Shown: positions 1 through 64,000 of the stretch, in pieces
Position numbering within the stretch: the first letter of the stretch is position 1
Layout of the letters: the number at the start of each line of letters is the position of its first letter
Source of the DNA: Neckera pumila
Lineage: Eukaryota; Streptophyta; Bryopsida; Hypnales; Neckeraceae
NCBI GenBank assembly: GCA_963969595.1
Contig: OZ018408.1
Span: forward strand, 47,865,022 to 47,929,021
Length of the DNA: 64,000 nt
Reading direction: 5' to 3'
Program-made: the position numbers and the translations under genes
Notes under the pieces: generated by a model
Databases searched by the model: none
Told to the model about the DNA's origin: nothing
What the model saw: the letters and a program-made list of their open reading frames with translations, nothing else

Positions 1-107
1 CAACCACTGGGAACTATTTGGATGCAACACACACACAGCATTGTCCTGAAAAAAACAAATTATCCTTCAAAGCCTTAAGCAGCAGGGTGCTACATGAAAA
101 CAAGCGA

Positions 108-1312
108 TCAATCCGCCTCAAGTTTTCGTATTGGAGGAATAACCGTCACGTCCAGTACCTGTTGGAGAGCATACTCTTCTTCATCCATATCAGCGCCATT
201 GGGCGAAGCATCCTCTTGCAGGACTTCCTTCTCATGCTCATCCATCTCATCTTCTGACTCTGAGCTGCCCTCCTCGTCAGTGGGCTCATACTCCTGGTCC
301 TTCCTTTTTCTCTTGTTGGGACTGAGTGACTCTGACTCGGAGTCCGACTTGTCTGAGCTGCTGCCCTCATCGTCCAGCACACTGTGTTCAAATTCTCAAT
401 TAGATTACAGGAAAATATAATATTCTCGTTATCTGCTTGCTTAATTCAGCACAAATTTGAACGTTTTTCAATTATTGCATCTGTACTTACCGCTCAAAGT
501 ACAAAGTCTTTCAAAACAGAAGCCAAGACAACGCAGTGTATGGCAATAAAGAACGCAATTGAAAAATTGTGAGAACAAAAACATTCCGTTTTTCAGTAAC
601 AGAGTGTCAGTCATACACGGTCTCCTGCCCTACTTGAGTTGCATTCCCACACAAAAACAGCAAAAAAGGAATTGACCAATAAAACTGACAAAGTAAACTC
701 TCCCTGCGATCCTTACTAACCCTAACTAGAGAATTAAATCTCTATCCAAAATACAGCATCATCTTCCCGGACATCAACATCATCTGAATGAGACTCACAG
801 ATTGCATACTCTCATACAAAAAACCCTTAAAAGAAAGAACAAAATCATGACACGAAATTTGCACGAAACCCACAAATTCACCTTCTCTTGCCGCTGACAG
901 ATTTCAGCCGCTCCGAGCGCCTACGCGGACCACCGCCTTGCGACTTCGAAGTAGTCCCTGCCTTGGCAACTTTGCTAGAGGAGGCTTGCGCTAGAGAGGA
1001 TGCCAAATTGGGAAGCTGAAGCGATGCAAGCATGGCCTTGTTCCTCTCAATGGTCTTGAGACGCTGCTTCTCATACTCTGTGATCTCCTCCTCCTCCTCC
1101 TGCTCCTCATCTTCACCTTCCTCCTCCTCTTCCACCTCTTGCTCTTCTTCTGATCTTTCCGCCTCCTCTTCTAGTTCATGCTCTTCATCACCACGCAACG
1201 ATTCTGCGTCGCCATCGCCAAACTTGCGACGCACCACGGGAGCCATGGGGGCTGTCCTGTCGGTTCTTCTGCGGAAAGCTTCGCAGTTAAGTTTAGTTCC
1301 ACCACTTCCCAT
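108..1312 (-). CDS. Acidic, probably nuclear protein, two exons, unrecognised family
   Basis: Read as two exons on the minus strand: exon 1 at 1312-882 (ATG at 1312, donor GT at 881-880) and exon 2 at 381-108 (acceptor AG at 383-382). The phases fit, giving about 234 aa. After a basic N-terminus there is a long Glu-rich stretch, then the motif EYEKQRLKTIERNKAMLASL, a Ser/Arg/Lys-rich part, and in exon 2 a Ser/Asp/Glu-rich low-complexity stretch with KRKRK, a possible nuclear signal. The YEKQRL...IERN motif recalls the N-terminal part of plant chromatin-linked proteins such as WDR76- or CDCA7-like proteins, but no catalytic or WD domain follows, so I do not name it. An open frame extends 27 codons upstream of the chosen ATG, so the start is uncertain. 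A TATA-like stretch lies about 90 bp upstream of the ATG on the minus strand. An extra exon between 382 and 880 is possible. Confidence 0.6.
384..880 (-). other. Intron of the acidic-protein gene
   Basis: Non-coding 497-bp stretch between the inferred donor (GTGAAT) and acceptor (ACACAG). No other feature is seen in it. Confidence 0.5.
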
Positions 1313-1499
1313 TGTGGCCAACGACGGCGTCCGGTGGACGGACACTCTCAAACCTCGTCTCTGAGGGGACCGACTGTTGGTCCAAAGCCACAAACACCAC
1401 CCAAATATAAGACATCGGTAACCTCCCTAATTGCACTCACCCTACTGCACAAGTTAAATCATTTAGTGCGAGAGTTTGAATAGTATGAGACTTGCACTA

Positions 1500-1800
1500 C
1501 ACTAAAAATGATATTTAGTGTAGTATGACATTTAGTGTTTTACCCCCCTACCAGCCACAACACTAAATCTGAATTGTAGCGGATTTAGTGTTGTATTGGA
1601 CTTCAATGTGCCGCCTCCGCTCCTATCGTCTCCTTCCCTAGCCTTTAACGTGTTCTAACACTAAATGTAAACCTTTTCAGATTTCAGATTTACTATAGAG
1701 CATATTTAGTGTTAGAAATTAGATTTAGTGTTACTTACTTATGATATTTAGTGTCAAGGTTCGTAATTAGTGTTGCCAACACTAAATATCATTTTTAGTG
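1500..1800. mobile_element. 301-bp MITE with perfect 22-bp inverted repeats, TA target
   Basis: The ends are 1500-1521 and 1779-1800, perfect inverted repeats beginning CACTAAAAATGATATTTAGT. Flanking TA dinucleotides at 1498-1499 and 1801-1802 fit a Tc1/mariner (Stowaway-type) target duplication. A CACTA 3-bp duplication does not fit (CTA against TAC). The inside carries many copies of TTTAGTGT or its complement, giving an array of short motifs in both orientations. There is no coding capacity. Confidence 0.85.
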
Positions 1801-1848
1801 TACTTTGGATCATCTCAGATGAATGTGATGTATTTTGTGTGAATCTTT

Positions 1849-1897
1849 GGATGAAATTCCGATGAAAATTGGATGAAATTCCGATGAAAATTGGATG
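1849..1897. repeat. 22-bp direct repeat, two copies plus part of a third
   Basis: GGATGAAATTCCGATGAAAATT occurs at 1849-1870 and 1871-1892 and restarts at 1893. The surrounding 1.8-2.4 kb stretch is AT-rich and shows no gene. Confidence 0.8.
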
Positions 1898-2449
1898 CTA
1901 ATACGTGGAATATATGAAGGATGCATGAAAGTTGGATTTAAGTTGTATGAAAAAAGTATGGCCTTCACAATATTGAATTTATCAAATTGATACTCCCAAT
2001 ACTGAATATCAATACTGAATATCAAAAAGTATGGTCCTCACTATGAATCGCCAAATTAGTGCCCCTCCCAAATTCTCGTAATTCTGGAATTCTTTTGGAT
2101 TTCAGTTTTTCATGTGGGTGCAACAATTGAATTAACTTGCATAGTGCAATTATGTAACCTTCCTAAAATCTTAGCAACTATCGTAATTCAGTTTGTTAGA
2201 GTATTGAATGTTTGATTTTGCTCATTTTTGAACCATTTTTTGGGGCACAAGTGGTAGCTGAGACGGACTGTTGATTCTACTAGCTATAATTGCCCAAGCT
2301 TGTCAATTTGGTAGATAGTGAGGTCATTGGCAGTACTGCTGAATCGGCACTACCTTTGCAACTTCTCTAATACAAACCTAGAAGCGCATCCTCGTTCTCC
2401 CCACCTTTTGAGAAAACCCATATGCATTGTCGGCTTACCTTGTCCCATG

Positions 2450-2457
2450 TATAAATA
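2450..2457 (+). promoter_or_regulatory. TATA box of the SRP RNA gene
   Basis: TATAAATA lies about 30 bp before the inferred RNA start. A CCCATATG stretch about 25 bp further upstream may be a weak upstream sequence element at the Pol III spacing of plant snRNA/7SL genes; the match is only partial. Confidence 0.55.
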
Positions 2458-2481
2458 GTGTTCCTGGCTCTCCTTCTTCCA

Positions 2482-2779
2482 TCCGAGCAGTGTAACGTCT
2501 GCTTGTCACCCGAGCGGGGGTAGGAAGGTGCGACAGTGAGGCGCCAGGCCAGGGCCTGCGAAGACGTGTTGAGGGCTTGCCTGCTCCAAACCTGGAGTCG
2601 CCGCGGCGATTCTATCGGAGGACGGGGTTGTCGTGGTGTTAGAATGGAAGGCCCCCCGTGAGGCGGGCAACCGAGCAGCGTTCACTTCCTGCTCTAGGTA
2701 GTGGAGGGACTAAGAGCCTGAATGTTATGCGCAGATCACCCTCTCTGGCATGCTTCCTCTCACCACATTTCCTTTTGTT
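2482..2779 (+). ncRNA. Signal recognition particle RNA (7SL RNA)
   Basis: This GC-rich island of about 300 bp in AT-rich DNA has the hallmarks of a plant 7SL RNA. The 5' end reads CCGAGCAGTGTAACG, followed by CACCCGAGCGGGGG and AAGGTGCGACAG, as in the Alu domain. The helix 8 hairpin is recognisable at about 2662-2680: GCGG, then a GCAA tetraloop of the GNAR type, then CCGAGCAG, matching the conserved SRP54-binding loop (tetraloop followed by AGCAG). T-runs at 2773-2783 would end Pol III transcription. The length fits plant SRP RNA. The RNA is the scaffold of the particle that targets secretory and membrane proteins to the ER. I assigned it from sequence motifs, not from a folded model. The 3' end falls at the border of the inverted duplication, and no second copy is seen near the right arm. 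Confidence 0.8.
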
Positions 2780-3280
2780 TTTTGGAACTTTGCAACATTA
2801 ATGTGGTGGCAGTTCTGCCGAGTCTTCTTTTCTTGCCAAGGACGACGACACACAAGCACAACAGTGAGAGTCCCTGTCTGTTGCAGTGCATTTTTTTGCA
2901 ACAGACTCACGCAGCATCTTTCCTTTGTGTTCTCTGATTTGACTCCTTCAGTTGCAGTTGTTCCATGGTGGGAGGAACACCATGTGTGGTGATCTTGCTT
3001 TTGGGTTTCTCATGTATTCCATATTGCAGATGCAGTTCTCGATCCCTTGATGGATTTCTAGCTTAATCGATCTTTGTTTAACAAGGCTCTCACTCACCAT
3101 TGTCCCGTTTGTTTTCTCCGATTTCCATATTGCACGCGCAGTTCTTCCATGGAGGATTGCTGTCTACGTCCTTTTCAAGAGACTCACAGCCTATGCTCCC
3201 CACTCACCATCTTCCGATTGTGCAGGTGCAGTTCTTCCATGGAGGATTACCATCTACTTCTTTTTTGAGAGACTCGATGC
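2750..3280. repeat. Imperfect tandem units of about 100 bp at the outer end of the left arm
   Basis: A block containing ACTCACCAT, a TTTTCTCCGATTTCC-like run and GCAGTTCTTCCATGG recurs at about 2880-2980, 3095-3155 and 3205-3255. The same blocks, with an extra copy, are found inverted at 58920-59300 in the right arm. Confidence 0.6.
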
Positions 3281-3442
3281 TTGAAATAGCTTCGTTTTTA
3301 CGGTTCCTATGTAGTGTACCAGCTTGTGAGGATTCGCGGATTGGATTTTCGGACTTCTCGGACGTTATTTGTAGAGAAAGGCTGAAAGCTAAATAAATCT
3401 TATAGAACCCTAGCGACAACTGCAGTTTCCCGCTGCCGCTGC

Positions 3443-4720
3443 TTATATCACTTGCAGAGGTATTTCTTGAATGTGAGACGTGGAGTACTTCGCGGTATGC
3501 TCATCTTTTTGGTATGTTATACTGATTAGACATGAACATGTTTCATTTGTACATATTGAATAATTGCCTTCATGCTTGTTGGCCGTCTTAATATCTTCCA
3601 GAACATCAAGAACTTGTGTTTTCTTACCAACCAAGTAAGTGTCGTTTCAAATTACAACGTTCAAGATAAAATATGCTCCAGTCCTAGCTCTACTTAGAAC
3701 CAATCCTAAGGGAGATTTGTTTGATAAGTTTGCCGGCATAGCCATTCACATCGACAATTGGACACTTCCCACTTCTCACCTTTCGGGACAATACCGTAGG
3801 TGCCAATTATAAAATCTCCACCAATTTATTGGACAACCCAGTAAATTGTTGCACAAGAGCATCACATTCTTATGTTCTATGAGTGCAATCTTCTTGCAGT
3901 TCATCTGACAATATACAATAAGAATAAGATGCGATGTGGATCCATTCAATTGTGGTTGATAATGGAGTTCAACATGTACTTGTTCATGCTAGCACAACTG
4001 TAAATCCAGGAGCACTATGATGATATTATAAGTGGTTGATAATATAAAAGTGATTGATGTTAGGGGCTTCCATCTTTAAAATTCAATTGGCAATGAAAGA
4101 GCGTGCTTCTCAAAGAATGAAGATGGTCGGGAATCTCTGAACACATGAATACTGTGATTCGTCCTTTGATAACCAAATGGACTTACAGTCCTGAGAGCTC
4201 CTTTCAAGAATGTTATGCAGCTAGCTCCATGAAATTGCAAGATACCTGAACTTGGTGAACGCATCAAGACAGGAAGTCCACCATGCATGGAAATGTTTTC
4301 AAATGACACATCTGAGGTATTTTTCTTCCCAACACTCTTCAATGTTTCAAAAAGATGAGTTTCATAATGTCTCTAATTTGACACCACATAGTTGCAATGG
4401 CACAGAATACCAAGCGTGCTTAAAATGATAGAGAATAACGTGACCAAAAGAGACACTCTAGAGTTCTGATTCCCACTAGATTACCATCCTGGTGAACCTC
4501 CTGATGATCCGCTGGAACCACTTGCCCCCCCACCGTAAGGATTCGGCATTCCCACATCACATGATAAGTATCCCTGCATAAAACACATTCAATGTCAGAG
4601 ACCTTGTTGGACACATAATCTTGTCCTTCCTTTTGCATAATGTGAAAGATATTGCCAACCAAGCTACTAGGTAATGAGGCTCGTTTTAACAAATTGCACA
4701 TTATTTTTTATTGTTGCTGG
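3443..4720 (-). CDS. Unrecognised multi-exon gene, left-arm copy
   Basis: Three coding-like pieces lie in order on the minus strand: about 4701-4430 (contains VSDIECVLCRDTYHV and HQEVHQDG), about 4342-4090 (contains ILQFHGASCITFLKGAL) and 3634-3443 (starts near GKKTQVLDVLEDIKT, ends IPLQVI and stop). The same pieces occur in the right arm in the same order, and the amino-acid reading is kept better than chance while the DNA differs. This argues for a real gene that was duplicated. I do not recognise the family; the two cysteines in CVLC and the CTNETCSC stretch are the only obvious features. Splice sites are not settled, and the reading frame of the middle part carries stops in places, so the copy may be broken. 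Confidence 0.45.
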
Positions 4721-6227
4721 CTTGATTGTTGTTACCAGACGTAATACCAATGCAAAATGACATTAGTAACGTACTACCAAAAACTAATCGTTCCAAATTT
4801 TTCTTTTGGTACCTAAATTGCAAAATCCGATTTGGGTATCTCGAAGACAAAGTTCTATTTGTCCTATCTTCAAATTTTTAGCAGTTGATCTTAATTATGC
4901 TAAAAGGTCATCATAGTCAAACATCACACTTTGACTTTGAGGGTAAGCTTGGGCACTGGTATCTCATTGGTGGCGTATCTTCTAAACCGTATTCTTTAGT
5001 GAGTCCTGAGCTCAATTACAAACGAGAGACTTTCCTACATTAGTTTCCATATCCTGTATTGACTTCATGCTATCCTTCTTTTCAGACTTTTTTGTCCATA
5101 GATGGAGTACGATTGAACAAGATCCCACCATTGAGATCATATGTGGTAACATGGAAACAATAAATTAAAAATTGTTACGGAGACAACATCCCTCACCCCT
5201 GCTGTCACGAGTTGTCATGGTTATTCTCATAACAAAGCTCTACTTGCACGTTTCATGTTCCACTTGCAAAGCATGTGGAATCTCTGAGTGAGAGGTGAGA
5301 GGATTTGAGAAGATTGGCAATACCCTAGGTCCACATTGAAACGGGCCAGCGTTAGCAGTGACGGATTCCACTGCGAAGGATGGCTTGGCGGAGAAGCTGG
5401 TGGCTTTTGCATACATGGAAGAGTCGACATTGGAGGACCCGAGTCCGTGAAAAAGGCTCCATTAAAGAACGTGTCCCCAATTGATCTCCAGTTCCAGTTT
5501 TCCCAACCGCCATAATCGTTTCCTCCGTCTGTCACCCGCTTCGTCACCTAAGGTAGAGGAGCCTCAACAGGTTACGGACCTGAAACAATCCTTTACAACT
5601 CCAAACAATTGTGGTGGCACTTAATGCAGACACTTGGGTAACTTGCAAGGGCTACTTAGATCATTTATTTATGATGAGCTACCATTTCCATAATTTTTGC
5701 GTGATTTGTTTAGTATCTCAATTACTGCGTATTATTATGAATTCAACTTAGTTGTAGTTGTCTCTGGTTACAGTAAATTTTGAGAAGATAACCACGCTTG
5801 TGAATGTGTTGACATACTTCAAGGTTTGAAGTATCCAAAATAGGTTCCTCCACTTGACGTCAAAATATATTTACATTCAGGAATGTACATGCAATAGCTG
5901 GCAGAAATCATAAGATAACCACACCTGATTGCAATACTTCAAATGCTCAGCATAGTTTCTATGAGTTAATGTTAAGATTTTTTAAGTGTGAAGGGGTTTC
6001 TTCTCCATCATTGAGTATGAATTTAGGCTCACCTCTTTTTAGTCGCTTGCATCAAGAGCCATAAAGCGATTGCCTTCACTAAGAATGGTGGGATTTTCAC
6101 TGCCCCCAATTAGCATACAGTTTCCACTCCACGTAGTCATTGTTAAAGAAGTGGAAGTAACCAAATCGACACCTGCAACATTGATTATGTGTACAGAATT
6201 TCAAAGTTATGTAAATTTCCATAGCTT

Positions 6228-6410
6228 ATGCATGGAAGACGCATTGGGCTTGTCATTTCAATTCGTGGGCGCAGCTGTTGCGGGTGTGTTGCTGGTGGAC
6301 AACAACGTTACATTGGAGTCCAGCTCCGCGGCCACAAACTCCTTCACAGCGGGGCTGGACGCGGCACAGGCCATCTTCTCTCCCGGCAAGGCTCCGTAGC
6401 CGCAGAGGGA
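6228..6410. other. GC-rich insert inside the pectate lyase pseudogene, possible gene fragment
   Basis: About 170 bp of clearly higher GC than its surroundings separates the third and fourth coding parts of the pseudogene. Open frames exist on both strands; the minus strand reads SPAVKEFVAAELDSNVTLL. This vaguely recalls the start of a glutaredoxin-like domain, but no CPYC-type active site follows. It may be a captured gene fragment. It is absent from the right-arm copy, which has a deletion here. Confidence 0.4.
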
Positions 6411-6453
6411 ACCAAAATGCTCCTCTACCAATATATGGAACCAATTCTGAGCC

Positions 6454-6749
6454 AAATCTTTTGAACCAAAATGATCCAATTCTGAACCAATTCTGAGCCA
6501 AATACGGTGACGTAGAGTCAATTCTTTTGGCTCAGAATTTTTTCAAAATGATCTTGCCCAGAATGATGCACATATGCAGGAGTGCAAAGTCAAATCTTTT
6601 GAACCAAAATGATCCAATTCTGAACCAATTCTGAGCCAAATACGGTGACGTAGAGTCAATTCTTTTGGCTCAGAATTTTTTCAAAATGATCTTGCCCAGA
6701 ATGATGCACATATGCAGGAGTGCAAAGTCAAATCTTTTGAACCAAAATG
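6454..6749. repeat. 138-bp tandem duplication, two identical copies plus the start of a third
   Basis: Units begin at 6454, 6592 and 6730. The first two read identically throughout, so the duplication is recent. Each unit contains the inverted words TCTGAGCCAAA and TTTTGGCTCAGA, so it can fold back on itself. Confidence 0.9.
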
Positions 6750-9724
6750 CTCCCGCATCGTATATAGACTTCAAAACCGGGAGTTGGATAAGTGGTGATA
6801 CCTCGGCATACGTTGGGTTAGCCCTGTTCCGAAGTGATTATACACCATTGTGACCTGCATCACGGAGTCAAAGGTGTCCTCTGGATGCGCGCCAAAGAGC
6901 ATGACCTGAATCAATGACACACACCATTGATACATAAATTATTATTGTACATGATCTTTTGTATACAACAATTCTAGTTGTGTTTTTGCATTTTGACATG
7001 CTTGACTTTCAATTCTATCCTAATGGGATCATAGCAAGGCTATCTCTGCATTGATGCCATAATGAGCTTTAAACCAGAGAATGATTCTTTGTCAAAACTT
7101 CCCACAATAAGATATATCTTTAACCCAATGATAAGCCTTGACTTTCCAAAAGTACTCCAAAAGTACTGCAAATCACTAGTGCAAACCCTAAAATCTCATC
7201 AACCCTTGCTAAGCACCTTTGGAATTGTCATGAATGAAAAGGAAACACGAGCATCTAGTTTTGCAAAGTGGAGCTCAATCTGAACAAGTGAGAGCTCAAG
7301 CCAATAAGTCCTCTCAGAGAATGTCAGAGTTCTAGGTCACTTCTTTTGGCTCAGAAAAACTTAGTGGAATTAATTTGTACTCAAAAAATGCCATGCCACT
7401 CTACGATTACAAGTGAATCAGGTTGAAAGCAACAGCATCCTTACGTTGTGATTTTCAATGTTGTTTCAACAAGGGTTTGTACTAGTGGAACCATAAAGAA
7501 ACATTCAGCTAACGAAAGGTTCAGCTAAAGAAAAGAACTACATATGACTGTTATAGTCCCATGCCACTATGACTAAGAACGAAATTGTTTGAAAACAACA
7601 ACATCCTCATGTTGTGATTTTCAAAAGTTTTTTCTATTAGCAACATGGATTTGCACTAGTGGAACAAGAAAGCAATTACGGAAAAGAATGGCATATGTCT
7701 ATTATCAATCATTCAAGCCTCAAAAAAAAGGAACTGCGCGTGGTGGTAGGGTGAACTCAGGTCCTAACCATGTTGTGGTCAGTGAAGTAGCAATTCGAAA
7801 CAGTAATGAACGTCGACGCTTCAATAGCACTAACCACATTTGTGGTACAATGCGCCAAATACCAATGATCCAACCACACATTTGTTGCGCCGAAGAGACT
7901 GACAGCACTCCCATTCGAGCCGATGGCCGAAATGTGACGGCAAGTCTCTCACCATGGCCGGCCCAGTCGGCACCAGATCAAACATCTTCACGCCGTGAAT
8001 GATCACATTCAAGACGTCTTGGATCGTGATCCCCGCTCCCCTAGCGATCTGCACGTTGAAGCCTCTCCCATTGATGGTCTTGTGGCTGTTCATAATCAGC
8101 TCCTGCTTGAGCTTGATGCAAGTGTTTTGGGAGAAGATGATCCACAGAGGCTCGCTTTGGATGATGGCCCAGCATACGGTGCCGAGTTCACGACGTCGTC
8201 GTCGCTGTTGTCCGTGACGACGTAGAGCGAGCCTTCTTTGCCTCCGATCGCGTTTCGCCCGAACCCTATTGCACAGTCGGCGAGAGACTGGCGGTGGGTT
8301 TCCCAGGCGCTGTCGCATTGCCAGCAATCGTCAATGGAGTTCCCCGTTTGGCACTCGGCCAGTTCTCGACGAACTACCTTTTCTCTACACGTACAACAAA
8401 TTGGCGTTCTCAGCAAATAACCCAAACAAGCACTAGTTGGAAAAGAGCCATGTGCAATACATTTTTGCAACGGGTTTGGAATGAACACAAGGTGATGGGA
8501 ATTTGAGATAATCGTTGCAGCAAGTCAAAAGACCATTGCAAAACGCGTAGAAGAACATGAGCATTATGGAGTCAGTGCAAACTGCTGCTGCAGAATCATT
8601 GCAAATATCTAGAAGTAAACCATGGCCAGAAGTATTGCAAATGAACGTTTTACTTGCAAGAAATTAGCATAGGTTTAGGGTTACCAACAATATGATGATG
8701 ACCAAAAGCAAAAGGGAGTAGCCAAGGCTGCGAAGAACAAATAGATTGATAGAAATGGAGATCAATGTGAAGCTAAACGTGGCAGGAGATCAGTCTTCAT
8801 GCGCAGAATCAGAGCCAAAATCAGAGATATCGTAAGAGAGCTCATTACTCTTTCCTGAATAGCTTGCAAATTAAGGCTAGAGCAACTAATACAGCAGTTG
8901 CAAGACTATTAAGGTGCAAGTAAATGACGATGGCATCAACATCACAATGTTGGTATTTTCAACACGATATTAATTAATTGTTTCAGTACTGGGTTCGCAC
9001 TAGTGACATCGAGATACTGGTTGGACTTACGTACGAGCTAAACATACGCTGTATAATCCATGAAAACAGGAGAGGACATCATTGGCAACACTGAAAATGA
9101 GGGACTTGGGAGAGTGCAGTAGGGTACACAGAAAACCTTTACAGAATACAAAAGAAAAGCTATGGCAAGTGGAAAAAATACCTTTGAGTTTCAGCCGATC
9201 GATGCCGAGCTCCAATCTAGATCATTCCATCACGGAAAACCTCACCTTGCCCGGTACATTGCAGCTGAGGAGGAGCAAGGATCAGCAGCAAAATAAGCAA
9301 CGCAAACAGCAGTTGCACCTCCATTTTTGCAGTAGGGTCAAGTCAAAGCTGGCAATGAGGATCAGAGGCCCTGCACAAGCACCTGGGAAGGCTTGAGCAG
9401 GACTCTAGCTAACTCTGTGCACATTGTCGTAGACTGAGCTAGCTAGGATGGCGATGGTGGAGGAATTATATTATTGAACTCGCTCCCACGCTATGCACAG
9501 TCTTTGCTTTGCCAAGCGCCATGGCTGAAAATATGCAGCAACTTAAGCTTACCTTCAATGAAAAACTGGGAAATCCATAGAATTGGAATGGACGGACCAG
9601 GTATCGATCGATCTTCGACGCATTAATTGTTGATGAAGCAAATATTTCAAGCACACGTATTGTCTGTACCTTTGGTTTCAGTCCTTCAAACAAGTCTAAG
9701 AACAAGACAAGCTCGTGTAAAGTA

Positions 9725-10281
9725 CCGCACGTGTGGTGGCTCTAGAATTGTGTGAAGCTTTGGACTCCTTGCAGCAGTGATCCCAGAACTAGTTTATAGA
9801 ATTCAGTGCAATATGCTACCTAGTTTAGGGAATTTTGTGCAGTATGCTACCATCAAGAGAGACTCACATCAACTTTGGCTACCTTGAGAGTGAAGGTAAT
9901 AAAACAAATAGAAAAGAAAGGATATTACAAGTTGTGAAGGATTATTGGGAGTACTATAACACAAAACTGATGGAATTGATGCTAATTCCAATGTGGAGGA
10001 AGTTGCAAATTGGCTATCAAATTCTTTTGTTTGTTGCAGTTTTGGCTAAAATGTCTCCAATAAAGGCCCTTATTTGCAATGTACTAGTAGCGCAAGGATT
10101 TTTTTGGTAGAAAACCAGCTAATTTTAGCCAATTTAAAGATCGTTGCCTTGTAGAGTTGTAGCAAATTGTCTAGTGTCGGCCACTTTCTTTGGCTTTAAT
10201 CATCTTCTATGATTCTAATGGCTAAGAGTATCTCTATTGCTCAAAGGAAACTACTAGACATGGACGCACTACACCAGAGTA
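9725..10281. other. Left-arm stretch without recognised gene
   Basis: AT-rich and only short open frames; nothing recognised. The corresponding part of the right arm carries additional insertions, so homology is interrupted here. Confidence 0.5.
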
Positions 10282-10371
10282 CAGTAGAACCTCTCTAAAA
10301 GGATAGGCCCGGGACCAGTCTAACAAGATTAGCTTAAAGAGTTAAAAGAACAAGGTAGGGAGGTTCTATTG
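10282..10371. mobile_element. 90-bp MITE with inverted repeats, TA target
   Basis: The ends CAGTAGAACCTCTCTA and TAGGGAGGTTCTATTG are near-perfect inverted repeats flanked by TA on both sides (10280-10281, 10372-10373). This is the common plant MITE type with GAACCTCT termini. A longer relative is present in the right arm at about 52031-52240. Confidence 0.7.
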
Positions 10372-10439
10372 TACAATGGCAACAATAGATTTTGCAATGT
10401 CTATAATTTTCATTTGAATAACTTTGGAATTGTTTTAAA

Positions 10440-10860
10440 TAGAATACTAGTGTGTCTTGTGCTGTTGTCACAATAAAAATAAAAATAAAAGTTATTTTTA
10501 AAATTTTAAAATTTTATAAAAAAATTGAAATTCAATAACTTGGAATAGAAAGCTTTATGCACAAAGGAGTGCAAAGACTTTGTGTCATGGCGTTTTGACA
10601 TGCAACATAAAAGGTATGTTTTGCTCAAATAAAAGATAATGTAATTTAATTTTTTTAATCATAAATAACTCAAAAATCCATCACTTTCACACCATAGGTT
10701 CAAATGATACAAAACAAAATCTATGCACCCCTCCTTGCAGAGAACTTGTCGATGGCACCATGAACTCAACCGGAAGACTTACCATTTCTTAGATCTCAAC
10801 TTAACAAACGAAACAAACAACTAACCTAATTTAAGGTATAGATTGCATTGTATGTGCATT
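10440..10860. repeat. Dispersed repeat also found at 16.9-18.2 kb and in the right arm
   Basis: Shares words such as CACCATAGGTTCAAATG, ATGCACCCCTCCTTGC and ACCTAATTTAAG with 16905-17880 and 17890-18170 (same orientation) and with about 51540-51960 (inverted). No coding capacity; probably a non-autonomous transposon family. Confidence 0.6.
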
Positions 10861-11814
10861 GTTAATACAATGGTACAACTACAATAGCATCTACTATGGA
10901 ACTTTGTAAATTTTACTAATATCAATTGCATTGGTTTATCTTCTATAATTAGGCAATTGATGCAATGCTTAGAACTATTTGATTTTTCATACTTTTATTT
11001 TTATAATGTTTTTGTATTTTATTTTATAATTTTCCTTTTATGGTTTTATGAATTGTTAGTAATCATTTCCTATACTTGCACTTTCTTAGACAGGTAATTA
11101 TCTTGCCTTATGACATTCAATTGAAATTAATGTTTACTTTGCAATTCCTTTTGCAATGACTCTTGAAATCTTTGAAGTACTAAATACATTCAAATAGCTT
11201 CATCTTCTCCTACAAACCACCTTCAATAAGTTTACGTATATTATTGTACTTCAAAGTTCAAAACTTATGCAAATTAGAGATTTTAAATGTTGCAACTCAC
11301 TCAAAAGTCCATCTTATTAGAAACTGTAAAGTATTTTGGAAAGATCAAGTAGTCAAATTTCAAGATATGAAATATTAAAATGCTGAAAATTTTAAAAGAA
11401 TACAAGTATTTAGCTATTTACTGCTTCATGTCTAGCATCTTGTACTTCTACCTTTGGCACTAATTACAACATTCATTCTATGAGACATGGTTGATTTGAA
11501 AACTTCAAGCATGTTCATATAAGCTAGGAATACTATATATAGTATCAAGTCCATAAATAGTTACAATATACATATTCTTATTATTTCAAGGCATATATAA
11601 AGATTTCATGTACATAATAATTTGGAAATTTTCTCTAATGATTATTAATTTATTTTATTTTTTTCTTCCCATGTTGACCAAAATATCATAGTTCGAAGAT
11701 AAATGTAGTTTTTGTGTAGTTTCAAGGAAATATAAATGGTTCAGCTCTTTTAATACATGATTTAGGTTATGATATGAATTTTGTCCATCTTTGTGGGACC
11801 CTCTAAAGCATGTA

Positions 11815-12386
11815 CTACCTCTGTTCGACTAAAAACCTCCAAAAAGCTTCCCCTTGAGGAATTAACTATATTTGTAGTCATAGTGCCAGCAACACATGCA
11901 TTCAAGAAAGAGTAACCCATTCCTTAGATCTATGCAAAATCTCCACCTTAGGTGTTGTCGTTTGGGTACCCCAAATCCATATAGAAAGTATGATATTTGT
12001 ACATAGTTTTGAAACATTGCCAGCTCTATCATTTTAGATGATTTAAAGGGTGGTGGCAACAATGGGAGTCTAAGAACATGTTTCCCAACCTAAATATACA
12101 CAATAAGAAAAATTGGCCTACTTTATGATCAAATTTTTACAGCACCAAAGTGGGCACTAAATACATCGTCAACTCTACTATGTAAAGAAGGAATTAATAC
12201 AAGGTGCCTCATATGGGCAAGGCCAAGCTTGCAAGGCTTAATAAATGCTTCAAGATTGTTTCGCTTGCCCCCACAAGGTTGTTCAATACAACAAACACTT
12301 ACTCAACAACCAAAATCAAGGAACGAAGCTTTTTAGTAGGACAAAAAATTTGCCTGATTTGGAGGCTTTTAGTGGGACAGAGGGAG
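11815..12386. mobile_element. 572-bp Stowaway-like element
   Basis: The left end is CTACCTCTGTTCGACTAAAA and the right end, complemented, CTCCCTCTGTCCCACTAAAA; both continue with a CCTCC block. It is flanked by TA at 11813-11814 and 12387-12388. CTCCCTCYGTCCC with a TA target is the signature of plant Stowaway (Tc1/mariner) elements. There is no transposase inside. Confidence 0.8.
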
Positions 12387-12430
12387 TATGTTTTTTTATA
12401 CATAGGATCTCACATGAGCAGGTTTGTTAA

Positions 12431-13693
12431 CCCCTAAAGTCCCATTGTCCCCTCAAAGGACAAATTGGATTTTGGGCAGGTTCCTGTGACCTCAATTTTT
12501 TATAAATTTTTTTGAAACTTTCTTATCATTAGGAAAATTCTGAGGCCTGCAAAAGGCCGCCAGTTTCTAATTTTCGGCACCTCGGTAGTGTAGGTACAGA
12601 AAAATAAAAAATTATTTTCTTAATAAAAAATTATTTTCTTAATAAAAATTTATTTTCTTAATAAAATATTATTTTCTTAATAAAAAAATATTAAAAAATT
12701 AAAAAATATTAAAATATTTAGATGTGCTGATGTGGCACTCACGTGGCACAAGTAGTGCCACATTAGATCAATTTTTTAATATAAAAAAAATTCTTTAATT
12801 GCACCGAAATTGCAAAGGGGGGGTACAAAACTAACGGCCTTATTGAGGCCTGAAAACTTTTGTAATGAAGATAGGAAAGCTAATTAGCTACGTGGGAATA
12901 TAATTTTTATTTCAATCCGTGACCAAAAGCAAAAGTTATACCACAAAAAGCTTCACACTAAACTTGGTGGGCAGCACCAAAAATATTGCAAAAAGTCAAA
13001 ATAAATTTTTAAACTTTTTTATCCTAAAATGTTATGTTTTTGTAAACATGTGAAGCTTTGATTCATTCTATTTGGACTAATAACAAGAAAGTTATGGACA
13101 ATCTTGTTTTTCAGGCAATTAGAACATCTTTTGGAAAATAACTTGTAGGATTCAATTCTGAATGCAATTTTAATCATTTACAAAAAAAAATTATTTGACA
13201 AGGTTGTGTTTGCTTGCTAAAACAATCTCACCTTTGGAATTATTGTGTTTCAATCCCATCTTAGAGCTATTAACAAGTCAATTTTTTTTTCAATCTTGAA
13301 TCTACTTCTACTTGACAATTTTTCAAAGAATGAAAATCAAGTATATTTTTTTGAGTTCTTTTTTCTAGACTTTCAACTCAATTCTTCAGTATAAAAAATT
13401 TTATATTCAAAGTTTGTAGTGCAAAAGTTTTCTACAAATGGCCGTCAAAGTCATCTGAAATTGCAAGCCAGTGTTCAAAAGAACTTTTTTTTTCAACTTT
13501 GAATTCTAGTATCTTCCAATCTATATGGTCAAACTTCATGAAATTTTACCACATGATCTCAGACAAGTGAAATACAAGATCCTATGGTTAGATTTTAAAA
13601 AAATGTTTTTTTTTTGTGTTCTTAGATGAACGCAGCAAAAATGGCAATCTTGAGTGGTTTTTGACAGAAAAAATGGCCTTGGGACTTTAGAAG
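12431..13693. mobile_element. TTAA-flanked inverted-repeat element, copy A
   Basis: It is bounded by TTAA at 12427-12430 and 13694-13697. The left end is CCCCTAAAGTCCCATTGTCC and the right end, complemented, CTTCTAAAGTCCCAAGGCC, so the first ~16 bp are inverted repeats. A TTAA target and CCC-starting ends are what piggyBac-type elements show; this copy has no transposase and is non-autonomous. Related copies lie at 44733-45653, 53053-53523 and near 63180-63243. It is interrupted by another MITE. Confidence 0.72.
12543..12851. mobile_element. 309-bp MITE nested in the TTAA element
   Basis: Inverted ends AGGCCTGCAAAAGGCCGCCA and AGGCCTCAATAAGGCCGTTA (complement) enclose an AT-rich core that includes about four copies of an AAAATTATTTTCTTAAT word. 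An imperfect 9-10-bp direct repeat (GAAAATTCTG / GAAAACTTTT) borders it, which suggests a Mutator-type target duplication. Relatives of the host element lack this insert at the same place. Confidence 0.6.
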
Positions 13694-13697
13694 TTAA

Positions 13698-14877
13698 GGT
13701 GAGCATAAATCTGAGTGGAAATTTTGCATTACAAAATACATGAGCATTTATGTGTTCAAAGCCACAATGAATCCTGCATTCACTGAGCATTTCTAGAGTT
13801 TAAATGTCATTATAAACCATTCAAAAACACAATGCGATTCTGCAAAACATTCCAACTAATACAGAGTACAATTTTGTTTCACTTTTTATGAACAGCAATG
13901 GCATGTCCAAACAGTATATCAAAAAGGCCATGAACATTCTAGACAATTCAAATTCATGAACGTAGTCATATGAACATTCTAGACAAATCAAATTCATGAA
14001 ACATAGTCACATGGTGGTGTCAAAAATCAGATTTTCATATCTATGAAAGGTTGGTTACGCCAACCTTTCAACAACAATTATTCAGAACGCTATGTAAATT
14101 AAAGAAGAAAACAATCATTTGACAAGATTTTACACTATAATTTTTCATGGCTACTTTTCTTGTCTTGGATGAATATTTAAAATTAATTGGAATGTTTTTG
14201 TTATATTTACCAATATATGTTCACCTAGTAGTTAGAAAATTACTCCGTATTATAGTAATAATTTACTATGAAACTCATAGAGCTTTTTCACATTGATTAT
14301 ACAGTCTCATGTAACAAAATATTTCATTGAAGATTGATTATAACCTTCAGATTCCTTGGAAACAATATATTTCTTTTGGATGCCAAAGCAAGCATTTTTA
14401 TACCCAAATAAATCTAAATTAAATCAGTAGGCACATTAGTAGGTGGGAGAATACGCGGGTTCTGGGCCATATTAGGGGCATACAGTATTTAGTTACTCTG
14501 ATGCCTCAAAAGCGATTCAACTATTTTCTTTTACAATGAGGTCACGATGCACCATGAACTTCTCTACTTCAGGAAACTTCAATTCTACAGCATGTCATTC
14601 TGCCTGTATCACCGATTGAGAGAACAATCATGATATCTTGACATGTCGAATTCATTGAGCATGGGAAATTCCGGCTGCAATGCACTATACACACCTTCAC
14701 CAGAATGTGAATCAACTTCTTTATCCAGCAACTCCCACAGAATCGAAGCCTACACGTCTACAACTACGGAGGGACCTTGGCAGATCTACATATGTCACAG
14801 AAAAGAAAAGGGGAAAAAGACGGTTTCTCTGCAGGTATGAGGTGGATTTCAAATAACACCAGACATCTTTCGAGAAC
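13698..14877. other. No gene recognised
   Basis: AT-rich DNA downstream of GOT1. A near-repeat of ACATTCTAGACAAATCAAATTC occurs twice near 13935-14000. Nothing else seen. Confidence 0.5.
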
Positions 14878-16281
14878 TCAAACAGGTACCCTCCGCTCCC
14901 GAAATCGATCAAAAAACTGCCACATCCACAGCCTGGTCAAGAGCCATGCTAGTGTTGACTCTTCATTCACATTGTCAAAATTATGATGCCAAGTCAAGTT
15001 CGTTGCCATAATTTTAGGTTCAATCGAGCAGTTCGCTTTCGTTAGATTTTAAAGTTCCTGCATATACGTTCCCAAATTAATTTTATGATCCAATTTCGGG
15101 TGATAGCAGGTCTTAACTCAGCGTATGCATGTCGATTGCATGTCGATTCTTCTGGGATGCTAGATTCATCACAAGAAACAATATTGATAGATAGCGTCCA
15201 GTAAAACTTACCGCAGTGATGAAAGGTTGCTGAAGAAAGTAGCCCAGAACTGGAACTCTGTATAAGAAAACCAAGGCTGTTGGCCAAAAACCACTGCACC
15301 ATGGCAAGGACGATAAGCATTAGCCAAAACATCAATGAATGCACAAATGCCAAACATACCCTTGAGATAGAAATAAACGAAACACTTTCCCAAATCATAT
15401 TGAGTGACCCGCCAATCCAACAGAAGCAAATATAATAAAGCAAAATGGTCTCACCTGAACAACAACACAAACCCGTAGGCCTCTATCAGCATCCCCACAA
15501 CCGCCCATCCAAAAATAACCAGGGCAAAGCCGGCACCAAATAGTATGGAACCCTGCATAAACCCAGCAGCAATAGTAAGGCCGATGGGACAGATGACTCC
15601 ATTCCATCTCCGTACAAAATCGATCACGAGGTAGAGACCTATCTATGAATGTGATGACGAGGTCGATCTTCCATATACCTTATAATTGCGAGGCTTGAGG
15701 AAAAAGGACACTGTCCCTTTTATCCCAATTGTTATCATTACACCAGCTACGAATAAAATCTGCCATCGAGCAACACAACAGATTAATGATCCATCTCCAT
15801 GCAACCCTGTTCCCTTTCCACCTTTCCTAAATTTCATGACAAAATCGATAGCGCCACTGAAGCAGCAATACAAGATCGAAGTGTCCATCTATCTTACATT
15901 GCCCATCGCCAAAAGTCCTTTGTCGAAGAAGAAAATCACCCCCAAGAAAGTAAACAGGACACCGAATCCTGTAAGCCCAATTCCAATCTCTGTTCCAATT
16001 CCACCCACAGTATCCCTTGCTCAGCCAAAACAAAAAAACTAAACCCATATAGCTCAAATTTTTCACATTCCACACCATAACGACCCACATTGATTGATTG
16101 GTCACGGTCGTGAGAGAAAAAAAAACTACTTTCACAAACCCTAACCTCATCCAGCCTAACAGGGTTTGATTCGCAATAAGCATGCCAAACTCGGATACAG
16201 GGAACCCAATTGGTTGATTGGGGTGAGAAAGAAAGACTTGAACTGCTTACTTCTGCGATCGTTCATCTCGAAACCCACCAT
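14878..16281 (-). CDS. GOT1: GOT1-like vesicle transport protein, intact six-exon gene
   Basis: Six exons on the minus strand: 16281-16251, 15989-15898, 15759-15679, 15552-15455, 15293-15212 and 14916-14878. All introns have GT/AG ends, and the phases add up to a continuous 140-aa frame with TGA at 14880-14878. 140 aa is the usual plant GOT1 length. The protein starts [10 protein letters not shown] and ends [12 protein letters not shown]. It has four hydrophobic segments: [53 protein letters not shown] and the [19 protein letters not shown] block. The SGFWPT...RVPVLG...QQPF motif and the RRVPV C-terminus are diagnostic. Family members are Golgi/ER membrane proteins that help vesicle traffic from the ER to the Golgi. 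The gene lies in the spacer of the inverted duplication, is single in this window and shows no damage, so it is probably the one functional protein gene of the central region. Confidence 0.97.
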
Positions 16282-16479
16282 GGCGATGGAGTGCTATAGC
16301 AAGCGCGAGCCGAAGTATTCCAATTCAGCTTACCCCCTCCTCCTCCTCCACAGAGAGTGCAGCAGAACGTAATTTTGGCCTGTGAACGTGATTGCCAAGT
16401 ATCAAAATCTACCCTCACAAGCAAAGACACCCTGCATCAAGAGGGCTCCGTAGCTTACCCCTTAAAATCAAGCAAACCC

Positions 16480-16611
16480 CCAAACCCTAAACGCACAAAA
16501 GCTTGGGAGTCCACAAACGCACAAGAAGTCCCTGGAGCGCAGGCCTCGTCGGACGGACGGAGCTTGGGCAATCGCCACGATCCCCCGTTTGGGGCAGGCT
16601 CCGTGACGTCA
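16480..16611 (-). promoter_or_regulatory. Upstream region of GOT1 with telo-box and TGACGTCA element
   Basis: The GC-rich stretch 16290-16660 precedes the gene. It has AAACCCTAAA (telo-box) at about 16484 and a palindromic TGACGTCA (bZIP/ATF-type site) at 16604-16611. Both are frequent in promoters of housekeeping plant genes. No convincing TATA box was fixed. Confidence 0.45.
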
Positions 16612-16904
16612 CCCGCTGCTGCCTACTGGCCCCGACTCCGTGGCACCCAGTGTGTTTTTTATTGACACTACAGTAGTTTCGTAAATACTCCGTAACTCGG
16701 GAAAATTTGGAAGATGTCGAAATTTAAGAAATTATTTACAACTATTTCTAAAAATTGTTTTGAGAAAAATTAGAAAACGCAACACAAATACACACGAATA
16801 GAAAGAATCAATCCAAAATTAGAAATGTCCACATAACGTGTCAAAATGAAAATTTCTTTATCTGCCAAATTGTTAAATTGCTAATACTAAATTATTCCGG
16901 TAGT

Positions 16905-18170
16905 ATGGTAGTGTGCCCTATGCCGTTGCCACAACTAAAATAGAAGTGAAAGTAATTTTCTAATTTTTTAAGTCATACTAGTGGTTGGCGCTTGCTATGC
17001 TACGCATTCATCATTAGAATTTTATTCAAATTTTTATATATTACATAAAATGCAGAACAAAATTTCAATAAATCTTCAAATAAAAATTACTAAAATCTTT
17101 GTATAATTTTGTTTATAAGTAAGCATATATTGAAATGTATAATCGAAATTTATTGACTGATGAATGAAATTTATACGATGGTGAATACCGTAAAAGATAC
17201 ACATTTATTGTAATGCATTCAAAAGTTGACTCAATTGTTACAAACAGTGGCATCCCAAAAACTTGGTGAATTGAAAAGAAAGACTTATAAACTTCAAAAA
17301 CTTCATGAACAACTTAATTGTTGTGAAATTCAAAATCGCTTCAATTGAATAAATTTTTTAAATCATTTGGTAGTAGCAATAGAATTTTGAAATCATAAAA
17401 GCTGTAAAAGTGATATTACAGAGGTGATTGCAAGCTATTATTCTATTTTTGTAATATAAGATTGTATAAAAATATTATTTATATGTATGCATGATTGAAA
17501 ATATTTTTACAAAATATTAAAATTAATTATTTCAAAGACTTATTGAAATCATTATCATGCATTCTATTCAAATATATCAAAATTTTACTAACATGTGATT
17601 CAATGAATGCGTAGCATAGCAAGCGTGAGCCCCTATTATTAATGGTAGCATTTGTGATATTACGGAGAGAGTTATGATTTTAGTAGTATAATAATGAAAA
17701 ACTTTGAAATTCAATCACTTTTATAATGTAGGTTCATATGCCACAAAAACAAAGGCCATGCACCCTTTCTTGTAGAGAGCTTCAATTTCAATAGTACTAA
17801 GAATGCACCTGAAGAACGTCCGGTCTAAGAAGTCTCAGCGTAATAAACAAACAAAACAGACAAACAACCTAATTTAAGAAATGGATTTTGGAAAAGTTTC
17901 TTCAATGCTCACCAGTGTACCCTGTGCCGTTGCCACAACCAAAACAAAAGTAAAAAATATTTCTAATTTTTTTAGAACTAAAAAATAATTCAAAAATCCA
18001 TAACTTTCCTACGGCTTTAGTCCAAATGCCACAAACAAAGCCCGTGCACTACTCCTCGCCAAGAGCTTTTTGAAGGTACCAAGCACGCAATAGGGGGACG
18101 CACGGTCCAGGAGATCTCAATGTAACCAGAAAAAACAAAAAAAAACAAAATTAAGCTATTTATTGTAGTT
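16905..18170. repeat. Two direct copies of a dispersed repeat
   Basis: Copy one (16905-17880) and copy two (17890-18170) share CCTRTGCCGTTGCCACAAC, CCACAAAAACAAAGGCCATG-like words and AACAAACAACCTAATTTAAG-like ends. Copy one is enlarged by the MITE at 16981-17633. Relatives lie at 10440-10860 and in the right arm. Confidence 0.6.
16981..17633. mobile_element. 653-bp inverted-repeat element, TA target
   Basis: The core of both ends is the perfect inverted repeat CGCTTGCTATGCTACGCATT. The outermost bases differ (GTGGTTGG against GGGGCTCA). TA at 16979-16980 and 17634-17635 flanks it. The inside is AT-rich with no coding frame. It splits a copy of the repeat above. Confidence 0.72.
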
Positions 18171-19734
18171 TCTAAATTTTAGCTGTCCTTTGATCTCTTA
18201 CAATGCTCTAATGTAATCCGATGTGTCCAAATTGGAGATCAATAATCCAATGTATTAATATTTAAATGCATCTTCTTTTATGATGTTTGAGTCTAGCTTG
18301 CTGGAGCTAGTTGATGCAATTGCTTGTCCATTGTGTTGAAAAGGTGAAAGGTCTTACCAAAGAGTGGTTGTATGTCATCTCCAGTCTAGTGGTTGTTAAG
18401 GATCATGGCAATGATATTGATTTAGAATTTGAGGTTACAAGGCTATCCTAATGGATTTGACTATCTAAGGCTGAAAGATTGTAGGTGGTAGGTGTTTTGA
18501 AAACTTAGTCTAAAAAAGTCAAATTTAGACATTTTTATAATTTTAAATTCTACATTCTAAATCTAAAGCCTTAAACTCTATTATTTGTGTATATAATGCT
18601 TTTCTTAATGTATTTATAGCAAGCAAAAAATTTATTAATGGCTAACTTTGAAACTAAATGTATGTGTGATGCAAGTCAAATTTTATGTACCATAATAGTA
18701 TTGCAGATGTGTACCATAACAAAGAAGACCTCAGTCTGCTACAAACTTTTATTCCTCTTTTCATTTTGTTGAATTTACTTAATAATTGCACTTACAATAT
18801 ATATGTTGGAAAAAATACATATTAATGAATGTTGAGAAAGAATATTGCACATAATCTATCTAACATTTATATGACAATTCCAATTGTATACATTTTAGTG
18901 AACTATGGTTTTTAGATTTAGAATTTAATTAAGGTTCAGAATTTAGGAATTAGTATTACTAAGGTGAATAAAAGATTTGACTTTTTTGGATTCTAAAAGC
19001 AATTACTGCCCTATTTTTGTAGGCTACAATATTGATGATGCAATTTTTTTTTCTTTTATAGCCTTTGCAATTGAAAGACACATGCACTGTGAGTCTATGA
19101 CTTCTAGCTCCAACGTTGACTTTTGGTTGTATAATTTTTTCTTTGATTTGGTGTTTGAAGAAGGCTACAAACTTTTTAGATGATGTACTGTTAGTACATA
19201 GGGACTTCAATTTGGACAATGATCTTGACTTCAATCTTGGTCTTGATTTTAATTTTCACCTTGGAGTTGACTCTCTTTAACTTTGACTTGAATTTGCCTT
19301 ATCTACTTAAATTTTTATTTTTATTTTATACTTTTAATGTTAATCTTATCTTCACTTTTTAAACTTGTTAAGTTTACATTTATTCTTGCTATTATTTTCA
19401 TTTTTACTTTTATTCTTGTTATAAATTTAACTTCTAAATTAAAAATAAAAGAAAATGCCATAGATGTACATGTCCATTAGTATATGTATAAAACTATACA
19501 TATATATATAACCACAGTTTTGTAATATACCTAGAACCATCAAATCTACAAAAAGACTCTTTGCTTCAGTATCAAATTTAGTTCAATTTCTATGTCGTCA
19601 TCTTTCGTAGTAGATTGTTTACTATTAATGATGGTAAGTTAACATACCTTGGAGGAAAAGCTTTCTAGTGGTTGGAAGATTATTATATCCATAAGTAACA
19701 TATATACATGCTAATTTCTGGGTTTGGGAAATTG
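18171..19734. other. No gene recognised
   Basis: AT-rich; only short open frames without motifs. A run of ACTTTGACTT/CTTGATTTT-like words occurs near 19215-19340, and a short TA repeat near 19500. Confidence 0.5.
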
Positions 19735-20571
19735 GGGATGTTCTAAAAGCGACCATTTAAGGGCCGGTCTACCTTTTTCATAGGTTTGCATGAATATAAT
19801 GTTTTTCACTCATTTTTCAGAGAAAGAAAAATGGATGTCAAACATAACACAAGTGGTTTCATATTTTTTGAAGCGTTTTTGAATTAGTTATGAATTTCTT
19901 AAGATTTCTATTATAGATACTTATTTGTGATCCTAGGTCTCTCAAAATGCATCCACTTACAACTTCTAAAGTGATTTGAGGAAATCAAGGCCAATGACTA
20001 GCTCTTGCATTAAAGAACACTATTTTTGTGGATTCAATCAATGATTAAAGTGGTCCATTTAAAGACAACTTCATATCCATTTTGTACCATTTTATAGGGT
20101 CGATTTGACTTAGAAGCCGGTTGCTTTTAGAGCATCCTACCTTATACCTGCATAAGGTAGAAGGCTGTAAATATGACCCTCTTCTTCAAACCGACCCTAT
20201 AATTAGTTGTAGAATGGATTGGAGGTGATCCTTGAATGGATCACTTTAGCTGTTGAATGCATCAAGGAAAAATTGTTTTTCTATTGCAAGAGCCAATCAT
20301 TGAACTTGATTTCTTCAAATCACTTTAAAAGTTGCAAGGGGATGGATTTTGGGAGACCTAAGGATCACAAATAGGTACCTACAACAGCAATCTTTGAATA
20401 TTCATAACTAATTCAAAACTGCTTCAAAAAATATGAAACCACTTATGTTACGTTTGGCATCTATTTTGCTTTCTCTGAAAATGAGCCAAAAATACTTTTG
20501 ATCATGCAAACCTATGAAAAAGGCAAATCAATCCTTAAAAGGTCGCTTTTAGAGTCTACTACCTTAGTCCT
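19735..20571. mobile_element. Long foldback element
   Basis: The left half (CTAAAAGCGACC at 19743, AAGTGGTTTCATATTTTTTG near 19858) returns inverted in the right half (GGTCGCTTTTAGAG near 20541, CAAAAAATATGAAACCACTT near 20425). The arms are about 400 bp each, with the turning point near 20150. A shorter relative lies at 44423-44732. No coding capacity. Confidence 0.75.
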
Positions 20572-20807
20572 TTTCTCTCTTCTCTCGAGCTTTGACTTGC
20601 TTCAAAATTTTAGGTAATTACTTTTGAGAGTTGTAGAAGCTGCTTCGTAGTGAGCATCTCTCTTGTCTCTTTGCAATTCGATCTGGATGCATTCAACTGC
20701 ATTGCGCTCATCTGGATGCGTTCATTTGAAGATAAACTGATGAGTCAACCACCTTTGGTCCCTAATTCAAAGTCGTTGTATATCTGGATGTCATAGTGTG
20801 TTATCTT

Positions 20808-21030
20808 TGTTAAGAAACATCTTATCTTAATATGCTCTCTACTATAGTTTACTAGAGTTTATTTTAATTAGAAGATCTTTTGGACCAATAGTAGAGGACG
20901 AGAACTATTATAGGTTCTCTCTCATTGGTATATATTTACTTTACTTTGAATTGTAACTCTTACTTCTTTCTTCTTGCACACTTTGGTTTTACAACCTTTT
21001 GTAGTTTTATTTTGTTTCCTATATTCAACA
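20808..21030 (+). repeat. 5' LTR of the Copia element
   Basis: It begins TGTTAAGAAACATCTTATC and ends TTCAACA. It aligns along its length with the two pieces of the 3' LTR, and so also shows the undisturbed site where the CACTA element later inserted in the 3' LTR (near 20878). Confidence 0.88.
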
Positions 21031-21926
21031 CGTTATCAGCACGCTCTTTGATAATTTGTATCTAACTTGAGCTTTGCATTAGTTTACTTGCTTTGAGAGA
21101 GGTTATTGATACTTTTGTTTTGAATTTCCTAAGATTGAAACTTCCAATTTAGTTTGCTTTTAGAAAGATTTGTTTTTGCTCCTTTCTCTCGAGCTCTCTA
21201 TGTCTTTCCTTCCTCTAATTGCTGCTTCCTCTAGCCGCCTACTTTTTGGTCGTTAATCCCTAGTTGCTTACTCTTCGACATTGCGCCCGCGGCTTCTTTG
21301 CCTCCCTTATTATATTTTATTTGGAGGAGGTTTTAGAATCCTCGACTATTGCTTCATCTAGCTGCTTGCTCTTTGAGTACTACTCGTGGAGTACAATAAG
21401 ACCCAGGCTATTCCTTCACCTTTCATTTTCAATTTATTTGTATTTTTATTTTTATTTGTAATTACATTTATATATTTTTATTTTTATTTTTATCATGAGC
21501 ACACCAACATCTATGGCAATCTTGATGGTGACCTATGTTCAACCTATGTTCTTTCTGTCATCTTTTCAAAATGCTCTTTTGCAAAGCAAAATTGATTCAC
21601 CTTTTGATTTCTCTCCTTCTATAAATACTCTAGTAATTATTCATTTTTCTACGTATTCTAGTGTTCCTCTTCTCCTAAAGGCTTTTCTTAACATTATTCA
21701 CAATCTGTCAATTTCTTGTACAACTAGAGGTTTAGATTGTAAGGCTAAAGCCTAAATCATATGTTTCAAAACTTTCAATTTTGCTTTTGTTTTTGCTTTT
21801 GAAGGAAGTTTTGCAGCCTTTTTCATTTGACCTTTGTGATCCATCATTGTTGCTACTATTAACATTGAACTACCAAGGTTTCATCTTCTTCTGTTTGTAC
21901 AACTAGCAACTGATGGAAATTACTCA

Positions 21927-22265
21927 TTATGATGGACAAAAATGGATATTAGGCATGGATGCAGAGTTTGACACGAGTGATTTCAAATAAGTAGCAGTGG
22001 CTGCTGTAGGTATAGAAAAAATAATATTATTAGACATTGTATTGCGCTTGCTTGGTTGTTTATCTGGTCCACGAGTCTGTTGGACGGAAACCAAAACCAA
22101 AAAATAATTGAATGGTCCAGGCATAGGATTTATTGGACCACAAATATCACCATGTAGCCTTGAAAGTATTGGTGGTAATTCATGAGGAAGCTTCCATAAA
22201 GATGGTTTGGCAATGAATTTGACTTGCACGCAGCTCAATATAATGTCATTGAATTTACATAACAT
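21927..22265 (-). pseudogene. Copia integrase fragment in reverse orientation
   Basis: The minus strand reads RLHGDICGPINPMPGPFNYF followed by VLVS, the start of a Copia integrase catalytic domain (GDICGPI...F.YF). The element's LTRs, polypurine tract and reverse transcriptase remnant all run on the plus strand, so this fragment is inverted: either an internal inversion or part of another element. Confidence 0.7.
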
Positions 22266-22569
22266 GTGGTTGGATTAGAATCCAATATAAACCACTTGCC
22301 GCAGCAAAAGTTGTTTCCACAACTTTATAGTTTTGTGCAAACAAACAAAACAAACATAGCCTCTGGGCTATCTAGAATTTTTGGTCAAGAGGTGAAAAAC
22401 ATTGGTGCACACATCCCAATAGCTGATTAGGCTCCGGAGGGGCAGAGGGAGAAAACATAGCATGCATGCCTGTAATGGTGGAGCCCTCAGCCAACATCAC
22501 CTTTGGTGGTCCCTCCTAGAAACGAAACATATTCGATCTAGCCAAGTTCAAAGATTATTTTCATCAAAA

Positions 22570-22812
22570 AATTGTTTATCCCGCAGGATTATCTCGCAAG
22601 ATTATATATACATATGCAACAAAAATTATTTAGGATTATCCCGCAGGATTATGTATACATAAGCAATAAAAAATTGTTAATCTTGTATTAGGATTATCCC
22701 ACAAGATTATTTGTATAGATGCAATAAAAAGTTGCTTATCCCGTTGGATTATCCTGCAGGATTATTTGTACAGATGCAACAAAAAGTTGCTTATCCCATA
22801 GGATTATATGCA
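22570..22812. repeat. Minisatellite, about 55-60-bp unit
   Basis: The word GGATTATCCCGCAGGATTAT, followed by a stretch like TGTACAGATGCAACAAAAAG and TTGCTTATCCC, recurs four to five times with changes. It lies between the reversed integrase fragment and the RNase H remnant. Confidence 0.75.
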
Positions 22813-22829
22813 TAAATACAGAGTTAAAG

Positions 22830-23290
22830 GATACATCAAAAGACTTGATATTGCATTTGCAATGAGTGTCCTTGCAACTGTTGCAAGGCATAATGCTTGT
22901 CCCACATTGTGACATTGGAATGGCATTAAATTTGTTCTTTGTTATTTGAAGGGAACTATAGATTTGGGATTACATACATTTTTAGAAAGGCTTGTCCATT
23001 ATGTACTCATCGTTGACCTATTCATGACATTGGAATGCAGTGACTTGATATTTTGGAACAAGAGGTTCATTAGATTTTATTGTGACAGTTGTAGGTACCT
23101 TTGCTATCTTTCCATGGATTTTTCCCATTGGGTTTTACCATGAGAGTGGAGTGATAAAGGAGTTGTACTCTTTTTCCTTCATCTGTGGTATTATCCTTGA
23201 TCATCATCAAGGTTTTCTTGGAGAAGGTTTTAATGAAGTAGCAACCAAATATCTTACAAGATTACGGAAATGTTATGTCAAGCAAGGAGG
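22830..23290 (+). pseudogene. Copia reverse transcriptase/RNase H remnant
   Basis: The reading HWNGIKFVLCYLKGTIDLGL around 22914-22976 matches the conserved Copia segment after the polymerase domain. Near 23260-23290 LRKCYVKQGGV resembles the usual end of the polyprotein just before the 3' LTR. Multiple stops; not functional. Confidence 0.75.
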
Positions 23291-23292
23291 AG

Positions 23293-23366
23293 TGTTAAGA
23301 CACATCTTATCTTAATACACTCTCCATTATAGTTTATTAGAGTTTATTTTTCTTAAAAGATTCCTT
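23293..23366 (+). repeat. 3' LTR, first part
   Basis: Starts TGTTAAGACACATCTTATC, corresponds to the first third of the 5' LTR and is interrupted by the CACTA element. Confidence 0.85.
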
Positions 23367-23631
23367 CACTACAAGAAAATGCTGGAAAGAATGACTTGCA
23401 TAAATGACTGCAAATGAGTTGTTTTGGTCACATTGACTGAAAAATGACTATAGGGTCCTAGAGTCATTATGGTCGAGTCGTTTATGTAAATGACTTGGGG
23501 TTTGTTATCACCATCCATTTCTACCTTGGATGTAGAAATACATAAAAAAAGAAATGGTTGAAGTAATAAAGTAAGTTGGGCTAAGGGAAGGACTATAGAG
23601 CTGCCATGTGGAAAGCGGGACCCTTGAAACA

Positions 23632-23790
23632 TCTGACGTGGACATCCACAAGGCCAGTCATTCTTTAGTCATTTTGAAATTATGATTGACCTATGATGAA
23701 TCTGATGTGGACATCCATAAGGCCAGTCATTCTTTAGTCATTTTGAAATTATGACTAACCCATGATGAATCTGACGTGGACGGCCACGTA
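23632..23790. repeat. 69-bp tandem repeat in the CACTA element
   Basis: Units start at 23632, 23701 and 23770 with TCTGAYGTGGACATCCA; two are complete. They carry two AGTCATT words each. Confidence 0.85.
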
Positions 23791-24467
23791 GGAAGTTGTT
23801 CCTGAGTCATTGTTTAGGAGTGATGCTTGTTTAGAATTTAGGTGACCTTGCCGTTGACATCTCTAGTCATTCTAAAGTTAACATGATGTTTGCAGAAGGG
23901 AATGTGGGGCCTATTATTTGGGGAGCAATCATACTGCAGTTGCATATCAATACATTCAAAATTTCACAACAATATACCATATACAATACACCATATACAA
24001 TACACTATACATCGTATACTATACATTGTAGTTAGCATATGTGTCACATGGCTTTCAAATCCATTTAGTATATGAGTATGAAGAAATGAAATGACAAGCC
24101 TTTTATACAAGTGGGGTGGTAGGAGGCAAGACAAACCATGTGGGATATATAAAACATAGGATTTGTGTTACAAATAATATTTCAAATCCATTTAGGCATG
24201 GTAGATTAATTTTTTTCACAAAACTTCAAACTAAAAAAAATTGGAAAATCAATCTCTTTCATCTTCAAAAATCCATTCTATATTTTCAGCCTAATATCAA
24301 AAGTTATGGACAAATTTGAAAAAGGGATTGGAAAGGATATTTTCTTTTGTTAATATCCCTAAATTTTGTCTTGCCTTTTTGTATATAACCCATGATGAAA
24401 ATGCATTGTAGATGCAAATGAAGTATGAAAGATGAAAGATACACAAGATGTTTAAAAATCGCACAAT

Positions 24468-25631
24468 CACTAGTAGAAAATTTAGTGACCAGATCAACAA
24501 AAATTCAAAAGAAAAGTGTTGATTTTTTTGTTAATTTGGACAAGTTGATTTGGTTACTTGTGAACAAAAAAGTGTTGATTTTTTTGTTGATTTGGTCAAT
24601 TCAAGAATGAGAAAAAAATAAAAACTTAAAGGAAATTTGACCATACAAAAATTAACATGTGGCAAGTACCACATCATCACAAAAGTGCCACCTTGGCAAT
24701 TCAAACCAGTGGGGAGCCTCCACCTAGACAAGCCGCCACCTAGGCCGGTCAAACCAATAGGGAGCCACCACCTAGGCAAGCGGCCACCTAAGCAAGAGAT
24801 CTCATCGGCACCCCTTGCTTATAGTACAAGGCCTTTACCAACACACCAAGCATCCATGTACATGTACACATGTGAGTTTCCGTTTTTATTTATTTAGTTA
24901 TTGCTAGTTAAATTCAGTGTTTTTCAAACTCAGCAGACTTCAGAGGCCATTTAGGCATAGTAAAACAACTTTTTCAAAACAATTTCAACTAAAAAAAGGT
25001 GCAAAATCAAGTTAACTCTTACCTCCAAAAATTCTTTTGCAATTCAAAGTCTCCAGTCAAAGTTATGGACAAAATTCAGAGAGGGTGTTTTAACATGTTA
25101 AAAAGAATGTCCATTCCAACTCCTCTCTAAATTTTGTCCATAACTTTTGACTAGAAACTCTGAATTGCAAAAGAATTTTTGGAGGTAAGTGTTAACTTGA
25201 TTTTGCAACTTTTTTTAGTTAAAAGTTTTTTGAAAAAAGTTGTTTATTATGCCTAAATGGACTCTGAAGTTTGCTAATTTAAGAAAATACCGAATTGTGA
25301 ATGATTAAGTTCTAAAAAAAAAAAAAATTTTACATAGAATACTAACTATGGTGATTTAAATAGTTTTCAAATGAAAAAATTTACTTGAGATTCTTGTAAG
25401 TAAAAAGGAACAGAGAAGTGTTGATTTTTTTAGTTGAAGTATCCAAATCAACAAAAAAGTGTTGATATTTTTGTTACTTTAAAGTTGAAGTATTTGAATC
25501 AACAAAAAAAGTGTTGATTTTGTTAATGTGTACCAAAATTAACAAAAAATTGTTGAATTAGACAATACAATATCCAATTCAACAAAATTTGTTGATGTTT
25601 TGTTGATTTGGACATTGTTTTTCTACTAGTG
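24468..25631. mobile_element. Nested mini-CACTA element, 1164 bp
   Basis: Inverted ends CACTAGTAGAAAA and TTTTCTACTAGTG, with the 3-bp duplication AAT at 24465-24467 and 25632-25634. The subterminal parts carry several GTGTTGATTTTTTTGTT-like words. No coding frame. It lies wholly within the larger CACTA element. Confidence 0.92.
24942..25275. repeat. Foldback structure in the mini-CACTA element
   Basis: Two arms of roughly 160 bp, centred near 25108, pair closely: for example CTTACCTCCAAAAATTCTTT near 25019 and AAAGAATTTTTGGAGGTAAG near 25170. A partial single copy lies at about 24190-24330. Confidence 0.85.
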
Positions 25632-25719
25632 AATGCATCACAATGCACAAAGTACCGAAGCAGTAATTAAATAGCTGCACAGTAATCTGAGATGTTTTAG
25701 CTCATTCTACAATCTGCAC

Positions 25720-25782
25720 TTTCAAGAAGTCATTTTGTAGTTGCAAGAAGTCATTTTGTAGTCGCAAAAAGTCACTTTGCAG
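25720..25782. repeat. 21-bp tandem repeat, three units
   Basis: TTGCAAGAAGTCATTTTGTAG-like units lie at 25720, 25741 and 25762; the last is diverged. They are probable subterminal motifs of the outer CACTA element. Confidence 0.8.
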
Positions 25783-26059
25783 CAGTAGTAGAGAAGCAAC
25801 GTTGCTGTCCATGTAAAGAGGGAACGGGACTTAACAATTGCTTCTAGGACTATGAAGACACCTTCCAACCTTTACTTTGGGACCTCAAGAATGTCCAATT
25901 TGAATCATGGGAAATGTCCGGAAATATTGTGAAGTTACCAACGCAAATGGACCAAAATCATAGTTGTTGTCCTAGTAGGAGTGTAAATGAATCTTAAAAC
26001 AGACGTTGATTAAGAAAATAATAGATCCTAACAAAACAAAAAGGCCATTAGGAATGCAT

Positions 26060-26600
26060 GATTTATAAGAGAAGGAAAAAAGAATTCTATTCTTTTTAAA
26101 GAAGGTTGAAGAAATAAACTTAGGAAAATAAACAAAAAGTAGAAAGAAGAGAAAGTTAAAAAAAAGATTTAATGAAATGGAGAAAAGAAGAAAAAAGGAA
26201 AAAAATGAATAACAAAAAAAATTACAAGGATTACAATTTACAAATAGGAAAAAATCTGAAGAAATGAAAATTACCAAAAAGAGAAAAAATAATTTTGTTG
26301 GTTTTTAGAATTTTTTTTGGGAAATGATAGCAAATGAAACTAATAAGAGAAAAATAAAAAATCAACAGTGCATAAAAAAGAAAAAGGTACAAAAAGAAAT
26401 TAAAAGATTAAAACAAATTTTAAAAAGAGAATGAGCGAGAAATAAAAAATAAAACAAAAAATGACGAAGAAGAAAGAAGCCCTTTTGTAAGCATCATTTT
26501 CTAAAGCTCGGACAAATGACTTCAAATCATTCGATCCCAATGAAAAAAAATTAAAACATAAACAAAGAGTGTATATTAAAAGCAATTAGGAGTTAAGGCA
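26060..26600. repeat. Purine-rich low-complexity tract
   Basis: The plus strand is dominated by A and G (AGAAGAGAAAG-like words) for about 540 bp. Open frames on the minus strand here reflect composition, not genes. Confidence 0.7.
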
Positions 26601-27131
26601 CTTTAATTGCCTAATATTTATTAATTTATTTGTAGACAACACATCATCTTGTTAAAGCTGCATCCTTTAACAATGTAGCACATAAAACATCTAAAAGGAT
26701 AGAACTATTTTGTACCAAAAACACCTAATAAGATGCAGTGATTAGTCAGTCATTTCATAGTAGCCATGCAGTGAAATTCAAGTTGTTCAGAACATCTTTC
26801 TGCCATGTCTTTTATAGTGGCCTCTCTTTTTTCTTTCCATCAATTTTATTCCAAAACTTCCCAAAGTTGTCTGCCAATTACACTTCAATTGTATTGGAAT
26901 GAAAGCCTTGCCACATCAGAATGTTGACAACGTTATGAACAGAATGTGGTAGATGACATTTGCCCCTTGTTCACTCTTCATTTTGCAATTGCGGACGTGA
27001 CTTTGGCTTTACTCAGATGTTGTGAAGTTAACGGCGATGGTGCAATTAGGAAGCCCCAGTCATTCTAAAGTCACATTTTCCATGAAGTCATTCTTTGCAA
27101 TCGCATATTTGTCCATTTTCTTGTAGTGCTT

Positions 27132-27285
27132 GGACCAATAGTAGAGGAGGAGAACTATTTATAGATTCTCTCTCTGTGGTATATATTTACTTTACTTTGA
27201 ATATATTATAATTCTTACTTCTTTCTTCTTACACACTTTGGTTTTACAACCTTTTGTAGTTTTGTTTTGTTTCTTATTCTTAGCA
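27132..27285 (+). repeat. 3' LTR, second part
   Basis: Continues the 3' LTR after the CACTA element and ends TTAGCA before the ATCTT target duplication. Confidence 0.85.
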
Positions 27286-27354
27286 ATCTTGGGGGTACTT
27301 TTTACATTCGTTTGTAATTGAGTTCGCTATTTAACTCTTGTAGGAGCTGTCATA

Positions 27355-28040
27355 AAGGAGATTTGAGGCCTTTAGATGATTGCGAGTTCCCCTATGATCC
27401 TTGACTGCAGGAATGCAGGGGAAGCAATTGGCGGATGCGGTCGAAATGGTGCCATGTCATATTCAAAAAAAAAAAAAAAAAAAAATTCCTAAAATGATAT
27501 TTGGAAAAAAAAAATTGAAAGTTCGTATAGATTGTGTACTAAATCGGGCCAGATTTGGGAATGGGCCTAAAATGGCCCTCCAATGCCCTCCAATCTCATT
27601 TAATGGGGAGTGTTGTTTTTGAGTAATGTTCTGCTAATTGCAATAGTTCATGTGCATATGCATTGCTGACAAGTTCTCTGCTGGACTTGTACTTCATTTG
27701 AAGAGTGACAAATGACAAAAATGGCATTAGAAGAGATTTGAGGCCTCCAAGAGCCCGCGAATTATCTTGCGTTCCCGCAACGTTCCCATGCAGGAAAGCT
27801 GCTGGCTAATGTGGTCGCGTGAGTGCCACGTCATTTTCGAAAAAAAATTTAAAAAAAATAAAAAAATAGGCCTAAAATGATATTTGGGAGAGAATATTTT
27901 ATTTTTATTTTTATTTTTGAAAAAAAAATTCTTTCCGCCCGTACAGGTTGTTCACAAATTTGGCTAGATTGGGAAAGGAGCTTGAAACAGCCCTCCAATG
28001 CCCTCCAATGCCCTCCAATCTCTTCTAATGCGTTTTTGCT
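27355..28040. repeat. Tandem duplication of about 370 bp with a variable 10-bp repeat
   Basis: GGAGATTTGAGGCC at about 27358 and AGAGATTTGAGGCC at about 27730 open two diverged copies. Both contain a poly-A run, a CCTAAAATGATATTTGG word and a short CCCTCCAATG array: two units in the first copy, three in the second. Confidence 0.75.
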
Positions 28041-29650
28041 TTTCTTGCTTCATATTATGCTAATCTTGAATTATGTGTGAGCAAACGGTTCTTTGCGAAG
28101 CTGAGTTCTGGGTGTATTGCTTCTTGGTATGTGTGTTACACTGTGTGTTTCCAGTTTCAAGACTCTTGTCTTGTGAGATGGGTCTTGAAACTATCTTGTG
28201 GAAACAATCCCCTTTGTCCTTTCGCTTGTTGTGAGGATGAATTCAAACGCTCATAAGTTATACTGATGTAAGTGCGTCACTCTTCCATTTTTGTATGAAA
28301 TCACATCTTTTGTCGGTATAAGATCTGGAATGCAATGGTTTTTAGGAAGGCTAGGTTAGCATTTGGGCAGTGATCTTTGAGATTAGAGTCATGTGTTGGT
28401 AGCATTGTCATGCATCATGGCATTGGCCATGGCACATTCGAGTGTAGTGGTTTGGCAACCGCGGCAAGATTTTTCAAAGGAAGGATTTTTTCAGGGTAGA
28501 GAAGAGCAATCCTACTATTAATGATGCCCACAATGATAAATGCCCAAGGCTTTTTTTGAGCTTCTTGGAAATTATTCTAAAGTGGAAAAAAGAAAGACAA
28601 CATTTTGACAAGCTTTATCAATTTATTTTGAATTTAACCATAAAAAGTCAAACTAGACATGCTAGAGATCACATGGAGAAAAAACAAAAAACAATATCAC
28701 TTATGGATTGAAAGATTATAATAATGTTTGATCATGAGGATGTTAAAATTGGGAAAGCAATCTGGAGTTAAAGGGCATAATATGTATAACCCCAATCAAT
28801 TTATGGCTTCCCAAAATCTTTTCAATAATTTTTTTAAATAATTTTTTATTGTGATTTTTTCTCTAAGACTCTAGGTTATTGGAGGCTCATTTCTAGGAGC
28901 CCTCAACACTAGAAAATCAAGATTTTGCAATAGCTAAAGCCCCGTGCACAAAATCTTAAGTAAAATAATCATAATCATTAATTTTCAAAATTGGATTTTT
29001 GATGCTAAAACTAGACTTCAAAAAAAAATGTTTAAGAATATAAATTATTAAAAATAGTAATTTTGTTAAATTTAATTTAACTTCAAAATATTGTCAACAC
29101 AAAAATTTGGTGCCTTGGGCATTTAGGGGTTAATGCTTGTTTTGGTGTCTTCGATCATAGTAAATGACGACATAACCTCTCAGTTCAAAAATAAGTTCTT
29201 GGACACTTTCTACAACTAATCTTGATCCAAATCTTGAATACGGAAAACTCTATCTTATTGATTATTTGAACACCTTAATGACAAGCAAAAACACTAGGGA
29301 GCATGATTTTTATCTCAGGCAAAAAATCCTATCAAAATATGTATATTTTGCTCTAATAATTGACAAATTTTGATGCAAAGGTCTTCTAAGGATGGACTTA
29401 AGGTAGAAGTACCCATATTTGTGCGTCCCCCCATTTTTGAGACGTAGGGGTCCCTTGAAGTGTTCCAAATGACCATCTATGTGGAGTGTCTCCAAATTTT
29501 CACATGGCTCCTTATATTAGTACATCAACTTATTAGTAAGTGACCAATTTGAGGTGTTTCTATTAAATATCGATATTGTCAAAATCTTGTTTTGGATGAA
29601 GACCAATTCTAGATAGTATGACCAAGAGTTTGAATATGTGAAGGATTAAA
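28041..29650. other. No gene recognised; possible end of a TTAA element at 29130
   Basis: AT-rich. ATTTAGGGGTTAA at 29121-29133 resembles one end of the TTAA-type family, but no matching partner end was found nearby, so it is not called as a complete element. Confidence 0.4.
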
Positions 29651-29659
29651 AGTTAGAAT

Positions 29660-29858
29660 GAAAATCTTCTTTCAATATAATATAAGGAACTCCCTAGATC
29701 TTAATTTTATAGAAAATTTGTAGAAAATAATGAAAGACCATATTCAAAATGAGCCTATGTCCAAGAATAGAGAAGGACTTATTGAATCAATTCAAAGAGC
29801 ATAAAAAGTAGGGTGTAAGTTGGGAATTCTATAAATGGTGTCGGGTCCTTGAACGGTT
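29660..29858 (+). pseudogene. Tc1/mariner transposase C-terminal remnant
   Basis: The plus strand reads SLDLNFIENL, a stop, KIMKDHIQNEP, then NREGLIESIQRA and further stops. SPDLNPIENLWK...KEELIESI.RAW is the conserved end of Tc1-type (DD34E) DDE transposases. The catalytic Glu is in IENL; upstream catalytic motifs are not recognisable. The remnant stops exactly where homology to the inverted-duplication arm begins (29858). Confidence 0.7.
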
Positions 29859-30075
29859 ATTATGTACATGAAATCATTATATATGCCTTGAAATAACAAG
29901 AATAAATATATTGTAATCATTTATAGACTTGACACTATTTATGGTATTCCTCCCTTATATGAACATGCTTGAAGTTTTCAAATCAACCATGCTTCATAGA
30001 ATGAATGTTGTAATTAGTGCCAAAGGTAGAAGTATAAAATGCTAGATATGAAGTAGTAAATAGCCAAATACTTGA
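29858..30075. repeat. Detached inner piece of the right arm
   Basis: It matches 11622-11402 of the left arm in inverted orientation (for example TTAGTGCCAAAGGTAGAAGT near 30016 with its complement near 11450). It is separated from the rest of the right arm by the 20.9-kb element. Confidence 0.9.
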
Positions 30076-30110
30076 AACACAAAATTAGACATTTTTGCAC
30101 TTGGCCAAGT
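30072..30110. repeat. Left end: TTGA target duplication, terminal repeat and palindrome
   Basis: TTGA at 30072-30075, the terminal repeat at 30076-30104, and the perfect 16-bp palindrome GCACTTGGCCAAGTGC at 30097-30112. GCACTTGG recurs at the right end and may be the transposase-binding core. Confidence 0.85.
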
Positions 30111-30112
30111 GC

Positions 30113-30750
30113 AATGATTGTATGCAAAACTATTCACACAAAACGTATTATCAAAAACTTGAGTACCCCCCAGATTTTCAAGAGATCTATTTTTTGATTT
30201 CATCGTGCAATAGTATCACTTTGAATGCAAACTCTCTATGAGGATGCCATTTTAGTTCTTCCTAGAGAAATACAAGTCCAATACATTTTATTTCTTTCTA
30301 TCAATCATTTCTTTTGGTCTCATGTATTCATTTTTCTACTCGGTACATTGCTATTACATTAGTGTTGTAATATTTAAATGAGTATACAATGTGTACAGCA
30401 CTATTCACTACAATTTTTGGAATATTTATTTATAAATCCAGAATGACATTGAAGGTTTAGCAACTACCTTCAAATTTTAAATTACGTGCTCACACCAATC
30501 AAAAACCAAACAATCATTCGAACATCTTCATATACTTTCAAAACTAGCACACAAGGTCTATACTCTCACACACCTTATTCTATCATTACACGTACTACTA
30601 TGTCTCTTATAATGACACTACTTCATCCGGTATCTCCAACACTCGTGCAGATGATTGCACCAGATCTTCTCCTTTTCCTCTAGCAATTGCCTCCACTTGA
30701 TCGTGTGCACTTGGTCCACCGATTGGACTCATTGAAGGCGGCGAGGTACA
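30113..30750. other. Left subterminal region of the giant element
   Basis: AT-rich, no gene. It would be the 3' flank of the leftward-reading coding region. Confidence 0.5.
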
Positions 30751-33700
30751 CTACAACGTCGTATTCACCATGGCGCTTGCAACAGACGTTGTCAGTCCCT
30801 TTGATAAAGTTGGCGACAGAGAAGGTCCTTCCAATATGGAAGTCATCCAGTGATAAATGTAATGTGGTCCTTCACCTGTCCGAGTGAATTGAATATTGTC
30901 CCTATTACGATAACATCCTTCACCATCCGGGACAAAGCTCATTTGATCCAATTGGCTGAATGCTGACAATGCTGACATGGACTCTATTTGCGTTGTTATA
31001 TCTGCACTTTCTCCCATGTCCCCTTCAACTTGTTCCATTTCCACGTTGTCCACCTCATCAACTGCTTCTGTAACAATAAAATCCGGGTCTTGTTCCACTT
31101 CCATCAAATCTACTTGGTCCCCACGGGCGTCACTGACTGCATCAGTGTCACGAGAACCTAAACTTCGCCCAGCACTTGGTAATCTGTCAGATTGTGTCCG
31201 CTCGGCATCACTGTCTTCTTTGTTTGTCGATGAGGCTCCCGAGTCAACTACTATAGTTTTCCCTTTCTGCCTTCCCTGTCTAATCACTTGAAATCTCTCT
31301 TCTTCATCGGAGGAGTCCCTGGATGACCGCGGTAGTCTTTCAACTCTACCACGTGGCACACCTCCATCTGTTTCAAAAATCCTGGGACCAGGCAAACTCT
31401 CTTCTGTAGTCAACATCTGCGAAGGTCTGCGTTCGGCGGCCATACTCACACTGTTCACCATCATCAACTTCTCCCCGTACATTGATTGCAATCTGTCGTA
31501 CACAAATTGCGTTTTGATGGATGCACCTTCCATAATGATAACATCATTGCCTACATATCCTGTCTCCAAAATCCCTGGCATTGCCATTGTGATGCCTAAT
31601 GTTACCAATCTCCAATTCCGCGGCAGATACATTTGTACCAATCTCTTCAACTCCGTTGGTGTCCTTTCAAATTTATCTTGTGCTCGAGGCATCACTTCTG
31701 TACTCCAAGAGTCTTGAAATACAACATTTAAGTCCTCTGTACTACTAGGAAGGTTTTCCATGAATCCACTCTCCTTCGGATAATTCATGATGATGACAAT
31801 GCCACCAACAAGTTGTACACCGCGGCGTCGTTGCTCGCTGTGACGCAGATCATTCACGTATGAAGACACCATTTCTGTTTGAAATATCCAAGAACCTTGC
31901 AGCACGTGGCAATCCTCTGACAATGCCATCCTCAACTCCATCGCTTCATCAAATGATACGCCTGGCGGAAACAGAAACACGGCATTCCAACGGAAAATGG
32001 AAGACATCCAATTCTTCAGTTGTTGCACAACCTTGCTGTAATCCTCGTTCGACCATGGGATGTCCTTCCCTTACAAACCTCCACGTCTACAATCAAAAAT
32101 CCATAAACTGGTTTGCCAAGTTCAATGTATTCGTCATCAAAGAACCTTTCTTTACATCTCACGTAAAATGAGGCTTCACGTTCTTCGTGTTGCACTATAG
32201 AGATTGCAACTTGCCAGTTCCAACGAGCATTTGATACATCCTCGACATCTCGACCATATCCCGCATAACCTTTGCGACCCGCTCGGATATCCACAAAGTG
32301 TTGCCTAACAAAAGCTGGGACAACATTCTCTAAATTATTTAGCATTCAAACCGTTGTCACTACAGGAAAACACCACGAGGTCTTCGTGTCATTATTCAAT
32401 GTCCTCCCCATCAAGATGAATTGCCTTCCTCTCGAATCTCCATACTTGCTTATGTCAATGGAGTAGAAATCATCCATCGACGATGGATTTTCATCCCCTG
32501 CTTCTACTATAAGAAACCGAATTTGGTTTCTGATCGCATCTTTCCGCTGTAAAGTATCCACCGCATATGCTATTGTACCTTTAGAGGGGTTTGCAAAAGC
32601 AGCATCATTGAAATAATACCGCTGCGAAGCGCGCTTTCCATTCACTACATCCTTTGCAACCATCTCCTGGACCACACGTACATAGTTTTCCGTAGAGATG
32701 CTGTTCAAGGGCCTCCACCAGGTCTTCTCCATCCTCTTGCGCTTCGGGTTTCCATCCACTGTGACATCAAGATTCTGATCTCTAACCGTCTTCTTCCATT
32801 TATTTTTTTGCTTTCTTGCTGAAAATAATTTTCCGTCCTCATAATCTTTGCACACCCGCAGGATAGCCTTATAGGAAACCTCGTCTTCATGCCAAGCATG
32901 GCGTATGTAGTCCACCATCTTCCTCGACAACTCCCCCAATGATACATGCTTTGATAAGTTCTGACTTAGATGTAATGCACTTCCTACCATTGTCAATGTT
33001 TTCGCTCTGTGTGCATCGTCAGCCCGAGTAGCAACACTTGGACTTCCACACGCTTTCCATATATTGTGCAGTTTGATGAGATTCTCGTAATGCGTGGTGA
33101 AGAACTTCCGATCAAATTCCTTCGCATTTATTTTCACCGACACTTCTATATAAAACTGAGGATTGTTGTACACTACAAACTTTGTTTTTCATCTCACAAA
33201 TTGCGCATGATACTCCTCATTGGATAAGTGTCCCTCTTCCTTTTCCCGTTGGGCTCGTTTACAATCACCAACAACATGTTGGCCATCTACTGACTCCCAT
33301 ATAATATTGCTCTCCAGCCACCTTTTCTGCAATGCGCTGCTTGAGAGGGATGAATCCGCCCGGCAATGTTTCAAATACACGGCTTCAAATTCACGTGCAG
33401 CACCTTCTTGGCTAAACGGCACTTCTATCACCTCCGTCTCGCCCTCGTCATTGCTACTGTCATAGCGATATGCAATGGGACGAAGGGTAATCGCACTGAC
33501 TCCATCAGCTTCGAATCCCTTGAGGCGCTCGTATATTTCATTCACACGCCAATCCATGAGTACCCTGTGGTTTGTCTCTGTGTTAGCCACATCGCGGATA
33601 CTATCGATCCTTGCATCAAAAATTAGACTTTGTCCCTATAAATATCCTGCTCTGTACTCGATCTCAGTAGGAAAAACCACAAGTGCTTTCGTAATACTCT

Positions 33701-35144
33701 TCGGCAATACTCTTCTAGGCTCTTGCTCCGGTTCACTCTCAGAGGAATCATTATCAATAACAGCATTTTTGCCATCATTTCCTTGTGGAGGGCGGCTTTG
33801 CAAGGCTGTTCTTTGACGACGTATTTGTGCTGTTGTTTGCTTCCTAGCGCCTTGCTCTTCTATAGCATCCGTTGGACGAGTGCGATGCCTTCTTTGGTCT
33901 TCTAAGATGTCTTCCACTACAGATTCATGTTGCAACACATTCCCACCACGTCCTCTATCAGCACCTTGTCCTCTACTAGCACCACGTCCTGCACCAGCAC
34001 TACGTCTTGTACCAGCTCCACGTCCTGTACCAGCTCCACAACCTCCACCAGCACCACGTTCTGCATCAGCTCTTCGTCCTCCACCAGCACTTTGTCCCCT
34101 ACTAGCACCTCGTCCCATATCAGCAGCCTGTCGTGCACGATCGGCAATTCTTCCAGCATCCACATTGGCTACTACAACATGTGATCTATACAATCTTCCT
34201 CCTAAGCGAATTCTTGGTTGTCTTGATCCAGAATCTGCTTCCGTGACTGTAGTTGCAGCTCCCTCGTTACCTTCGCTTGGAAAAGTAGGTAAAATCGGTG
34301 GTTCACTTGGTACAGGAATTTGAGCTGCAGCCCTGCTCGATTGAAACTGTTCCTCTTCAATATCTAGAGGCTCAAATGCTGGCATCACTGGTTTACTCCC
34401 TTGGTTCAATACCTCTTCTTGCCTTTCAATTTCATCATCACCAGTAGATTGAACGCCAACATCAGTGGTTGACGATTAGAGATGCTGACGATGTGCCCTC
34501 GGTGTACTAGAAACACCCTGCTCATCTGCATTGGTTTCTAATCCCGCTTCAACAGCAGCTCGCTTGCGACTTCTTTCTTCCACTGAAACCCAATTTGGAT
34601 TAACTTGCGCAGCAAGGTTTTGATATATTTCATTTGAGTCTTCTGGATCTTTAGGTGCACGCTGCTCTCGAGGAACATTTGGATTTGTCCTTTGTACTTC
34701 TTCAAGTCTACAAATCTCCATGTATTGATGACGTAATTCGCGTACTTGTTCAGGGGCCATCTTCATGAATTTTTGAACTACTCCCTCTCGTTTCACTTGC
34801 CATTCATGAGGCAATTTCTTCCAATGCAGAGCCACGGCTTTCAAGCTCCGCATGGGAGTGAGACATAAAAGGAGCTCTGGTGGAACAGGGGCCATCATGG
34901 ATATCTTCTGGAGTTTGTACTTCTCCAGAATTGTTTCCGTAGTGGTCACTGACACCGTCAATCCTCCGTCAGCGGTGCCCGTGAGGCCTTTGATGACTCC
35001 ATGTGAGGTCCCCACTGCAGACCAGTAACGGTGATCGTCAATTGGAAAATCAGTGATCCACAAAGAGGATCTCTCACTATCGTCTGCTACAATCCACCAT
35101 CCATGCTCCAACCACTTTGAATTCATCTTCGGTGCCATGATGCC
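30751..35144 (-). pseudogene. Long unrecognised accessory gene of the giant element, interrupted by four stops and a frameshift
   Basis: It opens after a splice-acceptor-like TTTCAG at 35145-35150, with ATG at 35138. From there to 32346 one frame is kept through TAA (34478-34476), TAG (33638-33636), TGA (33191-33189) and TGA (32348-32346). A frameshift near 32020-32075 leads into a 425-codon frame ending at 30751. The total is about 1,460 codons. Visible parts: an N-terminal globular region (WLEHGWWIVADDS...), a Gly/Arg-rich repeat stretch (RGA, GAGRGA units, about 34150-33930) with Pro/Glu-rich flanks, a basic stretch (NPKRKRMEKTWW) and an acidic Asp/Glu-rich part near the end. All four nonsense codons could come from CAA, CAG or CGA by single C-to-T changes. 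I recognise no family. Its place suggests a helper or accessory protein of the transposon. Confidence 0.7.
33930..34130. repeat. Coding minisatellite (Gly/Arg/Ala repeats)
   Basis: Variants of CACGTCCTGTACCAGCTC recur about eleven times, encoding RGA/GAG-type repeats on the minus strand of the accessory gene. Confidence 0.8.
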
Positions 35145-37238
35145 CTGAAATTCAGAGTTCAAGAATAGCTTTACATTCATAGACATTCTCGGTAGTTTTA
35201 AAATACATTATAAGAACTTGAAGACACATTCATAAATACACGTAATGTGAAAACTATGCTAGCACTGTTGTGAAGTTCAAATTTGATCAACAAAGACACC
35301 AAGATCCCAATTTTTTTAAATGTGTTAATGGAAGATCTACTGGATACCAAATATCTACTAACCTTCTTTCTATCCACTATTGAATCACATGTATATAAAC
35401 TGAATTGTTTTCCAACAACATTTGTTCTATTCTTAATACAAAATAAAATGAAGAACGTGTAAGAGCTCATACTACATTTTGAAAATTGAATGTCCTCTAC
35501 ATTTGACATATAAAAAACCTATTACTTGTCACTTGTATATAATATACAATATATGCCCTCACTATTATCTTCATTCACTATCTTGTAGACATCCACACAA
35601 AATCATATCATTTAATGTTTCAAAGTTGAAGTTCTATTTCTTTTTTCAAAACACTTTTATCGAGCTTCAAGATATTAAAATTCTATTACAAAACTAATTT
35701 TACAATATGTACATGAGAGATTCCAAAAAGCTATAGACCTACATTGCAATGTCATTTTTAGAATCGATCAAATGACCTGAAAAAACAATACCCTACTTGT
35801 TTGTATTGTCTTCTACGTTGTTCATGGCAAAACATAATTTTCAAGTACATGACAAATATTATATTGGGAATTCTTTTAAAAATTTCTTAATAAAAAAAAA
35901 CAAAATCAAACTGAATACTATGCAGTTCAAATAAACTATTAAAAAATCAATGATACTTTTCTATTAGAAACTCATGTATTAGCACCTCGTGTGCACATAT
36001 TGACTACAAGGAACTGCATCATACAGTTCCTATAGACAACGTCATAATGGTCTGAATATTGGGAATTCCTCTACCATTTTTTGCATAAATTATTTTAAAA
36101 ACTTAATAATGAGCACTTCTCTATGTACTTGCTATTTGCCAACTATGAAGGATTTCAAATTCTCAATCCTATCAACTACTTGCATGACGCCATTCTAGTA
36201 ATGCACTCAAGAACCATGGACTCAAAAATTTAATTTGCTCTTCATGCCCTCGACATAGGAGGTTCATCAAAATCTATATGTTATACATTGATACAGTTAC
36301 TTTTCACTTCAACACAATTCCTACAATACAAACACTTCACTAATGTGATGTGCAGAAGATTGCAAGTGTTTCTATTCTCTGAATTCTCAAAAAAATTTAT
36401 AAACTTCCTTGTTGGTTATGAGAAATATAATGTTCATTAAAAAATTTCTTTTAGTTGAACATGTATGTAAAACAAACACTCTGACGTACTAGAAATTGTG
36501 AATTCAAATTCATGCAAAATCACAAAGAAGTTGTACAACAAAAAGTTGTCTACACTCAAAATACTTCAAACTCCTGAAAGGGTACTGCTTACCTGCTTCA
36601 TGGCATAGCATGAAAAAATCCTAAATAGTCCTTTTTCTTCAACTATTACAATACATTATTCAAAATCATGAACTCTTAACTTTTGATGGATATTTTAACT
36701 TCAGTGTTTACCATACATGGCTATGATTAATAAATTTAAAAAATTTAATTTCGCCTTCTTTTCTTTGTCATAATCTTCAAAGTCATATTAATAATGCTTT
36801 CATCATATAATCCATTGAATCCTAAAATTCTATCTAAATAATCACCCAATAGTAACTGAAGACATGAATTATTGAATTCATACTTTGCATGGACATCTAC
36901 ATATATTGAAAAAATAAACAACAAGCTCAAAAAAACGATAATGACATAAGCATGAAGAACATGATTTCTCAAAGAAATGTAATGCTACTTGACCTTCTCA
37001 TAGGTAGAGAAAAATACCTGATGTGGATGTCGTTGTTGGTCTTCACTGTATAGAGAATCGTGCAGGTTGATAGACTATGCAGCACCAATTCACTACAAAT
37101 TCATGTGCTATGCATGTTATGCCTTCCTTCAAATATATGCCACAACCAAACGCACTATCAACATCTTCAACATTCCTTTCATTTGTTGATTGTATCTTTT
37201 AAACCGTTAGGCAAGAATTTATTCTAAAGAGTGACTTA
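35145..37238. other. AT-rich stretch between candidate exons of the giant element
   Basis: Probably intronic. One candidate small exon, 37053-37026 on the minus strand (TATACAG acceptor, CATCAG|GTATTT donor), does not match the phase of the next exon and is not called. A minus-strand frame at 36870-36745 (LLLGDYLDRILGFNGLYDES) follows CTTCAG and might be another exon. Confidence 0.3.
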
Positions 37239-40200
37239 CCTTTATTGAATATTACCGCGTTCACTATGCTAACCCTGGCAGGCACATCCTTCAAAAAAAA
37301 TAGATGTCACTCCAAGTTCAAAGGAGGGATCACAAATTACATAGAATGGGGCTAGCACTATGAGAATGACAAAATTCAAAGTTATAAGTCAAGCATGCTA
37401 GCCTTACAACAATCCTTTGAAGCAAAATTGAGGTGCTGAATTAATTGTACATATAGCATATTCAACAAATTGCTATGTGTACAAATTTTTTTACTATTAG
37501 TTTTATGTCATTGCTCTTTGATGTAGAATACTTGCTTCAAGTCTTTTTTCTATGCACATGAACATAAAACCATCATCTTCGCGTGCATAGACAATTAAGA
37601 TCAATTATTCATGAAGGTACTTCTTCCATACTTGAATCCTTTAATAGAAATCACTTTCCAATTATTCAATGCATTAAACCACGTGTGATCTTCCATTTTA
37701 TCAAGTGCCTATTCTAAAATCAAAGAAAATTTCAATACATTCAAGCACTATGTTATTTCTATATATTTTTTGAAGTGTCCTTTTTGAAATAGAAAAATAA
37801 ATTACTTCCAAGAATATAGTTTCAAAGATCCAAACATAACCTTTGCAATTAAAGTATGAACTATAGAAGTCGTAGTGAAGGTTGCTTGAAGACAACATAG
37901 AAAGAAATTTAAAAAAAACATCCATTTATATGATTGAAGAACTCATGTACACCATTTTAGTCTACATAAGATGCTTTCAATCAAGTCATTTGTATTACCA
38001 TGCAATGACAAATACATTGACCCTCTTCTTTTGCGGTCACCAAAATATATTCTTCATTATACAATGCACACAATAAACTTATGAACAAGATCATACAATT
38101 TCTTTCAAACTTTTAGTAGCCTATTTAAGTGTTTGATAGAACAATTCTCAAAGTTCTATTTTCTATTTTTCAATTTCAATTTCTACGTTACATTGATTTA
38201 CTTTTTTTTTTAATCCAAAAACTACTGCTACATTATAACTTCTTTTCAAACCAATAGCAAATGCTCTTGCTCGTAGAGCACTTCTTCCTTACAATGTTTG
38301 TAGTTGAAATTTTGTAAACTACTCCAGAAAAAAACTCTTCTAGTTTTAAGTTCAAATTTCATACTAATATTGCAGGGTGTACAGATATTTCATGCTAAAA
38401 CTGCATTACAAGACAAGGATATTTCAAAACAAGAAAGCCATGAACAAGAAGTTTTTCAAGTTAAATTTAAATTGTAACTGAAATCAACAACAAAATTAGA
38501 TCTATTCGTCATTTTTAGATAAAATATACTTAGTTCCATTTCAAACATAAATAATAGAAGGCTCTACATTTTAAAAATAATTATAATGATTTTTGTTTTG
38601 TTTGAATAGAAAATTCTACCTATCTCATACATCCATCATTGGCCTTTACTCATCAAAATTAAAAAAGAAAAAAAACATATAGAAAAACTTTATCGAAAAC
38701 CAAAAAAAAATCCTAAGAAGGCCAAAATCGTTAGAATACAAATAATAGGTACCTTCACATTTTGATTGAGGAGATTATCATTACAAAATTGAAGAAGACT
38801 TCTAATAGTCTTCTTCAACTACTATAGTTTTGAATTGTATGCCATCATAGTTCTTGAAATTTCTTGAAATAATCTACTTCAATTGTGTAAAAAGAAACTA
38901 CATTTACATATGATAGGAAAAATGAATCTCAAAAAATATATCCACTCAAAATTTTAATTAATGTTCCTAATGTGTTTTGATAAAAAATTTGGCTTTTTCC
39001 TTTTCAAAACAAAACTTAAATTTGCTTAGGAATAAGAATAATTTTAATATTGCCAGGAGAATACAGAAGTTCAAGACAATTACCTGATGCAATTTATATA
39101 GGGCTTGATGTCTATAAGTACCCACTTCTGCAAAACGATTACGAAGCTCCTTGTCTACGTTGTTGACTAAGAACATGTATTTTCCTCTAAATATAATAGG
39201 ACATAAAAAATAAGTGTCATGAACGTCGATCATGCTAGTGATGAGGTCTTCTGCTACATGAAAGTGTAAGAATCTCATTATTGCCCTACTTGTACAATTG
39301 CCTTCCAAAAAGACAACGCTTTTTCATTTCAAATATATAAAGAGAAACTTCTTAAAAGTAATAGGATAACAATTTAACTTGTGAAGGGTTGAATGCAAAC
39401 AAAATTTGATGCGTTTGTCATTTGTACGTAAAATATACATTTTTCAGCATAGAACATAAATATTGTCAAGGTTCTACATTTTTATAAAATTATCATGAGT
39501 TCTTCTTCTTTCTGAATAGGAATCTCTACCTATTCCTTATGTTCATTGCTGGCCTTTATTCTTCAAATTTAGAAAATAAAAATGTATATTAGAGAGGTAC
39601 TACCTAAAACCTAATAATTTTTTGATTATGCCATTAAAATTGGAATATCAATAAAAAATATATGAACATTTTGGTTTAAGAGTTTTTCAATGAAAAAGAA
39701 TTCAAATAACACTTCTAATAGTCTTCTTCCAATGCTATCTTCTTGAATTGTATGCCATCTAATAGAGTTTTTGAAATTTCTATTGTACAATATAATTCAA
39801 CTATAGCAGAAGAACCTACAATGAAGTATGATAGGAAAAATAAAGATCAAAAACACATATCCACACGTTTGTAAAAATGAGATTCCTAGTGTCCCCTAAT
39901 TAAAAAATTTGCTTACTCCTTTTCAGGACTGCACGTAAACTTCCTAAGGAATAATCGTCAATTGAAACATTGCCCAACAAAATACAAGAATGAAGGACAA
40001 ATACCTGATGCAATATATATTGTAGCTTGCAGCCTAAAATCACCCACTTTCTCCTACTTGATTACAAACCCCTTTGTCATATGTATTCATTTGAAGAAAC
40101 CTGGAACATGAAAGAAAATTGTCAATAACGTTGTTCATGCTTCATACTTGAAGATCTTTTAATATATTCATGATTGTGTCATTTGCAACTAATGAAGTCA

Positions 40201-41991
40201 TTTGCCACATGAAATGGTTAGAGTTTCACACTTATTTGAGAAAAAAAAAATTCATGTTCTCTTTACTTTTGGTATAGAAAATTCTACCTAAGTCTTCTAT
40301 GCATAGTTGGCCTATATTCTTTGGAAAAGAGGAATATTTAAATGTAAACAATTAACCAATGCCATTATAACTTTCTAAGAAAGCCAAGATAATTTGAATA
40401 TTAACAAATAGTATGTAAACATTTTGTTTTAGGTGGTTTGTAGCAAAAAAAAAGGGGAAAAAGACTTCTAATACTCTTCCTACAATGCTATTTCTATGAA
40501 TAATTGCATGCCATAAAGAGTTCTTCAAATGATTGTATTATAGTTTAATTCAATTGTACCAGAACAACCTATAGTGATGCATGATACAAAGAATGAAGCT
40601 CAAACAACATATCCATTCCTCATTGAAATTAGATTTCCTAATGTTTTATTATTCCAAAATTGGCACTTTCTACATTTTTGATTAAAGGCAAATTTCTCTA
40701 AAAAATCCTATATATGTGACATTTGCAACTAATGTAGTCAATTGCCACATGAAATGGTTAGAGTCTCATAATTGTCATATTTGTAGAATTCCCTTCCAAG
40801 AATAGTGCCCTTTCTAAAAAATAGTGTATGAAGAAGAACTTCTACAAAATATAAAAACACCGCTAAAAAGGTGAAGGAATTAGTGCAATTAAGCGCAATC
40901 TACAATGGAGAGGGAAGTAGTCAATGCAAACAAGCATCTTTCTTTTTTAAGACATGCTTATGACAAGATGGGTTATCCTTGCCCATGTACTTCAAAAAAA
41001 ATACTGAGAAGATGAAATTACTTAATAAAACCTCATTTCAATCATTTTTGTTGATCGCATAGACTTGAATTACCCGTAGCTGCCTACTGTATAAACTAAA
41101 AACAAAGATACAAAGCAAGATAAGCTATAACTTAAATAATGTACTGCCTTATCGGTATTCACAGTCAATCAAGGTCTCATAATATTGCACAATGACTGTT
41201 CATAGAAAAAAAATATATTGAATTGTGCCTTCAAATCTAGGATTTTGACCTGGTTTTTAATTCATCCACCGTTTTCAAATTAAGAAAATTAAACAATAAG
41301 CTATTATAGCACAGAAGAAATAGAGAAGCAATAAAGAGGTCATGTGCTCTTATTTTTAAAGTATAGTAACATTACTATATCTAAAAATTGCACCATGGAT
41401 ATTTTAACCATAAATGTACTCCTAATTTTTATATGATTCTATGATTGCTTTTGGGTACACCTACTCCAACACTTTGGAAATTTGTAGTTTATTCACATGG
41501 TGTCTAAAAAATGCATTCTAAGAGATTTTAAATACCCGTTTTGACTATTAGTGAGCCCCTACATTTTATTTCCATATACTAGAGAAAACCATGTTCAATC
41601 ATGCTAAATTGCTGAACAATAAGATTTAAGGTCAATTCCCTTGCCAACCTACAAGAGCTGGCTTGAGTTCTGGTCCATCACTTAGGTTTCCCTGCACATA
41701 AACTTCCTAACCTACAAGAGTGAGACAGGGAAATATCGTGAGTCCCTTGGGACACACACAGAAAACGATCATACCAAATCAAACTCCTGCGTCACTAAAT
41801 TGAACCTCCATTGTTGAACCTAAGTTTTTAGAAATAAGGAAAATTAAGAGCTCACTAAGCGATCACACTCAACAAGCATCACAATGTTACTTAATTATTC
41901 AAAAACAACTGTCAAACAGATTGATGCTCACTTTCTCCTTATAATCTTCAAACCCTAAACGCTCATCAAGTGTATGCCCAGTTCTCTCCAT
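37239..41991 (-). CDS. Candidate 5' exons of a leftward gene in the giant element
   Basis: Four candidate exons join in frame: 41991-41932 (ATG; MERTGHTLDERLGFEDYKEK), 41691-41649 (GNLSDGPELKPALV), 39301-39084 (ending ALYKLHQ at a CAG|GTAATT donor) and 37287-37239 (DVPARVSIVNAVIFNK, donor AAG|GTAAGT). Phases at the three junctions are 0, 1 and 0, and every border has AG/GT. The chain reads toward the accessory coding region and could be its 5' end, but the join to 35144 is not resolved. No known domain. It could also be chance order in AT-rich DNA, except for the third exon, which is a long open frame (73 codons). Confidence 0.4.
38460..40860. repeat. Three diverged tandem units of about 0.6-0.9 kb
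   Basis: The unit contains GAAAATTCTACCT followed by TGGCCTTTA-type words, ACCTGATGCAAT and GCCACATGAAATGGTTAGAG-like sequence. Copies begin near 38460, 39370 and 40240. The exon-like part is open only in the first unit (39084-39301); in the second (about 40014-40230) and third (about 40700-40800) it is broken by stops. Confidence 0.65.
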
Positions 41992-44240
41992 TGCTCTGAG
42001 CTCTCTTCCTCAAGGGGACTTAATTGAGGGTTCTGTACCAACCCTAAACCAGCTATCCTGCAATCTTGGAGCGGACAGCAAGTACAGAAGGGCCGGGTTT
42101 AGGCGCTAGGGTTTCCATTCACAAAGGTGTGTATGTAACGTCGTTGAATCTATAGGCTTGGCTGCAAGTTCCATTGTTTAACTTAGATTCCATCTACTTT
42201 TGCTCATACGGTCGCACTTTACTATTTTGCTTCTTGAATGCTGTGTTTGAAATCTAGATATCCTAACTAGATTCTCCAGTTTGGAAGTGAGACAAATCAA
42301 TTGCTCATACTGCCCTGACTGAAAACAAGCTTTCAGCTGCTGTTTGCACGCAGTAGCTGAAACAAGCTTTCAGTTGCTCCAGTGAATTCATCAGGTTACT
42401 AAGAAATTTGTTACTGCTTGTTTCGATCCACACGCTTCCAAGGGAGGAGAGTATCTGCTGAAGTGAAGATATACTTTGCTTTTGCAACACAGCTGCCTTA
42501 ACACAAAGATCGACAAAAATCAAATTAAATTGAAAGACTAGGTAAGGAAGAGCAGCAATCGTTTGAAGGTAAAGCACGTTTCATGAACGTCGATTCTCTG
42601 CAATCATACATGCGGGAAGACTTTCAATGAAATTTATTTGGTTTTTGATTGTGCAGGAAAACCACCGCTCGAACTGCCTACTACGCTCAAACTGCCTAGT
42701 ACAATCCTTCCGGTATCTAGTCGACCTCGCACATACAGAGAAGTAAATTGACCACTCTACGAAAATCCTCTGAAGGCAACACTTAACCCTCACCCTCGAT
42801 CGGAACGTCAGTCCGCTTGTGTGCTTGTCAGTGAACTTAGAACAAGGCTAATATGCTCATTCCTGTCCACATTGTCGTATGCAGTCTACGGAGGGCAGTG
42901 AAATTGATGAATCTGTTGCTATTGCAGGACAAGAAATTCCTGTGTAAGAGTGCTAGCTGCACTTTCCCTGTTGCAATTCAAGCGGGCTCTTGTGAACAAA
43001 CAATTACCTGCTGGGGTCGCTGAGTCCAAGAACCTCGCTAAGCTCACCCTCACCCTCAATTGGAAAGTAACTGCTGGTAAGCAAGCTTCCTCTTTGTTGA
43101 GAACCACCAAATTGTGCTCTTCGTACTGTGAACTGAAGAAAAAAAAATTGAAACCAATTATGCCTTTCAAAAATCCTGCACAGAAGGTGGTCGTACTCTC
43201 TGGCAACCAACTCTGGAACACTCCGATCTGCAACCAACAACACGCAACAACAATTGAACGTGGGAAGGTGGCTCTCACCTGCACCAACGAAGGCAACGAC
43301 AAGCAATTGGGAAAGAAGGCTTCCTCTGCAGAGCGTGTGGATACCAGAGGTGAGCGGGAGCGAAAGTAGTAAGCGCGTGGGACCGGGAGCGCGTCAGTTG
43401 CACCGACCCGACAATGCGGAAGCCCACAACAAGAAAGATAAAAGTCAAAAAGAAAAAGAAAAATCCTTTTGCATTACAACGAGGACATGTAGACAACACA
43501 GAAACGCGATGTAGAAGTTGCCCTCAGCCTTTTGCGCTAATTTCAAATCTCATGATTGCAGGCGCAATGAATAGTATCCGCTGTCAAACCCTCCCCAAGT
43601 GCGGGGGGTTCAACAGCAAATACTGTTCACCGCCTCTATAGCGCAGTAGCAACAAGCAAAAGGTAGTCGTTGAAGTACTTGAAAAGAACAAGCAAAAGAA
43701 ATTAGTTTTCCTTACTTGGATCAGGCATTGAGTCGCTCTTGCGAACTATACTCCCTGTCCGCTTTGATGCCGAGTGCCTCTCTTCTCTATCCGCTGTAAA
43801 ATTGAGCGCCTCTCTCCTCGAGTAGCACCCCCTGCTGATCACAGAAGCGGTTAGAGTTGGAAGCATTGGCAGAAGTTTGACCTGTGAGGGCCTCCCTAAA
43901 ATTGCAAAAAAATGAAGAACGTGATTGCGTTATCATAAGACCTGGTCTGTTGTCTCCCCCAGAAAACACGAAATGATTTCATCAGAGGTTGCGGAGATAT
44001 ATATTGAGAATCAAAATTTGCGGCGTTGCCAACGTGATTGACGCGTTTTGAACGGCAACTAGCTCTCTGTCTCTCTTGTTCTAGGACTATCCAGACGGAT
44101 TTCAGAGCTTCTTCAACTAACCCTAAACTGACCGACAATTCAGAAATCAAGTGTGACCCTATTGCAACATGCTCGTCACATCCCCTCTCAATCGGCATCC
44201 TTTACCCCCAATTCAAAGTATCGGAGGTTCATTGATTTCT
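41992..44240. promoter_or_regulatory. GC-richer central region of the giant element with telo-boxes
   Basis: Base composition is clearly less AT-rich than on both sides. Telo-box-like AAACCCTAA / CTAAACC words occur near 41952, 42045 and 44118. It lies between the leftward and rightward gene blocks and may hold their promoters or untranslated exons. A 27-bp word GAAAGCTTGTTT... is repeated in tandem near 42310-42375. Several open frames of 70-139 codons overlap on both strands; none has a known domain. Confidence 0.35.
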
Positions 44241-44422
44241 GTATTTGTGGACTACCACCGAAGTTGAACTCTGAAAAGTAGCGTTTTTGTTTGTGTGTGA
44301 CGACTGGTTTTCATTTGTGGTCCTTCCGATTTCCCAAACCGTCATTCTTTGAAAATCATTTGCTGACTTCTTCCCAGAGTGTTTCTGTGCTCTTAGCAGG
44401 ACTCAAGTACTTCACTTAATAT

Positions 44423-44732
44423 TCCTTAAGGTAGGCATCTCTTAAAGCATGCTTGTATTAGCTGATTGCATTTAGGGGTAAACTAAAATCTTTGAAATAA
44501 TTTTTAGTAAAGTCCTGTAGGAAGAATAATGGAATTGGCATCTAATCCAAGTGGTTTCATATTTTTTGGACGTTTGTGGAATTAGTTACAATTTTCTAAA
44601 ATTCAAATGCAAGGGTCACTAAAAGTGACCCCCTATTGAAATGTACACTGTTGGTACACTAAAGAAAGCATATGCTATCTCTTTGTTAGAGGTCACTTTT
44701 GAAGCAGGGTTACTTTAAGAGCCCTACCTTAG
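44423..44732. mobile_element. Short foldback element
   Basis: AAGGTAGGCATCTCTTAAAG near the left end and CTTTAAGAGCCCTACCTT at the right end are inverted repeats. It contains AAGTGGTTTCATATTTTTTG, shared with the long foldback element at 19735-20571. Confidence 0.6.
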
Positions 44733-45653
44733 CCCCAAAAGTCCCAAGGCAATTTTTTGTCAAAAACGACTCAAAATTGCTAGTTCTGCTGCATTCAACT
44801 AAAAAAAGAGAAAAAATAATTTTTTAGAATCTAACCATAGCATCTTGTACTAAAATTATCTCAGGTCATATTATAAAATTTTTATAAAGTTTGACCGTAC
44901 AGATTAGAAGAAATTAGCATTCCAAGTTGGAAAAAATTGATTTTTGAACACTGATTTGCAATTTCAAATGACTTTGACCCCCATTTGTAAAAAAAATTTG
45001 CACTATAAACTTTGAATTTAATTTTTTTTATATTGAATAACTGAGTCGAGAATCTAAGAAAAAGGGTTCCAAAAAAATACACATGATTTTCATTCTTTAA
45101 AAAATTGTTAAGTAGAACTAGGTCTAAGATTAAAAGAAAAACTAAATCGTCAATAGCTCTAAGATGGGATTAAAACACTATAATTCCAATGGTGAGATTC
45201 TTTTAGCAAGCAAACTCAGACGTGCTCAACAATTTTTTTTGAAAAATAATGAAAATTGCATTCAGAAATGAGTCCTATAAGTTATTTTTTCAAGAAGATG
45301 CTCTAATTGTCCAAAAAAGAAGATTGTCCATAACTTTCACATAACAAATCCGAATGGAATGAATCAAAGCTTCCCTTATAGATAAAAATACAATCTATGA
45401 GAAAATTGTTTTTTATTTTTTATTTTATATTTTTTGTATGAGAAGATTTCTACCCACCGCACCCAAAAAAATGCCCTTTTTTGCCATAACTTTTGCTCCC
45501 GGGCACCGATTGAAATAAAAATCATATTCCCATGAAGCTAATGTGTTTTACTATCTTCACAGAAAGTTTTAGAAAATAATGATGAATACTAAAGCCGTAG
45601 TTGCTTGCCCAAAATCCATTTGGTCCCAGGAGGGGACAATGGGACTTTAGGGG
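44733..45653. mobile_element. TTAA-flanked inverted-repeat element, copy B
   Basis: The left end is CCCCAAAAGTCCCAAGGC after TTAG (44729-44732). The right end is GGGACTTTAGGGG before TTAA (45654-45657). The sequence inside matches copy A in inverted order, including GGGACAATGGGACTTTAG and AAAGTCCCAAGG with the following GTCAAAAA block. Inserted in the giant element. Confidence 0.72.
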
Positions 45654-45657
45654 TTAA

Positions 45658-47289
45658 AGTCTCTGTCACGGGGAATTCAAGTGCCATGTGCATGCCATGG
45701 TCTCTTGAATAAAAAATTTGTAGAATGAGAATGCGAGAATCTATTAAAGCATCCGCCTCTTCAAAGGTTCATTAATTATGAACCCAAAGAAGGAAAAATT
45801 GCCTGTATGGGATTCCTAGAGCTTCTTAGTATATTATAATTCAAAATGATTCAAGACTAATGTATTTAAAGTAGGAGTACTAAAATGTAGAGAAATAAAA
45901 TTTTGGACACATGTAACCATAGGTTCTTATAATACGTAATTTGTAGAAGGTATATTAAAAAAAAATTCAAAAATGTCCAATATGTGGATTGTAGAATAGT
46001 CACTTTCAAATTCCAAAAATCGTTCCTTGTGCAGTATAAGGAACATGGCAGTTGCTTTTAAAAAGGGCACATTTGCCATCCTAAATGTCCATATTGGTGA
46101 TTCTTCTTTGTATTTATTGTTGAAAGTAAGTTTAACAAAATTGATAGCACGTAAAATTGTGTAACATTTAGAAAATAATAGTAGGTAGAAAACTTGAGCT
46201 AATGATTTAAAATAATAAATAATAATGAATTTAATTATAGAATAGGAAAATGCCCATTTGTAGTAGTTGTAATGATGTACTGCAAAATTAAATCCTATGA
46301 TTTAAATTTTTTGAAAAAACATTGAAAATGGAGTTAAATGAAGGACTTAGGAAGAATTGTAGAGTAGGTAATCCATAAATAAGCGCACATTTAAACAACT
46401 CATTATTTTCATCTCATTTATCAAAATGGAATGATTAAAGTCTTTCCACATCTGTAGAAAATTGTAAAATCAATTATACTTTCTTCGTTTTTTTAATATT
46501 GATTTTCTTTGATTTGCCTTGATTGTTGTGTTGATGGAAAAAAAGTAATGCATTTAACGCATATAACATTGTAATCCTATAATTAGTAATCTTTGAAATA
46601 GTAAATTTGTTTTTTCAAATTTCATTCCCTCTTTTTGTTATTCCATTTAAATGGAATAATAGAATTCCATTAGTTGTGATTTTTGTGAAATCGTACTTTT
46701 CTTGGAAAATACACCTCGGTCCATTAGGGATTAATGAGTTCCTCTAGAGCACAATGTTTGTTAAAGACTACTACGTTCATATAGAGTATGTTTGCAAAGT
46801 GTTGTATAACTTTTACGAAATCGACTAGGATTTTATTTGTGGTTAAGTTTAGGTTTGTTTGCTAAATAAATTTCAGTGCTTTCAAGGATAATGTTCGCCA
46901 AAAATTGGAAGGATAGTTTGTTTTATTTGGGGATCTTAATTTCTAACCTTATAAGAAGTATTAGTTCCATTAATTTATCAAAGTGGATGGGAAGGGGTCA
47001 ACTGTCTTAAGAACTTTTGGTATGAACATGTAGGTCATAGAATGATTGGTTTCTCAATGAGTAGCACGCACGTATTAGTCAAAGCAAAGGAGTGGAGGAA
47101 CACATAATGAAATTAATGGTTTTCTGGTGTTTATATTAATTAGGATTTTTTTGCAAGCTTGGAAAGCTTTCTTCTCAAAATTATTTTTTGAATGGAATTG
47201 CATTGAGGGTACTAGTTCAGTAAGATATTGAAATAATTCCATATTACTAAAAAAAATACTTAATTGTAATGTAGTAGTGACAGAAGAAA
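45658..47289. other. No gene recognised
   Basis: AT-rich DNA upstream of the transposase-like gene. A promoter is expected but none can be pinned down. Confidence 0.5.
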
Positions 47290-50200
47290 ATGGCGGAAGA
47301 AGCATTTGGAAGTCCAATGGTTTTCAATGCAGTGGGCACCACGGTGGTTGCAACAGAGCAAAAAAGTATAGGAGAAAGATTGGCGCGTGTGGTACGGGGA
47401 AGACTTTTCGAACAAGAAGAGTGTGCACCTGTGGATGGAGAACCGCAGTCTATGAATGGCATGGTCCAACTTCTTGGGGATGAAGGACGTATTGTCGGAG
47501 TTGGCGTGCTGGATACCAATTTTGCATGCGGTGATGAACTTCACTACATGAAATTACGTCCTTTTGAAATTGCGGTTCTTATAACACGTGCTGTACAGGA
47601 AACAGAATCACTACAAGGGAGCAGTGTCAATTCGGACATTTTTTTGTCAATTTTTTGTCAATTTGGACATTATTTTGTCAATTTTCTGTCAATTCGGACA
47701 TTTTTTTGATAGGATTCTGTCAATTCGGACATTTTAGTCAATTAGGACGTGTCAATTCGGACACTGTTTTCTTGTAGTGAATGGGTTGGGAAGTTGGTAG
47801 GAAAAACTATAGGAGATTGTGTAGGTGAAGTTATACGTTGGCGTCGTGCTTCAGTTCGTCATGCAATTCCCTCCGAGGTGAGAACGACAACAACAAATGC
47901 AAGGGAGGGGTAGAATTTTTGTTTTCCTCCAGTTTCTGCATCGGTTTTTTATTTTCATGATGTGGATGACAATCCAAGCACATCCGATTTCACGCCACCA
48001 AGTCCAGGTGGAGGAAGCACAGCTGAAGGAAGTTCTCCTCTGACACAATCCTCTGAAGGCAACACTGGTTACACTGCGGATTTTACAAGAAGTGAAGGAC
48101 TGCTTGAGCATGCTTCGAGGAGGAGGTATTCAATGGCAAATCGAAGGGCGAGGGTGAGAAGTCCGAGGGAGAGGGGGGAGTCTACTAGTCAGAAAGTTAC
48201 TCTTGACAGTGTTATGTGTGTGAAGGAGAGAGGAGCATGTAAACGTAATTGTTTGCGTGATGTAGACGCAAAATATGTATTGGACCAACGATATATGGCC
48301 TGGGGCAGAAGTACAAAGCACGCGCGACTTGGATAATGCAAATGCTTAATGCCTTTTACACTCGCACGGAGGGTCCAATGAGAGACAAGTACGTGACAAA
48401 ACTAGATGGCATAGTTGTGTGCAATGCATGCTACGCCACGGCGTTGGATTATTCTCAGAGGCGTTTGAAGCAATTGAAGACAGCACATGTTGTATATGGC
48501 AGAGTGGCAGCTATTCATGGAAACAGGTGCCAGCAGAGGGAAAGTGCAAAAATGTCAGTAGCTAGAAAAAGCCTCAACGTTTTTTTCAACGAAGCAAGAT
48601 GTCAACAACCCCATCGTTCAATTCGCAGGAAAATGGACAATGCGGTGCTACCACTAATTCTGCTGCCAATGAATATGAGCAAGTTGGACGTTTTTCAATA
48701 TGTGAATAAAGAAGTGAAGAAACTAGTAGATGGGTCGGAGTGGTCGATGACTTCGTTTTGTCGACTCTGGTGGAAGGAATTTCCGCATGTGCAAATCCCA
48801 CCGTTCTCTCGGTTTTCAAAGTGCTATCATTGTTGGGAGTATAAGTGGGATGGAATCCACCATGAATGCAGTCGCGAAGATGAAGATAAAAGAGCTGTAC
48901 GTGCTATACATTCGATATCAAATGGAAGAGAGGCGAGATTATTGGTTGTTCAAGAGGTCCGCGATGATCACTCCAGACTTTTTCATGTGTTTGATTGTGG
49001 ACGGTATGGATCAAAACACGACCATTATACCAAAGATGAGGCAGACTGTGAAGAACATTGAATCTCGATTTGTGAAGACTCATTTATGTGGTGTACTTGT
49101 ACATGGTATCGGCTTGTATGCAGACGTGTGGATAGATGCTCACCACAAACATGATAGCAATCAAGTTGTAACGTCGGTGATGGACGTCATATGCGACGTG
49201 AAACGAAGGAAGGGGTCATTGCCACCAACGTTGAGGATTCAAGCGGATAACACCACGAGGGTGAACAAGAATGCCTACATGTTTGCCATGTGTGCTGCAC
49301 TAGTTGGTCTTGGTTTTTTCAAGGAAGTGCATCTTTGTTTTTTGATAGTGGGCCACACACATGAGGACATTGATCAGAGATTCAGTGTGATTTCAAATGT
49401 ATTGAAGAGGAGAGACATAGACACTTTGACAGAGATGTTGCAACTAGTGGAGAAGGGAACGTTGTACACAGAGGCTTTTGTAAGTGCTTGCAAGCTTGAG
49501 CACATTTGCGATTGGAAGGCATTTATCACACCTCATTTACTATGAGGAGGGGGATCACTGACGGGCATCACATTTCCGCACCATATGAGGTTTTACGTAG
49601 ACAATGGATTGGTCCGTATGCAACACAAGCATTTTTGCACAGATGAGTGAGGCCCAACGAGAGGGCATTTGTGTTTGAACTCACTACCGAGCGTAGCAGA
49701 GAAACCGGACCTCGCGGAGGTATTTGCAGCTGATCAAAGGGAATTGAAAGCATTGGACGAGTTCATTGCATACAAGAAGAAGATGATAGAGAGAGGCTTC
49801 AACTCGATCAGGATCATAGAAGTGGTGGACGAAATAGAACAATTCAAGGAGTATTTGGAGGAATTTCCACAACGAAATAGAGAAGGCATCCGTGATTTAC
49901 CATTTTGGCCTAGCGATGTCTTGAACCAAAACATGGACAATGGAACTGTTCCTGACGTGGAAAGAGGTACAATTCCAAGTGCAGTTGCTGATGAGGATGG
50001 AAATAGAATGGAGAGTGCAACAGTTGACAGGATCATGGCGACAATGCCAAATCCTGAGAGGAGGGGGTATTTCGGACCCTACAGAGATAGACCTGCACAA
50101 GCAACATCACAAAGAGTGACTGGGGGGAGGATTCGAAGCAGAAGGAATGAAGTTATACCAGAGCTACGACAAGATGCAGAGGAAGATCCGTTTCCTCCAT

Positions 50201-50674
50201 TCAATCCAGAGAATGACGTTGTTGTAGGGCAATATGTAGCCCTTACCGTAGAACTAGCGGAAGTAAGAAGAGGAGTACCCTTTTTTTTTAGGGAAGGTGC
50301 TAGAATTCGGCCAAGAGACGTGGGCCTCGAAGATGAAGGTCCTGTGGTATTGGCCTACTGTGAGACCTGGAGCACATGATGAAGCAGGTAGTAACCGAGT
50401 GAGGTACACAAATTGTATGGAGTCAACATGGGAACCGTCTGGTGAGATGTTGGGCTGGACTGAGAAGGAAGCCGCTATATATTCATGGACGGATGTCCCT
50501 TGTCGAGGGAGAAGTGGTGTTGTTATAGGTTCCAAGATTACAGTGTATGGCGTACAAATAGAGGAGACAGTGATCATTCCACCGGAGGCTAAAGCGCATC
50601 TTCTGGAATACATGGCAATGCAGATGGAGAACCTAGATGACGTACGTCTGCAGAATGATTTGAATATGTATTAG
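47290..50674 (+). pseudogene. DUF7869-like (DDE-type) transposase gene of the giant element, decayed
   Basis: The first exon starts MAEEAFGSPMVFNAVG (47290). Next comes a Ser-rich linker, then a Cys region (VKERGACKRNCLRDV, KLDGIVVCNACYATAL), a basic region, and a catalytic-looking core: LIVDGMDQNT (about 48996), RIQADNTTRVNKN (about 49234) and VGHTHEDIDQRFS (about 49353). These three acidic blocks and the GHTHEDID signature are typical of DUF7869 proteins, which look like RNase H-fold transposases. The C-terminal part (KMKVLWYWP, ...SWTDVPC...VIGS) completes the usual family layout. Damage: a 171-bp CACTA MITE at 47609, frameshifts near 48335 and 48870 and at the T-run 50281-50288, and stops TGA at 49543-49545 and 49648-49650. 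It would cut and join the element ends when intact. Confidence 0.8.
47609..47779. mobile_element. 171-bp CACTA MITE inside the transposase gene
   Basis: Ends CACTACAAGGGAGCAGTGTC and (complement) CACTACAAGAAAACAGTGTC, with a 3-bp AAT duplication at 47606-47608 and 47780-47782. The inside is made of GTCAATTCGGACATTTT repeats. Taking out the element and one AAT restores an open frame across the site (ETE followed by WVGKLVGKT). Confidence 0.93.
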
Positions 50675-50953
50675 TGAAGTATGATATTATGTAGTGCTCT
50701 TTGACCTTGTAGTTGTAGGTATGTAGAAGTACTTGAGTGTGAAGCGCAGAGTAATATGTCTTCAAAGTAGTGTGGAGTGAAAAGTGTGAAAGGTTTTCAT
50801 GAAATATTTATAAAAAATAGAGTGTTTGACAACTTTTCACCAAGCAATTTCTCCTAGTGAGAGCAAATGATGTTTTCAGTAATCCCTCCCCCCCTCAACA
50901 TTTGAGACTATCCATTTTAGATGCCGTACTAGCCAAGTGCAATGTTGCAAACC
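50675..50953. other. Right subterminal region of the giant element
   Basis: The short stretch after the transposase-like gene includes a CCAAGTGC word at 50934-50941, which repeats the core found in the terminal repeat. Confidence 0.5.
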
Positions 50954-50986
50954 CCAAGTGCAAGAATGTCTAATTCTGTGTTTTGA
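50934..50986. repeat. Right end: terminal repeat and TTGA target duplication
   Basis: The terminal repeat is 50954-50982, followed by TTGA at 50983-50986. Two CCAAGTGC words (50934-50941 and 50954-50961) lie in direct orientation, against the palindromic pair at the left end. Confidence 0.85.
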
Positions 50987-52030
50987 TTTTTTTTAAACTT
51001 TTCAACATGTGAATATTTCATATCTTGAAAATATACTACTTGATCTTTCTAAAATACTTTACAGTTTCTAATATGATAGACTTTTGAGTGAGTTGTAGCA
51101 ATTTGAAATCTCTAATTTGTATAAGTTTTCAACTTTGAAGTACAACCATTTATGTAAACTTATTGAAGGTGATTTGTAGGAGAAGATGAAGCCCTTCAAA
51201 TGTATTTCATACTCTAATGATTTCAAGAGTCAATGCAATAAAAATTATGAAAAAAATGCTAAATAAACATTAAATTCAATTGAATGTCACAAAACAAAGT
51301 AATCTCTTGTCTAAGAAAGCGCAAGTATAGGAAATGATTACTAACAATTCATAAAAATCATAAAAGGAACATTATAAAATAAAAGACAAAAACATTATAA
51401 AAATAAAAGTATGAAAATACAAATTTGTTATTGTAAGCATTGCATCTATTGGCTAGTTGTAGAAGACAAACCAATGCAATTGATATTAGTAAAATTTACA
51501 AAGTTCCATTGCAAACATTGTTGTAGTTGTATCATTGTAGTACCAATGCAGATAGAATGCAATCTATACCTTAAATTAGGTTGATTGCTTTTTTCATTTG
51601 TTATGCTGAGATCTAAGAAATGGTGAGTCTCCCGGCTGCATTTTTGGTACCATTGAGAAGCTCTTTGCGAGGAGGGGTGCACAAACTTTGTTTCGTAACG
51701 TTTGAACTTACGGTGTGAAAGTTATGGCTTTTTGAATTATTTTGAGATAAATAAATTCCACTATCTTTTATTTTGGGAAAACATAACTTTCACATTGCAT
51801 GTCAAAATGCCATGAAACAAAGTCTTTGCACCCCTTTGTGCATAAATCTTTCTATTTCAAATGATTAAATTTCAATTTTTTATAAATTTTAAAACTTCAA
51901 AATAACTTTTACTTTTATTTTAATTTTGGCAATAATACAGGGCACACTAGTATTCTATTTAATAAAATGAGTGCAAAGTTATTCAAATGAAAGTAATTTG
52001 CATTGCAAAATCTATTGTTGCCTTTGTACA

Positions 52031-52240
52031 GCAGAACCTCCCTAACTCATTCCTCTAACTCTTTAAGCTAATGTTGTTAGATTGGTCCCGAACTTGTCCC
52101 CAATATATAGGTTTTGACTAAAAATGACCATCCAAAAACAAATAAACCTCTCTAAGCTAATCTTGTCAAACTAGTCATGGACCTATTGCTTTAGAGAGGT
52201 TCTATCGTTTTAGAGAGGTTCTATCGTACTCTAGTGTAAG
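52031..52240. mobile_element. MITE of the GAACCTCT type, longer right-arm version
   Basis: It opens with TACAGCAGAACCTCCCTAAC and closes with a repeated TAGAGAGGTTCTATCG word (twice, near 52194 and 52210). It corresponds to the 90-bp MITE at 10282-10371. Confidence 0.6.
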
Positions 52241-53052
52241 GTAGAAGGTCCATAAAGCGATCTTCTAAACGTTAAAACTGAATTTTGGGGAAGGGAAAAC
52301 ATCTTGAAATATTATTTTGTAAATTTCCCTTGAAAGACAAGACGAAATGGCATATGGACATAAAATTTGGGCAACTCACTACGAATGGAAATTTTTTTTT
52401 TTTTGGGCAGCTCACTACGAATGGAAATTTTATTTATTTTCTTTGAAAATTTCACACAATGTGTGCCCGAGGAGTACCTTTAAGGCCCAACAATTTTCAA
52501 AACTTTTGACTACATGGTTAAAAAGTTAATATTGGATGATATGTCATTTTCAACAATCGGCGAGCAGCTCAAAAAATTCTGAAAAATCACTTTTTAAGAA
52601 AATAAAAATTTGAAATGGTTCTTTAGATTTATATATACGCATGAAGCTTTGAATTATTCTATTTAGATTTATGAGATAAAAATTATGAGGTGTTCTAGTT
52701 TGCGGGCAGTTATAGGTTCCCTACTCTAGAATAAACTTAGAAGTCCTTTATCTAATTCACTTTTTAATATTTTTTGAAAAAATAAAAGCATAGGATGTAT
52801 GTTATTTACTACAACATTATGACTGTTGGGATTGAAATTTTTTTATTCCATAATTAAGTTCTTAACAATTTCGTGTTTTGAATCATTCTCTACTTCTTTT
52901 TACAACCTATTTTTTTCCTATATGTTGTACAATTTCAAATGATCTCAATTTTTCAAGCATATATCCAACTTGCTTTGAAGAATGAATCCAAGGAGTAACC
53001 ACCATTTTGGACATTTTTTCATTTAAATATGACCTTGTGAAGTGCAACTGCC
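52241..53052. other. Right-arm insertion, no gene recognised
   Basis: AT-rich sequence with a tandem GCAACTCACTACGAATGGAAATTTT-like word (first 20 bases GCAACTCACTACGAATGGAA) near 52372 and 52410. No counterpart in the left arm. Confidence 0.45.
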
Positions 53053-53523
53053 CAGATTTCTGCAGGGCCAAAAAACGGGTTTTTGTCAGTCCAAATGCTA
53101 ATATCTTGCAGTCTACAAAGTGAAAAATTCTGAAATTTTTTCTACATATTCTCGAATAAGTTTACTACAAGATCCTATGGTTATATGTGTCCAAAAATGT
53201 TTGTTTGTTTTTTTTTCTGAAATTTGATACTTGTACTAGAAATGGCAGTTTTGCAGTGCTTTTGGTGAAAACATAGTCTCCGACCTTTTTGGGTTAAAGT
53301 TTTTGTGAGGGTTTTTTTCTGCCCGCCGAACTAAAATTTGGAGTTTTTCTACCATAACTTTTGCTACCAAGCACCGATTGAAATAAAAATTACATTTTCG
53401 GAAAGCTAATGTGATTCTCTATCTTCACAAAAAAAAATTCAGAAAATTACAACAAATATTGAGACCATAGGAGCCTGCCCAAAATCCATTTTGTCCTCCG
53501 AAGGGACAATGGGCCTTTAGGGG
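53053..53523. mobile_element. TTAA-type element, copy C (composite or rearranged)
   Basis: The right end reads GGGACAATGGGCCTTTAGGG before TTAA (53524-53527), as in copies A and B. A second end of the opposite type lies inside, at CGACCTTTTTGGGTTAAAG (53281-53299), so two ends meet back to back. The left limit is not clear. Confidence 0.5.
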
Positions 53524-54229
53524 TTAAGACATATACTTATGTTATAGATTCCCATTCTAATGAAGGTTAAAAATTTGGCTAGTATTAAGTCAGCACTCTA
53601 GCATATTGGGTATGTTTACTTTAGATCTACAAGGAGTCTAAAGATTCACACAATTCTAGAGCTACCACACGTCCAGTACTTTATACAAGCTTGTCTTGTT
53701 CTTAGACTTGTTTGTAGGACTGCATAACATTCAGTAGCTCTACAATGATGGTGTGGTATATTCCACACCCCAACAGTGTTCATCAGTAGCTACTGATGAA
53801 TTGGACAGGTGGAGGATGTAGAAGCACACCATCACTGTAGAATAAAGGCAATATCAACACATGCTACTGAATGTTATGTGAAACCAAACGTACAGTACGT
53901 GTGCTTGAAATATTCGCATTATCAATAATTAATGCGTCAAAGATCGATTGATACTTGGTCCGTCCATTCCAATTCCATGGATTTCCCAGTTTTTCATTGA
54001 AGGTAAGCTTAAATTGCTGCACATATTCAGCCATGGCGCTTGGCAAAGCAAAGACTGTGCACAGCGTGGGAGCAAGTTCAGTAATATAATTCCTCCGCCA
54101 TCGCCATCCTAGCTAGCTCAGTCTACGACAATGTGCACAGAGTTAGCTAGAGTCTTGCTCAAGCCTTCCCAGGTGCTTGTGGAGGGCCTCCAATCCCCAT
54201 TGCCAGCTTTGACTTGACTCTGCTGCAAA

Positions 54230-56959
54230 ATGGAGGTGCAGTTGCTGTTTGCGTTGCTTATTTTGCTGTTGATCCTCGCTCCTCCTCAGCTGCAATGTAC
54301 CGGACAAGGTGAGGTTTTCTCTGATGGAATGATCCAGATTGGAGCTCGGGATCGACCGGCTGAAACTCAAAGGTATATTTTTCCACTTGCCCTTGCATTG
54401 GTTGCCATAGCTTTTCTTTGTATCTTGCAAAGGTTTTCTGTGTATCCTACTGCACTCTTCCAAGTCCCCCATTTTCGATCAGTATTGTCATTGATGTCCT
54501 CTCCTGTTTTCATGGATTATACAGTGCATGTTTAGTTGGTACGTAAGTCCAACCAGTATCTCGATGTCACTAGTGCGAATCCAGTATTGAAACAATTAAT
54601 TGATATCGTATTGAAAATACGAACACTGGGATGTTGATGCCATCGTCATTTACTTGCACCTTAATAGTCTTGCGACTGCTGTATTAGTTGCTCTAGTCTA
54701 TATTTGCAAGCTAATCAGGAAAGAGTAATGAGCTCTCTTACGATATCTCTGGTTTTGGCTCTGATTTTGCGCATGAAGACTAATCTCCTGCCACGTTTAG
54801 CTTGACACTGATCTCCATTTCTATCAATCTATTTGTTCTTCGCAGCCTTGGCTACTCCCTTTTGCTTTTGGTCATCATCATATTGTTGGTAACCCTAAAC
54901 CTATGCTAATTTCTTGCAAGTAAAACATTCATTTGCAATACTTCTGGCCATGGTTTACTTCTAGATATTTGCAATGATTCTGTAGCAATAGTTTGCACTG
55001 GCTCCACAATGCTCATGTTCTTCTACGCGTTTTGCAATGGTCTTTTGACTTGCTGCAACGATTATCTCAAATTCCCATCACCTTGTGTTCATTCCAAACC
55101 CGTTGCAAAAATGTATTGCACATGGCTCTTTTCCAACTAGTGCTTGTTTGGGTTATTTGCTGAGAACGCCAATTTGTTGTACGTGTAGAGAAAAGGTAGT
55201 TCGTCGAGAACTGGCCGAGTGCCAAACGGGGAACTCCATTGACGATTGCTGGCAATGCGACAGCGCCTGGGAAACCCACCGCCAGTCTCTCGCCGACTGT
55301 GCAATAGGGTTCGGGCGAAACGCGATCGGAGGCAAAGAAGGCTCGCTCTACGTCGTCACGGACAACAGCGACGACGACGTCGTGAACTCGGCACCGTATG
55401 CTGGGCCATCATCCAAAGCGAGCCTCTGTGGATCATCTTCTCCCAAAACACTTGCATCAAGCTCAAGCAGGAGCTGATTATGAACAGCCACAAGACCATC
55501 AATGGGAGAGGCTTCAACGTGCAGATCGCTAGGGGAGCGGGGATCACGATCCAAGACGTCTTGAATGTGATCATTCACGGCGTGAAGATGTTTGATCTGG
55601 TGCCGACTGGGCCGGCCATGGTGAGAGACTTGCCGTCACATTTCGGCCATCGGCTCGAATGGGAGTGCTGTCAGTCTCTTCGGCGCAACAAATGTGTGGT
55701 TGGATCATTGGTATTTGGCGCATTGTACCACAAATGTGGTTAGTGCTATTGAAGCGTCGACGTTCATTACTGTTTCGAATTGCTACTTCACTGACCACAA
55801 CATGGTTAGGACCTGAGTTCACCCTACCACCACGCGCAGTTCCTTTTTTTTGAGGCTTGAATGATTGATAATAGACATATGCCATTCTTTTCCGTAATTG
55901 CTTTCTTGTTCCACTAGTGCAAATCCATGTTGCTAATAGAAAAAACTTTTGAAAATCACAACATGAGGATGTTGTTGTTTTCAAACAATTTCGTTCTTAG
56001 TCATAGTGGCATGGGACTATAACAGTCATATGTAGTTCTTTTCTTTAGCTGAACCTTTCGTTAGCTGAATGTTTCTTTATGGTTCCACTAGTACAAACCC
56101 TTGTTGAAACAACATTGAAAATCACAACGTAAGGATGCTGTTGCTTTCAACCTGATTCACTTGTAATCGTAGAGTGGCATGGCATTTTTTGAGTACAAAT
56201 TAATTCCACTACGTTTTTCTGAGCCAAAAGAAGTGACCTAGAACTCTGACATTCTCTGAGAGGACTTATTGGCTTGAGCTCTCACTTGTTCAGATTGAGC
56301 TCCACTTTGCAAAACTAGATGCTCGTGTTTCCTTTTCATTCATGACAATTCCAAAGGTGCTTAGCAAGGGTTGATGAGATTTTAGGGTTTGCACTAGTGA
56401 TTTGCAGTACTTTTGGAGTACTTTTGGAAAGTCAAGGCTTATCATTGGGTTAAAGATATATCTTATTGTGGGAAGTTTTGACAAAGAATCATTCTCTGGT
56501 TTAAAAGCTCATTATGGCATCAATGCAGAGATAGCCTTGCTATGATCCCATTAGGATAGAATTGAAAGTCAAGCATGTCAAAATGCAAAAACACAACTAG
56601 AATTGTTGTATACAAAAGATCATGTACAATAATAATTTATGTATCAATGGTGTGTGTCATTGATTCAGGTCATGCTCTTTGGCGCGCATCCAGAGGACAC
56701 CTTTGACTCCGTGATGCAGGTCACAATGGTGTATAATCACTTTGAAACAGGGCTACGCTTCTCTTCCAAGCCATCAGCTTCTCCACCAAGCCATCCTCCG
56801 CGGTGGAATCCGTCATTGCTAACGCTGGCCCGTTTCAATGTAGACCTGAGTTACTGCCAATTTTCTCAAACCCTCTCACCTCTCATTCAGAGATTCCACA
56901 TGCTTTGCAAGTGGAATATGAAACGTGCAAGTAGAGCTTTGTTAGGAGAATATCCATGA
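54230..56959 (+). pseudogene. Pectate lyase (family PL1) pseudogene, right-arm copy
   Basis: Exon 1, 54230-54308 (signal peptide MEVQLLFALLIL, donor AAG|GTGAGG). Exon 2 from about 55185 has [25 protein letters not shown] and [10 protein letters not shown]. The third part (56665-56750) has [13 protein letters not shown], then joins almost directly to the C-terminal tail around 56760. The region coding for QRMPR, the FHF..NNDY block and WNWRS is therefore deleted relative to the left copy. The two frameshifts in exon 2 are the same as in the left copy, and the protein readings there are identical. Non-functional. Confidence 0.88.
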
Positions 56960-57529
56960 CAACTCGTGACAGCAGGGATGAAGGATGTTATCTCCGTAAC
57001 AAGGCTTTATTTATTATTTCCAAGTGACCACATATGACCTCAATGGTGGGATCTTGTTCAATCGTACTCCATCAATGGTCAAAAAAGTCTGAAAAGAAGG
57101 ATACCACGAAGTTGATACAGGATATGGGAACTAAAGTAGGGAAGTCTCTCAGCTTTAGAGGATTAGAATTGATAATGCTAACGTTTGTAATTGAGCTCAG
57201 GACTTGCTGAAGAATATGGTTTAGAAGATATGCCACTAATGAGATACCAGTGCCCAAATTTACCCTTAAAGTCGAAGTGTGGTGTTTAGTTTTGAAGTCT
57301 GAATCTGACAATGATGACCTCTTAGCATAATTAAAATCAACTACTGAAAACTTGAAGATAGGACAAACAGAACGTTGTCTTTGAAATACCCAAATTGGAT
57401 TTTGCAAATTAGGTACCAAAGTAAAATTTGGAACGATTAGGTTTTGATAGTATGTTTATAATACCATTTTGCATTGGTATTACGTCTGGTAGCAGCAATC
57501 AAGCCAACAACAATATAAAATAATTTGCA

Positions 57530-58736
57530 ATAGTTTGTTAGAACGAACCTCACCACTTGGTAGCTTGGTTGGCATTTTCTTGCAAATTATGCTAAAAGGA
57601 CAAATTTATGTGTCCACCAACAAGGTCTCTGACATTGAATGCGTTTTATGCAGGGATACTTATCATGTGACGTGGGAACGCCCAATTCTTACGGTGGAGG
57701 GGCAAGTGGTTCCAACGTATCATCAGGAGGTTCACCAAGATGGTATTCTACTGGGAATCAGAACTCTTGAGTCTCTCTTTTGGTCACGTTATTCTCTATC
57801 ATTTTAAGCATGCTTGGTATTCAGTGCCATGGCAAGTATGTGGTGTCAAATTAGAGGCATTGTGAAACTCATATTTTTGAAACATTAAAAATTGCCGAAA
57901 AGAAAAATGGCTCCAATGTGTCGTTTGAAATATTTCTATGCATGGTGGACTTCTTGTCTTGATACATGTTCAGGTATCTTGCAATTTCATGGAGCCAGCT
58001 GCATAACATTCTTGAAAGGAGCTCTTGGGACCTTTAGTCCATTTGGATATCAAAGGACAAATCAAGATATTCATGTGTGCAGAGATCCCCCGACCATCTT
58101 TGTTCTTTGCCATGCAAGCTCTTTCATCGTCGATTGAATTTTAAAGGAGATGAAAGTCCATAACATCAATCACTTTTTTAGTGCTCCTGGATTTGCACTC
58201 ATGAGCATGAGCAATTACATGTTTAACTCCATTATGAACCACAATTGAATGGATCCACATCGCATCTAGTTCTTAGTACTCCGTATATATTATCAGATGA
58301 ACCGCAAGAAGATTTGCACTCAAAGAACAACGTAAGAACTGTGCAACAACTTACTAGGTTGTCCAATAAATTGGCGGAGATTTTATGATTGGCACTGATT
58401 TGCAAGAAGCGAGAAGTGTGCAATTGCTAATGTGAATGGCTATTCCAACAAACTTATCTAACGCATCTTCCTTAGGATTGATTCTATGAAAGTAGCCAGG
58501 ACCGGAGCTTATTTTATCTTGGACGTCGTCGTTTGAAACAATACTTACTGGGTAAGAAAACACAAGTTCTTGATGTTCTGGAAGATATTAAGACGGTCAA
58601 CAAGCATGAAGGCAATTATCCAATGTGTACAAATGAAAGATGTTCATGCCTAATCAATATAGCATACCGAAAAGATGAGCATACCACGAAGTACTCCACG
58701 TCCCACGTTCAAGAAATACCTCTGCAAGTGATATAA
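57530..58736 (+). CDS. Unrecognised multi-exon gene, right-arm copy
   Basis: Counterpart of 4720-3443: pieces at about 57535-57805 (VSDIECVLCRDTYHV, HQEVHQDG), 57892-58090 (ILQFHGASCITFLKGAL) and 58540-58736 (GKKTQVLDVLEDIKT to IPLQVI). About three quarters of residues agree with the left copy, clearly less than in the near-identical core of the arms. Splice sites unsettled; family unknown. Confidence 0.42.
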
Positions 58737-59539
58737 GCAGCCGCAGCAGGAAACTGCGGACATCGCTAGGGTTCTGTAAAGTTTATTCAGTTTTCAACCT
58801 CTCTACAAATAACGTCCGGCGCATCCAAAAATCCGATCCACAAATCCTCACAAGCCAATACACCGCATAGGAACCGTAAAAACAAAGCTATCTATTTCTG
58901 TACAAAGAGGTAGACAATAATCCTCCATGGAAGAATTGCACCTGCACTGTCGAAATCTGAAAAAACAAAAGGAAAGATGGTGAATGGAAGCATGCTGTAA
59001 GTCTCTTGCAAAAAAGATGCAAACAACGATCCGCCATGGAAGAATTCGATCTGCACGTGCAATGTGGAAATTGGAGAAAACAAACAGGACGATGGTGAGT
59101 GGGACCCTCTAGCTTGAACAAGATTGAGGCACCACACCAACAAGGGATTGAGAACTGCAACTGCAACATGGAATATCAAAAGCAAAGACCACCACACATG
59201 GTGTTCCTCCCACCATGGAACAACTACAACTGCAATATGGAATACGTGAGAAACCCAAAATCAAAGATTACCACATACGGAGTTCCTCCCACAATGAAAC
59301 AATTGCAACTTGCAAATTTTACAATTGCAAATTTTGGCAACGAGGCTTGTAAATACCTTCCCTACGAAATGAGCAAAACATTATGTACAAAAAAATGCAT
59401 CAAGAATCACTGTTCATCAATGATGCGCCTTCCTAGACTATCAAAACTTTCTAGACTATACAACCTTTCTAGACCACCTGACTTTGTCCCAACTGAAACT
59501 GGGAGGTTACATCAATCTCAAAGCAAGAAAACTCACTTA

Positions 59540-61649
59540 CTAAGGATGCCAACTAGGCATACTCTCTCTTGCGACCCTCATCGTTGATGAAAAAGCAAGC
59601 AAACCCAAAATCAATAAATCAGACACCTGCTTGTTGTCCCTGTGCAACCAAGATATTGCTAGACCGAATGTCGCCATGAAGAATCCCACATTGGTGCACT
59701 GCAGCAAGAGCATCAAATATCTCCTCCACCACTTCTTGGGACAAAGGTCCTGCATACTCATGCTCAATGTATAAGTACCCAACTACATCACATATAATAA
59801 ATTAATGCCCTCCTGAGCAATGAGCAATCACCAATAACCAATAACCTTCTTGACAATGTATAAACTTCTTTAGTAAGCAACACACAATAAGCAATAAGCA
59901 AGCTAAACTATTAAGCAATACACAAAAAACAAGGTTAGTAACATACCCATTCCAATTTCAAGACCGCTGATTTCCTCCGTGGCAATGTACATAATTGTTC
60001 CCCTAACAGTAGTCCTGTATGAAACTAGCTGTGGTACATACTTGCCCCAAAACTCCTTCAACATGTGATGGGCCACAACCTCTGTCATGAGGGCCTGAAC
60101 AAACAACAAAATTTACATGAGTGGAACAAATACATCTAGAGCTTTCATAGACATGGATTTCATCTAAATAGAAATGGTTCACAAAGAGTCTCACCTCAGC
60201 ACGATCTGAACCAATAGGCGCCAGCTTAACAACAATGCTTTGGCCCTCATAGGTGCCTCCAACAATTTGGCCACTCCAACTTGTAGCAAAGTGATGCCGT
60301 GCCAAATGCAGTAGTTCAGCTGGAGTCTCTGGCAAATCATTCCAGAGTAGCTCTGCTGGAGACTCTAAAAGATGTCCCTGGCTCCTGCAAAAGAACATAG
60401 TGGACATTGTATTATAAGATAATTATAGTAACTCACTACAATGATTACGAAATTCAAATCCTCAAACATCAAATCATAAATGTACCAACAAAATTTATAT
60501 AAACGGTAATACATGGCATTAATAGACTCCCTTGATTTACAAATCTCAAAAGGGCAACAAGAATCTCAAGAGGCAATGGGAATCTCTTGGCAAGGACAAG
60601 ACATATTGGTGACTGACCGAGTCTTCATGCCTTCCCTTATTGACACCTTTAGAACCCTGGCCCTTCAAACTTCCTAGAGCAGTGGTCTGTGAAATGGCCA
60701 TGGGAACTACAAAAACACAAACTTGTTAATATTGGCACAAACTTGATGCTGTGCAACAAACTCAAGAACAAATGGAATCATGGTAAAAGCCAATACCATA
60801 ATTCATACCTTTCGTCATGAAATCACTCGGTTCATCGATGGCTTTCTGCAAGATGTACCCAAGAACACCAAGGAATCTGGGACTCGTGCCAGCAAAGCCT
60901 TCAGAAACGAACAAAGTCTCGCCATACATCCCTTGACGGTGAAGAACATACGTCAAGTCGAACGATGACAGTATCCCACACGCCAAATTCAGGCGGACCA
61001 AGTACTCATACAGTTGTCGAACAGGCTCAAACCTCACAACATCCTCAGTGGGAGGCTCAGGCCGACGAGGCGCACCAACCCTCTCTCCTAGTGGATCCAA
61101 ACGTGGTATCCTATCAGGACTCCTCCTGAAGACGGAAGGCCTCTTCATTTCAACGACCAGAACTCGTTTACCATTGACAGACACTACCAAGTCAGCTAAC
61201 TCGACAGGTGAAGCTGCAAATGTCACCGTATGCTCGTCAGCTCCCACATGAGGCCCCGGGGAACTCCTCACTTGCACGTCCGCAGCTATGGACAAGCCAA
61301 GTCCAAGAGCATCTCCAACCTCCATGAGGGCTGTATGCATAGCATATATCGCATTGGACTCGCCACAATCACGAAAGCGTAGAACATACGCGGGAAATGG
61401 AGACAGATGACGAGAAGAGTCATCGCAGCGTTCAACGAAGCCATCGACAGCATCACCAACACCTTCCCAATAGGTAAGATATGGGAGTGAAGTAGCAGCT
61501 TTATTTCTCCTGCTGGGAGTACCAACAAAATCGGTAACGTTATAGGGAAGTTGCTGCTGGAACCACTGTCTCCTGGTCATGTGACTCATGCTTGTGGCAT
61601 TCCCGCCAGGCAAGGACACCTTCCATACAACATCCAAAGGCAATTCAAA
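59540..61649 (-). pseudogene. PD-(D/E)XK nuclease-like and protein kinase-like fusion gene, probably broken
   Basis: Five exons fit in phase on the minus strand: 61649-60809, 60706-60618, 60377-60195, 60094-59947 and 59782 to about 59540. Exon 1 has no ATG near its start and follows an acceptor (ATTGTAG), so upstream exons are missing from my model. It holds a nuclease-like core: ELADLVVSVNGKRVLVVEMK gives the D...ExK pattern, followed by a QLYEYL helix. Exons 3-5 give a kinase-like domain: GGTYEGQSIVVKL (ATP-site Lys), TEVVAHHML (helix C Glu) and LHGDIRSSNILV (catalytic loop HGD.R..N). After this comes a TGA directly before FIDFGFA (DFG), and the C-lobe is not seen. Such nuclease-kinase fusions are known among Crinkler-like and fungal FunK1-like proteins. 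The TGA suggests a pseudogene unless an intron removes it. Confidence 0.68.
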
Positions 61650-62990
61650 CTACAATTAGAACTGAACTCTGGAAACCGTGCGCCGCCCAGAAGACCTTCG
61701 TCACAAGGCGATACAGACAATCCCTCTAGCGCGTGACCTATCGAACCCCTCGACAGTCAATTAGCAGATCGCAATAAGACGCAAAAACAAGAATGTAACA
61801 CAAAGTAGAACAAAAAAAAAACTGAAACTGCTCCGCTTCCTAAGGCCCATAACTGTCCCTCAATGTCGAGATCAGATCTCTCTTTTTATTGGCAGGCCTA
61901 TACTTCTTTTTCTCGGGCAACGTGCCGAGTTTGTCTAAAACTGTTACGTGGATGTAAGCCATCAATGAAGTGAAGTCCAGGAAAGAACTTCTCAACAACG
62001 TGCAAAGAAACACTTGCGAGTGGCAAGATACTGTTCCCAAGCAGTTGCACTTGCAAGGTTTTGATGTACGAACTTGATCATGAACAAATTACAAAAAGAA
62101 CCTCCAAGATCAAACGCTATCAACGCATCCAGATCAATAATGAATTCAAAGTAGGGACAGAGTGGTGGACTCATCAATCTAGCTTCAAAAGAACGCATCC
62201 AAATGAACACATTCAGATCGAATCACAACGAGACAAGAGAGATGCAGTATGCTTAATGACGATGGCTACGAAACAGCAACTACAACTCTCAAGAGCAGTT
62301 ACCTGGAATTTCGAAACCTGTCGAGACCTGTTAGAACAGGTCCGAGTGACATCTCCTTCCTTGCAGACTCTTACCAACTCCTGCAAACCCTAGCAACGAA
62401 AACAAGATCATGAACAACAGAAATAGGACGAACAAGGTGTTATATGAGAGTAGGCATGCCGCAAACGTAAACCGCAAGCCAACAAGCCGATTGAACCAAC
62501 AAAACACAACCATGAAACTCAGACTCCAGAACTAACACACATAAAACGCAAACTTCAGTTCAGGATGTCTCGAGTTCACGATGTCTTCAGAACTCCAGTT
62601 CACGATGTCTCGCATGCAACTGCTACTTCCTATTGAAGTGATATCTAACTCTTATCTGATCCTCATCCGATCTTCTCAGAAGCGTCCACCACGTTCATCC
62701 TCTCCGGGATTGCATCCGTTGAAATCTGTTTTACATTCTGAATAATACTGAAGTTGTCAGTTGTCAATTGCCAGCGTACATGATGTTTGTGCCGCATGTG
62801 GAGTGATTCTACTTGGCGGGTTTTGGTTCGCTGGGAGACTAAGCCTTCTCATCCAAGATATACATTCGCCCCAAGATTTTTCATCCGTGATTTTCATCCG
62901 TGACAGTTTTTCCTTCATGACAGCTTTTCCTTCTATCTTGTACTTGTTTCTTGGTAACAAATTTTTGAGAATGATAATCAAGTGTGTGTT
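61650..62990. other. No confident gene
   Basis: GC-richer than the surroundings, with open frames on both strands (for example minus 61965-61840, starting MAYIHVTVLDKLG). It may contain the 5' exons of the fusion gene. A GCTGGATGCGTTC-like word pattern is not conclusive. Confidence 0.35.
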
Positions 62991-63247
62991 TTATAAATTA
63001 AAAATTAAAAATCTCCATACCTTCTAAAGAAAGAACGTTTTTTTCACTTTAAACACATATATCATGCAAACTACGTGGTCAAAGTTTATAAATTTCTTCC
63101 ACACAATCTCATACTAGCCAGTAGTAGAAGATTAGTGGAAGTGACTATACATGCAAAAGAACAAATTAGAAATGACTGCACTTTGCAATAGAAATAGCAA
63201 TTTTGAGTGTTTTTGACAAAGACAAGGCCTTGGTCTTTTAAGGATTA
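62990..63247. mobile_element. TTAA-type element fragment, copy D
   Basis: The right end AAGGCCTTGGTCTTTTAAGG before TTAG (63244-63247) and the preceding AGCAATTTTGAGTGTTTTTG match the corresponding end of copy A. The left end is not found. Confidence 0.5.
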
Positions 63248-63776
63248 GGGGACACACCATCTCAATCTCAATTTAGAAGGATTCTAATTAAATATGGTAC
63301 AATATTTTTATAAATTATCAATTGAGCCATGAATAGAATTTTGCATACTATAAAATACAATGGGCATATTTAGTCATTCATTATTGACATTGGATTATCA
63401 CATAGTCTCTATTTTTTTAAAACAAAAATTCCATTTTTAGTAAACATCTCATTTAATTTTCATAGATTTATATGATAATTGATTGAAAATAGGAAACATC
63501 TATATGCACATCTTTCATGTTAAAAAAGTAAATAATATTTATTATATAGAGAGAACTCTACTGAAGTGTTACATATCAAGCATTGTAATTAGATATTTCT
63601 ATATTGTAACTAAATTTCTATAATTTATAATATTATGAAATATACAACACTATAATATACAAAGTCCCTATGTTCTATAATGACATTATTAGAATTGTTA
63701 ATACGTATAAGAGTACCATTGAAGGTGATAGATTTGGTGCATCTAACTTAACTATCACTAGATTGATATCTTTGTG

Positions 63777-63870
63777 GAATCATTTCACACCTCTGGTTTG
63801 TGGCTAAAGCTACATCTCACACCTTAGAATCATCTCACACCTTTGGTTTGCGTCTAAAGCTACGAGAGGG
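63777..63870. repeat. 50-bp direct repeat
   Basis: GAATCATTTCACACC at 63777 and GAATCATCTCACACC at 63827, each followed by a TTTGGTTTG...CTAAAGCTAC-like stretch. The rest of 63248-64000 is AT-rich without a recognised gene. Confidence 0.75.
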
Positions 63871-64000
63871 CTTGCATTTAATCCTAGCATTTTAGAGGTT
63901 TGATATTAGAAATTTATTTTTTTTGAACAAATGGCGAACCATTGCATTAAAAAAAACACCACATTACAAAACAGCCAAGTCGTGAGATTGGACATTGAAG

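Follow-up and report, generated by a model that had tools for sequence, protein, structure and literature searches.

The window analyzed here, a 64,000-nucleotide stretch of Neckera pumila contig OZ018408.1, contains an element of 20,907 bp (30076-50982) which is very probably a dead copy of a giant plant DNA transposon with terminal inverted repeats (TIRs), carrying the gene of a DUF7869-type DDE(D) transposase together with a second long gene, LG, and moved, as we infer, by a cut-and-paste process. The family to which it belongs is called family A below. The position of the element, its 29-bp ends matching at 27 positions and the TTGA on each side, all described in a first-pass annotation of the same DNA, were reproduced, and the features of the element are collected in Table 1.

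Table 1 Features of the element and its empty site (window positions)
Feature	Position	Strand	Basis or remark
Empty site homologous to the insertion point, within the inverted left arm (minus strand, TTGT)	11402..11405	-	gap-free alignment
Left target-site duplication copy, 4 bp, TTGA	30072..30075	.	
Left TIR, AACACAAAATTAGACATTTTTGCACTTGG	30076..30104	+	27/29 against right TIR
Paired motifs TGCACTTGG and CCAAGTGCA at the TIR's inner edge, candidate binding site for the transposase	30096..30113	.	putative function
LG, broken by in-frame stops and frameshifts	30610..35207	-	extent by alignment to copy L087, 94.6% identical
Centre of about 12 kb without long ORFs, part of the element	35208..47280	.	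composition and genome matches
Part of the centre with higher GC, a candidate for the bidirectional promoter and the 5' exons of both divergent genes	42000..44500	.	putative role
DUF7869 DDE(D) transposase gene, broken	47290..50674	+	
PF25273 (DUF7869) match, one internal stop	49063..49644	+	includes two parts of the RNase H-like core, its second aspartate and the motif GHTHEDID
Right TIR	50954..50982	-	27/29 against left TIR
Right target-site duplication copy, 4 bp, TTGA	50983..50986	.	

The insertion can be read within the window itself, where 2949-11620 forms a large inverted repeat with 50988-59232 and 29857-30074 and the element sits inside one of the arms. When 100 bp from each flank of the element were joined and compared with the other arm, the alignment ran over 200 columns with no gap and with TTGT replacing TTGA, in agreement with the empty site first noted in the inverted left arm. 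This empty site is paralogous, and it demonstrates insertion only; read most simply, the arms were already in place when the element inserted. A full-length plant SRP RNA is also present in the window, at 2482-2770 (144 bits), and supports a plant host.

The element belongs to a family with many insertions in this genome. Queries of 70 bp from the left end and 111 bp from the right end gave 129 and 108 genome candidates, respectively, and the best 40 of each, window included, were scored; these ends are spread over ten contigs. Among the left ends listed, eight, counting the window's own, are 100% identical over all 70 bases. For at least 22 of the 40 scored left ends, a right end that was also scored lies 11.1-25.2 kb away; the distance is 19.9-25.2 kb in 18 of these, and three pairs with 11.1-11.7 kb between their ends, as well as a fourth with 14.0 kb, are possibly deletion derivatives. 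At least 28 of the 40 scored left ends are followed downstream, at 12-24 kb and in the same orientation, by a DUF7869 gene; this count is a lower bound because the pairing drew on 87 of the 150 DUF7869 matches scored in the genome.

The first-pass annotation had proposed a search for a second locus with both ends and a target duplication. Both ends of 20 other copies, picked from the 28 left ends having a downstream DUF7869 gene, were fetched; they begin AAC or AAT, and their flanks differ. An exact 4-bp duplication is observed in 18 of 21 copies (the window's and 17 of the 20 others), compared with equal 4-mers in 2 of 420 mismatched flank pairings used as control. Of the three remaining copies, two have flanking words identical at 3 of 4 positions and one is mismatched, and no duplication of 3 bp or of 5-10 bp was found among the 21. 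The duplicated words (ATTT, GTAC, CACC, GGTG, TTGA and others) vary among copies, which indicates that there is no fixed target word.

The right-hand gene was identified by an ORF that matches PF25273 at E=1.5e-47, and this match, alongside a predicted DDE/RNase H fold, agrees with its initial description as a DUF7869-like transposase gene. In the window it is damaged by a tandem-repeat insertion near 47.6-47.8 kb, by frameshifts and by stops, and a frame of 1,067 aa runs uninterrupted in another copy, L048. The predicted fold, fold matches and residue conservation lead to a model of the protein as a DDE(D) transposase of the RNase H/integrase type, with three acidic residues; the block of the model holding GHTHEDID has a mean pLDDT of 71. 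A Foldseek search with this model returned nothing at E<=0.001, and its best rows begin at 0.008 and are dominated by PIWI domains of Argonaute proteins; TnsB and Mos1 also appear there. The profile search of the PDB with the DUF7869 alignment (A1) gave two rows at E>=0.5, which are not credible. Literature searches found no paper naming DUF7869 and none with the GHTHED motif in any spelling tried, and in broader searches no element of such a layout appears among the titles and abstract openings listed.

Relative to the L048 frame, six copies (L052-L056 and L058) differ by 73-85, 53-66 and 213-229 sites at codon positions 1, 2 and 3. The differences thus fall mainly at third positions, which indicates that the transposase was kept functional between subfamilies while single copies decayed. 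The other 14 of the 20 rows compared (13 fetched copies and the window) show fewer differences from L048 and a weaker third-position excess. The window copy of LG behaves similarly, with 78, 67 and 81 differences from its counterpart in L087 at the three codon positions, that is, with nearly no third-position excess. As expected, a weak excess of this kind would fit decaying copies, and we do not take it as positive evidence.

LG lies on the minus strand, and the two genes read outward from the middle of the element, as had been proposed. Its open pieces in the window fall within 30751-35207, and in copy L087 it is uninterrupted, as one frame of 1,540 codons; copies with an intact frame, which it had been suggested to look for, are therefore present elsewhere in the genome for each gene. 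Queried with a 280-aa piece of LG, the genome shows 139 matches; those of greater length group into tiers of about 79-90%, 68-71% and 40-48% identity. No credible match to LG was obtained in Pfam, NCBIfam or PDB sequence searches. A database of 5.8 billion proteins gave 5 relatives by one search and 10 by a profile search (7,988 candidates scored), 11 of them distinct, all of which are environmental sequences and none of which has an informative name. The structure model of LG, with a mean pLDDT of 37.8, is too poor for a fold search, and since the protein has no recognisable domain and the model is unusable, any role given to it is a guess. The motif WEP(V/I)DGQH is conserved in 12 of 12 aligned LG sequences and presumably resembles the DGQHR/ParB-like signature; a DGQHR/ParB-like identity has no Pfam support and remains a lead.

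To determine how the two genes are associated, LG matches (80 of the 139) were paired with the 150 DUF7869 matches that had been scored. Of the 90 DUF7869 loci in the higher-scoring group, with at least 146 bits, at least 70 carry LG 12.8-32.4 kb upstream, compared with a mean of 0.81 and a maximum of 4 in a shifted control, and the orientation is divergent in 70 of 70 cases; 20 of the 90 have no LG partner among these 80 matches. The remaining 59 LG matches gave a partner upstream of 11 of the 24 higher-scoring loci supplied, again divergent in 11 of 11, and 70 of 90 is therefore a lower bound. None of the 60 lower-scoring loci has LG upstream, also after the remaining 59 matches are added. 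This conserved divergent arrangement indicates that the gene pair is an old and stable unit of one branch.

A second DUF7869 family of the same genome, family B, falls within the lower-scoring group and has different ends (AAGGCCATATTCG...), beginning AAGGCC in the ten copies compared. Its 24-bp terminus, with up to 3 mismatches, has 464 genome matches against 0 for the reversed control, and 14 of the best 40 right ends are identical over 67 bp. Ten end pairs, picked near 20 kb from the matches listed, a choice that favours this length, span 19,586-19,996 bp; an exact 4-bp duplication is present in 8 of the 10, compared with agreement in 2 of 90 mismatched pairings, and a duplication of 3 or 5-10 bp in none of the 10. 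By their coordinates, other pairs among the matches listed lie about 16.3, 19.6, 19.8, 23.8 and 26.0 kb apart. Family B is thus also mostly about 20 kb long, and giant size is not peculiar to one family. In addition, at least seven inverted pairs only 255-285 bp apart, resembling MITEs, occur among the places listed. No LG-like partner of family B was detected among the DUF7869 and LG matches paired.

The element is placed among the TIR/DDE(D) transposons by its repeated TIRs, by the 4-bp duplication (family A, 18 of 21 copies; family B, 8 of 10) and by the predicted RNase H fold. The CACTA/En-Spm elements include two-gene autonomous elements in plants, as here. This group, with Chapaev and Mirage, shares TIRs and a DDE transposase with the element. 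According to PMC12730594, CACTA/CMC and Transib transposases have the motifs C(2)C and H(3-4)H in the interval from the second D to the last E; these motifs are absent from the DUF7869 homologues, one row being gapped there. A C/DxxH motif in the same interval is given for hAT, MuDR, P, Kolobok and Dada in PMC10045372, and 0 of 70 DUF7869 homologues carry it. By these motifs the transposase belongs neither to CACTA/CMC and Transib nor to hAT, MuDR, P, Kolobok or Dada. Ginger1 and Ginger2 (PMC2836005) are similar in their 4-bp duplications and integrase-like fold; they differ in their termini (TGTNR, compared with AACAC or AAGGCC here), in their targets (CCGG or RTATAY, compared with neither here) and, for Ginger1, in length (2.6-7 kb, compared with about 20 kb). 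Judged by its ends, the element is not a Ginger.

The alternative that survives best is that DUF7869 is the Pfam name of an already named superfamily with duplications of about 4 bp, either Sola or AcademX, in which case the novelty would lie in the size and the second gene; we give this reading only a little less than an even chance. Sola elements are DNA transposons with a 4-bp target-site duplication, and, compared by description only, they resemble families A and B in this duplication and in having a DDE transposase; to our knowledge, neither a size of about 20 kb nor a divergent LG-type partner is a feature of Sola. The same reading is favoured by DUF7869 relatives in proteins of sea urchin, sponge, oyster and lancelet, animals whose transposons are already catalogued. 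AcademX, likewise compared by description only, has duplications of 3-4 bp (PMC10045372), which fits the 4 bp of both families. Against it, the XPG nuclease that is a feature of Academ has no Pfam match in the two full-length gene products or in the six ORFs scanned among the 18 listed for the centre, and a helicase has none in the two full-length products. We propose tentatively, as a reading that falls somewhat short of an even chance, that DUF7869 defines a distinct and undescribed cut-and-paste superfamily, habitually of about 20 kb in this genome, with two unrelated TIR types, 4-bp duplications and short MITE-like derivatives, one branch of which would carry an ancient partner, LG, divergent from the transposase gene and separated from it by a long centre that is mostly non-coding and measures about 12 kb in the window copy.

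This centre is AT-rich, with about 25-38% GC per 500-bp block except for 41-48% GC at about 42.0-44.5 kb, and its longest ORF in the window copy is at most 184 aa. The mostly non-coding content, and the pieces repeated elsewhere that 41-44 kb holds (1,938 first-look candidates, best 40 scored), could suggest a composite, in which two small elements surround a cargo of about 12 kb captured from the host or from a foreign source. However, 35300-38300 is matched in 11 other copies at 93-98% and almost over the full length (37 of 37 candidates scored), and 41000-44000 is shared, at 88-94% and for no less than 1.6 kb, with at least 15 others (best 40 of the 1,938 candidates). Judged by these matches the body belongs to the element. 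The centre common to at least 11 to 15 other copies, and a divergent gene pair retained while LG falls to 40-48% identity, lead us to reject the composite as quite improbable, and family B, with different TIRs and a similar length, argues against it as well.

Size was also considered as a sign of a self-synthesising or virus-derived element, since Polinton/Maverick, Teratorn and large Helitrons reach tens of kilobases, a likeness to the element of about 20 kb described here. Compared with these giant eukaryotic elements, which are reviewed in PMC6431247, the element has a simple TIR/DDE organization with two recognised genes, and the ORFs scanned revealed no replication or virion genes. Neither DNA polymerase B nor capsid has a Pfam match in the window-copy ORFs scanned or in the two full-length products, and a protease has none in the ORFs scanned. 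DUF7869 has no match at E<=0.001 in a viral fold library, and 28 pattern matches in viral contigs gave 0 confirmed relatives. We reject this origin, which is highly improbable given the gene content and the 4-bp duplications. Finally, the repeats might only mark where the inverted arms end, a doubt already raised in the first-pass annotation, or where a segmental duplication does, with no transposition involved. This idea, prompted by the insertion lying within one arm of a large inverted repeat, has practically no chance of being correct and is refuted, because each of the two ends was found at 40 scored genome places distributed over ten contigs, 20 copies have different flanks, 17 of them with 4-bp duplications, and the arm homology continues gap-free across the empty site. 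A lineage of giant cut-and-paste DDE transposons is the most likely explanation.

In such a lineage, the DUF7869 protein would bind the TIRs and the TGCACTTGG motifs and would cut both ends, and the whole segment of about 20 kb would be inserted at a staggered 4-bp cut in the target, by cut-and-paste rather than copy-out. The GC-richer centre at 42.0-44.5 kb is probably a shared promoter of both genes. Several plant transposons work with two genes, as in En/Spm (tnpA and tnpD) and MuDR (mudrA and mudrB), and by analogy LG may be an accessory protein of transposition or of the escape from silencing. The window copy, with its broken frames, has lost the capacity to encode intact proteins, and it could be mobilised at most in trans.

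Cut-and-paste elements usually become less efficient with growing length. Two families of about 20 kb with different ends therefore offer a natural system for studying how a plant DDE transposase moves long DNA. The findings also suggest a function for the Pfam domain DUF7869, which is present from plants to sea urchins, and LG is an orphan partner protein open to direct testing. For genomes such as this one, they show that gene-poor blocks of 20 kb can be single transposon copies.

A second family of giant elements carrying DUF7869 (family B) was identified in the source genome, with ten chosen copies of about 20 kb having terminal inverted repeats unlike those of family A, the family of the window's giant transposon, and, in 8 of the ten, exact 4-bp duplications. 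Among the matches listed, many right ends of family B are identical to one another, and the termini also occur, at least seven times, as MITE-like inverted pairs 255-285 bp apart.

The 31-bp tandem repeat inside the transposase frame of the window copy is absent from that of L048, a genomic copy with an uninterrupted frame.

The arms of the window's large inverted repeat are piecewise 82-97% alike and separated by an 18-kb spacer, and an ORF scan of the arms found no frames of at least 170 aa. The left arm's outer edge lies about 180 bp from a plant SRP RNA gene, which is outside the arm. The two self-complementary stretches between the arms are possibly foldback-type elements.

Features in the window (plain coordinates) and in the source genome G000 (C1, C2 and C3 are contigs)
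Feature	Location	Basis
Family B copies	G000 C1:15716156-15735879; C3:35597702-35617611; eight others	end pairs; exact 4-bp duplications in 8 of 10
MITE-like family B pairs	G000 C1:21913145-21913400; C2:4753125-4753381; C3:40332268-40332523; four others	inverted termini
31-bp tandem repeat (TGTCAATTCGGACA...)	47625-47763	inside DUF7869 transposase frame, window copy
Large inverted repeat	arms 2949-11620 vs 50988-59232 (plus 29857-30074)	window self-comparison
SRP RNA gene, plant type, full-length	2482-2770	Rfam RF01855, 144 bits
Self-complementary stretch, 80%	19742-20553	window self-comparison
Self-complementary stretch, 84%	24911-25296	window self-comparison
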